Origin: Azoarcus sp. DN11
GTDB lineage: Bacteria > Pseudomonadota > Gammaproteobacteria > Burkholderiales > Rhodocyclaceae
Assembly: GCF_003628555.1 (NCBI RefSeq)
Contig: NZ_CP021731.1
Location: 2,356,001 to 2,420,000, forward strand
DNA length: 64,000 bases
Direction of reading: 5' to 3'
The translations under genes were made by a program, and so were the position numbers. The first letter of the stretch is position 1. Each line of letters begins with the position of its first letter. Shown here piece after piece: positions 1 to 64,000 of this stretch. Under the pieces are notes generated by a model. That model did no database searches, was not told the DNA's origin, and worked only from the letters and a program-made list of their open reading frames with translations.

Positions 1-656
1 CCAGCGGCTGCGGCAAGAGCAGCCTCCTCGCCACCATCAACCGCATGACCGACATGGTTCCTGGATGCCGCGTCAGCGGCGACATCCGCATCGACGGCGC
101 CACCGTGATGGGGCAGGGGATGTCCCTGCCACGCTTGCGGCGACGGGTCGGCATGGTGTTCCAGCAACCCAATCCCTTTCCCCTCTCGATCGCCGACAAC
201 TTGCATTTCCCGTTGCGCGAGCACGGCATCGGCCGCCGCGACGTGCGCGAACGCATGGTCGAGCGCGCGCTGCGTGATGTCGGCCTGTGGGGCGAGGTGG
301 CGGGGCGCCTCGACCAGTCGGCGCTCACGCTTTCGGGCGGCCAGCAGCAGCGGCTGTGCGTCGCGCGGGCGATCGTCCTGGCGCCCGAGGTGCTGCTGCT
401 CGACGAGCCGTGCAGCGCCCTCGACCCGATCGCCACGGCCTCGGTCGAGCGCCTGATCCGCGACCTGAAGGGGCGCTACACGATGCTGATGGTCACGCAC
501 AACCTCGCGCAGGCGCGACGGCTCGCCGACGCGGTCGCCGTGTGCTGGGTTGAGAACGGCTGCGGCTGCGTGATCGAGAGCGGGGCAACCGAGCATATCT
601 TCATGACCCCCGGTCACCCGGTCACCCAAGCGTACTGCCAAGGGCTGGCGGGTTAG
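1..656 (+). CDS. pstB: Phosphate-type ABC transporter ATP-binding protein, 5' truncated (PstB-like)
   Basis: The reading frame is open from base 3 and begins inside the Walker A loop (SGCGKSS), so the N-terminal ~40 residues lie outside the window. Visible further on are the Q-loop (VFQQPNPFP), the ABC signature LSGGQQQR, Walker B with VLLLDEP and the H-loop VTHN. The FQQPNPFP stretch and the overall pattern match PstB, which energises high-affinity phosphate uptake on the cytoplasmic face of the inner membrane with PstA and PstC. The permease genes and phoU are not visible, so a related phosphate-like substrate cannot be excluded. It converges on the ketosynthase gene with a gap of about 57 bases. 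Confidence 0.85.
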   Translation, partial: SGCGKSSLLATINRMTDMVPGCRVSGDIRIDGATVMGQGMSLPRLRRRVGMVFQQPNPFPLSIADNLHFPLREHGIGRRDVRERMVERALRDVGLWGEVAGRLDQSALTLSGGQQQRLCVARAIVLAPEVLLLDEPCSALDPIATASVERLIRDLKGRYTMLMVTHNLAQARRLADAVAVCWVENGCGCVIESGATEHIFMTPGHPVTQAYCQGLAG

Positions 657-713
657 GCGACTCTCGTCCCGCCGGCACCGGAGGTTGAACAGGCGCCCGC
701 GCGGCGCCGATCG

Positions 714-1949
714 CTATGGCCGTTTGGCGATCAATACCGCGCTGGTGCCGCCGAAAGCGAAGGAATTGGACATGGTGTAGTCGAGATCGGCCACCTGCCG
801 GCCCTGGTTCGGAACGTAGTCGAGGTCGCACTCGGGGTCGGGGAGGGCGAGGTGCTGCGTGGGCGGGACGGCTTGATTGGCCAGCGCCTGCAGGCAGGCC
901 ACGAATTCGACCGCGCCGGCAGCGCCCATCAGGTGGCCGTGCATCGATTTGGTGGAACTCACAGGCAGGCGGTAGGCGCGCTCGCCGAACACTTCCTTGA
1001 TCGCCTGGGTCTCGGTGCGGTCGTTGAGGAGGGTGCCGGTGCCGTGGGCATTGATGTAGCCGATGGCGTCGGCCGGCAGTTCGGCGTCGGCCAGGGCGGC
1101 GCGCATGGCGGACGCCTGCCCGGCGACCGAGGGCTGGGTGATGTGGGTACTGTCGCTGCCGCTGCTGTAGCCGACCAACTCGCCGAGGATGCGGGCGCCG
1201 CGGGCCTTGGCCGTCTCCCACTCCTCGAGGACGACGATGGCCGCCCCTTCGCCGAGCACCAGCCCGCTGCGGTCGGCCGAGAAGGGCTTGCACGAGGCTG
1301 ACGGGTCGCTTGCGTCCTCTTTGGCCAGGGTGCGCAAGGCTTCCCAGGCGCGGATGGTGCCCAGGGTCAGGAGCGCTTCCGAGCCGCCGGCCAGCATGGT
1401 ATCGGCGTAGCCGTGGCGGATCAGGCGGTAGGCCTCGCCGATGGCGACTGCCGACGACGAGCAGGCGGTCGAATAGGTGTAATTGGGACCGGCGAGCTGG
1501 TATTCGAGCGCGATATTCGAGGCGGCCGCGCCGTTCATCGCCATGAGGACGATGAAGGGATTCAGGCGCGATACATTGTCGCGGTAAAGGCGGGCATAGG
1601 CTTCATCAAGGGAGTTCGCGCCGCCCATGCCGGTGCCCAGGGTGACGCCGGTGCGGGCGAGGTCGAGGCGGGCCGGATCGAGTCCCGCTGCGGCGACGGC
1701 CTGGCGTGCCGCCACCAGCGCGAACTGGCTGACGCGGTCGAGGCTGTTGACCTGGCGCTTGTTGAAATGGGTCTGCGGATCGAATTCGGTCTGTGCCGCG
1801 ATCCGGCACTCCAACTGGTCGGCAAACTCCGCGCGCAGGCGACCGATGCCGGACTTGCCGGCCATCAGCGCGAGGAAGAAAGCGTCGGGAGTGTTGCCGA
1901 GGGGCGAAATGACCCCCTGTCCGGTGACGGCAACGCGGCGTTTCGTCAT
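714..1949 (-). CDS. Beta-ketoacyl-ACP synthase, FabF-like (KAS II family)
   Basis: 411 aa, full family length. It carries the thiolase-fold active site: nucleophile Cys163 in TACSSS, His302 in NAHGTGT and His339 in the STKSMHGHLMGAAG block. The family performs decarboxylative Claisen condensation of acyl-ACP with malonyl-ACP. It overlaps the dedicated ACP gene by four bases (ATGA), so the two are translationally coupled. It is the last gene of a leftward operon with ACP, hydrolase, aminotransferase and phosphatase. That setting suggests a specialised acyl chain rather than housekeeping fatty-acid synthesis, because fabD, fabG and fabH are absent. The family assignment is firm; the pathway is unknown. 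Confidence 0.9.
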   Translation of the reverse strand: MTKRRVAVTGQGVISPLGNTPDAFFLALMAGKSGIGRLRAEFADQLECRIAAQTEFDPQTHFNKRQVNSLDRVSQFALVAARQAVAAAGLDPARLDLARTGVTLGTGMGGANSLDEAYARLYRDNVSRLNPFIVLMAMNGAAASNIALEYQLAGPNYTYSTACSSSAVAIGEAYRLIRHGYADTMLAGGSEALLTLGTIRAWEALRTLAKEDASDPSASCKPFSADRSGLVLGEGAAIVVLEEWETAKARGARILGELVGYSSGSDSTHITQPSVAGQASAMRAALADAELPADAIGYINAHGTGTLLNDRTETQAIKEVFGERAYRLPVSSTKSMHGHLMGAAGAVEFVACLQALANQAVPPTQHLALPDPECDLDYVPNQGRQVADLDYTMSNSFAFGGTSAVLIAKRP

Positions 1950-2191
1950 GCTTTCCCCTGGGCGCTGCGGTAGCGGTCGATCAGATTGACCAGGTCCTGA
2001 AAGTCGCTGATCTTGACATCGTCGTTCGGCACCTTGATGCCGAGGATGTCCTCGACCTTGAACACGACGTCAAAGAGGTCGAGGGAATCGATGCCAATAT
2101 CTTCCAGGGTCGCTTTGGGAGTGATCTTGCCCGGGTCGATTTCGAATTTTTCGCAGATGATCTGGGTGAGAACGTCAGCAGTGGCGGTCAT
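1946..2191 (-). CDS. Acyl carrier protein
   Basis: 81-aa acidic protein starting MTATADVLTQ, the usual ACP size. Ser36 in the GIDSLDLF motif is the expected phosphopantetheine attachment site. The frame is open further upstream, but the start at 2191 gives a standard ACP N-terminus and avoids overlap with the hydrolase gene, which ends at 2205. The stop overlaps the ketosynthase start (ATGA). It probably carries the intermediate on which the adjacent ketosynthase, and possibly the aminotransferase or hydrolase, act. Confidence 0.92.
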   Translation of the reverse strand: MTATADVLTQIICEKFEIDPGKITPKATLEDIGIDSLDLFDVVFKVEDILGIKVPNDDVKISDFQDLVNLIDRYRSAQGKA

Positions 2192-2204
2192 GGCAAATTT
2201 CCCT

Positions 2205-3047
2205 TCAGACAGGTGCCGGGGCGCAGAACGACGCGACGCGGGCCGCGATCTCGTCCTTGCGCTTGTCCAGTGTGAGTACGTGGTAGCTGTCGTCGACGAA
2301 GAAAGTCTCGACTTGTTGCGACCCGATGCGACGGGTGACGAAATGGGCGTTCTTGATGCTCGCCATGTCGTCTTCGACCGAATGGACGACCAGCGTCGGC
2401 CGTCGCACCCTCCGGAGTGACTGTTTTGCTGCCCTGACCAGGCGCTTGCTTTCGCGGATGACCGTGGCCGGGGTCTTGAAATGCCCGATCTTGTCCGCCG
2501 TGCGGGCGTCGCGGTTCTCCAGCACGGCGGCGACCATCGCCCGGACGCGCTCGTCCTTGATCCCGTAGGGAGGCGGTTCCTCCCACGAGACGAAGCGATG
2601 CAGGGGGCTATGGATGACCAGCGGCAGGAGCAGGCGCTGCCGCCACTTGGGGATATTCCAGCCGTCGTAGAAAAAAGTCGGGGAGAGCAGGGTGACGCCG
2701 GCCAGGCGCTCCTCTTTGCTGGCCGCGAGCAGCAGGCCGAGGAGGGCGCCCATGGACAGGCCGGCCACGTAGACGTGCCGGCATTCCTGGGCGAGCGCCT
2801 CGAAAGCCTCGTCAACCGAGCGGTACCAGTCTTCCCAGGTACTCGTCTTGAGGGCGTGCACCGAGTCGCAATGGCCCGCGAGCTGGGGGCAGGCGACGGT
2901 CAACCCCTTGCGCGCCAGCTGCCGTCCGAAGTGACGCATTTCGGACGGCGTGCCGGTGAGGCCGTGAATGAGCAAAACGCCGGTCTCCCCCCGTTTCTCA
3001 TAGAAGCCGTTGGGGCCGAGAATCTTCTCCATGCTGCGCTTGCTCAT
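2205..3047 (-). CDS. Alpha/beta hydrolase (carboxylesterase/thioesterase-like)
   Basis: 280 aa. The oxyanion-hole motif LLIHGLTGTP lies near residue 25, the nucleophile elbow is GLSMG, the acid is in HSVEDD and the catalytic His is in DSYHVLTLD. This is the layout of Est30-like carboxylesterases. Between ACP and the aminotransferase it could release or edit an ACP-bound acyl chain, but substrate specificity cannot be read from sequence. The start is ATG at 3047 (MSKRSMEKI), preceded by a purine-rich stretch, 23 bases after the aminotransferase stop at 3071. Confidence 0.82.
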   Translation of the reverse strand: MSKRSMEKILGPNGFYEKRGETGVLLIHGLTGTPSEMRHFGRQLARKGLTVACPQLAGHCDSVHALKTSTWEDWYRSVDEAFEALAQECRHVYVAGLSMGALLGLLLAASKEERLAGVTLLSPTFFYDGWNIPKWRQRLLLPLVIHSPLHRFVSWEEPPPYGIKDERVRAMVAAVLENRDARTADKIGHFKTPATVIRESKRLVRAAKQSLRRVRRPTLVVHSVEDDMASIKNAHFVTRRIGSQQVETFFVDDSYHVLTLDKRKDEIAARVASFCAPAPV

Positions 3048-3070
3048 GCCGCCATTCCTTCCTTTTCCCC

Positions 3071-4444
3071 TTATTGTGCGCCGCAGCGGCGGAGCAGTTG
3101 TTCAAAGAGGGCAATGCCCAGGTCGATTTCTTCGTTCGTGATCGTGAAGCTCGGCGCCAGGGTGAAGACGTTCTTGTAATAGCCGCCGACGTCCAGCACC
3201 AGACCGTAGCGCTTGCCATTGGCTTCGAGATCGCCCTTCAAGCCTTCGTTGAAAATCCGGTCGGCAAGTTCCCGGTTGGGCGTGTAGCCGTCCGCCTGGC
3301 ACATCTCCATGCGCAGGGCGAGGCCGAGGCCGCTCACATCGCCAACCATTTTCCAGCGCGCTTTCAGCTCTTCCAGGCGCTGCAGGAAATAGGCGCCCTT
3401 CTCGCGGATGCCGGGTTCCAGGTCGGCCTCCTGGGTCATGCGCAGAACCTCCAGGGCCGTCGTCGTGCCCAGCGGATTGGACGAGAAGGTGGAATGAGTG
3501 GATCCGGGCGGGAAGACCTGCGGATTGATCAATTCTTCGCGTGCCCAGATGCCCGAAATGGGGTTGAGGCCGTTGGTGATCGCCTTGCCGAAAACGAAGA
3601 CGTCGGGGACGATGCCGAAATTCTCCCACGACCAGAGCTTGCCGGTACGGTAAACGCCCATCTGGATTTCGTCGACCACCAGCAGGACATTGCGCTCCTT
3701 GAGGGTCTTGGCCAGCTTGGGGAAGTATTCGGTCGGCGGAATGACATAGCCGCCGGTGCCTTGGATGGTTTCGACGTAGAAGGCGCCGTATTCGCAGGAC
3801 TTGGCCTTGTCGTCCCAGACGGCGTTGTACTCGGTCTCGAACAGCTTCTCGAATTCCTTGTGGCAGTACATGCCGCAGCTCGCTTCCTTGAGGCCGTAGG
3901 GGCAGCGGAAGCAGTAGGGGAAGGGCACGAACTGGGCGCGGTCGGAGAAGTGGCCGTAGCGCCGGCGGTAGCGGTAGCTGGAGGTGATGGCCGACGCGCC
4001 GAGGGTGCGGCCGTGGTAGCCGCCCATGAAGGCGAACATGAGGTTCTTGCCGGTGTGGTTGCGCACCAGCTTGAGCGAGTCCTCGACCGCCTGGGCGCCG
4101 CCGACGTTGAAATGGACGCGGCCCTTGACCCCGTATTTGTCCTCGATGTACTTGCAGATGGTTTCCGCCAGCTCGACCTTCTCGGCATGCAGATACTGGC
4201 AGGCAAGCTGGGGCAGGGTGTCGATCTGGCGCTTCAGGGCCTCGTTCAGGCGGCGGTTGCGGTAGCCGAAATTGACCGCCGAGTACCACATCTGCAGATC
4301 GAGGTAGGGCGTCTGCTGCTCATCGTAGAGATAGTTGCCGTCGCAGGAGGCGAAGATCTTGGGGGGATCGGCGTAATGTACGGTGTCGCCCCAGGAACAG
4401 TAGCGGGCGTCTTTTTCGAGCAGGGAAATGGTTTTCTGGTCCAT
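3071..4444 (-). CDS. Class III (PLP-dependent) aminotransferase with a four-cysteine insert
   Basis: 457 aa from MDQKTISLLE. An upstream ATG at 4519 would overlap the phosphatase gene by more than 50 bases, so 4444 is preferred. Fold-type I class III features: the GGxxAxE-like block (VGGAQAVEDSLK), a conserved GYHGRT, Asp259 in VVDEIQMG and the Schiff-base Lys287 in FGKAITNG. Between residues 178 and 194 is an unusual C-x2-C-x8-C-x3-C cluster in CFRCPYGLKEASCGMYC, plus Cys217, which could bind zinc or an Fe-S cluster. It probably transaminates an aldehyde or ketone made by the cluster, giving an amine. Class III enzymes are functionally diverse, so no substrate is assigned. Confidence 0.85.
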   Translation of the reverse strand: MDQKTISLLEKDARYCSWGDTVHYADPPKIFASCDGNYLYDEQQTPYLDLQMWYSAVNFGYRNRRLNEALKRQIDTLPQLACQYLHAEKVELAETICKYIEDKYGVKGRVHFNVGGAQAVEDSLKLVRNHTGKNLMFAFMGGYHGRTLGASAITSSYRYRRRYGHFSDRAQFVPFPYCFRCPYGLKEASCGMYCHKEFEKLFETEYNAVWDDKAKSCEYGAFYVETIQGTGGYVIPPTEYFPKLAKTLKERNVLLVVDEIQMGVYRTGKLWSWENFGIVPDVFVFGKAITNGLNPISGIWAREELINPQVFPPGSTHSTFSSNPLGTTTALEVLRMTQEADLEPGIREKGAYFLQRLEELKARWKMVGDVSGLGLALRMEMCQADGYTPNRELADRIFNEGLKGDLEANGKRYGLVLDVGGYYKNVFTLAPSFTITNEEIDLGIALFEQLLRRCGAQ

Positions 4445-4467
4445 GACAAAGGCTTGCTTGGTTGCGG

Positions 4468-5133
4468 TTAAACGGCGGCGAACAGCTGGTTGTCGATATC
4501 CCATGCCTGGACGGCGCAAAGCACGTCGCCGAAGTGTTCGAACGGGATGTGGCTGATGTTCTCACTCTGGCAGTGCCGGATGAGTGACCCCTTGGCGAAC
4601 ACGATGTCCGCCTCGCCTGCCAGGCAGGCGTCCGACTTGCCGTCGCCGACGAGGACGATCGGCCCGCCGTGCCGCGCCGCCAGCTGTCGGGCGACGGTGC
4701 ACTTGCAGACGCCGTTGCCGCCGCGGCAGTCGGTTTGCCGGTGCGGGAAGCTCAGCTCCAGCCGGTCCGGCGAGATGAAATGCAGCTGATTGGCATAGAC
4801 CGGCAGATCCTCGTGGCCGGCGTGGCGCAAGGCGGTCTGGATGGCGAAATCGAGGCCGTCGCTGACCACCGCGAGGTGGGCGAAGCGGCGCACGTACTGC
4901 CGGAAAACGTCGAAATGCGGATCGAGGCGGATCTGGCGGAAGAACTTGCCGAGGGTGATGTGATCGCCGCGCACCAGCCGCACCTGGCTCTGCATGCATT
5001 CGAGAGCGCTGATGCGTCCGTCCACCCAGTCCGTTTCGAGCGCTTGCCAGGCAGGATCCGCGTGGTGTTCCAACAATTGATCGACGGTGTCCTCGGTAGC
5101 CAGCGTGCCGTCGAAGTCGAGTACGAAAATCAT
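4468..5133 (-). CDS. HAD-IB family phosphatase (MtnX-like)
   Basis: 221 aa from MIFVLDFDGTLAT. The start at 5133 places the HAD motif I DxDGT at residues 6-10. Motif II is VVSDG and motif III/IV is LVGDGKSDACLAG. The family hydrolyses small-molecule phosphomonoesters through an aspartyl-phosphate. A Cys-containing stretch (CRGGNGVCKC) resembles the capping region of MtnX-type phosphatases. It is 23 bases upstream of the aminotransferase start and is the first gene of the leftward operon. Substrate unknown. Confidence 0.82.
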   Translation of the reverse strand: MIFVLDFDGTLATEDTVDQLLEHHADPAWQALETDWVDGRISALECMQSQVRLVRGDHITLGKFFRQIRLDPHFDVFRQYVRRFAHLAVVSDGLDFAIQTALRHAGHEDLPVYANQLHFISPDRLELSFPHRQTDCRGGNGVCKCTVARQLAARHGGPIVLVGDGKSDACLAGEADIVFAKGSLIRHCQSENISHIPFEHFGDVLCAVQAWDIDNQLFAAV

Positions 5134-5578
5134 CTTTCTCCGTGAAGCCTGCCGCAGAAAACTCGTCATCGACGGGGCTCGGGCGGCTGAGCTGCGCAAT
5201 TTGAACGCCGCGATTGTCCATGAACGAAACTGTCGGTTTCCTGACGAGCGCGAACCGGGGCCGAGTCCCGATCTCCTCGGGTGGGGCGCCGATCCACCGA
5301 AGGCCGGTACACGGGAGCTTGTGAGCTAGCTTGCACGGGAGCGAGTGGTCCATGTTCCGGGTGAATTTCCGGAAGGAGGGGGCGATGCGGACGGGCGAGG
5401 GTGATCGACGCGCAAGCCGTCACGCCCGGCGGTATTTTCATCTACACTCTCGCCGGCGATTCGAGGAGTCGATGCGCTGCCGCCACTTCGGTTTCCACTC
5501 CAGCTTCAATTCGCGTCGCAGAACTGCGGCCTCCTCCGATTTCTTCCCGACGCCTCCCGGCTTACGACCGTCCATCCA
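5134..5578. other. Divergent intergenic region between phosphatase and DMT genes
   Basis: About 445 bases separate the leftward phosphatase operon from the rightward DMT/DegT genes, so promoters for both should lie here. No convincing sigma-70 pair or long palindrome was found by eye. A GGAAGGAGGGGGCG purine tract precedes an ATG at 5385 (see the small ORF entry). Confidence 0.4.
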
Positions 5579-5582
5579 ATGA
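5385..5582 (+). CDS. Possible leader ORF, 65 codons (doubtful)
   Basis: The ATG at 5385 follows a very strong Shine-Dalgarno-like GGAAGGAGGGGGC. The stop at 5580-5582 overlaps the start of the first DMT gene (ATGA at 5579), the geometry of translational coupling. The DMT start itself has no clear ribosome binding site. Against a real protein, the product is Arg/His-rich with no recognisable fold and low-complexity composition. It is listed only as a candidate coupling leader. Confidence 0.25.
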   Translation: MRTGEGDRRASRHARRYFHLHSRRRFEESMRCRHFGFHSSFNSRRRTAASSDFFPTPPGLRPSIQ

Positions 5583-5938
5583 ATTCCGCGCTTGTCATCT
5601 GTACTTGGTTGCTGAACATCGCCATCGACACCGGCGGCCACCTCGCCTTCAAGGCGGCAGCTCTCGAACCTGGGCACGCCACCGGGCTGGCGCGCTGGCG
5701 GCACATGCTGGCCCGTCCCTGGCTGTGGATCGGGGTCGCCTGCTTCGTGGTCGAATTCGTCGTTTGGCTGGCGTTCCTGTCGCTGATTCCGCTGGCCGAG
5801 GGCGTCCTCCTCGGCATGTTCAGCATTGTCGCGGTGATGGTCGGCGGCCGCGTCTTCTTCCACGAGCGCTTCACCCGTCTGCGGCTCGTGGGGGTGGCGC
5901 TGATCGTCGTCGGTGTCGGCATCGTGGGGTTGGCGTAA
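5579..5938 (+). CDS. Small EamA/DMT-family membrane protein, subunit 1
   Basis: 119 aa with four hydrophobic helices, the single-repeat size of small multidrug resistance/EamA half-transporters (EmrE-like, or ArnE/ArnF-like lipid flippase halves). The final helix ends VALIVVGVGIVGLA. The stop at 5936-5938 is immediately followed by the next start at 5939, and that gene encodes a second half. Such pairs usually work as heterodimers in the inner membrane. In this cluster it could export or flip the product. Confidence 0.75.
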   Translation: MNSALVICTWLLNIAIDTGGHLAFKAAALEPGHATGLARWRHMLARPWLWIGVACFVVEFVVWLAFLSLIPLAEGVLLGMFSIVAVMVGGRVFFHERFTRLRLVGVALIVVGVGIVGLA

Positions 5939-6331
5939 ATGTCCCTCAGGCGCTTCTATCTGCTCGGCTTCGTCGTCCTGATCGCCTTCGACACCCTGTC
6001 GCAAATCTGCTTCAAGATGGCCGCCATTCATGCGGCGCCCTTTGCCGTGGAGTTCGCGTGGCTGTTGCGGGTACTCGGCAATCCCTGGGTTTACGGCTCC
6101 ATCATCGGCTATGTCGGCGCTTTCGCCACCTGGATGACCCTCCTGCGGCATGCCCCCGTCGGTCCGGCGTTTGCGGCGTCGCACCTCGAAGTGATCGGGA
6201 TCATGATCATTTCGGTGCCGATGTTCGGCGAGCGCCTCGGTGCCTTGCAACTCATCGGGGCGGCGCTCATCGTGGCCGGCGTCGTGTGTCTCGCCTGCGG
6301 TGAGAGATCGGATGCCTCCGTCCACAGCTGA
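5939..6331 (+). CDS. Small EamA/DMT-family membrane protein, subunit 2
   Basis: 130 aa with four predicted helices (for example GFVVLIAFDTLSQICFKMAA and LIGAALIVAGVVCLAC). It starts directly after the stop of the previous DMT half and its end overlaps the following DegT-like gene by 20 bases, so the three are probably one operon. ArnE/ArnF-like pairs flip aminosugar-modified lipid carriers; drug or metabolite efflux is an alternative. Confidence 0.75.
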   Translation: MSLRRFYLLGFVVLIAFDTLSQICFKMAAIHAAPFAVEFAWLLRVLGNPWVYGSIIGYVGAFATWMTLLRHAPVGPAFAASHLEVIGIMIISVPMFGERLGALQLIGAALIVAGVVCLACGERSDASVHS

Positions 6332-7532
6332 CGTCCGCCTGGAAATCCCTCCCACTGCTGGACTGCCGATACGCCTGCGCGATCTTTTTCCGCCTTGGCA
6401 AGGCGATTTCCCCGAGCGCGCGGCGGCCTTTCTCGGTGTTCCCGGAGTCGGCATCGAATGTTCCGGCACCGCCTGCCTGGTTGTCATCCTCGAGACCTTG
6501 CGCCGCAGCTCCGGCCGGAGGACCGTTGTGGTCCCGGCCTATACCTGCCCCCTGGTGATCTTCGCCGTGGCCGCTTGCGGGCTGCGTCTGCGCCTGTGCG
6601 ACGTCGTCCGGGACGGCTTCGAGCTCGACCCGGAAGCCTTGGCCCGGGCCTGCGACCAGGACACCCTGGCCGTGATTCCGACTCATCTTGGCGGTCGGGT
6701 GGCGGCCATCGGGCCGGTCGCGGCGGTCGCCCGCCAGGTTGGCGCCTTCGTGGTCGAGGATGCGGCGCAGGCCTTCGGCGCAAGGCAGGACGGGCGCAGC
6801 GTCGGCCTCGCCGGCGATGCCGGCTTTTTCAGTCTCGCCGCCGGCAAGGGGTTGAGTCTCTACGAGGGCGGGATATGGGTCGCCGGCGACCCGGAACTGC
6901 GGCGCGAGATCGTCCGCGTCAGCGGCGAGATCGTGCCTGCACGCCCGCTGTTCGAGGCCTGGCGCTGCCTGCAGCTTCTCGGCCTGGCCGCGCTCTACAG
7001 GCCGCGGCTGCTGCGCTACGCCTACGGCATGCCGCTGCGCCACGCGCTCGGACGCGAGGATCCGGTGGCGGCAGCCGGCGACCTCTTTTCTTCCGATATC
7101 CCGCTGCATCGCGTCTCCGGCTGGCGCCGCTCGGTCGGCAGCCGCGCGCTCGCGCGCCTGCCAGGCTTCCAGGCGGCCCTCACGGCCCGTGCGGCCGCGC
7201 GCCTTCCCCGCCTCGCTCGCCTGCAGGGCGTCAAGGTATTCGCCGATGGCCCGGGCGGCGAGGGTACCTGGCCCGTTCTCATGCTGACCACGGCGAGCGC
7301 CGCCCAGCGCGACGCCGCGCTGCGGGAACTCTGGGGGAGCGGACGCGGGGTGGCGCGCATGTTCGCCCATGCCCTGCCCGATTACGATTACCTGCACCCC
7401 TGGCTGGAGCCGCGGTCCTGCCCGAACGCCCGCGACTTCGCCGCCCGTTCCTTCACCATTTCCAACAGCCCCTGGCTGGACGACTCCCGCTTCGAGGCCA
7501 TCGTCGCCGCGCTCGAGCGCCACACGCAATGA
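6312..7532 (+). CDS. DegT/DnrJ/EryC1-like PLP-dependent enzyme
   Basis: 406 aa from the ATG at 6312; the open frame extends upstream to 6240 but that part lies inside the DMT gene. Typical DegT features: VVVPAYTCP near residue 73, DAAQAFGA with the ring-stacking Asp at about 150, and Lys179 in the FFSLAAGKGLS block as likely Schiff-base lysine. The family transaminates or dehydrates sugar-nucleotide ketones, but divergent members act on other amines. It overlaps the second DMT gene by 20 bases. No sugar-nucleotide enzymes lie nearby, so the substrate is open. Confidence 0.75.
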   Translation: MPPSTADVRLEIPPTAGLPIRLRDLFPPWQGDFPERAAAFLGVPGVGIECSGTACLVVILETLRRSSGRRTVVVPAYTCPLVIFAVAACGLRLRLCDVVRDGFELDPEALARACDQDTLAVIPTHLGGRVAAIGPVAAVARQVGAFVVEDAAQAFGARQDGRSVGLAGDAGFFSLAAGKGLSLYEGGIWVAGDPELRREIVRVSGEIVPARPLFEAWRCLQLLGLAALYRPRLLRYAYGMPLRHALGREDPVAAAGDLFSSDIPLHRVSGWRRSVGSRALARLPGFQAALTARAAARLPRLARLQGVKVFADGPGGEGTWPVLMLTTASAAQRDAALRELWGSGRGVARMFAHALPDYDYLHPWLEPRSCPNARDFAARSFTISNSPWLDDSRFEAIVAALERHTQ

Positions 7533-7541
7533 GCGGCGGGG

Positions 7542-8441
7542 CTAGCGGCTGGCGGCGGCGATCCAGGCGAGAAGCTGGCGATTCACTTCCAGTTGCTGGG
7601 CCTGCCAGCGGGCCAGCGCTTCTTCCGCCACGGCGGGTTGATCGTCGAGGGCGCTGAGCCAGCGTTTCCAGCCGGTCCGGTAGTGGTGGATGGAAATCTC
7701 CCCCGTGATGTCGCTTCCCACCAGGCGGCCCGTCAGGGACGCGATCACCCGCGCGATGTCGTCGAGACCGAGGCGGCCCTGGTCCCAGTTGGTTCGCGCC
7801 ACCTCCGGCGCGAGCACGTCCTTGTCGATGGACAGGTAGACCGGGGTATCGCTGCCCGCCAGCCGGCAAACGAAGGCGTCGATCAGGTCTGCGACTGCGG
7901 AGAAGGCGTGGAAGCCTTTGCCCAGCCCCAGACGGCTCGCCCAGGCGGTATCGACGCCCAGCGTCCAGTAATGCACCTGCCCGCGGAAGATCGGCGACAG
8001 GTAATTTTCCCAGGCATGGCGCCAGCCCACGTCCGGCGAGCAGATCCCGAGGACGTGGATGGTCCCGACCTGCGGCAGGCTCGCCGCATGCCGCACCCAC
8101 GAGCCGCAATGGATGCCGAACGGAAAGCGCATATTGTCGGGGTGGTTGTCGAACACCACGACGTCGAATTTCTCGCTGCCGTCGAGGCGTTTGAGCAGCA
8201 GGTGGCTGAGGTGATGGTAATCGCCGCTGCCCATGAGCACCGTGCCGTACCGGCTTGGCATGCATTCCCGCAGAAAGGCCTCGAGGCGGCGCCATGCGGG
8301 CAGGCCGCAGCCGAAGCGGATCGCCTCCTGCCAGTTCGCCAGCGGGACGACCTGCGCCCCTTCCAGGCCGCGCAACGAACCGTCGAAATCAAGAACGAGC
8401 GGGGGAGGCGTGGGTATGGGCGTCGAACCAGGCGCGATCAT
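7542..8441 (-). CDS. Arginase/ureohydrolase-fold protein (UPF0489-like)
   Basis: 299 aa. The ureohydrolase metal-ligand motifs can be traced in order: MGSGDYHHLS (in place of GGDHS) near residue 72, DNHPDN (D98, H100, D102), LSIDKDVL (D206, D208) and SDITGE near 245. All four blocks keep the acidic/His ligands, so a binuclear metal site is plausible. Overall similarity to true arginases looks low, so arginine is not assumed; a guanidino or amide C-N bond is a reasonable guess. The 5' end overlaps the following FemAB-like gene by 53 bases. Confidence 0.65.
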   Translation of the reverse strand: MIAPGSTPIPTPPPLVLDFDGSLRGLEGAQVVPLANWQEAIRFGCGLPAWRRLEAFLRECMPSRYGTVLMGSGDYHHLSHLLLKRLDGSEKFDVVVFDNHPDNMRFPFGIHCGSWVRHAASLPQVGTIHVLGICSPDVGWRHAWENYLSPIFRGQVHYWTLGVDTAWASRLGLGKGFHAFSAVADLIDAFVCRLAGSDTPVYLSIDKDVLAPEVARTNWDQGRLGLDDIARVIASLTGRLVGSDITGEISIHHYRTGWKRWLSALDDQPAVAEEALARWQAQQLEVNRQLLAWIAAASR

Positions 8442-9459
8442 GCTCGAAGCGTCGGGAAATCTTTTTCAGGCAAACGCGTAGCAAGGGATTGCGGACGTAG
8501 ACCGCATGCCGCGTGAAGGTGAACAGGGCTCCCAGGTAGGCCTTGATTTCGGGATCGGTCCACCCCGCTACGTAGTGGCTCAGACCGTGGGCGCGGGCGA
8601 ATTCGAGATTCTCCATCCAGCTCACGAAATAGAGATTGTGCTCACGTGAAGCGGGGTAGCTGAAGCCCACGTACTTGTCGATGAGCATGCCGCCGTGCGT
8701 GAAGCAGAGGTTGAAGCCGATCAGGGCGTCCTGGCTGTAATAGAGAAAGAGGTGGCCGGGAAGCGATCCATCCTGCAGGATGGCACGGAGGAATTCCCGG
8801 GTCAGCTTGTCGAAGCGGATTTTGCTCTGGGCGTACACTTCCTCGTAGAGGGCGTAGAGCGCATCGAGGAATCGAGGATCCTGAAAACGCTCGTCGCCGG
8901 TCGGCAGGATCTCCACCTGGAGCCGATCCCGAGCCCGCAGCTTGCGCCGGATATCCTTGCGCCGCCCCGACGACAGCCGGGACAGGTACTCGTCCTGGCT
9001 GGAAAAATCGATATTCACATAGGCGAGCGCTTGCCCTTCCAGCATGACGAACCCCGCATCCTCGCAGGCGGCGACGAAAGCGGCGGAATATTCCCGCTCC
9101 GCCTCCGGGAGCAGTGGGGAATGCTCGGGCAGGTCCTTGACGATCAAGAGCGCAGAACGTTCGGCCCAGGATTCGAGCATCGCTTTGGTGAGCGCCACCG
9201 GCGCGATGCCGCGCGGCATCGGCGCATATTCGCTGGAGGTGGTCCCGAAAAAGCAGGTGCGCCAGGTCAGGAGACGGCGCAGCCAGCGGCTGCCCGGCAG
9301 CGAATTGGCCAGGCGCAGGGTCTCGGCATCGGCAGTGGTGAACAGGTCGAACGGAGCGAAGAACCCGGGCGCTCCCTCGCGGGAAACAAAGGGGACGAAT
9401 CCCTCGGGAGGGTGCGCGAGAAAGTGCGCAACCAGTCCGGCCGGCTCCAATGCGTTCAT
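8389..9459 (-). CDS. FemAB/GNAT-fold acyl- or aminoacyltransferase-like protein
   Basis: 356 aa from MNALEPAGLV at 9459; an open frame extends to 9660 but has no homology-like character. The C-terminal half (SRLSSGRRKDIRRKLR, then FLYYSQDALIGFNLCF and HNLYFVSWMENLEFARAHGLSHYVAG) follows the pattern of FemAB-type GNAT proteins, known in databases as peptidogalycan-biosynthesis-like. Such enzymes transfer aminoacyl or acyl groups to an amine. It is the outer end of the unassigned cluster and overlaps the arginase-fold gene, suggesting coupled expression. Confidence 0.7.
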   Translation of the reverse strand: MNALEPAGLVAHFLAHPPEGFVPFVSREGAPGFFAPFDLFTTADAETLRLANSLPGSRWLRRLLTWRTCFFGTTSSEYAPMPRGIAPVALTKAMLESWAERSALLIVKDLPEHSPLLPEAEREYSAAFVAACEDAGFVMLEGQALAYVNIDFSSQDEYLSRLSSGRRKDIRRKLRARDRLQVEILPTGDERFQDPRFLDALYALYEEVYAQSKIRFDKLTREFLRAILQDGSLPGHLFLYYSQDALIGFNLCFTHGGMLIDKYVGFSYPASREHNLYFVSWMENLEFARAHGLSHYVAGWTDPEIKAYLGALFTFTRHAVYVRNPLLRVCLKKISRRFEHDRAWFDAHTHASPARS

Positions 9460-9796
9460 GTGCTGCGTCGGTGCGGAAATTTTTGCTGGAACCATGCGTG
9501 CAAAAGCGAATGTCGATACCCATGCCTGCCCATCGTCGGGACCCCGAAAATTCGCGGAAAATCCGGAAACGATGCGCGTGCTTGAAGTGTTCGACACGCC
9601 GGAAAGTTCTCGTGGTACGAGCACCGTTTCCTTCGTGGCGCCCGGTAAATGATCAACCATCCATTATCGCCCATTTCGCCGCGTTGCGGCAGATCCATCG
9701 GGCGCAGATCCATTGGGCGCTGGGTGCTGTCCGGTCGATACGCTAAACTGGCAGCCCCGATTCTGATGGCTCAGCCATAGCGGATCCCGCTTCCCC
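9460..9796. other. Divergent intergenic region with tandem 15-base repeat
   Basis: 337 bases between the FemAB-like gene (leftward) and mipA (rightward). Two direct copies of GCAGATCCATYGGGC lie head to tail at 9689-9703 and 9704-9718, differing at one base. A TAAACT at about 9742-9747 could serve as a -10 element for mipA. Nothing else was recognised. Confidence 0.45.
9689..9718 (+). repeat. Tandem direct repeat 2 x 15 bases upstream of mipA
   Basis: GCAGATCCATCGGGC followed at once by GCAGATCCATTGGGC. Direct repeats near promoters are typical binding sites for OmpR-family regulators, and such a regulator is encoded two genes downstream. Binding is inference. Confidence 0.5.
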
Positions 9797-10612
9797 ATGA
9801 AAATGTCTCGCCTCCTCGCGCTTTCGCCCGTCCTCCTTGCCTTGAGCGTCAGTACCGGTGCGGGGGCGGCCGAGCAGGAGCAGCCGCCCGGCGGGTCCGA
9901 CACGCAGGCAAAACCCCTGACCGTGGCCCTGGGGGCCGGCGCCGAGCGCCTGCCGAGCTGGCTGGGAGCGGCGGACAGCAAGACCCGGGGCGTGCCGTAC
10001 ATCAATATCAATTGGCAGGAGCGGGTCGAATTCTCCACGGTCGATGGCCTGGTCATCGATCTCGTGCACCAGGACCGCTGGCACGGCGGCCTGGTCGGGA
10101 CCATGTTGTGGGGGCGCAGCCGCAGCGACCTCGGCACGCTCGCCGACCGCGGCGTTCCCACGCTCAACAACACCCTGCAGGCCGGCACTTATCTCGAATA
10201 CGACGTCACCAAAGCGTTGAGCGTGGGTGTGCGCCTGCGCCACGATATCCAGGGCACCGGCGCGGCTTATGGCGACATCTATGCCAGTCTCGATCTGCCG
10301 GCGGTAGGCTACGTCGAGCACAGCCTGCGGGTTGCGGGCGAGGCGATGAACCGCACCGCCATGCGCCGCTTTTTCGGCGTCTCGTCCGAAGCCGCGGCGA
10401 GCCTGGGCACCCCGGGGTATCGGCCCGACGGTGGCCTCAGCCAGGTCTCGGTAACCTACGATGCCTTCATCCCCACCAGTCAGTCGACCGGTGTCGCCTT
10501 TGCCGCGAGTTATGGCAGATTGGCGCATAACGCCGCCGACAGCCCGCTGGTGCAGGATTTCGGCAGATCCAGCCAGCGCAGCCTGATGGCGGCTTTCGTG
10601 TACCACTTCTGA
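9797..10612 (+). CDS. MipA/OmpV family outer-membrane protein
   Basis: 271 aa with a Sec signal peptide (MKMSRLLALSPVLLALSVSTGAGA, cleavage near AGA-AEQ). The mature part alternates beta-strands and ends FVYHF, the C-terminal aromatic signature of outer-membrane barrels. MipA/OmpV proteins scaffold murein enzymes or act in envelope and osmotic stress, and their genes often sit beside a two-component system, as here. The response regulator starts 20 bases downstream, so the three genes are probably co-transcribed. Confidence 0.8.
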   Translation: MKMSRLLALSPVLLALSVSTGAGAAEQEQPPGGSDTQAKPLTVALGAGAERLPSWLGAADSKTRGVPYININWQERVEFSTVDGLVIDLVHQDRWHGGLVGTMLWGRSRSDLGTLADRGVPTLNNTLQAGTYLEYDVTKALSVGVRLRHDIQGTGAAYGDIYASLDLPAVGYVEHSLRVAGEAMNRTAMRRFFGVSSEAAASLGTPGYRPDGGLSQVSVTYDAFIPTSQSTGVAFAASYGRLAHNAADSPLVQDFGRSSQRSLMAAFVYHF

Positions 10613-10631
10613 GTTTCAGCAAGGGGCCGAA

Positions 10632-11306
10632 ATGCGTGTTCTCCTGGTGGAAGACGACCTCCTGGTGGCCGCGGGCATCCGCGAGGGGCTGGAAAAGGCC
10701 GGCTTCGCCGTCGATCACCTGGCTGCCGCCGAGCCTGCAGAATCGGCGCTCGGTTTCACCCATTACGATCTCGCCATCATCGACATCGGCCTGCCGCGCA
10801 TGGACGGTCACGAACTCATCCGCCGCCTGCGCCGGCGCGGCGTCCAGCTGCCGGTCCTGATTCTGACCGCCCGGGACGGCCTCGACGACCGGGTCGTCGG
10901 CCTCGACCTCGGTGCCGACGACTACATGGTGAAACCCTTCCTCCTGCCGGAGTTGCTCGCCCGGATGCGGGCGCTGATCCGCCGCAGCCGTTCGGCAGTC
11001 TCGTCGGAACTGAGTGCCGGCCAGGTCAGCCTCGACCTCGCCCGGCGCGTCGCGACCGCCAACGGGGCACCGCTCGAACTGACCGGGCGTGAATGGGAAA
11101 TCCTGCAGCAATTGATGCTCGCCAGCCCGAACGTCGTCGTCAAGCAGAAACTCGTGGAAAGTTTGAGCGAGTGGGACAAGGAACTGACCGCCAATGCCGT
11201 GGAAATCTACGTTTCCCGGCTGCGCGCCAAACTGCAGGGCTGTGGTGTCGAAATCCGCACCTTGCGCGGCATTGGGTACCGGCTAGATGAAACCGGGACG
11301 GCCTGA
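10632..11306 (+). CDS. OmpR-family response regulator
   Basis: 224 aa. Receiver domain 1-115 with acidic pocket VEDD, phospho-acceptor Asp51 in IIDIGLPRMDG and conserved Lys in MVKPFLLPEL. The C-terminal winged helix has the LTGREWEILQQL and AVEIYVSRLRAKL signatures. Most like the QseB/TctD/PmrA branch. Its 3' end overlaps the kinase gene by 20 bases. Its likely targets include the mipA promoter just upstream. Confidence 0.92.
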   Translation: MRVLLVEDDLLVAAGIREGLEKAGFAVDHLAAAEPAESALGFTHYDLAIIDIGLPRMDGHELIRRLRRRGVQLPVLILTARDGLDDRVVGLDLGADDYMVKPFLLPELLARMRALIRRSRSAVSSELSAGQVSLDLARRVATANGAPLELTGREWEILQQLMLASPNVVVKQKLVESLSEWDKELTANAVEIYVSRLRAKLQGCGVEIRTLRGIGYRLDETGTA

Positions 11307-12705
11307 ACGCCACCGGCGGACGCTGCGCCAGCGGCTGCTCCTGTTCCTGCTGCTGCCCATGGCAGGTCTGCTGGTGATCAGCCTGACGACGGATTATCAA
11401 TTCGCCTTCAATCCCGCGCAGGAAGCCTACGATCATGCCCTGATCGACGATGTTCTCGCCCTGGCGGCGCGGGTCCGCTCATCCGGGCCGACACTCGAGG
11501 TCGACCTGCCGGCGGCGGCCGACGCGGTTCTGCGCAGTGATACCACCGACGAGGGATTCCTCGCAGTGTATGGCCCGGACGGGCAACTGCTGGCGGGCGA
11601 TGCCGATCTCAAGCCGGATGCGCTCTCGGCCAGCCTGGTCCCGCTCTTTACCAATGCCAGGCTACGCGGCCACCGCATCCGCAAGGTCTCCTACCGTTTG
11701 GAAACGGAGCGGGGGGTGGTGACGGTGGTGGTGGCCGAGACGACCCGCAAGCGCGAGCGCGCCGGGTCGAAAATTCTCGCGGCGATGATTCTTCCCAATG
11801 TCCTGATGATTGTCGCCACGCTGGCTCTGGTTTATTTCGGCATCCGCACCGGCCTTGCGCCCCTGAATCACCTCAGCGAGGAAATCGGCCTGCGTTCGCC
11901 GCGCGACCTGAGCCCTCTGCCCAAGGGCGACGCCCCCGGCGAGGCGGTCCCCCTGCTCAATGCCATAGACGCCCTGATCAAGGATCTGCGGGCGGCGGCC
12001 ATTGCCCAGCAGGCTTTCCTCGCCAATGCTGCCCACCAGCTCAAGACCCCGATCGCCGGGCTGCAGATCCAGCTCGAACTGACGGCCGAAGAACTGCCGC
12101 GGGAATATCGCAACCGCATTTCCCACCTGCGCGATGCCACCCAGCGCCTGGGCCACCTCGCGCATCAGTTGCTGGCCCTGGCCCGCTCGGGCTCCGAAGC
12201 CGACGTGGTGCACGAACGCCGGCCTGTCGACCTGGCCGTGCTGTTGCAGTCCTGCGCATCGAACTGGTTCGACGCCGCGCTGGCGAAGGACATCGACCTC
12301 GGTTTCGAGCCGGAGGCGGCGGTGATCGAGGGCTCCGAATGGCTGCTTCGGGAACTGCTCAGTAATCTTATCGACAATGCCCTTGGCTACACCCCGCAGG
12401 GAGGCGTGGTCACCGTCCGCTGCGGCGTCGGCGACGAGCACCGGCCTTACATCGAGGTCGAGGATACCGGGCCGGGAATTCCGGAATCCGAGCGCGGGCG
12501 CATCTTCGACCGGTTCTATCGCGCCGAAGGGACCCCGGGCACCGGTACCGGGCTGGGGCTGGCCATCGTCAAGGAAGTGGCCGACCGGCATAACGCCGAT
12601 ATCGAACTGACCGACGCGACTTCCGAGGGGGGCACCCGCATCCGCGTCAGTTTCCCGCCGCTCCGGCCGCTCGCCGAAGTCCCGCTGCCACAGGCCGATG
12701 CGTAG
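11287..12705 (+). CDS. Sensor histidine kinase (TctE/QseC-like)
   Basis: 472 aa. TM1 is at about residues 15-35 (LLLFLLLPMAGLLVISL), then a periplasmic TctE-like sensor region of ~130 residues, TM2 at about 165-185 (ILAAMILPNVLMIVATLALV), and a HisKA domain with His250 in NAAHQLKTPI. The HATPase domain shows LSNLIDNALGYT, DTGPGIP and GTGLGLAIV. The cognate regulator overlaps it upstream. The ligand is not predictable. Confidence 0.9.
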   Translation: MKPGRPERHRRTLRQRLLLFLLLPMAGLLVISLTTDYQFAFNPAQEAYDHALIDDVLALAARVRSSGPTLEVDLPAAADAVLRSDTTDEGFLAVYGPDGQLLAGDADLKPDALSASLVPLFTNARLRGHRIRKVSYRLETERGVVTVVVAETTRKRERAGSKILAAMILPNVLMIVATLALVYFGIRTGLAPLNHLSEEIGLRSPRDLSPLPKGDAPGEAVPLLNAIDALIKDLRAAAIAQQAFLANAAHQLKTPIAGLQIQLELTAEELPREYRNRISHLRDATQRLGHLAHQLLALARSGSEADVVHERRPVDLAVLLQSCASNWFDAALAKDIDLGFEPEAAVIEGSEWLLRELLSNLIDNALGYTPQGGVVTVRCGVGDEHRPYIEVEDTGPGIPESERGRIFDRFYRAEGTPGTGTGLGLAIVKEVADRHNADIELTDATSEGGTRIRVSFPPLRPLAEVPLPQADA

Positions 12706-12925
12706 GCAGCCATCCGCCCCTTCCGTCCTGCGCGTGTTGACGGAAGAAGTGTTTGCCGGGGGGCGATCCCGGGCGACGTGACGGCTCACGATGGTGATTT
12801 CCAAAAAAGGTCCAGAAGAGGGGGAGTGGACGTCTTTCACGCACGGTCTATAACGTGGCAGTGCAAGTGGCCGGGCGTGAACAACCTCCAAGGTGGTCGA
12901 TACAGATCGGATTCAGGGGGAGTCG

Positions 12926-15900
12926 ATGACAAGTGAGCGTGTTGCCCCTGGGATATCGCTGCGTGCAGCCCTGCTGCGGCTGGTTCTGGCTTCGCTCATG
13001 CCGCTCGTGCTGGTGGGGGCGGGCTTCCTGTGGCTGCAGTGGAACACGTATCGCACCGTGGCCGTCGAGGGGCTGCGTGAGCGCGTGCAGACGCTGGCGC
13101 TGGCGGTGGAGCGCGAGCTCGGCATGAATCTGGCAATCCTCGATACGCTCGCCGCGCTGCCGGAGATCGATAGGCGCGACTGGACCGGGTTCCACGAGAT
13201 CGCCGCTGCCGCGATGTCGCCGCACGCGCTCGGCTGGGTCGTGCTGGTCGAGCCATCCGGGCAGATGGTGGTCAATACGCAGGCTCCCGTCGGCGCCCCT
13301 CTGCCCAATCTGCTGCAGATGTATGCGAAAAGGCAGGAGATCGAATGGGAGGGGCGGCACCTGCCTTCGTTCGACACGCGCATCCTGGAGCCGCTGCGCT
13401 CGGGACACGCCAGTGTCACGAGCCTGTTCTACGGTCCGGTGACCCGGCGGCCCGTGCTGAGTGCGAGCGTGCCGGTGCTGCGCAACGGCGAGCCACGCTA
13501 CTCGCTTAACATGGGTTTCACGCCCGACGCGCTGGCCGCGCTGGTGGGCAGCCAGGGCGGTTCGAGCTCCGCAAACGCTGCGGTGGTCGATGCCAACGGG
13601 CGGATCATCGCGCGCAGTGCGGATCAGGCTCAATACCTGGGCGCCCGGGCTGCGGCTCCTTTCGATCGGGTCGTTGCGCTGGGGCGCGAAGGCGTCGGTG
13701 AAACTACCGACCTCGAAGGCGTGCCCATCGTATACGCGTATCGGCGTGTGGCGTCGGCCGACTGGGTGATCGTGATCGCGATTCCCCGCCACGAACTCCT
13801 CGCGCCGGTCTTGCACATGTTCGTTCCGTGGCTGATCGCGGCGGTGCTGCTTCTCGGCGCAGCGGCCTACCTCGCGCACCGGCTGCAACGACGCATGGCG
13901 CTGCCGCTCACCGCACTGGCCGCCTCGGCAGGGGCGCTTCAGCGGGGTATCGCGCCCGACATCCCGGACACCCGCATCCGGGAGCTCGACACCCTGAGCC
14001 GTGCACTGCGCCTGGCGGCGCAGCGGGAGCGGGAGGTCCGCGAGGAACTCGAACTGCGGGTACAGCAACGCACCGCCAGCCTCGAGGAGGAGTCGCGACG
14101 GCTGGAACAGACCGCCGCCGCCTTGAGGGTGAATGAGGGGCAGATGGAGGCGTTGCTCGAAAATACGCCCGCCATCATCTTCATGAAGGATCTCGAAGGG
14201 CGTTACCTGCTCGTGAACCGGTATTTCGAGCGGGTCTTCAATCTGCGCGGCGAGGGTATCGTCGGCAAGACCTGCGCCGAGCTCTTTCCGCCGGACGTTG
14301 CCGAAAGGCTGCGCGAAGACGACCGCCACGTGCTCGAGGCCGGCGCACCGGTGGAAGTCGAGGAAGTCCTCCAGCAGGAAGGCGAGCCGCGCAGCTACCT
14401 GGCGATGAAGTTTCCCGTCCGGGACGCCGACGGACGCATATACGCCTTGTGCGGCATCGCCACCGACATCACCGAGCGCAGGCGGACCCGGCTCGAACTG
14501 ATGCGGACGCTCACCGTGCTGCAGGCGATCCTCGACAGCGCGAGCTACGCGATCATCTCCACCGACACGCAGGGTACGATCCTGACCGTCAACCACGCGG
14601 CCGAACGCATGCTGGGGTATTCGGCCGCGGAACTCGTGGGCCGGGCGACACCGCAGATCTTCCATGACGCGGAGGAAATGGCGCAACGCGCGGCGGCGCT
14701 CTCGCGCGAACTGGGCAAACCGGTGGCTGCAGGCTTCGAGGTCTTCACGGTGAGACCGCAGCGCGACCAGCTCGACGAGGACGAATGGACCTACGTGCGC
14801 AAGGACGGCGTGCGCGTTCCGGTACGGCTTTCCATCACTGCGCTGCGGGATGCGCAAGGTGAGATTACCGGCTACCTTGGCATCGCCTCGGACATTACCG
14901 AGCGCAAGCGGGCGCAGCAGGCAATGCTCGAGCACGAGCGCCGCTTTCGTGCCATCTTCGACCAGACGTTCCAGTTCACCGGGTTGCTCACCCCGGACGG
15001 CACCGTGCTCGAAGCCAATCAGACAGCGCTCGACTTTGTCGGCGCCGAGCGTATCGACGTGGTCGGTCGCCCTTTCTGGGAGACGCGGTGGTGGCGCATT
15101 TCGCAGGAAGTGCGGGATCGACTGCGGCTGGCCATCGCTGAGGCCGCGCAAGGCAAGTTCGTGCGCTACGAGATCGACGCCTTCGGTGCGAACAACACCA
15201 TCCGCACCCTGGATTTCTCGCTCAAGCCGGTGTACGACGAGCATGGTGAAGTCGTGCTGCTCATTCCGGAAGGGCGCGACATCACCGAGCGCAAGCGCGC
15301 GGAGGAAGAGGCGCATGCGGCGCGCGCCCGGTTCGCCGGCATCCTCGAGATCGCCGCCGATGCCATCGTCTCCATCGACGAGACGCAGCGCATCACCTTG
15401 TTCAACAAGGGGGCGGAGCAGATCTTCGGCTACCGCGCAGACGAAGTCCTGGGCCAGCCCCTCGACATCCTGCTTCCCGAGCGGCTGCGGGCAGTGCACC
15501 GGGAACACGTCGCCGCGTTCGGCCGGTCCGAAGACGTCACGCGGAAAATGAACGCGCGGGGGTCGGTCTCCGGGCGTCACAAGGACGGCACCGAGTTTCC
15601 GGCCGAGGCATCGATCTCCAAGCTCCGATTGACGGGCGAAACGGTCTTTACCGCGACCTTGCGCGACATCACCGAGCGCAAGCAGGCCGAGGCCGCCATC
15701 GAGCACCTCAACCGCGCCTTGGAGCGGCGCGCGGCCGAACTCGAAGAGGTTAACCGCGAGCTGGAGTCTTTCTCCTATTCGGTGTCTCACGACCTGCGCG
15801 CGCCGCTGCGCAGCATCGATGGCTTCAGCCAGGTGTTGCTGGAAGACTATTCGGATCGCCTGGACGAAGAGGGGCGCGACTCGCTGCGGCGCGTGCGCGC

Positions 15901-16459
15901 TGCCAGCCAGCGCATGGCGCAGCTGATCGACGACATCCTCACGCTGTCGCGCTTGTCGCGCGCGGAGATGCGGCGCGAGCGGGTCGATGTGTCGGCCATG
16001 GCGCGCGCGGTTGCCGACGAACTGCGCGAGGCCGATCCGCTGCGCGAGGTGGAATTCGTCATCGCGGACGGCGTCGCCGCGGCGGCCGATCCACGCCTGT
16101 TGCGTGTCGTGCTGGAGAACCTGTTGGGCAATGCGTGGAAGTACACCGCGCATCATCGGCGCGCGCGGATCGAGTTCGGCACCGAACGGCGCGACGACGG
16201 TGCCATCGCGTACTTCGTGCGCGACGACGGTGCCGGATTCGACATGGCGTACGCCGGCAAACTGTTCGGGGCATTCCAGCGATTGCACACGGCGGCCGAA
16301 TTTCCGGGCACCGGCGTGGGTCTCAGCAGTGTGCAACGCATTGTTCACCGTCATGGCGGCAAGGTGTGGGCGGAAGCTGCGGTGGAAGCGGGGGCAACGT
16401 TCCGCTTTACGCTCCCCGATGATGCCGCGATCGAGTGGCAAGGCCACGAGCATCCATAG
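12926..16459 (+). CDS. Multi-PAS hybrid-type membrane histidine kinase
   Basis: 1177 aa from the ATG at 12926, chosen because GGGGGAG precedes it; an upstream ATG at 12893 lacks a site. TM1 at about 10-33 and TM2 at about 300-320 flank a ~260-residue extracytoplasmic sensor region (dCache-like). Then come a charged coiled linker and four PAS/PAC units (about 400-520, 525-660, 665-790, 795-920), each closing with an (D)ITERK-type motif. HisKA has His955 in [10 protein letters not shown] and HATPase has [11 protein letters not shown]. The kinase core resembles the phytochrome-like family that signals through Rcp1-type receivers, and such a receiver gene follows after 12 bases. No DNA-binding output is present. 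Confidence 0.9.
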
Positions 16460-16471
16460 GGAGGCTATGCA

Positions 16472-16891
16472 ATGGAAAACCGAACCGTACTCCTCGTGGA
16501 GGACAACGCGGACGACGAGGCATTGACCCTGCGCGCGTTGCGCAAGCACAACATCACCAGCGTCGTGGTCAAGCGCGATGGTGCCGAGGCGTTGGGCTAC
16601 CTGTTCGACGGGCGCACACCGCTGCCCGCGGTCGTGCTGCTCGATCTGAAGCTGCCCAAGGTGGATGGGCTCGAAGTCTTGCGGCAGCTGCGCGCGGAAG
16701 CGCGCACGCGCATCCTGCCGGTGGTGATCCTGACCTCGTCCAGGGAAGAGGGCGACCTGCTCGAAGGCTACGGGTGTGGCGCAAACAGCTACATCCGCAA
16801 ACCGGTCGATTTCGTCGCATTCATGGAGGCCGTGCGCCAGCTGGGTGTGTACTGGCTCGATCTCAACGAACCGCCGCCCGTGCAAGGATAG
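16472..16891 (+). CDS. Rcp1-type stand-alone response regulator receiver
   Basis: 139 aa single receiver domain. Acidic pocket VEDNADDE, phospho-acceptor Asp58 in VVLLDLKLPKVDG, Thr in VILTSS and Lys in YIRKPVDF. The long beta4-alpha4 region and the VYWLDLNEPP end are typical of CheY-like receivers paired with phytochrome-class kinases. It sits between the kinase and the GGDEF-EAL gene with tight spacing, so it probably relays phosphate from the kinase. Confidence 0.9.
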   Translation: MENRTVLLVEDNADDEALTLRALRKHNITSVVVKRDGAEALGYLFDGRTPLPAVVLLDLKLPKVDGLEVLRQLRAEARTRILPVVILTSSREEGDLLEGYGCGANSYIRKPVDFVAFMEAVRQLGVYWLDLNEPPPVQG

Positions 16892-16896
16892 CCATC

Positions 16897-19032
16897 ATGG
16901 CCGGCCAGCCGCTCAAGGTGCTGATCGTCGAGGACGTCGAGGACGACGCGCTGCTCATCGTGCGCGAACTGCGTCGCGGCGGCTACGATCCGCTGCCGAC
17001 GCGCGTCGAAACCGCGCCGGCGATGCAGGCCGCCCTCGGTGGCGGCGGCACCTTCGATCTCGTCATCTCGGACTATACGCTGCCGCACTTCTCCGGCCCC
17101 TCGGCGCTGGAGCTGTTCAACCGCTGCGGCTGCGATCTGCCGTTCATCATGGTCTCGGGCACCATCGGCGAGGAAACCGCGGTGCGCCTGCTCAAGGCCG
17201 GTGCCCACGACTTCATCCTCAAGAGCAATTTCGCGCGGTTGGTGCCGGCGGTGGAACGCGAACTGCGCGAAGTCGCGGTACGCCGCGCGCGCCGCCTCGC
17301 CGAGGCACGCCTGCGCGAGAGCGAGGAGCGCTACGCGCTCGCTGCGCAGGGCGCCAACGACGGCCTGTGGGACTGGGACCTGCGGTCCGGGTGTGTGTAC
17401 TACTCGCCGCGCTGGAAAAGCATGCTCGGTTACGCCGGGGACGAAATCGGTGACGGAATCGAAGAATGGATCTCACGCGTGCATGAAGAGGACCGGCCGG
17501 GCGTGGAGGCCCGGCTGCAGGCGCACCTTTCGGGCGCCACGGCGCATTTCGAAAGCGAGCACCGCATGCGCAACCAGCGCAACGAGCTGCTCTGGATGCT
17601 CACGCGCGGTCTTGCCGTGCGCGACGAGGCTGGGCAGCCGTACCGCATCGCCGGTTCGCAGACCGATATCACCGAACGCAAGCTCGCCGAGGAGAGGCTG
17701 CGCTTCCAGGCCCTGCACGACGCACTGACCGGCCTGCCCAACCGCACCCTGTTCATGGAACGGCTGCACTGTGCGCTCGCCGGCGCTGGCGGATGCCACT
17801 TTGCCGTGATGCTGGTCGACCTCGACCGCTACAAGATCATCACCGACAGCTTCGGTCACAACGTCGGCGATGCGCTGGTGCTTGCGGTGGCGCGCGCGCT
17901 CAAGGCGCGGATCGGCCCACGCGACACGGTCGCCCGCCTCGGCGGCGACGAGTTCGCGCTGCTCGTCGAGGGGATGTCCAGCACCGATGCGGCTGCTGCC
18001 TTCGCGCGGGATTTCCAGGCTTCGCTCGCGCGGCAGCTGTCGATCGACGGCCACGAGGTGTTCACCTCGGCGAGCATCGGCATCGTCATGGGGCCGGGCG
18101 ATTACGCCATGCCGGAGGAAATGTTGCGCGACGCCGATACCGCCAACCAGCGCGCCAAGGCGCAGGGCAAGGGGCGCTGCCAGGTGTTCGACACGACGAT
18201 GCACACCTTCGCGGTCAACCAGTTGGGCCTGGAAACCGACCTGCGCCGGGCACAGGAGCGCGACGAACTGGTGCTCTATTACCAGCCGCTGGTCAATCTC
18301 GCCAGCGGCGAAATCGAGAGTTTCGAGGCCCTGCTGCGCTGGCGCCATCCCGTGCGGGGCCTCGTGTCGCCGACCGAATTCATCCCGATCGCCGAAGACA
18401 CCGGCCTGATCGTACCCATCGGACGCTGGGCGCTGCAGGAAGCCTGTCGCCAGATCAGCGCGTGGCAGGCGCAGTTTCCGCAGCGGCGCCCGCAGGTGAG
18501 CGTCAACGTCTCCGCGGTCCAGTTCGCCCAGCCCGACCTCGCCGATGCCGTCCTCCAGTCACTGACCGAGGCCAGGCTGGAGGCCCGTTATCTGAAGCTG
18601 GAGATCACCGAGAGCGTCCTCATGGACGGCAGTGACGCTGTCCGTGCGGTGCTCGAACGGCTGCAGGGCGAGCAGATCAAGTTCCTGATGGACGATTTCG
18701 GCACTGGCTACTCGAGCCTGTCGTATCTGCACCGCTTCCCGCTGGACATCCTCAAGATCGACGCGTCGTTCGTGCAGAGAATGGACATCGAGGCCCGGCA
18801 CGACGAAATCGTGCAGGCCATCGTCGCCCTCGCGCGCAGTCTCAACATGGACGTGGTGGCCGAAGGCCTCGAGACGCCGACGACGCTCGCGCGGCTGCGC
18901 GAACTGAACGTTGCCTTCGGTCAGGGCTTTCTGTTCTCGCGCCCGCTCGATGCCGAGTCGGCCGGCCGCCTGCTTGCGAGCGGACGAAGATGGAACGGGG
19001 CGAAGGCGTCGCACGGGGCGTCGGCAAGGTGA
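16897..19032 (+). CDS. Receiver-PAS-GGDEF-EAL signalling protein
   Basis: 711 aa from the ATG at 16897, five bases after the previous stop. A receiver domain (Asp59 in LVISDYTLP) is followed by PAS/PAC at about 140-265 ending in TDITERKLAEE, GGDEF with an intact GGDEF at 349-353 (RLGGDEFALL) and EAL with intact EALLRW at 477-482, DDFGTGYSSL and a final DVVAEGLET block. Both catalytic signatures are conserved, so it may synthesise and/or degrade cyclic-di-GMP. The receiver suggests control by the upstream kinase. It is the last gene of the three-gene signalling operon. Confidence 0.92.
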   Translation: MAGQPLKVLIVEDVEDDALLIVRELRRGGYDPLPTRVETAPAMQAALGGGGTFDLVISDYTLPHFSGPSALELFNRCGCDLPFIMVSGTIGEETAVRLLKAGAHDFILKSNFARLVPAVERELREVAVRRARRLAEARLRESEERYALAAQGANDGLWDWDLRSGCVYYSPRWKSMLGYAGDEIGDGIEEWISRVHEEDRPGVEARLQAHLSGATAHFESEHRMRNQRNELLWMLTRGLAVRDEAGQPYRIAGSQTDITERKLAEERLRFQALHDALTGLPNRTLFMERLHCALAGAGGCHFAVMLVDLDRYKIITDSFGHNVGDALVLAVARALKARIGPRDTVARLGGDEFALLVEGMSSTDAAAAFARDFQASLARQLSIDGHEVFTSASIGIVMGPGDYAMPEEMLRDADTANQRAKAQGKGRCQVFDTTMHTFAVNQLGLETDLRRAQERDELVLYYQPLVNLASGEIESFEALLRWRHPVRGLVSPTEFIPIAEDTGLIVPIGRWALQEACRQISAWQAQFPQRRPQVSVNVSAVQFAQPDLADAVLQSLTEARLEARYLKLEITESVLMDGSDAVRAVLERLQGEQIKFLMDDFGTGYSSLSYLHRFPLDILKIDASFVQRMDIEARHDEIVQAIVALARSLNMDVVAEGLETPTTLARLRELNVAFGQGFLFSRPLDAESAGRLLASGRRWNGAKASHGASAR

Positions 19033-19094
19033 TGCTGATGAAATCCGGCCGGCGCACGCCCAGGGCAGCTGCAGATCGGGCTGCGTGACGAAAC

Positions 19095-19125
19095 AGCGGG
19101 CTCCGGGGAGGTCCCGGAGCCCGCT
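19095..19125. terminator. Shared hairpin between convergent signalling operon and cobT
   Basis: A 13-base-pair GC-rich stem (AGCGGGCTCCGGG / CCCGGAGCCCGCT) sits in the ~100 bases between the two convergent stops. There is no clear T-tract on either strand, so termination may be weak or bidirectional. Confidence 0.55.
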
Positions 19126-19133
19126 GCGCGGCA

Positions 19134-20183
19134 TCACTCCTTGTCGGAAACGCCAGCCGACTCGAAGCTCGCCATCTCGTTGACGAAATTGACGGCCGCC
19201 TGCACCAGGGGATAGGCCAGCGCCGCGCCGGTGCCTTCGCCCAGGCGCAAGCCGAGGTCGATGAGCGGGCGGGCGTCGAGCGCGCTCAACTGCGCAAGGT
19301 GGCCGGGCTCGGCCGAACGGTGGCAGAACACGCAGTAGTCGGTGATGGCCGGCGCGAGGCGGGCGGCCGTCAGTGCAGCCGATCCGACAATGAAACCGTC
19401 GATCAGCAGCACCATCCCGGCCCGGGCTGCCGCCACCATCGCGCCCGCCATCATCGCGATTTCGAAGCCGCCGAATTCGGCGAGCACCGACAGGGGATCG
19501 TCCACCTTGCCGGTGCGGGCGAGGGCCTTTTCCAGCAATTGGCGCTTACGCGCAACGCCGGCGTCGTCGAGGCCGGTGCCGCGCCCGATGCAATCGGCCA
19601 GCGGCGTTCCGGTCAGGCAGTGGGTAATGAGCGAGGCGGCGGCGGTGTTGCCGATACCCATTTCGCCGAAGCCGACGATGTTGCAACCGTCGACGGCTAG
19701 GGTGCGGACGATGCCGGCGCCGCGCTCCATGGCTGTGGCGCACTCGGCCCGGGTCATCGCCGGCTCTTCGAGAAAATTCCTCGTTCCCGGCCCCACCTTG
19801 GCATCGATCAGCCCCGGGCGCGGACCGAAATCATGTGCTACGCCGGCATCGACCACGGTCAGCCCAAGGCCGTTCTGACGGGCGAAGACATTGATGCCTG
19901 CGCCGCCGGCGAGGAAATTTTCGACCATCTGCCAGGTCACGTCCTGCGGGTAGGCCGACACACCCGCCTTGGCCGCTCCATGGTCGCCCGCGAAGACGAT
20001 CACGTGAGGGTTCCTCAGCGCGGGTGTGAGGCTCTGCTGCACCAGCCCGATCTTGAGTCCGAGGCCTTCCAGATCACCGAGCGCGCCGAGCGGTTTGGTC
20101 TTGCGATCGATCTTGTGCTGCAGGGCAACGGCAAACGCCCGATCCGGGGCTGGCACGGAAAATTCAGAATGCATTCGATTCAT
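19134..20183 (-). CDS. cobT: Nicotinate-nucleotide-dimethylbenzimidazole phosphoribosyltransferase
   Basis: 349 aa, the usual CobT length. Recognisable blocks are [60 protein letters not shown] and [19 protein letters not shown], the last carrying the catalytic Glu in LGEGTG. CobT makes alpha-ribazole phosphate for the lower ligand of cobalamin. It lies alone behind a cobalamin riboswitch, so it should be repressed when cobalamin is plentiful. The start may be 20183 or nine bases later at 20174; neither has a strong ribosome binding site. Confidence 0.95.
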
Positions 20184-20191
20184 CCGGTAAT

Positions 20192-20247
20192 GGAAAAGAA
20201 AAAGGGCTTCGCGGCCGCATCCCGACGGAATGCAACCGCGAAGCCCT
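20192..20247 (-). terminator. Intrinsic terminator: expression platform of the cobalamin riboswitch
   Basis: Read on the minus strand, a 12-base-pair stem (AGGGCTTCGCGG / CCGCGAAGCCCT; plus positions 20236-20247 and 20203-20214) is followed by a run of T with one C. It lies between the aptamer and the cobT start, so it is the probable OFF structure. Confidence 0.85.
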
Positions 20248-20270
20248 GTCCACAGGCTCCCTGTACCACG

Positions 20271-20421
20271 TCACAGCAGGTCTTCTGGCTTTCGGATCAG
20301 CCGGATTAGCCGCGCCTTCCCGCCGGGTCTGTTTCCCCTGGGCAGTGGCATGTGCGGCATCCGTCCCCGATTACAGCGGCGGGCCCGCCACGGATTTGCA
20401 CCGTGTTCCGTTTTGCTGTGA
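20271..20421 (-). ncRNA. Cobalamin riboswitch aptamer upstream of cobT
   Basis: On the minus strand the conserved core reads in order: an ACGGTGCAAATCCGTGGC segment, GCCGCTGTAAT, TGCCACTGCCC, GGGAAGGCGCGG and AGCCAGAAGACCTGC, which is the B12-box/three-way-junction signature. The closing P1 stem TGCTGTGA (20414-20421) pairs with TCACAGCA (20271-20278). Followed by a terminator, it should attenuate cobT when adenosylcobalamin binds. Confidence 0.93.
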
Positions 20422-20514
20422 CGGAACAAATTATCCCGATTGCCGACACGTCATGCAATCGCCTGCGCGCAGACCGATTCTGCGCCGGCCGACCATGTCG
20501 GGGCCGGCCGTCAT

Positions 20515-22077
20515 TCAGGTGTTCGAGTCGGGGAAGGATTCCTTGCGCCGGCGCATGTAGGCCTGCAGGGCCTCGTCGACCGCGGGGTCGAGCTCGGGCG
20601 CCTCGTACTCGGCGAGCATCCTCTTCCAGCGCGCGTTGGCGCGCTGGGCCATGTCGAGGCGGCCCTCGGCGTCCCATTGCTCGAAGCTGTTGTTGTCCGC
20701 GATGGGCGAGCGGTAGAAGGCGTTTTCGAAGTTCGCCTGGGTGTGGGCGCAGCCGAGGAAGTGCTTGCCGGGGCCGACATCGCGGATCGCGTCCATCGCC
20801 TGGCCGTTCTCGGACAAGTCCACGCCGCCCATCAGGATCTGCATCATGCCGGCCTGGTCGGCGTCCATGATGAACTTCTCGTAACCCATCGCGAGTCCGC
20901 CTTCGAGCCAGCCCGCGGTATGCAACGCAAAGTTCACGCCCGCCAGCGCGGTCGGCAGCAGGGTGTTGGCGCTTTCGCTCGCGGCCTGCGCATCGGGAAC
21001 TTTGGCGGCCGTCAGCGAACCGCCGGAACGGAAGGGAACGCCGAGGCGGCGGGCGAGGTGGGCCATCACGTACAGCACCAGTGCGGGCTCGGGGGTGCCG
21101 AACGTGGGTGCACCGGACTGCATCGACATGGAACTCGCGAAGCTGCCGAACACCACCGGCGCACCGGGATTGACGAGCTGGACGAAGGCCATGCCGGCCA
21201 TCGCCTCGGCGAGCGTCTGCGCCGCCGTGCCGGCGACGGTCACCGGCGACATCGCGCCGGCGAGGATGAACGGGGTGACGATGCAGGCCTGGTTGTTGCG
21301 CGCATAGACCTTCGCCGCGCCCAGCATCGTGTCGTCGAAGGTCATCGGCGAGTTGGCGTTGATCAGGTTGATCACGGCGGTGCGCGGCTTGCCGGTCTCG
21401 GGGTCGATCCACCGGTCGCCAAGCAGGATTTTCGCCATTTCGACGGTGTCCTGCGCGCGGTCCGGATGCGTCACCGAGCCCATGAAGCACTTGTCCGAGT
21501 ACTTCATGTGGCTATAGACCATGTCGAAGTGCCGCTTGTTGACCGGCAGGTCGACCGGTTCGCAGATCGTGCCGCCCGAGTGGTGGAGGCTCGCCGACAG
21601 GTAGGCGAGCTTGACGAAGTTGCGGAAGTCCTCGATGGTGCCGTAGCGGCGGCCGTCGTCGAGGTTGTGGGTGAAGGGGCAGCCGTAGGCGGGGGCGAAG
21701 ACCGTGTTGGCGCCGCCGATGCGCACGCTGCGCTCGGGGTTGCGGGCGACCTGCGTGAACTCGCGCGGCGCATGCTCCTGGATCAGCTTGCGGCACATGC
21801 CGCGCGGCATGCGCACCCGCTCGCCCTGCACGTCGGCCCCGGCATCGCGCCAGATCTGCAGCGCCTCCGGGTCGTCACGGAAGTCGATGCCGATCTCCTC
21901 GAGAATCGTGTCGGCGTTGTGCTCGATGATCGAGAGCCCTTCTTCGTTGAGCACTTCGTAGAAGGGAACCTTGCGGGTGATGTACGGCACACTCGTGCCT
22001 TGCCCGCGTGACCGCGCCGCCCGGCGTGCCTCGCTTCCGCTGCGACCGCCGCGCCGGCGGGTTTCGGTGGTAATCAT
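20515..22077 (-). CDS. MttB-family (trimethylamine methyltransferase-like) protein, non-pyrrolysine, copy 1
   Basis: 520 aa from ATG 22077, which has GGAGAG nine bases upstream; an ATG at 22092 is in frame but has no site. The protein is full length for the MttB/COG5598 superfamily, with no internal stop, so no pyrrolysine codon. Recognisable blocks include KVPDAQAASESA, HTAGWLEGGLAMGYEKFIMDAD and DVGPGKHFLG. Non-Pyl homologues such as MtgB transfer a methyl group from glycine betaine to a corrinoid protein. No corrinoid protein gene lies nearby. Placement beside cobT, a porin and a GbdR-type regulator supports a quaternary-amine substrate, possibly under low O2. Confidence 0.85.
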   Translation of the reverse strand: MITTETRRRGGRSGSEARRAARSRGQGTSVPYITRKVPFYEVLNEEGLSIIEHNADTILEEIGIDFRDDPEALQIWRDAGADVQGERVRMPRGMCRKLIQEHAPREFTQVARNPERSVRIGGANTVFAPAYGCPFTHNLDDGRRYGTIEDFRNFVKLAYLSASLHHSGGTICEPVDLPVNKRHFDMVYSHMKYSDKCFMGSVTHPDRAQDTVEMAKILLGDRWIDPETGKPRTAVINLINANSPMTFDDTMLGAAKVYARNNQACIVTPFILAGAMSPVTVAGTAAQTLAEAMAGMAFVQLVNPGAPVVFGSFASSMSMQSGAPTFGTPEPALVLYVMAHLARRLGVPFRSGGSLTAAKVPDAQAASESANTLLPTALAGVNFALHTAGWLEGGLAMGYEKFIMDADQAGMMQILMGGVDLSENGQAMDAIRDVGPGKHFLGCAHTQANFENAFYRSPIADNNSFEQWDAEGRLDMAQRANARWKRMLAEYEAPELDPAVDEALQAYMRRRKESFPDSNT

Positions 22078-22232
22078 TGTCTCGCTCTCCATGGTGTGGT
22101 TCCGGACACATCGTCGTCATGAGTATGCGGAGGGAGATGGGGGCCGACATGACACGATGCGACCCGGGATTAGCGAATTGCGCCATGCCCGCTCCGGTAG
22201 GGCAGGGCAGATGTTTTTCGATCGCGCGTTGA

Positions 22233-22272
22233 AAACAGAAAAAGCGATTGCCGCAACCGCGACAATCGCTTT
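22233..22272 (-). terminator. Intrinsic terminator downstream of porin 1
   Basis: Minus-strand stem AAAGCGATTG / CAATCGCTTT (plus 22263-22272 and 22241-22250) followed by T-rich TTTTCTGTTTTC. It lies 39 bases after the porin stop and separates it from the MttB gene, which therefore needs its own promoter in 22093-22232. Confidence 0.85.
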
Positions 22273-22310
22273 CGATTCGAATCGGCTTGCCCCGCCTTTC
22301 GGCGGCGCGC

Positions 22311-23534
22311 TCAGAAGTAGTAACCGATGCTGGCGTTGAAGCGCCTTCCCGATGCGTTGGACGAGCGGCCGGCGGCCAGTGCGTCGCCAAAGACTGGCGA
22401 GAGGTAAGGCTGGTTCTTGCCGTAGGCAAAGTCGAGCATGATCCACCAGCCGCCGCTGCCGAATTCGACGCCCGTCACGTTCTGCGTGCTGCGCTGAAAG
22501 CCGGCCGCGGATTTCCTCAGCTGGCTCCAGTCGTTATAAACGCGGAAGTTGCTGAACGGCCCGATCGAGCCGGGAATCTTGTAGCTGAGGCTGACGATAT
22601 CGATATTGCCTTTTGCCGCCAGACGATTCGTAAAGCCGTACGAGCCGATGATGACGCAATCGTTGTTGCATGCCGTCCACCAGTTGCCATTCGCCGAGCC
22701 GTTTCCGGAGAAGTTGTTGCGATAGCGGATGGTCTCGAGCTTCACCCCGAAATTGCCGAATTCGCCCGCGTAATGAATCGTCTGGGCATTGCGTCGGCCG
22801 GCCGACAGGGTGGGGTTGGTCGTGTCGAGCTCGCCATTGAGTGCGGAAACACCGACTTCCGACTTGCCGCCACCGAGCTCGAACTCGTAGGCAAGGCGGC
22901 CGACAAAGGTGTTCCGTTCTTTTCTTCCGTAAGACTTCATCAGGTGGTTGCTGAAACGGAGCGAGTCATACCCGTCGAGCACCCGTGTATTGTCGGTGGC
23001 ACCGAGCAGATGGCCACCGTCGGACGGAAAGAAAGCCAGCATCGTGCTCAGGCCGCCGTCCTTGCGCAAGTACTTCAGACCGAACGCGAAGGTGTCCTCA
23101 TAGCCGGCGTAATAGGCCATTGATTCGAAGAAATTATGCGAGGCATACCGCAAACTTCCGAAGGGCACCAGATCCTCGCCGACGTGAAGTTCGCTCTTGT
23201 CAGAGAATCGCAGGCCGGCCCACAGGTATTCGTTCATCAGCAGGCTGGCGCCTTCGTTGGCACCGGTCTGGCGGGTCGAGTAATGGTAGTAGCGCTCCCG
23301 GCCGGACGAGATGAAGCGCCCGTCGTCATACGTGTAGCCAAGGCGGACCGTGTCGAATTCGAGCGTCCCCTTGCGGTCCGGATTCCAGCTGAGGTGCTCG
23401 GCCCGGATCCGCACGGCTCCGTCGAACTTGAGGGGAGAGTCCGCAGCCTGTGCCAGTGCCCCCGGGGCCGACAGGGAGAGACAGGTGGCGACGACCATAA
23501 GCGGCGCGGACGATGAACGCTTCAAAGACTTCAT
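22311..23534 (-). CDS. Outer-membrane porin, copy 1 (next to MttB copy 1)
   Basis: 407 aa with a signal peptide (hydrophobic core SAPLMVVATCLSLSAPGALA, cleavage near AQA-ADS). The mature protein is a run of amphipathic strands ending RRFNASIGYYF, the C-terminal barrel signature. It is clearly related to the porin at 56215-57405 (shared GRLAYEFE/GRVAYTFE, SEVGVSAL and terminal IGYYF). AAGGAGGA precedes the ATG. Position beside an MttB-family gene suggests uptake of a quaternary amine across the outer membrane. Substrate not proven. Confidence 0.78.
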   Translation of the reverse strand: MKSLKRSSSAPLMVVATCLSLSAPGALAQAADSPLKFDGAVRIRAEHLSWNPDRKGTLEFDTVRLGYTYDDGRFISSGRERYYHYSTRQTGANEGASLLMNEYLWAGLRFSDKSELHVGEDLVPFGSLRYASHNFFESMAYYAGYEDTFAFGLKYLRKDGGLSTMLAFFPSDGGHLLGATDNTRVLDGYDSLRFSNHLMKSYGRKERNTFVGRLAYEFELGGGKSEVGVSALNGELDTTNPTLSAGRRNAQTIHYAGEFGNFGVKLETIRYRNNFSGNGSANGNWWTACNNDCVIIGSYGFTNRLAAKGNIDIVSLSYKIPGSIGPFSNFRVYNDWSQLRKSAAGFQRSTQNVTGVEFGSGGWWIMLDFAYGKNQPYLSPVFGDALAAGRSSNASGRRFNASIGYYF

Positions 23535-24189
23535 TGATCTTCCTCCTTGGTTGAATCTCGTTGTTGTGTAGTTTTCTAAATGCTCGGGCCACGTGCTCTG
23601 AATCGAATCGCCGTCCCCTTATCGCCGTGAATCTCTTCCCGTTTTGCGACGGACGACGCCATCGGGATCCCCTGAATCGAAAATGCGCGCCCGACCCGAT
23701 TGGCACGCAAGAAAATGCAAGGGCAATTCGCACCCGCGGGGATCGACATCGCGGTGCCGGCAGATGAAACAGGAGTGCCGGTTCGGGTTCAATAGACGCG
23801 ACGCAGGGAGAATGCCGAAGGTCGCAAGGGGAACATTGCTGCACTGCGGGCGTTCAACGGCGACGCCTTCGTGCTGCCGCGGGCAGGCAGTCAAAAAGCA
23901 GGGTATTGGCGGTCGAACGGGACCGACCGGAACTCCATGTCGCGTGCGACAAAAATCATGTCGTAATGGGACAAGCCGGGAGCCTCCCCGCGGTTGATTA
24001 GCCCTGCGTGCAGTGTCACTATTTCCACGTCGGAAACGACCGCGTGCGATGGTTCCGGGAAAGTTCAAATATGACTTTCGGACGAGCGACACCACAGCGC
24101 ACACGGGTGTGTTCGAAGGGTATTCAAATGACAAGGCCGGCAATAAAGATCGGCCTGCATGGCACAGCGGTGCCTATGGAGGAGGGGTA
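23535..24189. promoter_or_regulatory. 655-base divergent control region between porin 1 and GlxA-type regulator
   Basis: No gene is visible. It must hold promoters for the leftward porin and rightward regulator. At 23936-23963 lie two copies of CATGTCG spaced 21 bases apart; the first is part of the perfect palindrome TGTCG-CGTG-CGACA (23938-23951). The rest has no recognised feature. Confidence 0.5.
23936..23972. promoter_or_regulatory. Candidate operator: paired TGTCG half-sites
   Basis: TGTCG-N4-CGACA at 23938-23951, then TGTCG-N5-GGACA at 23959-23973. The repeat unit is 21 bases, two helical turns. It lies about 220 bases before the regulator start and about 400 bases from the porin start. 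It could be the binding site of the adjacent GlxA-type activator; this is inference. Confidence 0.45.
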
Positions 24190-25359
24190 ATGAAAGACGA
24201 GCGCAATGGCGCGGCCGCAGGCCGGGCTGCGGGGCGAGGTGTTGCGGCGGGGCCGACGCGAATCGGTTTTCTGCTGCTCGACAATTTCACGCTGATCGCG
24301 CATTCATCGGCCATCGAGCCTTTACGCATGGCCAATCACCTGAGCGGGGAAGAGCATTACCAGTGGTTCACCCTGAGTGAGAACGGGGATCCGGTGCGCG
24401 CGAGCGACGGCCAGCGGATCCTGCCGGATGCACCGATGGACGCCGCAAACGATCTGGACATCGTGATCGTGTGTGGCGGCGTCGCGCAGCAGCAGGCGAT
24501 CCGCAAATCCCACCTGAGTTTCCTGCAAGCACAGGCGCGACGCGGTGCCTTGATCGGCGGCGTGTGCACGGGTACCTGGGCGCTCGCACAGGCGGGGCTG
24601 CTCGACGGCTATCGGGCCAGCATCCACTGGGAGTGTATTTCGGGCTTGCAGGAGGCCTTCCCGAAGGTGCTCGTCACCAACCGCCTGTTCACGATCGAGG
24701 CCAACCGCCTCACCGCCTCGGGTGGAACGGCGCCGCTCGACATGATGCTGAACCTGATCGGCAAGCAGCACGGGCGTGAACTGATGGCGGCGATCTCCGA
24801 AATGTTCATGTGCGAACGGATCCGCAACGATCAGGAGCAGCAGCGCATTCCCCTGCGCCACGTATTGGGAACCTCGCAGCCGAAGCTCCTCGAGATCGTT
24901 GCGCTGATGGAAGCGAACATCGAGGAACCGCTGGAACTCGAGGATCTGGCCGAGATCGCCGGCATTTCGCGGCGGCAGCTGGAGCGACTCTTCCTCAAGC
25001 ATCTGAACGGTTCGCCGTCGCGCTATTACCTGACCCTCCGCATCAACCGCGCGCGCCAGTTGCTGCGGCAGACCTCGATGATGATCATCGAAGTCGCCAC
25101 CGCCTGCGGCTTCGTCTCGACGCCGCATTTCTCGAAGTGCTACCGCGGCTTCTTCGGCGTGCCGCCGAGCAGCGAGCGGACCATCGAGCCCGTGCCGCGC
25201 GGCGCGCGCGGGCGACGCGAAATCTTCATTGCCGACGAGAGCGCCGAAGTGCACGACACCGTCCTGCCGGCTTCGACTGCCGAAGTGGCGCTGATGGCGG
25301 CGAGAGGTGAGGCGACCTATGGGAGCGTGTTGGGCGTGGCGCGCCGCGCCGTCTGCTGA
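24190..25359 (+). CDS. GlxA/GbdR-family AraC-type transcriptional regulator, copy 1
   Basis: 389 aa from ATG 24190, preceded by GGAGGAGGGG; the upstream open frame is unlikely. N-terminal DJ-1/PfpI-like sensing domain (IGFLLLDNFTLIAHSSAIEPLRMAN, then GGVCTGTWALAQAGLLDG) and C-terminal AraC HTH (two helices: LEDLAEIAGISRRQLERLF and IIEVATACGFVSTPHFSKCYRGFFG). This architecture is that of GbdR, the glycine betaine/dimethylglycine-responsive activator. It is divergent from the porin and followed by a terminator and then the dgc operon, which it could control. Its C-terminal tail of ~60 residues is longer than usual. Confidence 0.85.
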   Translation: MKDERNGAAAGRAAGRGVAAGPTRIGFLLLDNFTLIAHSSAIEPLRMANHLSGEEHYQWFTLSENGDPVRASDGQRILPDAPMDAANDLDIVIVCGGVAQQQAIRKSHLSFLQAQARRGALIGGVCTGTWALAQAGLLDGYRASIHWECISGLQEAFPKVLVTNRLFTIEANRLTASGGTAPLDMMLNLIGKQHGRELMAAISEMFMCERIRNDQEQQRIPLRHVLGTSQPKLLEIVALMEANIEEPLELEDLAEIAGISRRQLERLFLKHLNGSPSRYYLTLRINRARQLLRQTSMMIIEVATACGFVSTPHFSKCYRGFFGVPPSSERTIEPVPRGARGRREIFIADESAEVHDTVLPASTAEVALMAARGEATYGSVLGVARRAVC

Positions 25360-25380
25360 ACCGGCGCGCGCCGGGTTGGA

Positions 25381-25417
25381 GCCCGTCCGGGACCGAAGGG
25401 TCCTCGACGGGCTTTTT
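25381..25417 (+). terminator. Intrinsic terminator after regulator copy 1
   Basis: Stem GCCCGTC (25381-25387) with GACGGGC (25406-25412), loop with a smaller inner GGGACC/GGTCC-like pairing, then TTTTT. It isolates the regulator from the dipeptidase-dgc operon. Confidence 0.85.
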
Positions 25418-25554
25418 AACGTCCGAATCGCGCGTGTTCCGGTATTTCCCGAAATGACGCGTTTTGGCTCTTCGCCGTCGCTTCCTGTGCAATAGGCTTT
25501 TCGGCCCCGACGCTATTCTCATCCCCACGAATAGCGCTTGCGGAGGAGCCGGAG

Positions 25555-26532
<978 letters not shown>

Positions 26533-26597
26533 GCCTGACGCGAGCCGCCTTTCTGCCCCTTTGCTGCCCCGACAAAAATTCTGGAGACAAAACGAAC

Positions 26598-27125
26598 ATG
26601 AAGACCGCACCGCAACTGCCGATCGAAGTCGATTCCGAAACCGGCGTCTGGACCACCGACGCGCTGCCGATGCTGTACGTGCCGCGCCACTTCTTCATCA
26701 ACAACCACAAGGGCATCGAGGAAGAGATCGGCGCCGAGCGCTACGCCGAGATCCTCTACAAGGCCGGCTACAAGTCGGCCTGGCACTGGTGCGAGAAGGA
26801 GGCCGCGCTGCACAAGCTTTCCGGCGTGGCGGTGTTCGAGCATTACATGAAGCGCCTGTCGCAGCGCGGCTGGGGCCTGTTCTCGATCGAGGCGATCGAT
26901 CTCGACGCGGGCACCTGCCGCGTGCGCCTGGACCATTCGGCCTTCGTCTATGAGTACGGCAAGGTCGGTCGCAAGATCGAATACATGTTCACCGGCTGGT
27001 TCGCCGGCGCGATGGACCAGATCCTCGCCGCGGCCGGCAGCCCGCTGCGCACGCTGGCCGAGCAGGTCCAGAGCGGCGCCGAGGAAGGCTGCGACTACGG
27101 CGTGTTCGTCACCCGTCCGCGCTGA
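26598..27125 (+). CDS. DUF5943/PA5397-like protein of the dimethylglycine operon
   Basis: 175 aa from the ATG at 26598; the open frame extends upstream but overlaps the end of the dipeptidase gene. The C-terminal half (FTGWFAGAMDQILAAAG, EQVQSGAEEGCDYGVF) resembles a 4-vinyl reductase (V4R)-type small-molecule binding fold. It has the same position as PA5397 between dipeptidase and dgcA in Pseudomonas. No catalytic residues can be named. Function unknown, but conserved synteny implies a role in dimethylglycine use. Confidence 0.75.
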   Translation: MKTAPQLPIEVDSETGVWTTDALPMLYVPRHFFINNHKGIEEEIGAERYAEILYKAGYKSAWHWCEKEAALHKLSGVAVFEHYMKRLSQRGWGLFSIEAIDLDAGTCRVRLDHSAFVYEYGKVGRKIEYMFTGWFAGAMDQILAAAGSPLRTLAEQVQSGAEEGCDYGVFVTRPR

Positions 27126-27140
27126 AAGGAGTAATAGGCC

Positions 27141-29204
27141 ATGGCACAGTTCGACGCCCTTTTCCAGCCGATCCAGATCGGCAAGCTGACGATCCGCAAC
27201 CGCATCGTCAGCACCGCGCACGCCGAGGTCTATGCGACCGACGGCGGCATGACCACCGAGCGCTACGTCAAGTACTACGAGGAAAAGGCCAAGGGCGGGA
27301 TCGGCCTGTGCATCTGCGGCGGCTCGTCGGTGGTCGCGATCGACAGTCCGCAGGGCTGGTGGAAGTCGGTGAATCTCGCGACCGACAAGATCATCCCGCA
27401 CTTCCAGAACCTCGCCGACGCGATGCACAAGCACGGCGCGAAGATCATGATCCAGATCACGCACATGGGCCGGCGTTCGCGCTGGGATGGCGAGAACTGG
27501 CCGCATCTGGTGTCGCCGTCGGGCATCCGCGAGCCGGTACACCGCGCGACGTGCAAGACGATCGAGCCCGAGGAGATCCAGCGCATCATCGGCAACTACG
27601 CACAGGCCGCCCGCCGTGCGAAGGAAGGCGGGCTGGACGGGGTGGAGCTGTCGGCGGTGCACCAGCACCTCATCGACCAGTTCTGGAGCCCGCGCGTGAA
27701 CCAGCGCACCGACGAGTGGGGCGGCTCCTTCGAGAACCGCATGCGCTTCGGCATGGAAGTGCTGAAGGCGGTGCGTGCCGAGGTCGGGCGTGATTTCGTG
27801 GTCGGCATGCGCATCTGCGGCGACGAGTTCCACCCGGACGGCCTCACGCACGAGGACATGAAGCAGATCGCGAAGTACTACAGCGATACCGGCCTGCTCG
27901 ACTTCATCGGTGTCGTCGGTTCGGGCTGTGACACGCACAACACGCTGGCGAACGTGATCCCGAACATGAGCTATCCGCCGGAGCCCTTCCTGCATCTCGC
28001 GGCCGGGATCAAGGAAGTGGTGTCGGTGCCGGTGATCCACGCGCAGAACATCAAGGATCCCAACCAGGCGCAGCGCATCCTGGAAGGCGGCTATGTCGAC
28101 CTGGTCGGCATGACGCGCGCGCATATCGCCGATCCGCACTTCGTGAACAAGATCAAGATGGGCAAGGTCGACCAGATCCGCCAGTGCGTCGGCGCGAACT
28201 ACTGCATCGACCGCCAGTACCAGGGCCTGGACGTGCTGTGCATCCAGAACGCCGCGACTTCGCGCGAGCATCAGGGGCTGCCGCACATCATCGAGAAATC
28301 GACGGGCCCGAAGCGCAAGGTGGTCGTCGTCGGCGGCGGGCCGGCCGGCATGGAGGCGGCGCGCGTCGCGGCCGAGCGCGGCCATGACGTGACGCTGTTC
28401 GAGAAGAAGGACGCGCTGGGCGGCCAGATCTCGATCGCCGCGCGGGCGCCGCAGCGCGACCAGATGGCGGGCATCACGCGCTGGTATCAGCTCGAACTCG
28501 CGCGCCTGAAGATCGACCTGCGCCTGGGTGTTGGGGCGGATGCGGCGACGATCATGGATCTGCGGCCGGACGTCGTCGTGCTGGCAGTCGGTGCCCATCC
28601 CTTCCTGGAGCAGAACCCGCATTGGGGCGCCGCCGAGGGGCTGGTCGTGAGCAGCTGGGACATCCTCGAAGGCCGTGTCGCGCCGGGCAAGAACGTGCTG
28701 GTGTACGACACGATCTGCGAGTTCTCCGGCATGTCGGTCGCGGACTACCTCGCCGACAAGGGCGCCAAGGTCGAGATCGTCACCGACGACATCAAGCCGG
28801 GCGTGGCGATCGGCGGCACGACCTTCCCGACCTACTACCGCAGCCTGTACCCCAAGGAAGTGATCATGACCGGGGACATGATGCTGGAGAAGGTGTATCG
28901 CGAAGGCGACAAGCTCGTCGCGGTTCTGGAGAACGAATACACCGGCGCGAAGGAAGAACGCGTGGTCGACCAGATCGTGGTCGAGAACGGCGTGCGGCCG
29001 GACGAGAAGCTGTACTACGAGCTGAAGCCGGGTTCGCGCAACAAGGGCCAGGTGAACATCGAGGAGCTCTTCGCGATCCAGCCGCAGTCGTGCCTTGCGG
29101 AAAAGGGCGATGGCTATTTGCTGTTCCGCATCGGCGACTGCGTGTCGCAGCGGAATACGCATGCGGCGATCCTCGATGCGCTGCGCTTGTGCAAGGATTT
29201 CTGA
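27141..29204 (+). CDS. dgcA: Dimethylglycine demethylase subunit, OYE/TMADH-type flavoprotein
   Basis: 687 aa, family length. The N-terminal Old-Yellow-Enzyme TIM barrel (FQPIQIGKLTIRNRIVSTAH, ELSAVHQHLIDQFWSPRVNQRTDEWGGS) is followed by a linker Fe-S region and a C-terminal FAD/NAD(P)-type Rossmann domain (VVVVGGGPAGMEAARVAAERGHDV at about 393). It demethylates dimethylglycine to sarcosine together with DgcB and probably the ETF. The linker reads C349-V-G-A352-N-Y-C355 with Cys367, whereas trimethylamine dehydrogenase has C-x2-C-x2-C-x12-C, so one cluster ligand is replaced by Ala. A GAAAGGAG site precedes the ATG. Confidence 0.9.
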   Translation: MAQFDALFQPIQIGKLTIRNRIVSTAHAEVYATDGGMTTERYVKYYEEKAKGGIGLCICGGSSVVAIDSPQGWWKSVNLATDKIIPHFQNLADAMHKHGAKIMIQITHMGRRSRWDGENWPHLVSPSGIREPVHRATCKTIEPEEIQRIIGNYAQAARRAKEGGLDGVELSAVHQHLIDQFWSPRVNQRTDEWGGSFENRMRFGMEVLKAVRAEVGRDFVVGMRICGDEFHPDGLTHEDMKQIAKYYSDTGLLDFIGVVGSGCDTHNTLANVIPNMSYPPEPFLHLAAGIKEVVSVPVIHAQNIKDPNQAQRILEGGYVDLVGMTRAHIADPHFVNKIKMGKVDQIRQCVGANYCIDRQYQGLDVLCIQNAATSREHQGLPHIIEKSTGPKRKVVVVGGGPAGMEAARVAAERGHDVTLFEKKDALGGQISIAARAPQRDQMAGITRWYQLELARLKIDLRLGVGADAATIMDLRPDVVVLAVGAHPFLEQNPHWGAAEGLVVSSWDILEGRVAPGKNVLVYDTICEFSGMSVADYLADKGAKVEIVTDDIKPGVAIGGTTFPTYYRSLYPKEVIMTGDMMLEKVYREGDKLVAVLENEYTGAKEERVVDQIVVENGVRPDEKLYYELKPGSRNKGQVNIEELFAIQPQSCLAEKGDGYLLFRIGDCVSQRNTHAAILDALRLCKDF

Positions 29205-29249
29205 GTCGAAACTCCTGATCGGCAACGTAATGCAGTGAAGGATGCGCGG

Positions 29250-29362
29250 GTTTTCTCCCTCCCCTTCAAGGGGAGGGTTGGGGTGGGGATGGGTTTCTTG
29301 CTGCGCAAATCGAAACCCATCCCCATCCTGTCCTTCCCCTTGAAGGGGAAGGAACCTGCTAA
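29250..29362. repeat. Large nested inverted repeat between dgcA and dgcB
   Basis: Short palindromes CCCCTTCAAGGGG (about 29260-29273) and CCCCTTGAAGGGG (about 29336-29348) flank a longer inverted pair GGGGATGGGTTTC / GAAACCCATCCCC (about 29285-29297 and 29311-29323) around a 13-base loop. This looks like a REP/PU-type intergenic palindrome known from many GC-rich proteobacteria. It could stabilise the upstream mRNA or attenuate transcription into dgcB. Confidence 0.75.
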
Positions 29363-29413
29363 CCGCGCCCGGCAATGTGTCGCCGAGAGCCCAAGCGACA
29401 CAAGGAGAGAACA

Positions 29414-31381
29414 ATGCTTGACGTAGTACTCCCCATACTGATCTTCGCCGCGCTGGCGCTCGCGCTGGCGGGCGCCGTCCGGCGCGTCCGCCTGTGGCGC
29501 CAAGGACGCCCATCGCCGGTCTCCGTGCTCGGCGGCCTGGCCGCGATGCCGCGCCGCTACCTGGTGGACCTCCACCACGTCGTCGCGCGCGACAAGGTGT
29601 TCGCGAACACCCACGTCGCGACGGGTGGCGGTTTCGTCGCGGCTGCCGTGCTGCTGATCCTGGTGCACGGCTTTCAGCTTGAAAGCCGCTTGCTGAGCTG
29701 GGCGCTGCTCGCGGCCACGGCCGTCATGTTCGCCGGCGCGCTGCGTGTCGCGGCGCGACGCAAGAACCCGCCGGCGCGGCTCTCGCGCGGCCCGTGGATG
29801 CGTCTGCCGAAAAGCCTCTTCGCGTTCGCGAGCGGCGTGTTCCTGGTCACGCTGCCGACGGCCGGTGTGCTGCCGGCCTCGTTCGGCGGCTGGGCGCTCG
29901 CCGCGGTGCTGGCGCTCGCCGTCGCGTGGGGCATCGGCGAGATGTTCCTCGGCATGGCCTGGGGCGGACCGATGAAGCATGCCTTCGCCGGCGCGCTGCA
30001 TCTGGCTTTCCATCGTCGGCCCGAACGCTTCGGCGGCGGGCGCTCGACCGGCCTCAAGCCGCTCGACCTGAAGGACTCCACCGCGCCGCTGGGCGTCGGC
30101 AAGCCCGCGGACTTCACCTGGAACCAGCTCCTGGGCTTCGACGCCTGCGTGCAGTGCGGCCGCTGCGAGGCGATGTGCCCGGCCTTCGCCGCCGGTCAGC
30201 CGCTCAACCCGAAGAAGCTGATCCAGGACATGGTGGTCGGCCTGGCCGGCGGTACGGATGCGGCCTATGCGGGCTCGCCTTACCCGGGCAAGCCGGTCGG
30301 CGAACACGGCGGCGACGCGCACAGCCCGATCGTGCTGCGAGACGTACGTGAGGGCCGCGCGCTGGTCGATGCGGAGACGCTGTGGTCCTGCACGACCTGC
30401 CGTGCCTGTGTCGAGGAGTGCCCGATGATGATCGAGCACGTCGACGCGATCGTCGACATGCGGCGCTTCCTGACCATGGAACACGGCAACACGCCGAACA
30501 AGGGCAGGGAGGTGCTCGAGAACCTCGCGACCACCGACAACCCCGGCGGCTTCGATCCCGCCTCGCGCATGAACTGGGCGGCGGACCTGGACCTGCCGCT
30601 GATGGCCAAGCGCGGCACCGCCGACGTGCTGCTGTGGATGGGCGACGGCGCCTTCGACATGCGCAACCAGCGCACCCTGCGGGCACTCGTGAAGGTGCTG
30701 CGCGCGGCACAGGTTGATTTCGCGGTGCTCGGCAATGAGGAGCTCGACAGTGGCGACGTGGCGCGCCGTCTCGGCGACGAGGCGAGCTTCCAGACGCTCG
30801 CGGTACGCAACGCGGCGACGCTCGCGAAGTACCGCTTCCGCGAGATCGTGACCTGCGACCCGCACAGCGTCCACGTGCTGAAGAACGAATACCCGGCCTT
30901 CGGTGCCAGCTACACCGTGACGCATCACAGCACCTTCATCTCGAACCTGATGGAGAAGGGGCGGCTCACGCTGGGCGAGTGGACCGGCGGCCGGGTGACC
31001 TACCACGACCCGTGCTACCTCGGCCGCTACAACGGCGAGTACGAAGCGCCGCGCAAGGCGCTCAAGGGGATCGGCATCAAGGTCGTGGAGATGGAGCGTT
31101 CCGGCTTCCGTTCGCGCTGCTGTGGTGGTGGTGGCGGGGCGCCGATCACCGATATCCCGGGCAAGCGGCGTATCCCGGACATGCGCATCGAAGAGATCAA
31201 CGCGACGAAAGCCGAGGTCGTGGCCGTCGGGTGCCCGCAGTGCACGGCAATGCTCGAAGGCGTCGTCGGGCCGCGCCCGGAAGTGCTCGACATTGCCGAA
31301 CTCGTCGCGGCGCAGCTCGTGACGGCGCCGGCACCGGCACGACGCGCGGAAGAAGCGCTGGAAGCGGAGGTGGCAGCATGA
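29414..31381 (+). CDS. dgcB: Dimethylglycine demethylase membrane Fe-S subunit
   Basis: 655 aa from the ATG at 29414 with CAAGGAGAG upstream. N-terminal membrane part with helices at about 5-22, 72-87, 95-112 and 136-180. Two 4Fe-4S ferredoxin motifs follow: C245-x2-C-x2-C-x3-C and C326-x2-C-x2-C-x3-C. The C-terminal half holds two CCG (heterodisulfide-reductase-like) blocks, YHDPCYLGRYNG and SRCCGGGGG. It passes electrons from DgcA to the quinone pool or ETF. The stop overlaps the etfA start by the ATGA. Confidence 0.9.
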   Translation: MLDVVLPILIFAALALALAGAVRRVRLWRQGRPSPVSVLGGLAAMPRRYLVDLHHVVARDKVFANTHVATGGGFVAAAVLLILVHGFQLESRLLSWALLAATAVMFAGALRVAARRKNPPARLSRGPWMRLPKSLFAFASGVFLVTLPTAGVLPASFGGWALAAVLALAVAWGIGEMFLGMAWGGPMKHAFAGALHLAFHRRPERFGGGRSTGLKPLDLKDSTAPLGVGKPADFTWNQLLGFDACVQCGRCEAMCPAFAAGQPLNPKKLIQDMVVGLAGGTDAAYAGSPYPGKPVGEHGGDAHSPIVLRDVREGRALVDAETLWSCTTCRACVEECPMMIEHVDAIVDMRRFLTMEHGNTPNKGREVLENLATTDNPGGFDPASRMNWAADLDLPLMAKRGTADVLLWMGDGAFDMRNQRTLRALVKVLRAAQVDFAVLGNEELDSGDVARRLGDEASFQTLAVRNAATLAKYRFREIVTCDPHSVHVLKNEYPAFGASYTVTHHSTFISNLMEKGRLTLGEWTGGRVTYHDPCYLGRYNGEYEAPRKALKGIGIKVVEMERSGFRSRCCGGGGGAPITDIPGKRRIPDMRIEEINATKAEVVAVGCPQCTAMLEGVVGPRPEVLDIAELVAAQLVTAPAPARRAEEALEAEVAA

Positions 31382-32628
31382 CGGACATCATTCGACGTGA
31401 CCCGCGCACCGAGTGGATCGCGCGCAATCGCCTGCATCCCGAGCACGAGGCGGTGCTCGCGCAACTGAATGGCGGCGTGCCCGTGGCGCAGTGGATGGGG
31501 CCGAACGGCATCATCCGGCGCAATCCGCATGCGGTCGGCTTCATCGGCCCGAACGGCATCCGTCGCATCGATTGCAGCGGCGCGCAGACCGCCAACGCGG
31601 TCGTCACAGCGAGGCGCGAGTCCGGTGCTGCCCCGGCGCGGCGGCGCGTGCAGATCGACACCCCCGCGTTCTGCGTCGCGGTGGTCGCGGACATGCCCGG
31701 CGGTCGCCTGTCGGCGCATGACCGCGACGTACTTGGACTGGCACGTCAGCTCGCCGACGGTGTGGAGCAGGGCGCTGTGCTGCTGGTGAGTTTCGGCGAG
31801 TCGCGCGACGAGGGGCTCGGCGAAGCGGGCGTGGACCGCGTCGTGAATTTCGCCGGCGAGTCCTTCGACGGCTACGCACCGGAACAGCGCCTGAACGCGC
31901 TGGGCGGCATCGAGCGTCAGCACGAGCCGCGCCACTGGCTGTTCCCCGATTCGCCCCTCGGCGGCGCGGAACTGGGCCGGCGCTTCGCGGCACGGCGCGG
32001 CGAGCGGCCGGCGACCCAGGTGTGGCAGATCGCGGATGGGCAGTGCATCGCCCGCGGCGCGGCCGGCACCGTCGACATCACCCGCGCTCTGCCGCGCATC
32101 GTCCTCGCGCTGCCCGAATGTGCCGAACCGGTCAGCGAAACGGTCCATGCGGCCGAGTCGGTCGCGCCACCGGCGGCCTTGCCACAGGCGTTGCGCCGGG
32201 TCGAGGACCTTGGCGCGGTGGCGGTCGATCCCGCCGGGGTCGCGCTCGCGGAGGCGGAATTCATCCTCTCCGCGGGCAACGGCATCCGCGACTGGGACGG
32301 TTTCCATCGCGCGGCGAGCGTGCTTGGTGCGACCGAAGGGGCGTCGCGGGTCGCGGTGGACAACGGCTTCATGCCGCGTCACCGCCAGGTCGGCGCGACC
32401 GGCACCTGGGTGACGGCGCGGGTGTATCTCGCCGTCGGCATCTCGGGCGCGATCCAGCACCTGCAGGGCATCCAGCAGTGCGACAAGGTCATCGCGATCA
32501 ACACGGACCCCGGTTGCGACATGGTCAAGCGCGCGGACCTGTCGGTGATCGCGGATTCGAGCGAAGTGCTCGCGGCCTTGGTGGAGTTGGTCGAAGGGGT
32601 TCGCAAGGAGCAGCGCAATGCAGCGTGA
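31378..32628 (+). CDS. etfA: Electron transfer flavoprotein alpha subunit, betaine-cluster type
   Basis: 416 aa from ATG 31378, overlapping dgcB by ATGA. The C-terminal FAD-binding domain is clear: LSAGNGIRDWDGFHRAASVLGA, VDNGFMPRHRQVGATGTWV, YLAVGISGAIQHLQGIQ and VIAINTDPGCDMVKRADLSVIAD. The N-terminal ~80 residues (MGPNGIIRRNPHAVGFIGPNGIRR) are an extension not found in housekeeping EtfA and typical of the PA5400-like protein. With EtfB it should accept electrons from DgcAB or the sarcosine step. It overlaps etfB by 11 bases. Confidence 0.88.
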   Translation: MTDIIRRDPRTEWIARNRLHPEHEAVLAQLNGGVPVAQWMGPNGIIRRNPHAVGFIGPNGIRRIDCSGAQTANAVVTARRESGAAPARRRVQIDTPAFCVAVVADMPGGRLSAHDRDVLGLARQLADGVEQGAVLLVSFGESRDEGLGEAGVDRVVNFAGESFDGYAPEQRLNALGGIERQHEPRHWLFPDSPLGGAELGRRFAARRGERPATQVWQIADGQCIARGAAGTVDITRALPRIVLALPECAEPVSETVHAAESVAPPAALPQALRRVEDLGAVAVDPAGVALAEAEFILSAGNGIRDWDGFHRAASVLGATEGASRVAVDNGFMPRHRQVGATGTWVTARVYLAVGISGAIQHLQGIQQCDKVIAINTDPGCDMVKRADLSVIADSSEVLAALVELVEGVRKEQRNAA

Positions 32629-33436
32629 AGACAACGGAAAACCGACGGGCGAGCAGGCGCTGAAGATCGCGGCCCTGGTTTCGGTGGGGCGTCACCCCGT
32701 GACCGGGCGCACGCGTCGCGCGGAATACGATGCGCGCGCCGTCGAGATCGGCTTCTCTCTGGCGAAGGGCGAGGACCTTTACCTGGTCCATGCGGGCGAG
32801 TGTTCGCCCGAGGCGGAAGCCGCGCTGCGCGGCTATCTGGGCATGGGTATCGGTGCGATCGACGTGCTGCAGCAGCCGGCGGGGTCGGATGTCGTGCCGG
32901 CGCTCGAAGCCTGGCTGCGCACCGCCGCGCCACGCATCGTGCTCTGCGGTGCGCGGGGCGAAACGGGCGAGGGGTCGGGACTCGTGCCCTTCCTCCTCGC
33001 CGAGCGCCTGGGGTGGTCGTTGGTGTCGGGGCTCGCCGAGGTCGAATCGGTCGTTCGCGACACGATGACGGTGCTGCAGGCCTTGCCACGCGGGCAGCGC
33101 CGGCGGCTCAAGGTGAGGCTGCCCGCCGTCGTGACCGTCGATGGGGCGGCGCACGCTGCGCGACAGAGCGCGTTCGGTCCGGCACGGCGGGGCGAACTGC
33201 GCCGGAAGGCATTCGGGACCAACCCCGACGGTGCGGCGCGGGAGTGGACAATCGCGCCGGCACGCAAGCGCCCCAAGCGCCTCAAGATCGTCAAAGCGAG
33301 CTCGGCGCGAGACCGTTTCAAGGCCGCTGCGGCGAAAGCCGAGGGCAGTGGCGGACAGGTGCTCAACGGGGTCCCGGCGCAACAGGGGGCCGAGGCCATT
33401 CTCAAGCTGTTGCGCGAAGAAGGGGTCCTGCGGTGA
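32618..33436 (+). CDS. etfB: Electron transfer flavoprotein beta subunit, betaine-cluster type
   Basis: 272 aa. An EtfB-like N-terminal region (LKIAALVSVGRHPVTGRTRR, YDARAVEIGFSLAKG) is followed by the VLCGARGETGEGSGLVPFLLAERLGW block in the position of the AMP/FAD interdomain segment, and a basic C-terminus. It overlaps etfA by 11 bases. It is more divergent than housekeeping EtfB, consistent with a dedicated partner for the dimethylglycine demethylase. Confidence 0.85.
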   Translation: MQREDNGKPTGEQALKIAALVSVGRHPVTGRTRRAEYDARAVEIGFSLAKGEDLYLVHAGECSPEAEAALRGYLGMGIGAIDVLQQPAGSDVVPALEAWLRTAAPRIVLCGARGETGEGSGLVPFLLAERLGWSLVSGLAEVESVVRDTMTVLQALPRGQRRRLKVRLPAVVTVDGAAHAARQSAFGPARRGELRRKAFGTNPDGAAREWTIAPARKRPKRLKIVKASSARDRFKAAAAKAEGSGGQVLNGVPAQQGAEAILKLLREEGVLR

Positions 33437-33464
33437 GCGGCGGGCTGTCAGGGGGGACGATCTC

Positions 33465-33686
33465 ATGATGTTTGCCGACCTCGTCGATATCGACGATTTC
33501 CGTCAGCGGCTGGGCGAACTGGGCATCGATCTCCCGGCCGACGGATCGCCCGAGTCCTGGGCACGCCAAGTGCGGGCAGCCCAGCCCGTCAACGGTCTCC
33601 CCCGCCTGATCGCGAAGTTGTGCTCCGAAGGCATCACGCTGCAGCCCGAGGTGCGCGAGGCCATCGAAATGATCCTCAAGCCCTGA
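33465..33686 (+). CDS. Small conserved protein at the end of the dgc-etf operon (PA5401-like)
   Basis: 73 aa starting MMFADLVDIDDFRQRLGEL, preceded by a GGGGGGAC site and 28 bases after the etfB stop. Acidic and helical with no membrane segment or metal motif. Pseudomonas has a comparable small gene (PA5401) at the same place after etfBA. Function unknown. Confidence 0.7.
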   Translation: MMFADLVDIDDFRQRLGELGIDLPADGSPESWARQVRAAQPVNGLPRLIAKLCSEGITLQPEVREAIEMILKP

Positions 33687-33965
33687 GGCTCCGCTCGGAA
33701 GCGCGGCACGAGAATCTGCCGAAAATCGAATGCGACTGCCGCACCGCGGTTTGACGCAAACAGGATGGATGGAGGTCGCAAGGGGGTAACTTGCCTTGCC
33801 CCGGGAATCCTAGACTGGCTTCACGCCCGATCGACCCGAAGCATCCCTGCCGCGGCGCCTGAGGACCGCTGCACTCGCAGGACCGAAGGTCTCGACTCGT
33901 ATCACTCAGATTCACCATTAACGGGCCGATGTATAGAGCCCGCCAAACCAAAACCGGAGGAGCAG

Positions 33966-34856
33966 ATGTTTTCAGGACTGAAGCAAGCATTCAAGCATGC
34001 AATCGGCGCAGCGATGATCGTATCGGCGGTGGCAGGGGCGAGTGGCGTCCAGGCTGCCGAACAGAAGACGATCAAGATCGGCTGGACGGCATGGTCCGAT
34101 GCGGAGGCGGTGACGAACATCGCCAAGCAGCTGCTCGAGCAGCGGCTCGGCTACAAGGTCGAGCTGGTGATGACCGACATCGGCCTGCAATACCAGGGCG
34201 TCGCCAAGAAGCAGCTCGACGTGATGCTGATGGCGTGGCTGCCGAATACGCACAAGGCTTACTGGGACAAGCTCTCGGGGGATCTGATGGATCTGGGAGT
34301 CCTGTACGGCGACGCAAAACTCGGTTGGGCCGTCCCCGACTACGTGCCGGCGTCCGAGCTGTCGTCGATCGCCGACCTGAACAAGCCGGAAGTGGCGAAG
34401 AAGCTGAAGAGCCAGATCCAGGGCATCGACCCGGGTGCGGGTCTGATGCGTGCGTCCGAGCAGGCGCTGAAGGACTACAGCCTCGCCGGCTATGACCTGC
34501 GCACCGGTTCGGATGCGGCCATGATCGTCGCCCTCGACCGGGCGATGACGCGCAAGGAATGGATCGTCGTGACGACCTGGAACCCGCACTGGATGTTCTC
34601 GAAGTACAAGGTGCGCTACCTGGAGGATCCGAAGAAGTCCCTCGGCGGCGCGGAAGCGATCCACGCGATCGGCCGCAAGGGCTTCGACCAGGACTTCCCG
34701 AAAGCCGCGGCCTTCATCAAGAACTTCAAGATCCCGCTGGCGGACCTCGAAGGCATCATGGCCAAGGCGAAGGATTCGTCCTACGAGAAAGAGGCCGCGG
34801 CCTACATCGCGAGCCATCCCGAGATGGTTGCAGGCTGGCTGAAGGACGCCCAGTAA
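33966..34856 (+). CDS. proX: Glycine betaine/choline-type ABC transporter substrate-binding protein (ProX/OpuAC)
   Basis: 296 aa from ATG 33966 with GGAGGAGC upstream. Signal peptide MFSGLKQAFKHAIGAAMIVS...GVQA, cleavage near VQA-AEQ. Periplasmic OpuAC domain with WTAWSDAE at 46-50, MAWLPNTHKAYW and TTWNPHWMF, which carry the tryptophans expected to form the aromatic cage for a quaternary ammonium. Placed between the dgc-etf operon and the ATPase/permease genes, it feeds betaine into catabolism rather than only osmoprotection. The 279 bases before it should contain its promoter. Confidence 0.88.
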   Translation: MFSGLKQAFKHAIGAAMIVSAVAGASGVQAAEQKTIKIGWTAWSDAEAVTNIAKQLLEQRLGYKVELVMTDIGLQYQGVAKKQLDVMLMAWLPNTHKAYWDKLSGDLMDLGVLYGDAKLGWAVPDYVPASELSSIADLNKPEVAKKLKSQIQGIDPGAGLMRASEQALKDYSLAGYDLRTGSDAAMIVALDRAMTRKEWIVVTTWNPHWMFSKYKVRYLEDPKKSLGGAEAIHAIGRKGFDQDFPKAAAFIKNFKIPLADLEGIMAKAKDSSYEKEAAAYIASHPEMVAGWLKDAQ

Positions 34857-34951
34857 GGGCGTCGTCCGGTCAGGACGCTAAACCGGTGCTCACGGCAATG
34901 CGGGCACCGGCTGTTGACGGATGGAGCAGTACGGTGGAGGCACGCAAGACC

Positions 34952-36163
34952 ATGCAGGAAAAAATCGTTGTAAAGGATCTGTACAAGATCTTCGGACCCA
35001 AGCCGGACGTGGCGATGCAGATGCTGCGTTCGGGCAAGGACAAGGACGACATCGTCCGGCAGACCGGGATGGTGGTCGGTGTCCAGAATGCGAATTTCCA
35101 TATCAACGCGGGCGAGATCTTCGTCATCATGGGCTTGTCCGGGTCGGGCAAATCCACGCTGATCCGCCTGCTCAACCGGCTGATCGAGCCGAGCTCGGGG
35201 CAGGTGCTGGTCGACGGCCAGGATGTCGCGTCGATGGATCCGCAGCAGCTCATCAAGCTGCGTCGCCGCGACATGGCGATGGTCTTCCAGTCGTTTGCGC
35301 TGCTGCCGCATCTCACGGTGCTCGCGAATGCCGCCTTCGGGCTGGAGGTGTCAGGCGTGCCGCGCAAGGAGCGCGAAGCGCGGGCGATGAAGGTGCTCGA
35401 ACAGGTAGGACTGGGCGCCTTCGCCAACCGCTATCCGCGCGAGCTGAGCGGCGGCATGCAGCAGCGGGCGGGGCTCGCACGCGCATTGGTCGTCAATCCG
35501 TCGCTGATGCTGATGGACGAGGCCTTTTCCGCTCTCGACCCCCTGAAGCGCACCGAAATGCAGGGCCTGCTGCTCGACCTGCAGCGGGAGCACCAGCGCA
35601 CGATCATCTTCGTCTCGCACGACCTCGACGAGGCCTGCCGCATCGGCGACCGCATCGCCATCATGGAAGGGGGGCGCATCGTCCAGATCGGCACGCCCGA
35701 CGACATCATCCGCAACCCCGTGGACGACTATGTGCGAGCCTTCTTCAACGGGGTGGACGTGAACAAGTACCTGTCCGCCAAGGACGTTGCCGATGTCGAC
35801 GCGGTGCCGGTCTTCTTCGCACAGAGCGATTTCGGGGACGGCTTCCACCCCGTGATCGAGCGTTTGCGCGCAGCCCGCCGCAACTACGGCTTCGTGCTCG
35901 ATCCCGATCGCAAGCTCGTCGGCACGGTCTCCATCGACTCGATGATCCGCTCGCTGGAGTCCGGCTCCCGGGAGCTGTCGTTTGCCTTGCTGGGAGACCT
36001 GCCCCCGGTGAACGGCGACCTCAACCTGAGCGACCTGATCTGCCGCATCGTGAAGATGCCCTATCCGCTGCCGGTGGTCGAACCCCAGGGCCACTACATC
36101 GGTGCCGTCACCCAGACGATCCTGCTCAAGAAAATGGCGAAGGAAGAACTGACCCATGCATGA
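34952..36163 (+). CDS. proV: Glycine betaine/proline-type ABC transporter ATPase (ProV-like)
   Basis: 403 aa from ATG 34952. ProV family hallmarks: N-terminal DLYKIFGPKP, an extended insert before Walker A (GKDKDDIVRQTG), Walker A GLSGSGKST, signature LSGGMQQR, Walker B LMLMDEAFSALDP and H-loop SHDLD. Two C-terminal CBS domains (about 270-400), which in OpuA sense ionic strength. A GTG at 34934 is an alternative start. The stop overlaps the permease start, so the two are coupled. Confidence 0.92.
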   Translation: MQEKIVVKDLYKIFGPKPDVAMQMLRSGKDKDDIVRQTGMVVGVQNANFHINAGEIFVIMGLSGSGKSTLIRLLNRLIEPSSGQVLVDGQDVASMDPQQLIKLRRRDMAMVFQSFALLPHLTVLANAAFGLEVSGVPRKEREARAMKVLEQVGLGAFANRYPRELSGGMQQRAGLARALVVNPSLMLMDEAFSALDPLKRTEMQGLLLDLQREHQRTIIFVSHDLDEACRIGDRIAIMEGGRIVQIGTPDDIIRNPVDDYVRAFFNGVDVNKYLSAKDVADVDAVPVFFAQSDFGDGFHPVIERLRAARRNYGFVLDPDRKLVGTVSIDSMIRSLESGSRELSFALLGDLPPVNGDLNLSDLICRIVKMPYPLPVVEPQGHYIGAVTQTILLKKMAKEELTHA

Positions 36164-37022
36164 TTTCCTGCCACTCGGTGAATGGGCCGAGAAAATCGTC
36201 AATTTCATCGTCAAGAACGATCACGGGGTGCTGGCCGGCCTCGGCGACGTGGTCGGTCAAATGACCGAACTGACCGAAGGCTTCCTGCATCTGATCCCCG
36301 ACTGGCTCCTCGCGAGTGTGTTCGTCGCGCTGGGATTCTGGCGTATCGGCTGGAAGTTCGCCGTCGTTGCCGCCGGGGCGCTTCTTGTCATCATCGGCAC
36401 GGGCTTCTGGCAAGCGACGATGGCGACGCTCGCGCTGATCATCTCGTCGACGCTCATCAGCCTGCTGGTGGGCATACCGCTGGGCATCGCGGCTGCCCTC
36501 AACCGCCGCGTCAATTATCTGCTGCGGCCGGTGCTGGACTTCATGCAGACGATGCCGGCGTTCGTGTACCTCATCCCCGCCGCGATGCTGTTCGGCCTCG
36601 GCCGCGTGCCGGCCGTCCTCGCGACGGTGATCTTCGCGATGCCGCCCGTAGTGCGCCTGACCGCGCTCGGCATCCGCCAGGTGAACAAGGAGCAGGTCGA
36701 AGCCGGCATCACCTTCGGCTGCACGCCGCTGCAGGTCCTGCTGAAGATCCAGATTCCCGGCGCGCTGCCGTCGATCATGGCGGGCGTGAACCAGACGATC
36801 ATGATGGCGCTGTCGATGGTCATCATCGCGTCGATGGTCGGTGGCGGTGGCCTGGGCAACAACGTGCTCGCCAGTATCCAGCGCCTCGACATCGGGCTGG
36901 GTTTCGAGTCCGGCCTCGCCGTGGTGCTGCTCGCGATCATTCTCGACCGTCTCACCGAGAGCTTCGGTGTGCCGAAGGAAGAGCGCATCGCACGCAGGAA
37001 AAGCCAGGGTCACGAGTCCTGA
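36156..37022 (+). CDS. proW: Glycine betaine/proline-type ABC transporter permease (ProW-like)
   Basis: 288 aa, six or seven hydrophobic helices. The EAA-type coupling loop lies in KEQVEAGITFGCTPLQVLLKIQIPGALP. The TFGC segment and PVLDFMQTMPAFVYLIPAAMLFG are typical of ProW/OpuAB. It overlaps proV by eight bases. It ends before a strong hairpin (37030-37062) and converges with the GlxA-type regulator. Confidence 0.92.
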   Translation: MHDFLPLGEWAEKIVNFIVKNDHGVLAGLGDVVGQMTELTEGFLHLIPDWLLASVFVALGFWRIGWKFAVVAAGALLVIIGTGFWQATMATLALIISSTLISLLVGIPLGIAAALNRRVNYLLRPVLDFMQTMPAFVYLIPAAMLFGLGRVPAVLATVIFAMPPVVRLTALGIRQVNKEQVEAGITFGCTPLQVLLKIQIPGALPSIMAGVNQTIMMALSMVIIASMVGGGGLGNNVLASIQRLDIGLGFESGLAVVLLAIILDRLTESFGVPKEERIARRKSQGHES

Positions 37023-37029
37023 CCGCCGG

Positions 37030-37062
37030 GTGCCCGGGGCGCTTCATCTGCGCCGGGCACCG
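37030..37062. terminator. Hairpin between convergent proW and GlxA-type regulator 2
   Basis: Stem GGTGCCCGGGGCGC / GCGCCGGGCACC, loop TTCATCT. No strong T-tract follows, so this is either a weak bidirectional terminator or an mRNA 3' stabiliser. Confidence 0.5.
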
Positions 37063-37105
37063 CGATGCTACATGCCCTTTACGCCGCGATCCGCGGGCCG
37101 GCGCA

Positions 37106-38122
37106 TCACGCTGCCAGGTCGTGCTCCGCGGTCGCGGTGCGCTGCTGCGATTCGACGTCCGCCGTTCCCTGTGGCCAGCGCTCGCCGCTCGGCGGCTTGC
37201 CGAACAGCGCGCGGTAGCACTTGCTGAAGTGGCAGGCGGACTGGAAGCCGCAGGCGACCGTGATGTTCGTGATGGACATCTGCGTCTGCATCAGCAGTTC
37301 GCGCGCACGGCGCAGCCGCAATTCGAGGTAGTAGTGGCTGGGGGTCACCTGCAGAGCCTCGCGGAACAGGCGCTGCAAATGGCGCTGGGAGAGCCCAGCT
37401 AGTTGCGACAAGTCCTCCAGCGACAGCGGCTCCTCGATGTTGGCCTCCATCAGCGCGGCCACCTCCACCAGTGCCCTGCGGTTGCATCCCGCCCGTGCGG
37501 CCAGCGGGATGTGCTGGCGATCCTTGCTGTCGCGCACCCGTTCGAGGATGAACTGCTCGGAGATCTCGGCGACCAGGGTCTTGCCGAAGCGCTCGCGCAC
37601 GACGGCCAGCATCATGTCGATGGGCGCGATGCCCCCCGTGCAGGTGATGCGGTCGCGGTCGATGACGAAGAGCTCCTCGACGAAGCGGATCTTGTCGTGG
37701 GCCTCACGCAAGGCGCTGAGGTTTTCCCAGTGGATCGTGGCGCGGTAACCGTTCAGCAGGCCGGCTTTCACCAGGGCATAGGTCCCGGTACATAGCCCGC
37801 CGAGAACCACCTTGTCGTGGGCGACGCGGCGCAACAAGGCGATCACCTTGTCATCGACGAAGCGGGTGACGTTCGTCCCGCCGCATACGAACACCATGTC
37901 GAATGGCCCCGCGTCCTCGTAGGTGCCGATCTGGGCCGGCGCCAGCCCGTTGCTGGAGGCCACGGGCTGGCCGTCAGTGCTGATCACGGACCAGCTGTAC
38001 AAGGGCTTGCCGCTGATGTGGTTGGCCATGCGCAGGACTTCGACGGCACTCGAGAACGCGATCATCGTGAACTCGTTCAGCACCAGAAAGCCGACGCGCG
38101 TCGCCGTTGGGAGTGCGGACAC
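37106..38122 (-). CDS. gbdR: GbdR-type GlxA/AraC-family regulator, copy 2
   Basis: 338 aa from a GTG at 38122, seven bases after GGAGG; the true start is therefore GTG. N-terminal DJ-1/PfpI-like domain (VGFLVLNEFTMIAFSSAVEVLRMAN, GGLCTGTYALVKAGLLNGYRATIHWEN) and C-terminal AraC HTH (LEDLSQLAGLSQRHLQRLF; ITNITVACGFQSACHFSKCYRALFG). It is divergent from gbcA, the normal arrangement for GbdR-like activators of glycine betaine demethylation. Of the three GlxA-type regulators here it is the best gbdR candidate by position. Confidence 0.8.
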   Translation of the reverse strand: MSALPTATRVGFLVLNEFTMIAFSSAVEVLRMANHISGKPLYSWSVISTDGQPVASSNGLAPAQIGTYEDAGPFDMVFVCGGTNVTRFVDDKVIALLRRVAHDKVVLGGLCTGTYALVKAGLLNGYRATIHWENLSALREAHDKIRFVEELFVIDRDRITCTGGIAPIDMMLAVVRERFGKTLVAEISEQFILERVRDSKDRQHIPLAARAGCNRRALVEVAALMEANIEEPLSLEDLSQLAGLSQRHLQRLFREALQVTPSHYYLELRLRRARELLMQTQMSITNITVACGFQSACHFSKCYRALFGKPPSGERWPQGTADVESQQRTATAEHDLAA

Positions 38123-38471
38123 TTCGGGCCTCCAGTCTCAGCGTCGCGATCGGGGCGCGGAAGATCTCGGCGCCGCGGCCGGGTGGAAGTCGAACATCGT
38201 TGTCTCCTGTCGGTGGTCCTTGCGCTTCACGCCCTGAAAGGTGGCGTGGCGCCGGCGCTGTGCGCTGCACGGATCGAGTTATATGGCTGTAAACATAGCG
38301 TCTTCCCCTTGCCTTGGCCAGTGCCGGCCATGGCTTCACTTCGGCGAAGGAATGCCCGGCCAAGGAAGCCCGATGTCGGAATTGAATGGGATTGCGTCGA
38401 CAAAGCACAAATGCGCCCGAGCGGCCTGCGGGAACATTGCCTCAACGTTTCTGCACCGAAGAGGAAAGGAC
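38123..38471. promoter_or_regulatory. Divergent control region between gbdR-like gene and gbcA
   Basis: 349 bases without a gene. Two inverted features are visible: CACGCC-N9-GGCGTG (38228-38248), and TGTCG at 38374-38378 with CGACA at 38398-38402, about 70 bases before the gbcA start. The second uses the same half-site as the operator upstream of porin 1. A likely AGGAAAGGA ribosome binding site precedes gbcA. Confidence 0.45.
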
Positions 38472-39713
38472 ATGAAAGTGAGCAACCGGGTGAGGGAACT
38501 CCTCGCCGCCCGCCGTCCCGGCCACAGCCTGGACGCGCAGTTCTACACGAGCCAGGAGATCTTCGACCTCGATATGGAGGCCATCTTCGCGCGGCACTGG
38601 ATCTACGTCGGCGTCGAACCCGACATCCCGGAGCCGGGCGACTATTTCACCGTCAAGCTGGGCCGCGCCTCGGTCGTTGTCTTGCGCAACGACGACATGG
38701 AGCTGCGCGCCTTCCACAACGTCTGCCGCCATCGCGGCGCGCAGTTGTGCAACGCCCACAAGGGCAGCGTCGGCAACCTGGTGTGCCCGTACCACCAGTG
38801 GACCTACGACCTGTCCGGCAAGCTGATCTACGCCGAGCACATGGGCGAGGACTTCGACCCTTCCGGGCGAGGACTGAAGCGCGTGCATGTCGAAAGCGTC
38901 GCGGGCCTGATCTTCGTCTGCCTGGCCGAGCATCCACCCGAAGACTTCGCTCAGATGCGCGAAGAGATGTCGCGCTACCTCACGCCGCACCGGCTGACCG
39001 ACTGCAAGATCGCCGTGCAGGACGAGATCGTCGAGGCCGGCAACTGGAAGCTGGTGATGGAGAACAATCGCGAGTGCTATCACTGCGTGGCCAATCATCC
39101 GGAGCTGACCGTTTCGCTCTACGAGTACGGTTTCGGCTACCAGCCTTCCTCGTCGAACATCGGGCAGGTCCAGGCCTTCCGTGACCTGACCGAGCGCGAA
39201 CACGCACGCTGGCAGGCGGCAGGGCTCGAGTCGGCCGAGATCGACGAGCTGGACAGCCGCGTCACGGGTTTCCGCACGCAGCGCTTGCCGCTGGACAAGG
39301 CCGGCGAATCGCAGACGATGGACGCCAGGGTCGCCTGCCAGAAGCTCCTCGGCCACTTGAGCCAGCGCAACCTCGGCGGGCTGTCGTTCTGGACCCAGCC
39401 CAACTCCTGGCACCACTTCATGAGCGACCACATCGTGACCTTCACGGTGCTGCCGATCGACGCGGATCACACCCTCGTGCGCACGAAGTGGCTGGTGCAC
39501 AAGGACGCCGTCGAAGGGCGGGATTACGACCCTGCGAATCTCACCGCGGTGTGGCGCGCGACCAACCAGCAGGACCGCGAGCTGGTCGAGATGTCCCAGC
39601 GCGGCATCGCCGATCCGGCCTACGAACCGGGCCCGTATTCGCCCTACACCGAGGAGCTGGTCGAGAAGTTCGCCGGCTGGTACGTGGGGCGTTTGCAGGC
39701 GGCAGCGGAGTGA
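38472..39713 (+). CDS. gbcA: Glycine betaine monooxygenase, Rieske oxygenase subunit
   Basis: 413 aa from ATG 38472 (GAGGAAAGGA upstream). Rieske motif C85-R-H87 ... C105-P-Y-H108 binds the 2Fe-2S centre. The catalytic domain has the mononuclear iron region ENNRECYHCVANHPEL with His204 and His209, and a late NQQDRELVE block with the likely acidic ligand. It hydroxylates a methyl of glycine betaine, releasing formaldehyde and dimethylglycine, and needs O2 and electrons from GbcB. gbcB starts six bases after the stop. Confidence 0.92.
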   Translation: MKVSNRVRELLAARRPGHSLDAQFYTSQEIFDLDMEAIFARHWIYVGVEPDIPEPGDYFTVKLGRASVVVLRNDDMELRAFHNVCRHRGAQLCNAHKGSVGNLVCPYHQWTYDLSGKLIYAEHMGEDFDPSGRGLKRVHVESVAGLIFVCLAEHPPEDFAQMREEMSRYLTPHRLTDCKIAVQDEIVEAGNWKLVMENNRECYHCVANHPELTVSLYEYGFGYQPSSSNIGQVQAFRDLTEREHARWQAAGLESAEIDELDSRVTGFRTQRLPLDKAGESQTMDARVACQKLLGHLSQRNLGGLSFWTQPNSWHHFMSDHIVTFTVLPIDADHTLVRTKWLVHKDAVEGRDYDPANLTAVWRATNQQDRELVEMSQRGIADPAYEPGPYSPYTEELVEKFAGWYVGRLQAAAE

Positions 39714-39718
39714 CCGGC

Positions 39719-40819
39719 ATGAACGGACCGATCACTCGTGACATCCCGCTCGCCGTGCCGTCGCTGTGGAACGCGGAGGACGACGACGTCCTGATCTGCT
39801 GTCAGGTGCGTCAGGAGACGCACGACGTCAAGAGCTTCATCCTTCGCCCGTGGCGTCCCGGCCTGGTGCGCTTCCTCCCCGGCCAGTTCCTCACGCTGGA
39901 ACTGGAAATCGACGGCGAGGCGGTCAACCGCTGCTATACGATCTCCTCGCCGCCGACGCGCCCCGACACCCTGTCGATCACGGTCAAGCGCGTGCCCGGC
40001 GGCCGCGTCTCCAACTGGCTGCACGACCACCTCAGCGCGGGCATGAGCGTGCGCGCCCTGGGGCCAAGTGGCGACTTCGCATGCGCGCTGCACCCGGCGG
40101 GCAAGTACCTGTTCCTTTCCGGCGGCTCGGGGATCACACCGCTGATGTCCATGTCGCGCAGCTTCCACGACCTGGGCGAGGACCGCGACGTCGTCTTCGT
40201 GCACAGCGCTCGCACTCCCGCGGACATCGTCTTCCGCCGCGAGCTGGGCCTGCTCGCCGCCAACCAGCCGGGCTTCCGTACCGCCTTCGTCTGCGAAGGG
40301 CGCGGCAGCGAAGCCGAATGGGCGTCGCCCACCGGCTACCTCGACCTGCCGCTGCTCAAGCGGATCGCCCCCGATTTCGTCGAGCGTGAAGTGTTCTGCT
40401 GCGGGCCGGCGCCCTACATGGCTGCCGTGCGCGCCCTGCTGGCCGAGGGCGGTTTCGACATGAAGCGCTACCACGAGGAAAGCTTTAGTTTTGCCGACAC
40501 GCCGGGCGAAAGCGGGGAGGGCGCCGGCACCTCGGAAACGACGACGGGCGACGCGGCATGTTTCACCGTCGAGTTCACCAAGAGCGGCCGCAGCGTGGTC
40601 TGCGCCCCCGACCAGAAGCTCCTCGACGCGGCGCGCGCGGCGGGCCTGCGGCTGCCGTCATCCTGCGCCAAGGGCATGTGCGGCACCTGCAAGTCCCGTC
40701 TCGTCTCCGGCGAGGTGGACATGGCCCACGGCGGCGGCATTCGCCAGCGCGAGATCGATCAGGGCTTCATCCTGCCCTGCTGCAGTACGCCGCGGAGCGA
40801 CCTGGTGATCGAGCGATAA
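39719..40819 (+). CDS. gbcB: Glycine betaine monooxygenase, ferredoxin reductase subunit
   Basis: 366 aa from ATG 39719. FAD-binding domain (RCYTISSPPTRPD), NAD(P)-binding domain (FLSGGSGITPLMSM, FCCGPAPYM) and a C-terminal plant-type 2Fe-2S ferredoxin domain with C-x4-C-x2-C in SCAKGMCGTC plus a distal Cys in LPCCST. It passes NAD(P)H electrons to GbcA. Partner and order match PA5410/PA5411 of Pseudomonas. Confidence 0.92.
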   Translation: MNGPITRDIPLAVPSLWNAEDDDVLICCQVRQETHDVKSFILRPWRPGLVRFLPGQFLTLELEIDGEAVNRCYTISSPPTRPDTLSITVKRVPGGRVSNWLHDHLSAGMSVRALGPSGDFACALHPAGKYLFLSGGSGITPLMSMSRSFHDLGEDRDVVFVHSARTPADIVFRRELGLLAANQPGFRTAFVCEGRGSEAEWASPTGYLDLPLLKRIAPDFVEREVFCCGPAPYMAAVRALLAEGGFDMKRYHEESFSFADTPGESGEGAGTSETTTGDAACFTVEFTKSGRSVVCAPDQKLLDAARAAGLRLPSSCAKGMCGTCKSRLVSGEVDMAHGGGIRQREIDQGFILPCCSTPRSDLVIER

Positions 40820-40845
40820 CGGCCGCAGCGCTCCGTTCGTCGTTC

Positions 40846-41484
40846 TCACTCTGCATCGGGCTGGGCGGCGGGTGCGGCGCGTTGGAAGGCGTCCAGCGTC
40901 ATGCAGCGCTCGAAGATCTCCATCACGGTCGGCACGTGGTCGAGGTGGCAGTCGAAGCGCTGGGCGTTGAAGATCTGCGGCACCAGGCAGCAGTCAGCCA
41001 GGGTCGGCGTGTCGCCGTGGCAGAAGGCGCCGGCGGGCCGATCGGCGAGCAGACGCTCCACGGTGGCCAGGCCTTGCTCCGCCCAGTGGTGGTACCAGGC
41101 ATTCTTGGCGTCTTCGCCCACCCCCAGGGTCTGCTTCAGATACTTCAGGACCGAGAGGTTGTTGAGCGGATGGATCTCACAGGCGATCGTCTGAGCGATG
41201 GCCCGGATGCGCGCGCGGCCGGCGGCGTCGCCGGGCAGCAATGACGGATCGGGATAGACCTCATCCAGATATTCGATGATCGCGATCGATTGGGTGAGAA
41301 CCTCGCCTTCATCGACGAGGGCCGGAACCAGCCCGGCCGGGTTGACGGCGAGGTAGCCCGCGTCCCGCTGCTCGCCCCTGACGAGATGCACGGGCACGGT
41401 TTCGTACTCGAGCCCCTTGAGATTGAGGGCGATGCGCACCCGGAAGGAGGCCGAACTGCGGAAATAGCTGTAAAGCGAGCGCAT
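40846..41484 (-). CDS. maiA: Maleylacetoacetate isomerase (zeta-class glutathione transferase)
   Basis: 212 aa from MRSLYSYFRSSASFRVRIAL, which carries the SSC/SSA-type catalytic motif with Ser10-Ser11 of zeta GSTs. Thioredoxin-like N-terminal domain with VNPAGLVPALVDEGEVLTQSIAI, helical C-terminal domain with PTLADCCLVPQIFNAQRFD. It isomerises maleylacetoacetate, or maleylpyruvate in gentisate pathways, using glutathione. It lies just downstream of the fumarylacetoacetase gene. Confidence 0.88.
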   Translation of the reverse strand: MRSLYSYFRSSASFRVRIALNLKGLEYETVPVHLVRGEQRDAGYLAVNPAGLVPALVDEGEVLTQSIAIIEYLDEVYPDPSLLPGDAAGRARIRAIAQTIACEIHPLNNLSVLKYLKQTLGVGEDAKNAWYHHWAEQGLATVERLLADRPAGAFCHGDTPTLADCCLVPQIFNAQRFDCHLDHVPTVMEIFERCMTLDAFQRAAPAAQPDAE

Positions 41485-41495
41485 ATCAATCCTGG

Positions 41496-42812
41496 TCACA
41501 CGAGTGCGGGCAGCACGCGCCCGACCACTTCGCCGAAGCCGATGCGCGCCGCGCCGGGCTTCTCGCACCAGCCACGCATCACCACCGCATCCCCGTCCTC
41601 GAGGAAGGTCCGGGTTTGACCGTTCGGCAGGACGAGCGGCTGCTTGCCGCCGAAGGTGAGTTCCAGCAGCGATCCGGCTTCCTCGGGCGTGGGCCCGGAC
41701 TCCGTGCCGCTGCCCAGCAGGTCGCCGGGCTGCAGGTTGCAGCCGTTGACCGTGTGGTGCGCCACCATCTGGGCGATGGTCCAGTAGGCGTGCCGGAAGC
41801 TCGTCTGCGACAGGGGTGCGGGGGCCTGGCCGGCTTCGCGCATCTGCGCCGTCTCGACCAGCACCTGGAGCCGGATGTCGAGTGCACCTTTGGCGCGGTT
41901 GGCGCCCGATTCCAGATAGGGCAGGGGCTGCGGATCCTCCGCCGGACGGGTCCATTCCACCCGAAAAGGAGCCAGCGCCTCCAGCGTGACGATCCAGGGC
42001 GAGATCGTGGTGGCGAAGTTCTTGGAGAGGAACGGCCCCAAGGGTTGGTACTCCCAAGCCTGGAGGTCGCGGGCCGACCAGTCGTTGAGGAGGCACAAGC
42101 CGAAGACGTGGGCCTCCGCCTCGTCGATGCCGATGCGGCTGCCGCGCTCGTTGCCGGTGCCGACGAACACGCCCAACTCCAGCTCGTAGTCGAGGCGCTT
42201 GCTGGGGCCGAAGACCGGCGTTGCGGCGCCGGCCGGCAGGGTCTGACCCACGGGCCGGGGAAAGCTCTGGCCCGAGACCTCGATGGACGAGGCGCGGCCG
42301 TGATAGCCGATCGGCACCCACTTGTAATTGGGCAGAAGGGGGTTGTCCGGACGGAACAGGCGACCGACGCTGGTGGCGTGGTGGATGGACGTATAGAAAT
42401 CCGTGTAGTCGCCGATGTGGGCCGGGACCGTGTATTCGACCTCGGACTGGGGGACCAGGCAGGGACGCAGCGTCTGCTCCGCCGGGGAACCGGCGCGCAG
42501 GGCACGGGACAAGGCCAGACGCAGCGCCGACCACGCTGCGGGCCCCAGAGTCATGAACGGATTCAGGGTCGGACCCGAAGCTGAAGCCGCGGCGGCGGCT
42601 GCCTCTCCGGTGAACACCCCACGAGCCTGGACTGCCGCCAGGTCGACGATCTGGTCGCCGATGGCCACGCCACCCCGGAAGGCCTCATTCGAGCCGGCGC
42701 GGCGGAACACCGCGAAGGGCAGATTCTGGATGGGGAAGTCGCAGCTTGCGGCGTTGGCCGAAGCCACCCAGCTTTGCAGGCCCGCATCATGGGTTTCGTT
42801 CAGTCGCGTCAT
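41496..42812 (-). CDS. fahA: Fumarylacetoacetase
   Basis: 438 aa from ATG 42812, full FAH length with the N-terminal SH3-like domain (FPIQNLPFAVFRR) and the catalytic FAH domain: YTDFYTSIHHATSVGRLFRP, DYELELGVFVG, LLNDWSARDLQAWEYQPLGPF and GSGTESGPTPEEAGS. It cleaves fumarylacetoacetate to fumarate and acetoacetate in the homogentisate pathway. Homogentisate dioxygenase is not visible in the window. Gap to maiA is 11 bases. Confidence 0.92.
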   Translation of the reverse strand: MTRLNETHDAGLQSWVASANAASCDFPIQNLPFAVFRRAGSNEAFRGGVAIGDQIVDLAAVQARGVFTGEAAAAAASASGPTLNPFMTLGPAAWSALRLALSRALRAGSPAEQTLRPCLVPQSEVEYTVPAHIGDYTDFYTSIHHATSVGRLFRPDNPLLPNYKWVPIGYHGRASSIEVSGQSFPRPVGQTLPAGAATPVFGPSKRLDYELELGVFVGTGNERGSRIGIDEAEAHVFGLCLLNDWSARDLQAWEYQPLGPFLSKNFATTISPWIVTLEALAPFRVEWTRPAEDPQPLPYLESGANRAKGALDIRLQVLVETAQMREAGQAPAPLSQTSFRHAYWTIAQMVAHHTVNGCNLQPGDLLGSGTESGPTPEEAGSLLELTFGGKQPLVLPNGQTRTFLEDGDAVVMRGWCEKPGAARIGFGEVVGRVLPALV

Positions 42813-42841
42813 CTCGGTTGCTTGGATTGGACAGAAAAGGG

Positions 42842-44203
42842 TCAGTGAGCGAGGGAACCGGCGCTGCCGACGGCTCGCGGCGACGAGCCTCGACCGGCCT
42901 TGGACATCAGCACCAGCATCAGCGCGGAAATCACGGTGGGCACCGCCATGGCGAGGAATATCTCGTTGGTGGACCAATTCAGGCGGATCAGTTCCCCGCC
43001 CAGGACCGGGCCCACGATCGAGCCGATGCGTCCGACGCCGAGGCTCCAGCCCACCCCGGTGGAGCGCAGCGCCGTCGGGTAGTAGGTTGCCGCCAGCGCA
43101 TTGACCGCCGGCTGCCCGCCAATGATGCAGAAGCCCGTCATTGTCACGACCAGGAACAGCAGCGGCAGGGCCACGCCCGGCTGACCGATCGTCGCGATCG
43201 TGACGGCAGCGAGCAGAAACGAGGGTACCAGCACCTTGATGAATCCGACGCGGTCGATCACCGGGCCCATCAGCAGGGTGCCGATGACGCCCCCGATCTG
43301 CAGCGCGGTGCCCACGAGCACGGCTGTCGAGGTGGACAGGCCGGCGCTGTTGGCGATGGTCGGCAGCCAGTTCGACAGGAAGTACAGATTGATCAGGTTC
43401 ATGAAGTTCACGACCCACAGCAGCAGCGTGATCATGGCGCGTCCCTCACGGAACAACTCGATCATGGGCACGCCGTCCTGCTTCACCTCGGGCATCGCAT
43501 AGCGGGTACGGCCATCGATCTGCACGGACGGGTCGATCTTGCGCAGGCAGGCGGCGACGCTGTCCAGACGGCGCCCCTTGAGGACCAGGAACTGCATCGA
43601 TTCGGGCACATAGACGTACATCAGCACGGCCATCGCCAACGGGATCACGCCCCCGAGATAGAAGACCGACTTCCAGCCGAAAGCGGGGATCATGGCCGCC
43701 GACAGCAGTCCGCCGAGCACCGCCCCGACAGTGAAGCCGCAGGACACCAGCATCATCAGCGTGACCTTCTTGCGCCTGGGGCTGAACTCGCCGGCCAGCG
43801 CCATGGCGTTGGGCATGATCGCGCCCAGCCCGAGGCCGGTGATGAAGCGCAGTATCTGAAGTCGCGGGATCGTCGTGACGTGCGCGGTCGCCAGCATGCA
43901 CAGCGAGAAGAAGACGGTGGCGCCGATCAGCACCGGGCGGCGGCCGATCTTGTCGGCCAGCACGCTCAGCGTCAGCGACCCGACCAGCATGCCGAAGAGG
44001 CCCGCACCGAACACGGGGCCGAGTTCCGCCTTGCTCACCCCCCACTCCTTGATGATCGCCGGCGCCACGTAGCCCATGGCCTGGACGTCGAAGCCGTCCA
44101 TGACCACGGTCAGCGCCACCATCAGCAGGATCCACACCTGCGTGCGACTGACCCGGTTCGCGTCGATCAGCGCCGGGATATCGATGGTCGTGGCGGCATT
44201 CAT
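42842..44203 (-). CDS. MFS transporter, aromatic acid:H+ symporter family
   Basis: 453 aa, twelve predicted helices. AAHS-type motifs: MDGFDVQAMGYVAPAI in helix 1, DKIGRRPVLIG between helices 2 and 3, and GxLGLGAIMPNAMAL-like pattern near helix 4. Homologues PcaK and BenK import protocatechuate or benzoate. Upstream of fahA and maiA, it probably brings in an aromatic acid feeding homogentisate or gentisate. GGGAGAT precedes the start. Confidence 0.88.
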   Translation of the reverse strand: MNAATTIDIPALIDANRVSRTQVWILLMVALTVVMDGFDVQAMGYVAPAIIKEWGVSKAELGPVFGAGLFGMLVGSLTLSVLADKIGRRPVLIGATVFFSLCMLATAHVTTIPRLQILRFITGLGLGAIMPNAMALAGEFSPRRKKVTLMMLVSCGFTVGAVLGGLLSAAMIPAFGWKSVFYLGGVIPLAMAVLMYVYVPESMQFLVLKGRRLDSVAACLRKIDPSVQIDGRTRYAMPEVKQDGVPMIELFREGRAMITLLLWVVNFMNLINLYFLSNWLPTIANSAGLSTSTAVLVGTALQIGGVIGTLLMGPVIDRVGFIKVLVPSFLLAAVTIATIGQPGVALPLLFLVVTMTGFCIIGGQPAVNALAATYYPTALRSTGVGWSLGVGRIGSIVGPVLGGELIRLNWSTNEIFLAMAVPTVISALMLVLMSKAGRGSSPRAVGSAGSLAH

Positions 44204-44685
44204 GCTTTATCTCCCTGCAGCAAAGCGACTACCGACGCGGCGCAGCAGGCCGTGGCGACGGATTGGGAGCGCGGGCGCTCGGGGGGCAGGGAATGGCGGT
44301 GCATGGTTGTCTCCAGGTATTTTTATAGGGGCGATCAACTCCGCGACGCATTCGACGCGAACAGATCCTTTCGGTTGGCATGGCTGCGAAGCGATGCCGA
44401 CCGTTTCCGTGATGCAATTGAAACGCGGAGCATACGTGGCGACAAACGGTCTTTTCTTGTCGATTTATAAGAAAAGGCGATGAATGGGCGATTTGCGCGG
44501 CCGATAGCCATGCGTATTCCCTCGCACGCGCGACGTCGCCGCCCCCGTGCGAGCGGGGCAGGGGTCAAGCGTCGGAACGCAGGGGCCGCAGGACAGCTGC
44601 CCGACAGGGGCCGATTGACCTTCCCTACCGGGAGCGGCGCTCAGACATCCGCGTCGACTTGCGCATTGATGTGGTCGAACAGATA
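44204..44685. other. Intergenic region upstream of the MFS gene
   Basis: 482 bases with no convincing gene. It presumably holds the promoter of the MFS-fahA-maiA operon. The region ends at the Tn3-type terminal inverted repeat beginning at 44686. Confidence 0.5.
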
Positions 44686-44723
44686 GGGGTCGTCTCAGAA
44701 AATGGAAAATAAAGCACGCTAAG
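44686..44723. repeat. Tn3-family terminal inverted repeat (38 bases)
   Basis: Reads GGGGTCGTCTCAGAAAATGG then AAAATAAAGCACGCTAAG, which matches the 38-base end common to Tn3-family transposons. The stop codon of the transposase remnant (TAG on the minus strand, 44719-44721) lies inside it, as usual. The opposite end is not found near the transposase 5' end. Confidence 0.85.
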
Positions 44724-45163
44724 CCGGTTGCAACGGCCGTAGCGGCCTGAACTTCCCCGCGCCGGATCTTGGCAATGCTGCGCCAGACGTAATCGCCGGT
44801 CAGGTTAATGTGCTCCCAGCCCAGCGGCGACAGGTATTGCGACTGAGCGTCATCGACGATCTGACCGTGCCCGCGCAAGGCCTTCGCGGCTCGCTCCAGA
44901 TAGACCGTGTTCCACAGCACGACAGCGGCTGTGACCAGATTGAGGCCGCTGGCCCGGTAGCGCTGCTGCTCGAAACTGCGATCGCAGATTTCGCCGAGGC
45001 GGTTGAAGAACACGGCACGGGCCAGCGCGTTGCGCGCCTCGCCCTTGTTCAGACCGGCATGGACGCGGCGGCGCAGTTCGACGCTTTGCAGCCAGTCCAG
45101 GATGAACAGCGTGCGCTCGATACGGCCCAGCTCGCGCAGCGCCACGGCCAAGCCGTTCTGGCG
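44719..45163 (-). pseudogene. Tn3-family transposase, C-terminal fragment (frameshifted)
   Basis: Minus-strand reading gives [60 protein letters not shown] and [17 protein letters not shown], the C-terminal domain of Tn3 TnpA. Near the end an extra C in AAGATCCGGCGC (around 44763) shifts the frame; correcting it restores an ending of [12 protein letters not shown] type, with a stop inside the terminal repeat. The 5' side breaks off at about 45160 against an IS66 fragment. Non-functional. Confidence 0.85.
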
Positions 45164-45797
45164 CGGATATCTGCAAGCCCACGATTACAGCGGCTACCAC
45201 GCAAGCTTCCGTGAAGGGGTGACCCACGTCGCCTGCTGGGCCCACGCGAGGAGGAAGTACTTCGACGTGGTCAAGGCCATGCCCAGGGGGGCCCGGCCGG
45301 GGCTTGCGCATCATGCGCTGCGCCTCATCGGGCTCATCTACCGCATCGAACGGCAAATCGCCGAGGCCGACCCCGACACCCGACGGCAGCACCGACAACG
45401 GCGCACGAAACGCGTGCTCGCCTGGTTTCATTGCTGGCTGACCGCGCACGCCTCGACCCTGCTGCCCAAGTCGCCGCTGGCGAAGGCCTTCGCCTATACG
45501 CTGTCGAACTGGACAGCGCTCACCGTGTTCATCGACGACGGCAGTCTCGCCGCGGACAACAATTTGAGCGAATGCGCCATGCGTCCGGTGGCCCTGTCGC
45601 GCAAGAACTGGCTCTTCGCCGGCAGCGAGCGCGGCGGGCAGGCGGCTGCGGTACTCTTCAGCCTGATCGAGACGACACGCCTGAACGGCGTCGAGCCCTA
45701 TGCCTATCTGAAGGACGTGCTCGCGCGCATCAACGCCCACCGCGTCGATCGCCTCGAAGAACTGCTGCCGATGAACTGGACGCCCGCCGCCGTATGA
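45160..45797 (+). pseudogene. IS66-family transposase TnpC, C-terminal fragment
   Basis: About 212 residues starting [15 protein letters not shown] and including THVACWAHARRKYFDV, LAKAFAYTLSNWTALTVFIDDG, AADNNLSECAMRPVALSRKNWLFAGSERGG and PYAYLKDVLARINAHR, all typical of the C-terminal third of IS66 TnpC. Family length is over 500 residues, so the N-terminal part and the usual tnpA/tnpB are missing. The stop overlaps the next ORF by ATGA. Confidence 0.88.
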
Positions 45798-46294
45798 ACG
45801 CTGCCCTGATCGAAGCCCTCAACCGCGCCACCAGCCTGGAACTGTTCCACCTCTCGACCATCCTCGAACGCCTGATGTCGGACCCGGCCCGGATCATCGA
45901 GATCCGTCGCCACCTGCATCTGGGGCAATCCGTGCGTTTCCTCGATTGGCAACAGGCCGGCGCCCAGATGTCGCTGCGCACGGGGCGGATCGTCGCGATG
46001 AAGGACACGCAACTCACCGTGCAGGACGAGCGCACCCGGCGCGAATGGAAATTGCCTTATGCAGCGATCGAGATGCCGGATGCCGGTGCGGTCCCCGCGC
46101 CATCGGTGCCCGAACCGCTGTCTCCGACCCGCGCAGACTTCCAAGTGGGCGACCGCGTAAGCTTCGAGGACCGTCACCTGCAGACCCGCGTCGGTACCAT
46201 CGTCCGCATCAATCAGCGCACCGCCACCCTCGACTGCGACGATCAAAGCTGGCGCGTCTCCTTCCCGCTTCTGCGCCATCTCGTCGATCTCTGA
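45794..46294 (+). CDS. IS66-associated accessory ORF of unknown function
   Basis: 166 aa, coupled to the IS66 TnpC remnant by an ATGA overlap and ending just before the element end. The N-terminal part is helical (MNAALIEALNRATSLELFHLSTILERLM), and the C-terminal half repeats a short beta unit (MSLRTGRIVAMKDTQLTVQD and LQTRVGTIVRINQRTATLDC), suggestive of two KOW/Tudor-like barrels. It is intact while its transposase is truncated. A nucleic-acid-binding helper is a guess. Confidence 0.6.
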   Translation: MNAALIEALNRATSLELFHLSTILERLMSDPARIIEIRRHLHLGQSVRFLDWQQAGAQMSLRTGRIVAMKDTQLTVQDERTRREWKLPYAAIEMPDAGAVPAPSVPEPLSPTRADFQVGDRVSFEDRHLQTRVGTIVRINQRTATLDCDDQSWRVSFPLLRHLVDL

Positions 46295-46300
46295 GTCGCG

Positions 46301-46308
46301 GGGATTAC
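46301..46308. mobile_element. Right end of truncated IS66 element
   Basis: The outer edge reads GTAATCCC on the minus strand, matching the GTAA start of IS66 inverted repeats. It abuts the Tn3 transposase fragment. The left end is lost, so no target duplication can be checked. Confidence 0.5.
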
Positions 46309-47201
46309 CGGACGGATACGATGATCTCGTCGGTGACGGTGGCCATGCCCTCGATGGCCAGCGCGACGAGGGTGGCATATCGGCGCTGCGGCTCGAACTT
46401 GGCGAGGTCGGCAGGCGTCATCTGGTTGCCCTCGCGGGCAATCTTGAGCAGCCGGTTTTGGTGCACCGACCGCTCGATGCCGGCGGGCAGGTCGAGCACC
46501 TGCCATGCCTTGAGGCGCTCGATGTGTTCGAGCATATGCCGCGAGTTCGGCTTGGCGGGCGACTGGCGCAGCCACACCAGCCAAGTCGGCTTGCCATTGT
46601 CGCGGCGCTTGAGCAGCTCATCGAGGCGATGCCGGTGGGTGTCCATGAGCGGGTCGGACAAGGCCTCGTAGATGCGCCGGTTGGCGCGGGTGATCGCCTC
46701 GGCGCTCGCACGCTCGATGGCGTTGACCGCGGGCAGGATGACCGACTTCCGGCGCAGATGCTCTATCAGGGCGCTGGCCAGCACGATGCCCTTGTCGGTC
46801 TGCATGGCCAGCTCAATCAGCGTCCGCACGACTTGCCGGTAATGGCTCATGGTGAAGCGCCGGAAGCCGAACACCGTTTGCAGCTCGACCAGGTGCTCGC
46901 GCCGGGTCTGCTCTCGCTGCCCGTAGTCGTCTCAGCAATCAACGCCAACCTTGAGCTGGTCGGCGACCAACTTGAGCAAAGGCGGAAACGGCGGCTGATC
47001 GACGCCAAGGATGATGCCGGGGAAGCGCAGGTAGCAGAGCTGCACGGCGAAGCCCAGCCGGTTTTTTGGCCCGCGCCGCTGCCGGATGATGGCAAGGTCG
47101 GTTTCGCTGAACGTGTAGTGACGGATCAACCCATCCCTGGTATCCGGCAGCGCCAGCTGGCTTTAGCGCTCGGCAGCGGAGAGAACCGAACGGCGGGGCA
47201 T
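46309..47201 (-). pseudogene. Tn3-family transposase, N-terminal fragment with two nonsense codons
   Basis: Start MPRRSVLSAAER at 47201, then TAA (around 47163-47165) and, after ~77 codons, TGA at 46932-46934 where the family has Trp. The same frame continues as [56 protein letters not shown] and [20 protein letters not shown] up to the IS66 end. With the C-terminal piece at 44719-45163 it is one tnpA whose middle (~530 residues by family length) was lost when or after IS66 inserted. Confidence 0.88.
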
Positions 47202-47363
47202 GCATCCTCCTTTTTCTTGTAAAGGGGTAGTCCCAGCGCTCATGTCATCAGGACCTCCACCGCTCGCCCGCTTTTACGCTTCCGTCACCACGCCTTCACT
47301 ACCAGCCGAAATGGCGGCGTGAAACCCCTTCATGGCCGGCGGGACTCCATGAAGTCCGGCTTC

Positions 47364-47690
47364 TCATGCCAGCCGCAGACATGCGCCATAGGCGATTGCC
47401 CCGAATAAGGTCGGCAAGGCAACGCCGCCAATTACCCTCTTCGCCCCCATGACGGTGGCCAATCCAACGACCATCGCTGACAAAGTTGGCAGATGGAGTC
47501 CGTTGTCCCCGCCCGGCCACAGCGAGACGACAAGCAGCGCGGTGATTGCAGCTGGCCCAATGGCGTTCAGTACGCCCTGCTCCACGCGGGTCGATTCTTT
47601 TCCGGGGACCCAGGTCCACATGGGCACCAGGCGCAGCAGGAAGGTCACGATTCCGCAGGCGATGGCGACCCATTCTGCAGGAAGATTCAT
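47364..47690 (-). CDS. azlD: AzlD-family branched-chain amino acid exporter subunit
   Basis: 108 aa, three or four hydrophobic helices (EWVAIACGIVTFLLRLVPM, GPAAITALLVVSLW, LSAMVVGLATVMGAKRVIGGVALPTLFGAIAYG). Small AzlD subunits pair with AzlC to export branched-chain or other amino acids. It overlaps azlC by four bases. Confidence 0.85.
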   Translation of the reverse strand: MNLPAEWVAIACGIVTFLLRLVPMWTWVPGKESTRVEQGVLNAIGPAAITALLVVSLWPGGDNGLHLPTLSAMVVGLATVMGAKRVIGGVALPTLFGAIAYGACLRLA

Positions 47691-48418
47691 TGAGTCGCTC
47701 TGCGATAGCCCAACGCAGCGCCAGCGGCCATGCCCACTGCCATCGCCAAGTACGCTGGTATAAGGGGGATAAGAGCGGCTGTTGCGACTGCTGAGGCAAC
47801 CAGTACACGCCGCTGGGTGTTGCCATTGATTTCAAGCAACAACGAGAGGAATAGCGCGGGCAACACGAAAGCCAGCGAGTCGCGAAGGAACGCAGAATGA
47901 CTCGTCAGTTGCTGCCCAAGAAAGGCGCCCAGCGCCGTGCCGAGAACCCACGCCGAGTAGGCGCCCAACTGCAGGCCGACATACCAATGCTCGCGCTCGG
48001 GCGGAGAGATCAGTTGCAGCTTCCCGACTGCGGAGGCAAATACCTCATCGGTAAGACCAAACGCCAAGAGGGGTAATGGCAGGGATGGCCGGCCATTACC
48101 CAACTTCGCGATGACTGAGGGTCCGTAGAAGATGTGTCGGACGTTCATCAGCAACACCGTGGAGACCACCGAAAGCAACGATCCGCCCGCGGCCACCAAG
48201 GCAATCAGTGCAAACTGACTCGCTCCGGCGAACACGATTCCGGAAATGAGCACCGCGGTCAGGGGCGGCAGGTTCGCCTGCAGAGCTGCCAATCCAAAGG
48301 AAAAAGCGATTGGTAAGTAACCCACGCCGATGGATAGACTGTCCACGAGACCATTCACAAGGGGGCGCACGGCAAACAACCTGTTACCCGACGACCGGCT
48401 TGCGGAAAGTAAATACAT
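47687..48418 (-). CDS. azlC: AzlC-family branched-chain amino acid exporter subunit
   Basis: 243 aa from ATG 48418 (MYLLSASRSSGNRLFAV); the upstream open frame overlaps the methyltransferase gene. AzlC signatures: GVGYLPIAFSFGLAAL, VFAGASQFALIALVAAGGS, LLMNVRHIFYGPSV and FGLTDEVFA. Membrane protein, several helices. It overlaps the methyltransferase by 35 bases and azlD by four, so the three form an operon. Confidence 0.88.
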   Translation of the reverse strand: MYLLSASRSSGNRLFAVRPLVNGLVDSLSIGVGYLPIAFSFGLAALQANLPPLTAVLISGIVFAGASQFALIALVAAGGSLLSVVSTVLLMNVRHIFYGPSVIAKLGNGRPSLPLPLLAFGLTDEVFASAVGKLQLISPPEREHWYVGLQLGAYSAWVLGTALGAFLGQQLTSHSAFLRDSLAFVLPALFLSLLLEINGNTQRRVLVASAVATAALIPLIPAYLAMAVGMAAGAALGYRRATQ

Positions 48419-49232
48419 GCGTACCCCCGCCCCATTCGTCGGCGCCGGTCGTCGCAAATACCCGACGATGGCGAAGCAGCTCAAACCCGGCAAGGCGGGC
48501 AAGGTCGGCGAAGCGACGAGGGAATGTCTTCCTCTCAATCTCATAGTCGAAGCCTGCCACCATCGCCTGTAGCTCCAGCCAGAAAAAACGCGTGTAGGCA
48601 CCTATCGCGAGCCCTGGAGACTTTGCCAGCGTCGCTTTCTTCATGTTTGCATACAGTTCTCGGCATCGGCCGATCGCCGCCGGGCCCTGGCCTGATTCGG
48701 CCTCGACCAAAGCTAGCGCGAGCGCTTGCTGGAATGTGCGATACCACTCCCAATCTTCACCGTCAGTTTCCAAGACCTCGCATTCTCCGATCCAGGCCAT
48801 TGCCGTCAGGATGTATGCGGCATGGTGGCGGACCAGAGCGAGGTTTCGCTCTTCCGGAGTGTGAAACTCGGGGATAAATTCGTCGGCTACAGACAGAATC
48901 CCCCCCGGTTTCAGAACCAGCATCGCCTTTTGCAGCATGAAGGCTGTGTTGAAATGGTGTGATGCGCCAACAGACGTAATCAGCGACGTTTCGCTTTCAG
49001 GAAGCTCCAGTTCAAGGAATCCAGTCTGATGCGCCGTAATGCCAGATACTCCTCGGATATTTTCTTGGAGACAGCTGAATGCAGTGTCATCTGGTTCTAT
49101 CGCCGCGACTTGTAGCTGGGGCTGCAGTTCACGGAGCATCAGCAGCGGAACTCCCGGGCCGGTGCCAACGTCAATGGCTCGAATCGAGTCCCGGCCCGCA
49201 GTATGGGCTTCAATATCTTCCGCCAGCGCCAC
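48384..49232 (-). CDS. SAM-dependent methyltransferase of the azlCD operon, N-terminus uncertain
   Basis: 282 aa from a GTG at 49232. SAM motif I is AIDVGTGPGVPLLML; later blocks are ITSVGASHHFNTAFML and LKPGGILSVADEFIPE. Codons further upstream (to about 49350) still read as plausible protein (SFSSRIDVEHYDAFELLHPAYARQ), so the native start is probably lost or lies before the sequence joined by the IS1182 element at 49528. Substrate unknown; amino-acid-derived metabolite modification is one guess because of azlCD. Confidence 0.7.
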   Translation of the reverse strand: MALAEDIEAHTAGRDSIRAIDVGTGPGVPLLMLRELQPQLQVAAIEPDDTAFSCLQENIRGVSGITAHQTGFLELELPESETSLITSVGASHHFNTAFMLQKAMLVLKPGGILSVADEFIPEFHTPEERNLALVRHHAAYILTAMAWIGECEVLETDGEDWEWYRTFQQALALALVEAESGQGPAAIGRCRELYANMKKATLAKSPGLAIGAYTRFFWLELQAMVAGFDYEIERKTFPRRFADLARLAGFELLRHRRVFATTGADEWGGGTHVFTFRKPVVG

Positions 49233-49527
49233 TACCTGGCGAGCGTATGCGGGGTGCAGCAGCTCGAAAGCATCATAGTGCTCAACGTCAATACGGCTAG
49301 AGAACGACTGGTCATCGGCGACGCGCTTGGGCTGGCGTGACTTCAGCGAGAGATGACTGAGTTGGCTAGGAGTCTGCGCGGCAGAACTCCAGAGAGTGGG
49401 GTTTTAGCAGAAGGATCGGCGAAGCGAGAGGTGCGGGAAGAGACTGCGGCCGTGGTTGAATTGCTTCGCGACGGTGCTGCGCCCGTGCCGGACGGGAACG
49501 GGGACAGATTTGCGCCCCTTTTTCCCG

Positions 49528-50850
49528 TTATGCCGTCCTCAGTGTGCTCATCCTGCGCAGGTTCAGGGCCATACAGACGAGCTTCCACTCCGCTTTGACG
49601 CGCTCCAGGCCCCGCAGGCTGAACTGCCGGAATCCCAATACGTTCTTGATCCAGCCGTTGGGCGGTTCGGCGATCCATTTCCGTTTTCGGTAAGCCGTCT
49701 TGCCCGCCTCGCTATCGAGCTTGTCGGCCATCTGCGCGGTGTGCGGACTGCGTTCACGGTCGAAACCGAGTCGGCGCTTGCCTTCCCGGCCCAGCGCCAC
49801 CACCAGTTCGGTCCCGCAGCCGTCGAGCTCCCGGAACGTCTGCTCCGAGCGGTAGCCGGTGTCGGCCAGCGCCTGGCGCGGGCGCTGCGCGAGGGTGTCG
49901 CGCACGACCTGCAACATCCCCGGCAGTAGCCCGGCGTCGCTGGCGTTGTTGGTCAGTTCGGCCGCCACGATGATGTGGGCGGTCTCGTCGACCGCCGTCT
50001 GGGCGTTGTAGCCCGGATCGAACCCGCCGCCGGCGCGCTTCATGATGCGGCTGTCTGGATCCGTGAAGTTCTCCTGTGCCTTGTCCTCGGGCACCCCGAA
50101 GTCGCGCTTGTAGCGCCCACCCTTCGGTTTGCCGTCACCGCCGCGCGGACGGCGGTCGTCATCGTCGCTGCGCCCGCGCGCCTGATCGGCCTCGCGCTGG
50201 CGCTGCTCGAGCCGCGCCCGGGCTTCGGCAATCGCCGTCAGCCGCGCCTCGCGCCGCGCGATCTCGGCCGGCACATCCAGCTCGGGCTCGTTCCTCTCGG
50301 CGTCGTCGGCGGCCTTGGCCCGATTGAGCAGCGCCTCGATCTGCCGTTTCAATTCGGCCTCCGCCTTCACCATGTGGCCGTAACTCATCGCCTTGTGGCG
50401 GCTGGCGTTCGCCTTGACCTTGGTGCCGTCGATGGCCACCGTCCCGAGCTTCACCAGCCCCATCTCGCGAGCCAGTCGCACCACCTGCACGAACAACTCG
50501 CTCAGCTCCTTCAAGTGGACAGCGCGAAAGTCGCTGAGCGTGCGGTGGGCCGGGAAGTTGCCTGCCGCCAGCACCCGGAACGCCACATCCTCGTGCAGCT
50601 TGCGCGCGATCTTGCGCGAGCTGAACACGCCCGTGGCGTACGCATACAGCAGCACCTTGACCATCATGGCCGGATGAAACGGCTGGTTGCGCGGTCCGCC
50701 CCCGGCATACCGGGTGTGGAACGCGCTCAGGTCCAATCCGTCGACCGCGTCGCTAATGAAGTACGCCAGGTGGCCTTCGGGTAGCCACTCCTGCAGCGCC
50801 TGGGGCAGCAGCATCTGCTGCTGCGGGCAATAGGGCAGATAGCTCGTCAT
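49528..50850 (-). mobile_element. IS1182-family transposase, intact
   Basis: 440 aa DDE transposase. IS1182 pattern: N-terminal YLPYCPQQQMLLPQALQEWL, VKVLLYAYATGVFSSRKIA, catalytic GTVAIDGTKVKANASRHKA, DPDSRIMKRAGGGFDPGYNAQ and the C-terminal YRKRKWIAEPPNGWIKNVLGF with the Glu. No frameshift or stop. It lies between the XRE regulator and the methyltransferase. Inverted repeats could not be defined by eye. Confidence 0.88.
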
Positions 50851-50887
50851 CTCGACAGTCTACCGGCCCCGACACGCCAGGGAGGGC

Positions 50888-51958
50888 TTACCTCACCGAC
50901 GCTTGGCTTCTGCCGCGCAGACTCCTAGGGAGTGCTAACAGTCCCCGCTGGATTAGCACTTCCGAGGCAAGAGCGCTCAGGGTCCATGAAGAGCTGATCA
51001 CTGCGCGCTTCGCTTGCCCCATTTCTCCATCCGATAGGGGTAAGAAAGGGGATTCGGCGAGGCGCGCAAGAGCACGTGCGGCCGACAACTCAGGTGACGC
51101 CGCGGAAAGCGCGGAGCTGGCTGGGTGTGAGAATGCGGCCGCAAAGCGTAACGGCAGGACAGCTAGGTACGCCCCTTGGCGATCCGCGTCCACGAGGCTA
51201 AGCAATGGCCAGGAGAACGGACGCGAACCGCCATCGAACAGTTGTTTCCGGAGTTCATTTCTTGCCGCCTTTGCAGCAAGCTTGCATCCGCGGAATCGGA
51301 CCAAACGGGCGTCTACACCGTTCGATACCTCGATGAGCAGTCGATCCAGCGCCGAGCGCACACCGTCCCAGCCATTCGCGGTCGAAGGCCAGTCTAGGTG
51401 AATCACCGATCTGCCGCCGGTAGTCCCTCTCGGAGGGTATTCGATGAACACCAGCGCCTTGGTCCCACGGTCGGTCGCCCCATACACATGGGGCACATCG
51501 GCCGCGAAAGCGCAGGATTCGCCAGCTCGAACGAGTTTCGGACGTTCCGGGTCGCCGACAAGCATCGCCCCGCTCAGTACGGTGACGCGTTCGCAAACTC
51601 CTGCAGGGTGCGGGGCCGACTCCTGCCGGTAGCCTGCCTTCAGTTCAACGGAATATACTTCAATCTCAGGCTCGCCGTCTGATCGTTCGATAAGCCGAAC
51701 AATGGAGCCTTCGCCCGCAAGCTCCGCCGCCAGCGAATTTTCGCCAACGTCGGCACCGCTGACCAGCAGACCGAACGGGACATCCAGCGCATTCGCGATG
51801 GCCCAAAGTGTCTCGACGGTCGGATTGCCCTCGCCCGACTCGAGGGTGGAGAGGGTTGATTTGGCGATGCCACAGCGCTCTGCCAATCCCGTCAGGGTCA
51901 GTCCCCGCTGTTCCCGGGCCTTTAGTAAATTCCCGGCTAGAATGCTCATAGTGTTCAT
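50888..51958 (-). CDS. XRE-family regulator with cupin domain
   Basis: 356 aa. HTH at residues 5-60 (LLKAREQRGLTLTGLAERCGIAKSTLSTLESGEGNPTVETLWAIANAL), then a cupin (about 90-170: GVCERVTVLSGAMLVGDPERP, FAADVPHVYGA). The C-terminal ~150 residues have no recognised domain. Such regulators often control amino-acid exporters; AzlCD lies downstream in the same orientation beyond the IS1182 element. An ATG nine bases in (51949) is an alternative start. Confidence 0.85.
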   Translation of the reverse strand: MNTMSILAGNLLKAREQRGLTLTGLAERCGIAKSTLSTLESGEGNPTVETLWAIANALDVPFGLLVSGADVGENSLAAELAGEGSIVRLIERSDGEPEIEVYSVELKAGYRQESAPHPAGVCERVTVLSGAMLVGDPERPKLVRAGESCAFAADVPHVYGATDRGTKALVFIEYPPRGTTGGRSVIHLDWPSTANGWDGVRSALDRLLIEVSNGVDARLVRFRGCKLAAKAARNELRKQLFDGGSRPFSWPLLSLVDADRQGAYLAVLPLRFAAAFSHPASSALSAASPELSAARALARLAESPFLPLSDGEMGQAKRAVISSSWTLSALASEVLIQRGLLALPRSLRGRSQASVR

Positions 51959-52628
51959 GCTCTATGTGCTTGTTCGGCAAAATGAACAAGCGTAGATTAC
52001 AGCGAACGACCTGCGCCGGTCAAGCACAATGCATAACGTAGTCACCTATCGTGGAAACGCCCTGCTTAATATCCTCCTTCCTGAGTTTTCCGTTTCGCGT
52101 GTCGTTTTCAGGAGGCGACTGCACCAGTTCATCGGGTTGCCCGCCATGAGTGCAGAGGACTTCTGATCGGGGCTGGTCAGTAGGCCGCCGCACCGAGCAT
52201 GCGAGCCGACCAGAACCGCCTCGCACCAAAGCTTAGGTCTTGTCCGGAAAACGATCATTAGGCAGCCAAGCCGGACATCGTCCGTCTATGTACTTACACA
52301 ACGAGTATCCGGACAATAAGGGCAGGCGCACTTCGATTTCCGCGCTGCGGGAGGACGCGTCCGCGCCATGGGGCAACGCGATGAACTGGCCCCGCGCATC
52401 GACCGACTTCGACTTTGCCCGCGACGCTGGCTCGACGCCGGTCTCGGCGCGTACCGCACTATCGACTGCATATCCATGCGAACGTCGATCAAGGCCGGCG
52501 AGCAAGAAGACCAGGCCATGCGTTCAGAATAAAACTCCCCGGGGCTTTTTATTCCCAAGGCAGCGATGAGCTGTCGTTGAGGATCATGCAGGGAGTCCCC
52601 ATCAATTCTTGAGTGAGAGGAATGCGCC
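51959..52628. other. Intergenic region, mobile-element margin
   Basis: 670 bases without a gene. It contains a palindrome AATAAAACTCCCC / GGGGCTTTTTATT at 52528-52553, which could terminate transcription in either direction, and the promoter of the exported protein. No transposase or tRNA remnant was found. Confidence 0.45.
52528..52553. terminator. Palindromic terminator-like element
   Basis: The two halves AATAAAACTCCCC and GGGGCTTTTTATT are near-complementary, with A-rich and T-rich flanks, so the RNA would form a stem followed by U-rich sequence. Direction uncertain. Confidence 0.5.
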
Positions 52629-53228
52629 ATGGACACGCGTTGGATTGCGAGCAGCTCTGTGCTGATCATGGTGGGTTTGTCCTGGATGCCCGCGGGCGTT
52701 GCCCGCGACACGTCCATGTCTTCGGGCGAACCCGGCGTCAAGGCGGCGTCTGCAGACGACAGGAAGATGATCAAGAGTGCCATGTCGGCGGCACCGAGAA
52801 AAGTTGCCGCCGGAGCGACCATTGTCGCCATGGGTGCCGACGGCAAGATGAGAACCCTGCGCGAAGGTAAGAACGGGTTCACCTGTATGCCCGACAACCC
52901 GGTGACGCCGGGACCGGATCCAATGTGCATGGATCGCGCCGGGGTGGAGTGGGCCATGGCATGGATTGAACACAAGACCCCGGCGGCCGGCAGCGTCGGC
53001 TTCATGTACATGTTGGCCGGGGGAACCGACGCCAGCAACACCGACCCCTATGCGGCCAAACCGGATGCGGGCAACCACTGGATAAAGACCGGGCCGCACG
53101 TGATGATCATGGGCGCCGACCAGTCTTTCTACGACATGTATCCGAAGGGCGCCACCCCCGATACATCAGCGCCATATGTGATGTGGGCGGGAACGCCCTA
53201 TCAGCACTTGACGATCCCTTTGAAGTAG
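52629..53228 (+). CDS. Exported methionine-rich protein of unknown function
   Basis: 199 aa with a Sec signal peptide (IASSSVLIMVGLSWMPAGVA, cleavage near VAR). Methionine is unusually frequent, and the two Cys in FTCMPDNPVTPGPDPMCMD could form a disulfide. No known domain was recognised; the GFMYMLAGGTDASNTDPYA and HVMIMGADQ stretches look like a conserved core. A GAGAGGAATG site precedes the ATG. Periplasmic or secreted location is likely; metal or oxidant binding by the Met residues is speculative. Confidence 0.7.
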   Translation: MDTRWIASSSVLIMVGLSWMPAGVARDTSMSSGEPGVKAASADDRKMIKSAMSAAPRKVAAGATIVAMGADGKMRTLREGKNGFTCMPDNPVTPGPDPMCMDRAGVEWAMAWIEHKTPAAGSVGFMYMLAGGTDASNTDPYAAKPDAGNHWIKTGPHVMIMGADQSFYDMYPKGATPDTSAPYVMWAGTPYQHLTIPLK

Positions 53229-53285
53229 GATAATCGGATCATTGATGCAGTATCGCCCTCCCGGTAATCCGCAGCTGGAAGCGGA

Positions 53286-54347
53286 TCAGCCGCGGCGGTG
53301 TCGCGCGCTGACCTGGGAGGGCGAGACGCCGAAGAACTCGCGGTAGCAGCGGCTGAAGTGGGGCGCGCTGGTGAAGCCGCAGGCGATCGCGATGCTGGTG
53401 ATGGGCTCGTTGGTCTGCTGCAGCAGGCGGCGCGCGCGGGTGAGGCGGGTTTCGAGGTAATAGCGCGAAGGCGTCGTGTCGAGGTGGCGCTGGAAGAGGC
53501 GATCGATCCGGCGCCGCGATACCCGTGCGCGCAGGGCGAGATCCTCGATGCTCAAGGGCTCCTCGATATTGTTCTTCATCAGTTGCAGGATGGTCTGGAG
53601 CGCGTCCGGGAAGGTGGGGTCGTCCACCAGCGTCGGCATCGGGCTGTCGGGAAGGTCGTCCAGCGTCCGGTCGCAGGCGAGGATCTCCTCGATGCCGCGC
53701 ACCATCTCGTCGCCGTGGTGGTGCCGGATCACCGCGAGCATCATTCCCAACGCGCTGTTGGCTCCCGCCGACGAGATACGGTCCCGGTCGATGACGAAGG
53801 GATTGGGCAGAAGCCGGACCTGGGGGCGCAACTCCTCGAGTCCCGCACGGCTGTCCGGATGCACGGTGCAGGTGTAGCCATCCAGCAGGCCGGCGTGCGC
53901 GAGCAGGTAGCTGCCGTTCCACAGGCTGCCCAGGATGGCCTGCCGGCGCGCCACCTCGCGCAGCTTGTCGACGACCGGACGCCGGGGTTCGAGGTTCGAG
54001 CGGAACCCGCCGCAGATGATCAGGATGTCGAGATCCTTCGCGTCCAGCGCGGGCAACTCCGCGTCGACCGAAATGTTGATGCCCAGGTCGCTGCGCACCG
54101 TCGGCCCTTCCAGGCTGTACGTTTCAAAGCGGTAGAGCGGCTGGCGACTGACCAGGTTGGCGGTGACGAGCGCATCGACCGCCCCGGTGAAGGCCATCAT
54201 CGAGAAATGTTCGAGCAGCACGAAGCCGATCCGGCGGCAGATCGGCGGATGAGCCTCACGGGGCGATCCGCCCTGTACATAGGCCTGGTTGCTGTGCCGC
54301 ATGCGGCTGTCGAAGCTGCGCGACGCCTGCCGCACGTTGTCACCCAT
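53286..54347 (-). CDS. GlxA/AraC-family regulator, copy 3
   Basis: 353 aa from ATG 54347 with GGAGA upstream. N-terminal DJ-1/PfpI-like domain (IGFVLLEHFSMMAFTGAVDALVTAN, LGSLWNGSYLLAHAGLLDGY) and C-terminal AraC HTH (IEDLALRARVSRRRIDRLF; ITSIAIACGFTSAPHFSRCYREFFG). The usual CTGT motif of the sensing domain is LWNGS here, so the ligand pocket differs from copies 1 and 2. Divergent from MttB copy 2, which it probably controls. Confidence 0.82.
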   Translation of the reverse strand: MGDNVRQASRSFDSRMRHSNQAYVQGGSPREAHPPICRRIGFVLLEHFSMMAFTGAVDALVTANLVSRQPLYRFETYSLEGPTVRSDLGINISVDAELPALDAKDLDILIICGGFRSNLEPRRPVVDKLREVARRQAILGSLWNGSYLLAHAGLLDGYTCTVHPDSRAGLEELRPQVRLLPNPFVIDRDRISSAGANSALGMMLAVIRHHHGDEMVRGIEEILACDRTLDDLPDSPMPTLVDDPTFPDALQTILQLMKNNIEEPLSIEDLALRARVSRRRIDRLFQRHLDTTPSRYYLETRLTRARRLLQQTNEPITSIAIACGFTSAPHFSRCYREFFGVSPSQVSARHRRG

Positions 54348-54523
54348 TCATCGTCTCCGGATCTCGATTCTTATTGAATTGCGGACGTGGAGAGAGGAGG
54401 CGGCCTGTTTCGCCAGGCCGCCGGCGCCGTGTCGCACCGGGGCACGATCGGTTCGCAGCCGTCGGTGCCAGCGCAGGGGAGAGCTCTTACCCTTCCACGT
54501 ACCACCTTCCGGAGCATACACCG

Positions 54524-56077
54524 ATGATCGAAAATCCGACCCGACCCATTCGTAGCGGTGGACGCGAGGCGCGGCGCGCAATGCGCATGGCCCCCCGCTC
54601 CTCGATGCTGCCTGCATTGGAGCGCAATCTGCCGTATTGCGAGCCGATGGACCCCGACCAGATTGCGCGGATCGACAACGCCTCGATGGCGATCCTTGAA
54701 GACGTCGGCGTCGTCTTCCGCGACGAGATTGCCCTCGAGGACTGGCGCAAGGCCGGCGCGGACGTGCGCGGCGAGCGCGTGCACCTGGACCGCGGCCTGG
54801 TGCGCGAACTGATTTCGACGATTCCGTCGACCTGGACCTACCGCGCGCGCAATATCGAAAGAAGTCTCCCCTTCGGCGGCAAGCATTCGATCTTCGTGCC
54901 GATGACCGGCGCGCCCTTCCTGCGCGATCTCGACGACGTGCGGCGGCTGCCGACGCTTGCCGACCTCAACATGTTCCACAAGCTCGCGCACCTGTCGCCG
55001 GCCCTGCATTCGACCGCGCACGTCATCGTCGAGCCGATGGACGTGAAGGTCAGCCATCGCCATCTCCACATCACGTACTCGTCGATGAAACACTCCGACA
55101 AGACCTTCATGGGGATGACCACCTCCGGCAGGAATGCCGAGGACGTGCTGGCGATGTGCGACATCCTCTTCGGCGCCGACGTGCTCGAGGAGACCCCGGT
55201 CGTGACGGGCAACTGCAACGGGAATTCGCCGCTGGTGTGGGACGAGACGATGCTGTCGGCGATGCGTGCCTTCTGCAAGCGCAAGCAGCCCGTGCTGTGT
55301 TCGCCCTTCGTGCTCGGCGGCGCGAACACGCCGGCGTCGGTCGCGCCCGCCGTCGCCCAGCTCAACGCCGAGGCCCTGTCGGGCCTCGCCTACACGCAGG
55401 TGATCCGCACGGGCGCACCGGCGGTGTACGGTCATTACCTCTCCACGGTGTCGATGAAGTCGGGCGCGCCGATGGCCGGCACGCCGGAGATCAGCCTGAT
55501 GAACTACATGATCGGGCAGATGGCGCGCTTCTATGACGTTCCCTGGCGCAGCTCCAATACGCTCGGCGGGGCGAAGACCTTCGACGCCCAGGCGGGCTAC
55601 GAGAGCGCGATGACCATGAATTCGGTTCTCCACGCCGGCACCAATTACATCTGGCATTCGGCCGGCTGGAACGAGGCCGGGATGCATTGCTCGGTGGCGA
55701 AGTTCGTCGTCGATGCCGAGATGTGCGCCATGGGCTATCGCATGGCCGAAGGGGTGCGCTGGGACGATTTCGACGAGGCCATGCAGGCGGTCCGCGATGT
55801 CGGCCCCGGCGGCCACTATCTCGGCCACGCGCACACGCTGGCGAATTTCGAACGCGCCTTTTTCATGCCGAAATTGTTCGATAACAATTCGATCGAGCAA
55901 TGGCAGGCGGACGGCTCGCAGGAGATCACCGCGCGCGCGCTCGAATACGCCAGGAAAATCCTGGGCGAATACGAGGAACCGAAACTCGACGAAGCCACGG
56001 ACGAAGCCTTGCGCGATTTCATCGCTCGGCGCGAACGGGAAATCCCCGCCGCCGATGCCGTCAATACCGAATACTGA
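54524..56077 (+). CDS. MttB-family (trimethylamine methyltransferase-like) protein, non-pyrrolysine, copy 2
   Basis: 517 aa from ATG 54524 (GGAG upstream; the upstream open frame is not used). Same superfamily as the gene at 20515-22077: shared TGAPFLRDLDDVRRLPT region, FDAQAGYESAM, HSAGWNEAGMHCSVAKFVVDAE and RDVGPGGHYLGHAHTLANFERAFF. No internal stop, hence no pyrrolysine. A distinct paralogue with different central residues, so it may act on another quaternary or tertiary amine. No corrinoid protein is adjacent. Followed by a terminator. Confidence 0.85.
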   Translation: MIENPTRPIRSGGREARRAMRMAPRSSMLPALERNLPYCEPMDPDQIARIDNASMAILEDVGVVFRDEIALEDWRKAGADVRGERVHLDRGLVRELISTIPSTWTYRARNIERSLPFGGKHSIFVPMTGAPFLRDLDDVRRLPTLADLNMFHKLAHLSPALHSTAHVIVEPMDVKVSHRHLHITYSSMKHSDKTFMGMTTSGRNAEDVLAMCDILFGADVLEETPVVTGNCNGNSPLVWDETMLSAMRAFCKRKQPVLCSPFVLGGANTPASVAPAVAQLNAEALSGLAYTQVIRTGAPAVYGHYLSTVSMKSGAPMAGTPEISLMNYMIGQMARFYDVPWRSSNTLGGAKTFDAQAGYESAMTMNSVLHAGTNYIWHSAGWNEAGMHCSVAKFVVDAEMCAMGYRMAEGVRWDDFDEAMQAVRDVGPGGHYLGHAHTLANFERAFFMPKLFDNNSIEQWQADGSQEITARALEYARKILGEYEEPKLDEATDEALRDFIARREREIPAADAVNTEY

Positions 56078-56103
56078 TCCCTTCTTCCTCCTCTCCGGAT
56101 TGG

Positions 56104-56129
56104 CCGCTGCAATTGCAGCGGTTCTTTTT
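56104..56129 (+). terminator. Intrinsic terminator after MttB copy 2
   Basis: CCGCTGC (56104-56110), short loop, GCAGCGG (56115-56121), then TTCTTTTT. It follows the stop by 27 bases. Confidence 0.85.
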
Positions 56130-56152
56130 GGCTTCCGATTCTCGAGCGGGCG

Positions 56153-56192
56153 CAAAAAAATATCGCCCCGGCATCCCTTCGGACCCGGGGCG
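56153..56192 (-). terminator. Intrinsic terminator after porin 2
   Basis: On the minus strand, CGCCCCGG / CCGGGGCG (plus 56185-56192 and 56164-56171) is followed by TATTTTTTT. It lies 23 bases after the porin stop. Confidence 0.85.
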
Positions 56193-56214
56193 CACTTGCA
56201 GGTCGAACTGCGGA

Positions 56215-57405
56215 TCAGAAGTAGTAGCCGATATTCGCGTAGAACGCCTTCTTCCACTTGTCCTCGCCGCCGGCCGCGGCACCGTTCACGAAATCGCCGG
56301 TGTAGGGATCGTTCTTGCCCCAGCGCAACTCGGTGTAGATGAACAGGGGGCCCGCGGTGAAGTGGGCGCCGAGGTTGACGCGTTGGGAGTCCTTGAAGGT
56401 GGACTTGTCCTTCGCGACGACGCTGTAGTTCAGGTAGGGCGTGATGTTGCTGACGGGGCCGAAGGTCCAGGGTAGGGCGTAGTTCACCTCGGCGGAATAG
56501 AAGTCGGCTTTCGACGCCACGTTGAAGGAGCCGTCATAGGCGCCGAAGGTCACGGTGTCGTTCCCCGTTGCCGACGGATTGCGTGGCGACATGTCCTGGC
56601 GGCCGAGTTCGGCGAGTATGCCGAGTGCGCCGAACTTGCCACCGTAGTGCAGCGCGTAGGCCTTGCGCGTGCCGTCGCCACCGGTGTCGTCGTTGTGCAG
56701 GGTCGAGCGCAGCGCGGAGACACCCACCTCGGAACTCGACTCGGCGCCATGCTCGAAGGTGTATGCCACCCGGCCGACGAACAGGTTGCGCTCCTTGTTG
56801 TTGCTGCCGCCGGTCACGTAGCTGTCGGCTTTCACGACGTTCACGGAGTAGCGGTTCGAGTCGCGCGACGTGCCGGCCCAGTTGCCGCCGTCCTGGGGGT
56901 AGAAGCCGAGTTGCACGTCGAGCGCGCCGAACTTTTGCTGAATCTTGGCCCCCAGGTCGTGTACGTCTTCGATGCCGATGACGTTGACGAGGCTCTGGTA
57001 GAAAGTGCTGCTGACATAAGGCAGGAGGCCGAAGGGCACCTGGTTGATACCCGCGACGACGCGGGTGTCCTGGTTGAGCTTGTAGCCCACCCAGGCCCAC
57101 GCGGGGAAATTGATGCGGCCGACATCCTTCGTGTAATCGTACGGGAAGGCGCTGCCGTAGAAGCGGTACTGCGCCGACCCGAAAAAGGTGGACGAGTCGT
57201 AATTGACGTCGATCCGGAAGGTGTCGAAGCTCAGCTTGCTGACTTTGTCGCCGTAATCGCGATAGTCGTAGCGCGCGCGCAGCGCACCGCCGATCTTGAG
57301 TTGGCCGTCGCCTTCGTCGGCGTGTGCGGGCGCGTAGGCCGATGCGATCAAGAGCCCCGCAAGTGCAGCGGGGAGCGCCGCCCTGCGGAACGGTGAGTGG
57401 CTCAT
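56215..57405 (-). CDS. Outer-membrane porin, copy 2 (next to MttB copy 2)
   Basis: 396 aa with signal peptide (AALPAALAGLLIASAYAPAHA, cleavage near AHA-DEG). Beta-barrel pattern ending FYANIGYYF. Related to the porin at 22311-23534 but more acidic in the first loops. AAGGAGA precedes the ATG. It converges on MttB copy 2 with terminators for each. The MttB-porin-GlxA association is thus repeated twice in the window. Confidence 0.78.
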   Translation of the reverse strand: MSHSPFRRAALPAALAGLLIASAYAPAHADEGDGQLKIGGALRARYDYRDYGDKVSKLSFDTFRIDVNYDSSTFFGSAQYRFYGSAFPYDYTKDVGRINFPAWAWVGYKLNQDTRVVAGINQVPFGLLPYVSSTFYQSLVNVIGIEDVHDLGAKIQQKFGALDVQLGFYPQDGGNWAGTSRDSNRYSVNVVKADSYVTGGSNNKERNLFVGRVAYTFEHGAESSSEVGVSALRSTLHNDDTGGDGTRKAYALHYGGKFGALGILAELGRQDMSPRNPSATGNDTVTFGAYDGSFNVASKADFYSAEVNYALPWTFGPVSNITPYLNYSVVAKDKSTFKDSQRVNLGAHFTAGPLFIYTELRWGKNDPYTGDFVNGAAAGGEDKWKKAFYANIGYYF

Positions 57406-57714
57406 TTTATTGTCTCCTTGTGGACTGGTGCGGGTGTGGACATGCAGGGGATGGCAAAAACAGCCCGCAGCGGGCCGCGAACGCGGCGACGCGCGGATAT
57501 CCGCTCTTTGGCGGTTAATTGCAACAAATCTTAGAATTTGGCTGCAGCGGAGAATGTGGCGCAGCGGACTTCAAATGTCCTGATTTGGACGTGCCAAGGA
57601 CACCGCTGCGCGGGCGATCAATCCGGCGATTTGGAGGGTGAGCGCCGAATGGGGCCGAGTCGGATCGGCGGGCGAGGGCGTCGAAGTCGGCGAGGGCTCG
57701 CCGACGGGAAGGAA
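57406..57714. other. Intergenic region between LysR and porin 2
   Basis: 309 bases with no gene; both flanking genes run leftward, so the porin promoter lies here. An inverted GTCC-N6-GGAC occurs near 57577. No terminator for the LysR gene was identified. Confidence 0.4.
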
Positions 57715-58695
57715 TCAGACGTTCGCCTGAATGCCGCTTTGATCCAGGAACCAGTCCCGGAAGCGGATCATGGCGCAATCGTCCGCCTTGTCCTCGCGGT
57801 AGGACAGGTAATGGTGAGTCTCTTCCAGCACCACTTCCTCTTCGACCGGCCTGACCAGCAGCCCCCGTTCGACCAGCGGTCCGACCAGATGATCCCAGCC
57901 GAGGGCGACCCCCTGGTCATTGAGCACCATCTGAACGAGGAGGTTGTAATCGTTGGCGTTGAAGTAGTGGGGACCGCGGCGCACGCGGTCTTCCATGTCG
58001 AGGTGGTGAATGGCGAACCAGATCCCCCAATCGACGTGCTCGGCGACCTGCGAGCGCCCGTAGGGGCTCAGGTTGAGCAGTACGCCATCCCTCAGCCCCT
58101 CCAGGGTCCGGATGTCCGGATGCGCCTCAAGATAGCGCGGCGTGCATACCGGATAGATGCGGTCATGGAACAGCGGCACGCTGATGTAGCCCGGCCTTAC
58201 GCGTGACATCTTCGTGATGAAAATATCGGGATGGATGCCCGGTTCCATCGAGAGAAAATTCTGGGTGGTGACCAGATTGAGATCGGTGTCCGGGTTCGCG
58301 CTGAAGAAGCTCGGCAGGCGATGCGCCATCCACAGCGCCGAGAAAGCCGGCGAACAGCACAGGGTCAGGCTGCGCCGCGGCCGCGCAGCCCGGCCCTCGT
58401 CTTCGCGGATCCGGTCCGCCGCTTGCGCGATGTTGATGAACGACAATTGCGCGGCGTCGAAAAAGAGGGACCCGGCGGTGGTGAGTTCGACCGAACGCCC
58501 GACGCGCTTGAAGAGGGCTGTGCCGAGGTGATCCTCGAGTTCGCGGATCTGGCGGCTGACGGCCGCCTGAGTCACGCAGAGCGTCTCCGCGGCCCGGGTG
58601 AAGCTCTGGTATCGCGCGGCGGCAACGAAACACTTCACTGCCCGCAGCGAGGGCATCTTGAGGAGTGTCTGATCGGGGTCGGCAGGCTTACTCAT
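57715..58695 (-). CDS. LysR-family regulator (GcvA-like)
   Basis: 326 aa. N-terminal HTH (LRAVKCFVAAARYQSFTRAAETLCVTQAAVSRQIRELEDHLG) and a C-terminal periplasmic-binding-like effector domain. GcvA-like layout with LPSFFSANPDTDLNL and GVALGWDHLVGPLVERGLLVRP. Divergent from the second Rieske oxygenase gene. A palindrome ATAAC-N5-GTTAT overlaps its start (58694-58708), suggesting autorepression. Confidence 0.9.
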   Translation of the reverse strand: MSKPADPDQTLLKMPSLRAVKCFVAAARYQSFTRAAETLCVTQAAVSRQIRELEDHLGTALFKRVGRSVELTTAGSLFFDAAQLSFINIAQAADRIREDEGRAARPRRSLTLCCSPAFSALWMAHRLPSFFSANPDTDLNLVTTQNFLSMEPGIHPDIFITKMSRVRPGYISVPLFHDRIYPVCTPRYLEAHPDIRTLEGLRDGVLLNLSPYGRSQVAEHVDWGIWFAIHHLDMEDRVRRGPHYFNANDYNLLVQMVLNDQGVALGWDHLVGPLVERGLLVRPVEEEVVLEETHHYLSYREDKADDCAMIRFRDWFLDQSGIQANV

Positions 58696-58708
58696 AACTC
58701 AAGGTTAT
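58694..58708. promoter_or_regulatory. LysR-type palindrome at the LysR start codon
   Basis: ATAAC-TCAAG-GTTAT, a T-N11-A-type site, overlapping the LysR start at 58693-58695. Good candidate for an autoregulatory LysR box shared with the divergent Rieske gene. Confidence 0.55.
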
Positions 58709-58881
58709 CAGTTTTTTTCAGAAAAAGTCGATTGTGCCTTCAGGCGCGGCGTAACTAGACTTCGACCAATACAAAAACAAGCAGCAGGACCGAAATCAAC
58801 GCAATCGGATCGCTCTGCGAGCAGTCGGATTCCGGCTGATACCCCGGCCGGAACTGACAAAGTCAGGGCGAACCGCCCCAC

Positions 58882-58889
58882 AGGAGGAG
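58882..58889 (+). promoter_or_regulatory. Ribosome binding site that fixes a GTG start
   Basis: AGGAGGAG ends at 58889, nine bases before a GTG at 58899. A TTG at 58890 is in frame but too close to the site to be used. Confidence 0.75.
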
Positions 58890-58898
58890 TTGTCAAAA

Positions 58899-60110
58899 GT
58901 GAGCAATCAAACCAAGACCATCGCTTTTCTGCAGCAGCGCAAGGCGCGTCATGGCCTTCCGGGCGAGCTTTACAGCGATGCGGATGCATATCGCGAAGAC
59001 CTGGCCCAGATTTGGCACAAGGAATGGATCTTTGCGGGGCACGCATTCGAGATCGAAAAGCCGGGGCAATATATCACCCTTCAGATCGGGGATTATCCGA
59101 TCGCCGTAGTGCGGGGGGCAGACGGCGAAATTCGCGCCTTCCATAACGCCTGCCGTCATCGCGGATCCAGGGTTTGCGGCGAGGCGCGCGGCAAGGCGGC
59201 CAAACTGGTTTGCCCGTACCACAAATGGACGTTCGACCTGGATGGCAAATTGCTGTTTGCCGGAAACATGGGCAGCAATTTCGATAAACAGCAGTACGGC
59301 TTGAAGCCCGCGCATTGTGCGGTCGTGGAAAGCTACATTTATGTTTGCGTAGCGGAAACGGCTCCCGATTTCGAGAACTTCCGCAAGGCCGTCACGCCCT
59401 TTATTGCTCCTCACGGCCTGGATAACTGCAAGATCGCACACGAGGTCAGCATCGTCGAGAAGGGCAACTGGAAGCTGGTGTTCGAAAACAATCGCGAGTG
59501 CTATCACTGCGAGGGGTCCCACCCGGAATTACTGAATTCCTACGTCGAGAACCTCTCGGTGGCTGGCATCGCAAGCGGGGAGGAGCCCGAGCTTGCCGCT
59601 TTCTGGGACCGTTGCGAAGCGGGAGGCCTTCCGAGCCGGCTCGTGATGGCCGAGAACGGCCAGTTCCGCATGACCCGCATTCCGCTTGCGCCGAATGCCG
59701 CCAGTTACACGATGGATGGAAGGCCGGCGGTGTCGCGCCGCCTCGATCGGAGTGGCGTGGAGAACATCGGCGCGCTGCTCTATTTCAACTACCCCTCGAC
59801 CTGGAACCATTTCCTCGGCGATCACGCGTTGAGCTTTCGCGTCCTGCCGATGGGCCCGAACGAAACCCTGCTGACCACCAAGTGGCTGGTGCACAAGGAT
59901 GCCGAGGCGGGGGTCGATTACGACATCGACCACCTGACCCGCGTGTGGAAAGCGACGAACGACCAGGACCGCAGGCTCGTCGAGGGGACGCAGGCGGGCG
60001 TGAGCTCTCCCGCTTACGTACCGGGCCCCTATTCGGACACCGCCGAGAACGGTCCCTGCCAGTTCGACGACTGGTATTGCGACACGATGCGCCGCAAGCT
60101 GAACGTTTGA
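58899..60110 (+). CDS. Second Rieske non-heme iron oxygenase, GbcA-like
   Basis: 403 aa from GTG 58899. Rieske motif C85-R-H87 ... C105-P-Y-H108, the same spacing as GbcA, and catalytic-domain motif ENNRECYHCEGSHPEL. C-terminal NDQDRRLVEGTQAGV matches GbcA. A quaternary or tertiary amine is therefore likely, such as a betaine other than glycine betaine (stachydrine, carnitine-derived or similar). No reductase gene is adjacent, so it may borrow GbcB or another ferredoxin reductase. A divergent LysR regulator and a downstream betaine-type transporter surround it. Confidence 0.85.
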   Translation: MSNQTKTIAFLQQRKARHGLPGELYSDADAYREDLAQIWHKEWIFAGHAFEIEKPGQYITLQIGDYPIAVVRGADGEIRAFHNACRHRGSRVCGEARGKAAKLVCPYHKWTFDLDGKLLFAGNMGSNFDKQQYGLKPAHCAVVESYIYVCVAETAPDFENFRKAVTPFIAPHGLDNCKIAHEVSIVEKGNWKLVFENNRECYHCEGSHPELLNSYVENLSVAGIASGEEPELAAFWDRCEAGGLPSRLVMAENGQFRMTRIPLAPNAASYTMDGRPAVSRRLDRSGVENIGALLYFNYPSTWNHFLGDHALSFRVLPMGPNETLLTTKWLVHKDAEAGVDYDIDHLTRVWKATNDQDRRLVEGTQAGVSSPAYVPGPYSDTAENGPCQFDDWYCDTMRRKLNV

Positions 60111-60296
60111 TCCTTCCCGCGGGGCCTGTGGTTGTCGGCCCCTTCGGCGGATGCCAGAGGACGCCCGTCGCAGTTTTCCGGATCAGTTCGGATCGCGCGT
60201 GCATCGGTTGCCAGTAGGCATAAGGCGTTCTGATCGATTGATTACCGTGGGTTATCGAATACCCGAAGAATACATCGTTGGACGTAGCCCCCCGGG

Positions 60297-60313
60297 GCCT
60301 ATAACTTATAGGC
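60297..60313. promoter_or_regulatory. Perfect 17-base palindrome upstream of second ProV
   Basis: GCCTATAA-C-TTATAGGC, 59 bases before the ATPase start. It could be an operator or part of a divergent promoter; no regulator is assigned. Confidence 0.6.
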
Positions 60314-60371
60314 AGACAAGAGGAGACGCTTCGGCGAATCTTTCCGGATATAAAAGGAGACGAGGTGGCAA

Positions 60372-61532
60372 ATGGATAGGGACGACGACATCCTTGTGGT
60401 GAAGAACATCTTCAAGGTCTTCGGCGACCGGCCACAGGAGGCGCTGAAGATGCTGGAGAAAGGTGCCGACAAGGACGAAATTTTCAAGAAGACGGGGCAG
60501 GTGATCGGTGTTTTCGATGCCACTTTCTCCGTCAAGCGGGGCGAGATTTTCGTCATCATGGGCCTTTCCGGATCGGGCAAGTCGACGATGGTGCGGCTGT
60601 TCAATCGCCTGATCGAACCGACCTCGGGCAGCATCTATCTCAACGGCAAGGAAATCACCGGGCTCAATGACAAGCAGCTGCTCGATGTGCGGCGCAAGGA
60701 AATGAGTATGGTGTTCCAGTCCTTCGCGCTGATGCCGCACATGACGGTGCTGGAAAACGCCGCGTTCGGCCTCGAGATCTCGGGCGTCGGCGAGAAGGAG
60801 CGCAATCGCCGGGCGCGCGAAGCACTGGCGCAGGTCGGGCTGGCGGCGCACGAATACAGCTACCCCCATCAGCTGTCGGGCGGCATGCAGCAGCGCGTGG
60901 GACTGGCGCGCGCGCTGGCCAACGACCCCAGCATCCTGCTGATGGACGAAGCGTTCTCGGCCCTCGATCCGTTGATCCGTACCGAGATGCAGGACGAGTT
61001 GATCCGCCTCCAGGCCGAGCACCAGCGCACCATCATCTTCATCTCTCACGACCTCGACGAAGCGATCCGCATCGGACACCGGATCGCGATCATGGAGGGC
61101 GGGCGCATCGTCCAGGTCGGTACGCCGCAGGAAATCCTCAACAACCCGGCCGATGCCTACGTGGAGAACTTCTTCAGGAACGTCGATTCGTCAAAGGTTC
61201 TCAGGGCGGGCGACGTGGCGCGCTTCGAAGCGGAGAGCGTGGTCCGGCAGACGAACGGCGCGACGCCCGGGGCGCCGGCGATTCCCTATGCGTTCATCGT
61301 CGACAACGACGGGCGCTTCCTGGGTCTTCTCGACAATTGCGCGGGCAGCGGCGACGGGCCGCGCAAGCTGGCGCCGAAGGATCTGAGCGTCGCCTCATTC
61401 GATACGCCGTTGCACGATGTCCTGGGACTCGTTGCATCCGTGCCGTATCCGCTCCCCGTCGTGACGCGGGAAGGAGCCTTGCACGGCACGATCTCCAAGG
61501 AGTCGCTGCTGAAATCGCTCAGCCGTCACTGA
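60372..61532 (+). CDS. Betaine-type ABC transporter ATPase, copy 2 (ProV-like)
   Basis: 386 aa. Same layout as the first ProV: NIFKVFGDRP, insert GADKDEIFKKTG, Walker A GLSGSGKST, signature LSGGMQQR, Walker B LLMDEAFSALDP, H-loop SHDLD. The C-terminal half has CBS-like repeats (DVLGLVASVPYPLPVV). GGAGACGAGGTGG lies just upstream of the ATG. Genes for permease and substrate-binding protein follow in order. Confidence 0.92.
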   Translation: MDRDDDILVVKNIFKVFGDRPQEALKMLEKGADKDEIFKKTGQVIGVFDATFSVKRGEIFVIMGLSGSGKSTMVRLFNRLIEPTSGSIYLNGKEITGLNDKQLLDVRRKEMSMVFQSFALMPHMTVLENAAFGLEISGVGEKERNRRAREALAQVGLAAHEYSYPHQLSGGMQQRVGLARALANDPSILLMDEAFSALDPLIRTEMQDELIRLQAEHQRTIIFISHDLDEAIRIGHRIAIMEGGRIVQVGTPQEILNNPADAYVENFFRNVDSSKVLRAGDVARFEAESVVRQTNGATPGAPAIPYAFIVDNDGRFLGLLDNCAGSGDGPRKLAPKDLSVASFDTPLHDVLGLVASVPYPLPVVTREGALHGTISKESLLKSLSRH

Positions 61533-61569
61533 GCCGTCGGTAAATCACTACAGATAGCAGGCAGGCAAG

Positions 61570-62532
61570 ATGTCGGAATTTAATCTACTTGATCCGTTCC
61601 AGACCCTCCAGATCCCTCTCGGCGATTGGGTGGAGGCGAGTCTGAATTACGTCGTCCAGAATTTCCGTGACGTGTTTCGAGCGGTACGCTGGCCCATCGA
61701 CCAGGTGCTGAACGGCATGGAAGGTTTGCTCCAGTCGGTGCCCCCCACCATCGGCATCCTCCTGGGGTCCCTGCTCGGCTGGCAGATCGCCGGACGGCGC
61801 ATGGGCATCCTCTGTGCGGTCACCCTCTTTTTCCTGGGCCTGATCGGCGTGTGGTCGGAATCCATGACCACCTTGGCGCTGGTGCTGACCTCCGTTTTTT
61901 TCTGCGGGTTGTTCGGCGTGCCGCTGGGCATCCTGTGCGCGCGCTATGAACGGTTGGAAAAATTCATCCGGCCGGTGCTTGATGCGATGCAGACGCTGCC
62001 GGCCTTCGTCTACCTGGTGCCGGTCGTGATGCTTTTCGGCATCGGCGACGTGCCGGGTGTGCTGGTGACGATCGTGTTCGCGCTGCCGCCGCTGGTACGG
62101 CTGACCAACCTCGGCATCCGCCAGGTTCCCGTCGACAAGATCGAGGCGGCGCGCGCCTTCGGCTGCACGCCGTGGCAGATGCTGACCCGGGTGCAATTGC
62201 CGCTGGCCACGCAGACGATGATGGCGGGCCTGAACCAGACCCTGATGCTGTCGTTGTCGATGGTGGTGATCGCCTCGATGATTTCGGTCGGTGGCCTCGG
62301 GCAGATGGTGCTGCGCGGTATCGGCCGCCTGGACATGGGCCTGGCCACCGTCGGCGGCGTCGGCCTGGTGCTGCTGGCGATCTTCCTCGACCGCCTCACG
62401 CAGGCAATGGGCGAGCGCGGCGGATCCGACGACAGGATGCTGCGCTGGTACCAGAAGGGCCCCGTCGGCCTCGGCTTGCGGCTCATCCGCCCGAACCACG
62501 CCAAACCCGGCCCCGTCCGGCACGCGCTGTAA
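61570..62532 (+). CDS. Betaine-type ABC transporter permease, copy 2 (ProW-like)
   Basis: 320 aa, about seven hydrophobic helices (MGILCAVTLFFLGLIGVW, MTTLALVLTSVFFCGLFGVPLGIL, VLDAMQTLPAFVYLVPVVMLFG). Coupling loop DKIEAARAFGCTPWQMLTRVQLPLATQTMMAG. A longer N-terminus than the first ProW (~30 residues). Confidence 0.9.
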   Translation: MSEFNLLDPFQTLQIPLGDWVEASLNYVVQNFRDVFRAVRWPIDQVLNGMEGLLQSVPPTIGILLGSLLGWQIAGRRMGILCAVTLFFLGLIGVWSESMTTLALVLTSVFFCGLFGVPLGILCARYERLEKFIRPVLDAMQTLPAFVYLVPVVMLFGIGDVPGVLVTIVFALPPLVRLTNLGIRQVPVDKIEAARAFGCTPWQMLTRVQLPLATQTMMAGLNQTLMLSLSMVVIASMISVGGLGQMVLRGIGRLDMGLATVGGVGLVLLAIFLDRLTQAMGERGGSDDRMLRWYQKGPVGLGLRLIRPNHAKPGPVRHAL

Positions 62533-62574
62533 TTCACTCCCGCTGCACAACCAAAAAAGAGAGGTTAGGAGACT

Positions 62575-63597
62575 ATGTTGTTCGATGCCGGTAACCTGAT
62601 TCAGAAGTTGGCTCGTGCCCTGACGGTCGCAGCCGTCACCTTGTTGCCGCTCCATGCGATGGCGGCCACGCCCGACAAGCCGGGGCAGGGCAAGAGCGTC
62701 ACGCCGATCTTCCCGCCGATCGCGGAGGAGCGTTTCCGCGGCGAGGTCGCCATGATCGGCCTGCGGGAACTCGGCTACACGGTGAAGGACCCCAAGGAAA
62801 CCGAATATCCGACGATGATGGTGGCCCTGTCGCAGGGTGACGCGGACTTCACCGTCCACCTGTGGGAAAAGCTGCACGACAAGTTTTACCAGAAGGTCGG
62901 CGGCGACAGCACCCTGGTTAAAGTGGGGAACGTGATCCCCGGTGTGGTGCAGGGCTACCTGATCGACAAGAAGACCGCCGACGCCTACGGCATCAAGTCC
63001 CTTGCCGACCTGAAGGATCCGAAAATCGCCAAGCTGTTCGACACCAACGGTGACGGCAAGGCGGATCTGACCGGCTGCAACCCCGGCTGGGGTTGCGAAC
63101 TGGTGATCGACCATCACCTGAAGGCCTACGGGCTGGAACGCACGGTGAGCCACAACCGCGGTTCCTACTTCGCCCTGATGGCCGACACCATCACCCGTTA
63201 CAAACAGGGACAGCCGATCCTCTACTTCACCTGGGCGCCGCAGTGGATTTCGGGCGTGCTGGTCCCGGGCAAGGACGTGGTGTGGCTCGAGGTGCCGCGC
63301 ACGGACCTGCCGGGCGGGGATAACAGCGTCAACACGATGGTGGATGGCAAGAACCTCGGCTTTGCGGTCGACACCATCAAGGCTGTCCTCAACAAGGATT
63401 TCGCCAGGAAGAACCCCCCCGCCCGCGAGTTCCTCGCACATGTGCAGATCAGTGCCGCCGACGAAAGTGCGCAGAACCTCAAGATGCTGAACGGCGAGAA
63501 GACCGCCGATGACGTTCGCCGCCATGCGGCCGATTGGGTGAAGCAGCACCGCGCTCAATTCGACGAGTGGCTGGCCCTGGCGCGCGCCGCCAAGTAA
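62575..63597 (+). CDS. Betaine-type ABC transporter substrate-binding protein, copy 2 (OpuAC/ProX)
   Basis: 340 aa with a signal peptide (LARALTVAAVTLLPLHAMA, cleavage near AMA-ATP). OpuAC domain with HLWEKLHDKFY, GCNPGWGCE and TWAPQWISGV, whose Trp residues suit an aromatic cage. Longer than the first ProX with an extra loop DTNGDGKADL, a calcium-loop-like DxNxDGxxD. GGAG precedes the start. A hairpin GGTGCCCGC-GTC-GCGGGCACC (63626-63646) separates it from the next gene. Confidence 0.88.
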   Translation: MLFDAGNLIQKLARALTVAAVTLLPLHAMAATPDKPGQGKSVTPIFPPIAEERFRGEVAMIGLRELGYTVKDPKETEYPTMMVALSQGDADFTVHLWEKLHDKFYQKVGGDSTLVKVGNVIPGVVQGYLIDKKTADAYGIKSLADLKDPKIAKLFDTNGDGKADLTGCNPGWGCELVIDHHLKAYGLERTVSHNRGSYFALMADTITRYKQGQPILYFTWAPQWISGVLVPGKDVVWLEVPRTDLPGGDNSVNTMVDGKNLGFAVDTIKAVLNKDFARKNPPAREFLAHVQISAADESAQNLKMLNGEKTADDVRRHAADWVKQHRAQFDEWLALARAAK

Positions 63598-63625
63598 GCA
63601 ATCCCTATCCCCAGTGGCGTGTAGG

Positions 63626-63646
63626 GGTGCCCGCGTCGCGGGCACC
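63626..63646. terminator. Hairpin between substrate-binding and MmgE/PrpD genes
   Basis: Nine-base-pair stem with loop GTC. No T-tract directly follows, so it may attenuate or simply protect the mRNA rather than fully terminate. Confidence 0.45.
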
Positions 63647-63706
63647 TCCGGCCCTTCGCATGCCCATTTTTCGTGTCTGGCCGCCCGGCCAGGGGTGAGA
63701 GATCCA

Positions 63707-64000
63707 ATGTCCCTGTATTCGTTCGTCAAAGATTTCCATTTCGAGCAAGCCCCGCTTGCCACGCGCCGGCTCGTTCTGATCAGCCTGCTGGATATCCTCG
63801 GTGTCGCGGCAGGCGCGCGGAACAACCAGACCAGCAGCATCCTTCGCCAGTACGCCATCGAGCATTACCCGGGCGCCGCCAACGCCAGCCGGATCCTGTT
63901 CGACGGGCACCGTGTCCATCCCCTCGGCGCCGCGTGGGCCGGCGGTTTCTGCGTCGACAGCCTCGATGCGCACGAAGGCCACTTCACGTCGAAGGGGCAC
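63707..64000 (+). CDS. MmgE/PrpD-family protein, 3' truncated by window end
   Basis: First 98 codons from ATG 63707. The HPLGAAWAGGFCVDSLDAHEGH segment has the motif of MmgE/PrpD family active sites (D-x-x-D-x-H type), also seen in 2-methylcitrate dehydratase and cis-aconitate-like lyases. After a betaine-type transporter it may process a carbon-skeleton acid left after demethylation or cleavage. The rest lies outside the window, so no function is claimed. Confidence 0.75.
   Translation, partial: MSLYSFVKDFHFEQAPLATRRLVLISLLDILGVAAGARNNQTSSILRQYAIEHYPGAANASRILFDGHRVHPLGAAWAGGFCVDSLDAHEGHFTSKGH

Follow-up and report, generated by a model that had tools for sequence, protein, structure and literature searches.

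A recurring gene cluster of Azoarcus sp. DN11 that may encode a regulated envelope-lipid pathway

The window analyzed here, a 64,000-nucleotide stretch of Azoarcus sp. DN11 (NZ_CP021731.1), contains all ten genes named in a preliminary description of this DNA, in the orientations given there, as found by Pfam and NCBIfam scans (Table 1). Gene identities and the divergent arrangement on the two sides of a spacer (5134-5578) agree with that description, whereas the span then proposed for the whole set, 1946-9459, is too narrow, as the KS gene runs to 714. The ARG and FEM genes overlap by 53 bp. The earlier statement that classic PKS or NRPS modules are missing also stands: a stand-alone KS and ACP were found, and no modular type I PKS/NRPS synthase was detected among the ten genes with Pfam and NCBIfam. 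The upstream phosphate-transport genes were rejected as members of the unit on reading the window.

Table 1. Genes and features of the cluster and its flank, in window positions
Feature	Position	Strand	Evidence
FabF-type ketosynthase (KS)	714-1949	-	Pfam ketoacyl-synt, NCBIfam FabF family
Acyl carrier protein (ACP)	1946-2191	-	PF00550
Alpha/beta hydrolase (ABH), monoacylglycerol-lipase-like	2205-3047	-	PF12146
Class III PLP aminotransferase (AT3)	3071-4444	-	PF00202
HAD-IB phosphatase (HAD), MtnX/phosphoserine-phosphatase-like	4468-5133	-	TIGR01488 above cut-off, PF06888, PF12710
Divergent spacer, HAD operon vs EamA operon	5134-5578	no strand	direct reading
EamA/DMT small membrane protein 1, ArnE-like	5579-5938	+	PF00892 above cut-off
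EamA/DMT small membrane protein 2	5939-6331	+	PF00892 above cut-off
DegT/DnrJ-type PLP aminotransferase (DegT), variable member	6312-7532	+	PF01041
Diverged ureohydrolase-fold (arginase-fold) enzyme (ARG)	7542-8441	-	
FemAB-like double-GNAT aminoacyltransferase, predicted (FEM)	8389-9459	-	Pfam PF04339, PF13480
MipA/OmpV outer-membrane protein, divergent from FEM	9797-10612	+	PF06629
OmpR-family response regulator, PmrA/QseB-like	10632-11306	+	best NCBIfam model PmrA
Sensor kinase with 2CSK_N domain, QseC/PmrB-like	11287-12705	+	PF08521

Among loci fetched with ARG alone (the best 80 of 91 relatives, 20 of them shorter than 20 kb owing to contig ends), FEM is present in 80/80, each of the two EamA genes in 72/80, ABH in 70/80, DegT in 56/80, AT3 in 52/80, HAD in 48/80, and KS and ACP in 39/80 each, counts that depend on score cut-offs set by the analyst. 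The complete ten-gene set occurs in 10 of the 60 loci longer than the shortened 20. Since FEM and the other genes recur in loci fetched with ARG alone, the cluster is far from chance; a chance neighborhood is excluded by this co-occurrence, and the earlier proposal of one functional unit is borne out. The ten genes are a cohesive, mobile unit, in which HAD, AT3, ABH and FEM are the deep conserved core and AT3, 60-93% identical to 25 homologues, is the most conserved core enzyme. The ACP-KS pair, previously viewed as the heart of the cluster, is instead optional in these loci.

Whole genomes give a similar picture. In a profile search of a 250-genome sample of the order, AT3 was found in 13 genomes, FEM in 14 and both in 12 (Fisher p 1.2e-17, a value that overstates independence because the genomes are related), and all 10 genomes of this sample with ARG at 1e-10 fall among 18 with FEM. 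Across the phylum, AT3 was found in 25/398 genomes, one of which (G519) is known only from a short locus. ARG is accompanied by FEM in 21/21 genomes, and ARG without FEM was never seen in the loci and genomes sampled; FEM without ARG occurs in 9 genomes. Some matches are favored because the profiles include sequences of the sampled genomes themselves (G103, G116, G023 and G114 in profile A3; G107, G222 and G116 in A6), whereas profiles A1 and A2 are free of such sequences, except for locus L083, whose contig is that of sampled genome G236. The suggested check of co-occurrence in related genomes thus had a mixed outcome: the cluster is rare there, but wherever one core gene occurs the rest almost always accompany it.

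The notion of a Rhodocyclales trait, which was to be checked across relatives, did not hold, as 0/7 other sampled genomes of the source's family have AT3, ARG or FEM, yet alpha-, beta- and gammaproteobacteria are positive. The cluster is common to soil, plant and bee-gut bacteria, recurs in these three classes and on plasmids (34 plasmid records, 14 of them unlisted; 5 were examined), is sporadic and sometimes plasmid-borne, and is retained by a streamlined genome of 1.3 Mb. The fetched loci of Gilliamella, Snodgrassella, Acinetobacter, Wohlfahrtiimonas and rhizobia yielded no ACP-KS. In the AT3 tree, Snodgrassella, from the bee gut, is nested within Gilliamella and its kin, a position that indicates transfer between bee symbionts. 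One genome (G107) has the order FEM-EamA-EamA-ARG without AT3, so FEM-ARG can function in the absence of the head-group genes. Literature searches turned up no account of these genes as one cluster, and this recurring cluster is apparently undescribed so far.

The earlier gene set was right as far as it went and omitted the MipA/OmpV gene and the PmrA/QseB-like two-component system next door (9797-12705), which usually belong to the cluster. Within 3 kb of it, MipA occurs in 27/80 loci, the response regulator in 26, the histidine kinase in 26 and at least one of them in 36; the remaining 44/80 showed neither MipA nor the two-component pair at this distance (best 80 of 91; the three profiles were built from members of these same loci). 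A few of the linked regulator pairs may be chance, because such kinases and regulators belong to widespread families. By the analyst's reading of positions, MipA lies near AT3 or ARG in 8/14 MipA-bearing genomes, 4 of the 8 belonging to one genus, and in a ninth (G437) it lies 4.6 kb from FEM. NCBIfam scores remain below cut-offs for the response regulator (PmrA 224 of 330 bits, QseB 211 of 345) as well as the sensor kinase (QseC 173 of 475, PmrB 156 of 314), so that by its scores the system is a relative of PmrAB/QseBC, not a member. A search of the window for PmrA-box-like repeats gave 0 matches versus about 5 expected. According to one report, MipA of P. aeruginosa binds polymyxins and is a proposed helper of ParS activation (PMC10936184).

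The catalytic residues examined in the enzymes of the cluster are intact. KS has intact Cys163, His302, Lys334 and His339, present in at least 97% of 40 sequences, and the Ser of the ACP DSL motif is conserved. The ABH triad (Ser98/Asp226-227/His256) is intact and conserved in 70 sequences; by sequence, ABH best matches a lipase and monoacylglycerol lipases in the PDB, at about 1e-30, and an assignment as exosortase-associated hydrolase was rejected (25.8 of 202.75 bits). The HAD motifs DFDGT, SD, K and GDGxSD are intact, with the active-site motifs found in 24 sequences; PDB matches exist, and the HAD profile weakly reaches a glycerol-3-phosphate dehydrogenase chain (E 7.8e-7). None of the ten proteins matches PF13444, the OlsB-type acyltransferase domain of ornithine-lipid synthases, in Pfam.

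Several versions of the cluster contain genes of lipid modification. Three loci (L028, L042 and L083) have a fatty acid hydroxylase gene (PF04116) within the cluster, and L010 has one 2.6 kb away (4/80, best 80 of 91); L099 carries such a gene too. Rhizobium sp. CIAT894 has insertions of a fatty acid desaturase, confirmed by Pfam, and of a cyclopropane-fatty-acyl-phospholipid (CFA) synthase, and a PlsC-type acyltransferase lies two genes from FEM in a 1.3 Mb genome. Recurrent neighbors were annotated in part, and their Louvain families are rough, family 32 being an opposite-strand artefact of ARG. Several are confined to one genus, such as families 15-18 (Dyella, with one exception) and 20-24 (Orbaceae), whereas the fatty acid hydroxylase and the ABC/HlyD/TolC genes cross genera. 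Aryl polyene clusters have many modifying enzymes, which the cluster in the window lacks, and this identity was rejected; in Frischella, an aryl polyene cluster has been reported under its own name, distinct from the present one (PMC10104596).

ARG has a ureohydrolase fold and is 18% identical to agmatinases, arginases and other ureohydrolases. Enzymes of this fold bind metal through GxDHS-like, DxHxD and SxDxD motifs, and the corresponding binuclear motifs are present in ARG, where D74, H76, H77, D98, H100, D102, D206 and D208 are invariant in 26 and 16 sequences; in hmmsearch, the first two align with plant arginase. In arginase, a Glu after the last strand binds the guanidinium group. The aligned position of ARG is an invariant Gly, although the PDB alignment ends just short of this residue, and the next residue is acidic in 26/26 sequences (alignment A1) and Ala in L089. 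The Gly in place of Glu weakens the case for a plain arginine-to-ornithine reaction. ARG has, in addition, the clade-wide motifs HCGSWV and TNWDQG. Its fold would suit arginine, polyamine or amino acid utilization, with ARG agmatinase-like, AT3 an omega-aminotransferase and the EamA proteins exporters; the nearest PDB entries of AT3 are GABA aminotransferases, acetylornithine aminotransferases and amino acid racemases, and a bee-symbiont paper files several similar-looking genes under amino acid metabolism. Yet such a role leaves FEM, ABH, HAD, ACP-KS, the fatty acid hydroxylase, the desaturase, the CFA synthase and MipA unexplained, and it fits poorly with an ARG that appears to lack the aligned guanidinium-binding Glu; we regard it as highly improbable.

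DegT has an intact Lys179, found in at least 97% of 57 sequences, and closely resembles ArnB, 2-deoxy-scyllo-inosose aminotransferase and other sugar aminotransferases; the EamA proteins weakly match ArnE (30.8 of 92 bits) and ArnF (26.1 of 99 bits). Together with the adjoining PmrA-like regulator, these likenesses would be expected of an Arn-like decoration of surface glycan or lipid A, in which DegT makes an amino sugar, EamA flips an undecaprenyl-linked intermediate and FEM adds an amino acid. However, the EamA scores are far below the equivalog cut-offs, DegT was not found in 24/80 loci, some shortened by contig ends (best 80 of 91), nor in the rhizobial versions seen, and no glycosyltransferase is among the ten cluster genes or the recurrent neighbor families annotated so far, which makes this decoration clearly unlikely.

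FEM, of 356 aa, matches PF04339 and PF13480 only in Pfam, with no match to PF09924 (LPG_synthase_C), no hit to the fused multi-pass flippase domain of MprF, and no sequence match in the PDB to any characterised aminoacyltransferase. Its predicted model has a double-GNAT fold like that of aminoacyl-tRNA transferases: 22 of the 23 best VIA-align rows are aminoacyl-tRNA-dependent transferases or so named, with scores of up to 18.4 for Sba18/Sbb17, 17.5 for FemX, up to 17.3 for MprF/L-PGS and 15.8 for A-PGS. Rank 22 is 2hqy, a protein without known function, and the next row, a tandem GNAT, scores 14.2. The fold matches span model residues 1-342, and, relative to the query, the top Foldseek TM-scores are only about 0.46-0.56. 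Judged from the model, the nearest solved folds are thus streptothricin synthases, FemX and MprF; acyl-CoA or acyl-ACP donors are also possible because GNAT folds are versatile, no sequence match was found and TM-scores are low.

The closeness of FEM to the streptothricin peptide synthases raises the alternative that AT3, FEM and ARG make a small molecule for secretion, which could be a streptothricin-like peptide formed in a tRNA-dependent way or an amino metabolite, in either case perhaps acylated. The EamA pair and, in some lineages, a tripartite ABC exporter would carry it out of the cell, and the two-component system and MipA would respond to it. In agreement with this, a MacB/FtsX-type ABC permease lies within about 2 kb of the cluster in 9/80 loci, HlyD in 7/80 and TolC-type genes in 9/80 (best 80 of 91), in several genera; plasmid locus L150 has all three and L149 permease and HlyD. 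Such genes would suit peptide efflux just as well as product export. The biosynthetic ACP-KS pair and the sporadic, at times plasmid-borne occurrence of the cluster point the same way. Against it stand the inserted lipid-modifying genes, the monoacylglycerol-lipase-like hydrolase in the core, retention by the streamlined genome and the absence of the ABC exporter from most of the 80 loci. We consider a secreted product somewhat unlikely.

We tentatively favor, at somewhat less than even confidence, a regulated envelope-lipid pathway, MprF-like but built of separate parts and under envelope-stress control. Its product is probably an amino-acid-decorated membrane lipid, made and flipped under an envelope-stress sensor, and the genes and EamA pair fit the earlier suggestion that an amino-lipid or small metabolite is made here and then exported or flipped, with chemistry and product assigned conditionally. 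In the order of steps that we infer, HAD and AT3 would, by family resemblance, yield a glycerol-type head group, or a lipid, that carries an amine; one possible route runs from dihydroxyacetone phosphate through serinol phosphate to serinol, and another would apply the same steps to an acylated intermediate. ACP-KS, in the loci that have it, would supply a dedicated acyl chain, and ABH would remove or exchange an acyl group. FEM may then use aminoacyl-tRNA to attach an amino acid to the amine, ARG may hydrolyze a portion of the attached residue (arginine to ornithine in the simplest case) or of the acceptor, DegT would provide a further, optional amination, and the EamA pair would flip the product to the periplasm. 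MipA and the PmrA/QseB-like system would sense envelope stress, probably cationic peptides, and control the pathway. A precedent for the first steps, reported for Campylobacter, is the transamination of dihydroxyacetone phosphate by Cj1437, with Cj1435 as HAD phosphatase (PMC11800397). A bolder version, a new membrane-lipid class of serinol-type (amino-glycerol) lipids, aminoacylated from a tRNA, reshaped while on the lipid by a dedicated ureohydrolase (e.g., arginyl to ornithyl), flipped by an EamA pair, induced by antimicrobial peptides through MipA and the PmrA-like system and transferred horizontally among insect-gut symbionts, seems to us quite improbable. If the envelope-lipid pathway is right, many alpha-, beta- and gammaproteobacteria, including core symbionts of the bee gut and, on plasmids, root-nodule bacteria, have an overlooked pathway that alters the membrane under stress, several scattered or 'unknown' genus-specific Snodgrassella genes become one unit, and two protein clades lacking an assigned function, the present FEM and ARG clades, gain testable roles.

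Compared with MprF/LpiA, FEM stands alone, has no fused flippase and does not match PF09924, a domain found 0 times in the window's own genome; AT3, HAD and ARG are not known from MprF systems. No complementarity with MprF was found, as MprF is carried by 11/33 cluster genomes versus 3/33 others, two sets that differ in taxonomy. AcvB, the hydrolase found with MprF/LpiA in Agrobacterium, is reported to be periplasmic (PMC13197417), whereas ABH is kin to monoacylglycerol lipases. FEM is only 12-17% identical to FemX and Sba18/Sbb17 in alignments, and inspection of the cluster turned up no streptothricin or peptidoglycan gene. ARG is set apart from agmatinases and arginases by its low identity, its invariant Gly, its extra motifs and its tie to FEM. 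With the Arn (L-Ara4N) system the cluster shares an aminotransferase of the DegT family and paired EamA genes next to a regulator of PmrA type, but no glycosyltransferase is among its ten genes in the window, its DegT is optional and its model scores are below cut-off. The Campylobacter serinol phosphate route (PMC11800397) differs in its capsule genes, which the cluster lacks; likened to it by analogy rather than by sequence comparison, the cluster would share the pairing of a PLP transaminase with a HAD phosphatase acting on a three-carbon phosphate.

In Azoarcus sp. DN11, whose 4.96 Mb genome is a single contig, the cluster is arranged around a divergent spacer. Leftward from this spacer lie, in order, the genes for a HAD-IB phosphatase (HAD), a class III PLP aminotransferase (AT3), an alpha/beta hydrolase (ABH), an acyl carrier protein (ACP) and a FabF-type ketosynthase (KS), and rightward, in order, those for two small EamA/DMT membrane proteins (EamA) and a DegT-type aminotransferase (DegT). 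Beyond DegT are the leftward arginase-fold gene (ARG) and FemAB-like double-GNAT gene (FEM), ARG overlapping FEM by 53 bp, and divergent from FEM are genes for a MipA/OmpV outer-membrane protein (MipA) and for a two-component pair, a response regulator with its sensor kinase. Directly after this pair comes a further, multi-domain sensor kinase of 1188 residues, which by eye is PAS-type. The genes upstream of KS, which read as putative phosphate-transport genes, were left out of the cluster.

Features and their positions (window coordinates, or locus coordinates where a locus is named)
Feature	Locus	Position	Remark
Window	NZ_CP021731.1	2356001-2420000	contig coordinates
KS	window	714-1949	leftward
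Divergent spacer	window	5134-5578	between HAD and EamA genes
FEM-MipA spacer	window	9460-9796	between FEM and MipA
Multi-domain sensor kinase	window	12893-16459	
Reduced set	L089	8222-11045	FEM-EamA-EamA-ARG (G107)
Main run	L151	7046-12272	HAD-AT3-EamA-ABH-ACP-KS-EamA + divergent two-component pair (G222)
Separate FEM	L090	8213-10497	G222
Fatty acid hydroxylase (PF04116)	L028	10878-11927	inside cluster; by Pfam
Fatty acid hydroxylase (PF04116)	L042	10880-11899	inside cluster; Stenotrophomonas; by own profile
Fatty acid hydroxylase (PF04116)	L083	5377-6333	inside cluster; betaproteobacterium; by Pfam
Fatty acid hydroxylase (PF04116)	L010	5231-6307	2.6 kb from cluster; by Pfam
Fatty acid desaturase, cyclopropane-fatty-acyl-phospholipid synthase	L148	11676-12548 and 14904-16241	insertions
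Spermidine-synthase-domain protein	L088	12864-13652	also L020, L024, L029, L040
MacB/FtsX-type permease	L012, L016, L018, L020, L024, L029, L040, L052, L088		also L149, L150
AT3 grouping suggesting Snodgrassella/Orbaceae transfer	L055-L057, L061, L066, L067, L071		plus Orbaceae loci

The preliminary description had proposed the genes from KS to FEM as an unassigned biosynthetic cluster, and they are borne out as a real, conserved unit by partner genes that recur in 39 to 80 of 80 loci retrieved with ARG. These loci are the best 80 of 91 relatives found by scanning genome contigs with ARG alone; 20 are shortened by contig ends. Searches with profiles made from those same loci found ARG and FEM in all 80, the EamA genes in 72 each, ABH in 70, DegT in 56, AT3 in 52, HAD in 48, and ACP and KS in 39 each, and the complete ten-gene set, like the window's, is present in 10 of the 60 unshortened loci. 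In a sample of 250 genomes from the window's order, one and the same set of nine holds the strongest matches to ARG (E <1e-100) and to FEM (E <1e-150); at 1e-10, the 10 genomes with ARG all lie within the 18 with FEM. AT3 occurs in 13 of these genomes, FEM (wider profile) in 14 and both in 12, and profile searches found no AT3, ARG or FEM in the seven other genomes of the same family within this sample.

Across the phylum, AT3 was found in 25 of 398 genomes. Twenty of these neighborhoods were newly fetched (the window and three others came from the earlier set, and G519 is a short locus only), and the same locus as AT3 holds HAD in 19/20 and ABH in 18/20, one neighborhood (L140) being a 4 kb contig and another (L145) holding AT3 alone. 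Many of the 20 also hold ARG, FEM and EamA, frequently in distantly related form, and the presence of ACP and KS is variable. Among 33 genomes picked for having AT3, ARG or FEM, FEM is present in 30 and ARG in 21, each of these 21 having FEM as well; thus, ARG goes with FEM, not vice versa. FEM accompanies AT3 in 29 of 32 genomes, none being found in G252, G278 and G390. One genome that lacks AT3 (G107) carries a reduced set adjoining squalene-hopene-cyclase-like and MlaA/VacJ-like genes (named by sequence reading), which may serve to modify a different lipid in a related way. In a streamlined 1.3 Mb genome (G222), FEM lies apart from the main run, two genes from a PlsC-type acyltransferase.

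The cluster is sporadic yet cohesive, the pattern expected for a horizontally moving pathway. AT3 relatives lie on 34 plasmid records, five of which were examined as loci; among the matches listed they are chiefly from Rhizobium, Agrobacterium and Bartonella, with one from Xanthomonas sacchari. Snodgrassella is nested within Orbaceae in the FEM tree (99/95 and 99/94), and in the AT3 tree it joins Gilliamella and kin in a group (100/99) that leaves out Frischella and Orbus. A single Orbaceae group is rejected for AT3 (p 0.00012) but not for FEM (p 0.086); this test group was defined once the FEM tree had been inspected and ahead of the AT3 tree. The AT3 grouping suggests transfer of this gene between core bee-gut symbionts. 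A section of a Snodgrassella genome study lists 25 specific genes common to all Snodgrassella (PMC9239279). Compared by length and name, seven of these fit the cluster by length and six also by annotation (SpeB, 296; ArgD, 471; MtnX, 248; EmrE, 118 and 135; esterase, 273); the seventh, a 359 aa unknown, has the length of the L055 FEM (other FEM, 362), and none of the 25 fits DegT by length. That section leaves the cluster-like genes unconnected (PMC9239279), and our literature searches found no description of the cluster as a unit. Collectively, the cluster is real, conserved and mobile.

Several neighbors relate to envelope stress or export. Within 3 kb of the cluster, MipA is found in 27/80 loci (every MipA-bearing locus, 27/27), the response regulator and the sensor kinase in 26/80 each, and any of the three in 36/80. 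The window's regulator is nearest PmrA and QseB and its kinase nearest QseC and PmrB, all below model cut-offs. In Pseudomonas aeruginosa, MipA binds polymyxins and is proposed to aid ParS activation (PMC10936184). A MacB/FtsX-type ABC permease recurs up to about 2 kb from the cluster in 9/80 loci, often accompanied by HlyD- and TolC-type genes, themselves recurrent neighbors (7/80 and 9/80). These fit both peptide efflux and product export, and are the main new support for a secreted small molecule, which we consider an unlikely product. Decoration of a surface glycan or lipid A seems improbable. Five loci, of which four are closely related, also encode a spermidine-synthase-domain protein at most about 3 kb away from the cluster.

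Other associations concern lipids. The nearest relatives are monoacylglycerol lipases for ABH, and MtnX and phosphoserine phosphatases for HAD. Three loci carry a fatty acid hydroxylase gene inside the cluster and a fourth carries one nearby; these loci span different lineages. On a Rhizobium sp. CIAT894 plasmid, the order is RR-HK-HAD-AT3-ARG-EamA-fatty acid desaturase-ABH-FEM-EamA-cyclopropane-fatty-acyl-phospholipid synthase (RR, response regulator; HK, sensor kinase), and in Agrobacterium larrymoorei it is RR-HK-HAD-AT3-ARG-EamA-ABH-FEM-EamA-MipA.

An amino-lipid is the best-supported reading of the product. The pathway, each chemical step of which we infer, would be MprF-like but split into separate proteins: ACP and KS may provide a chain; ABH would act in trimming; FEM would transfer an amino acid from tRNA, which ARG would reshape; and the EamA pair would flip the product. 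Against this MprF-like reading, cluster genomes are not devoid of MprF, ARG may be unable to take guanidines, and the FEM donor may be other than aminoacyl-tRNA. HAD and AT3 would generate the amine head group, a step analogous to the transaminase and phosphatase step of the Campylobacter serinol phosphate route (PMC11800397).
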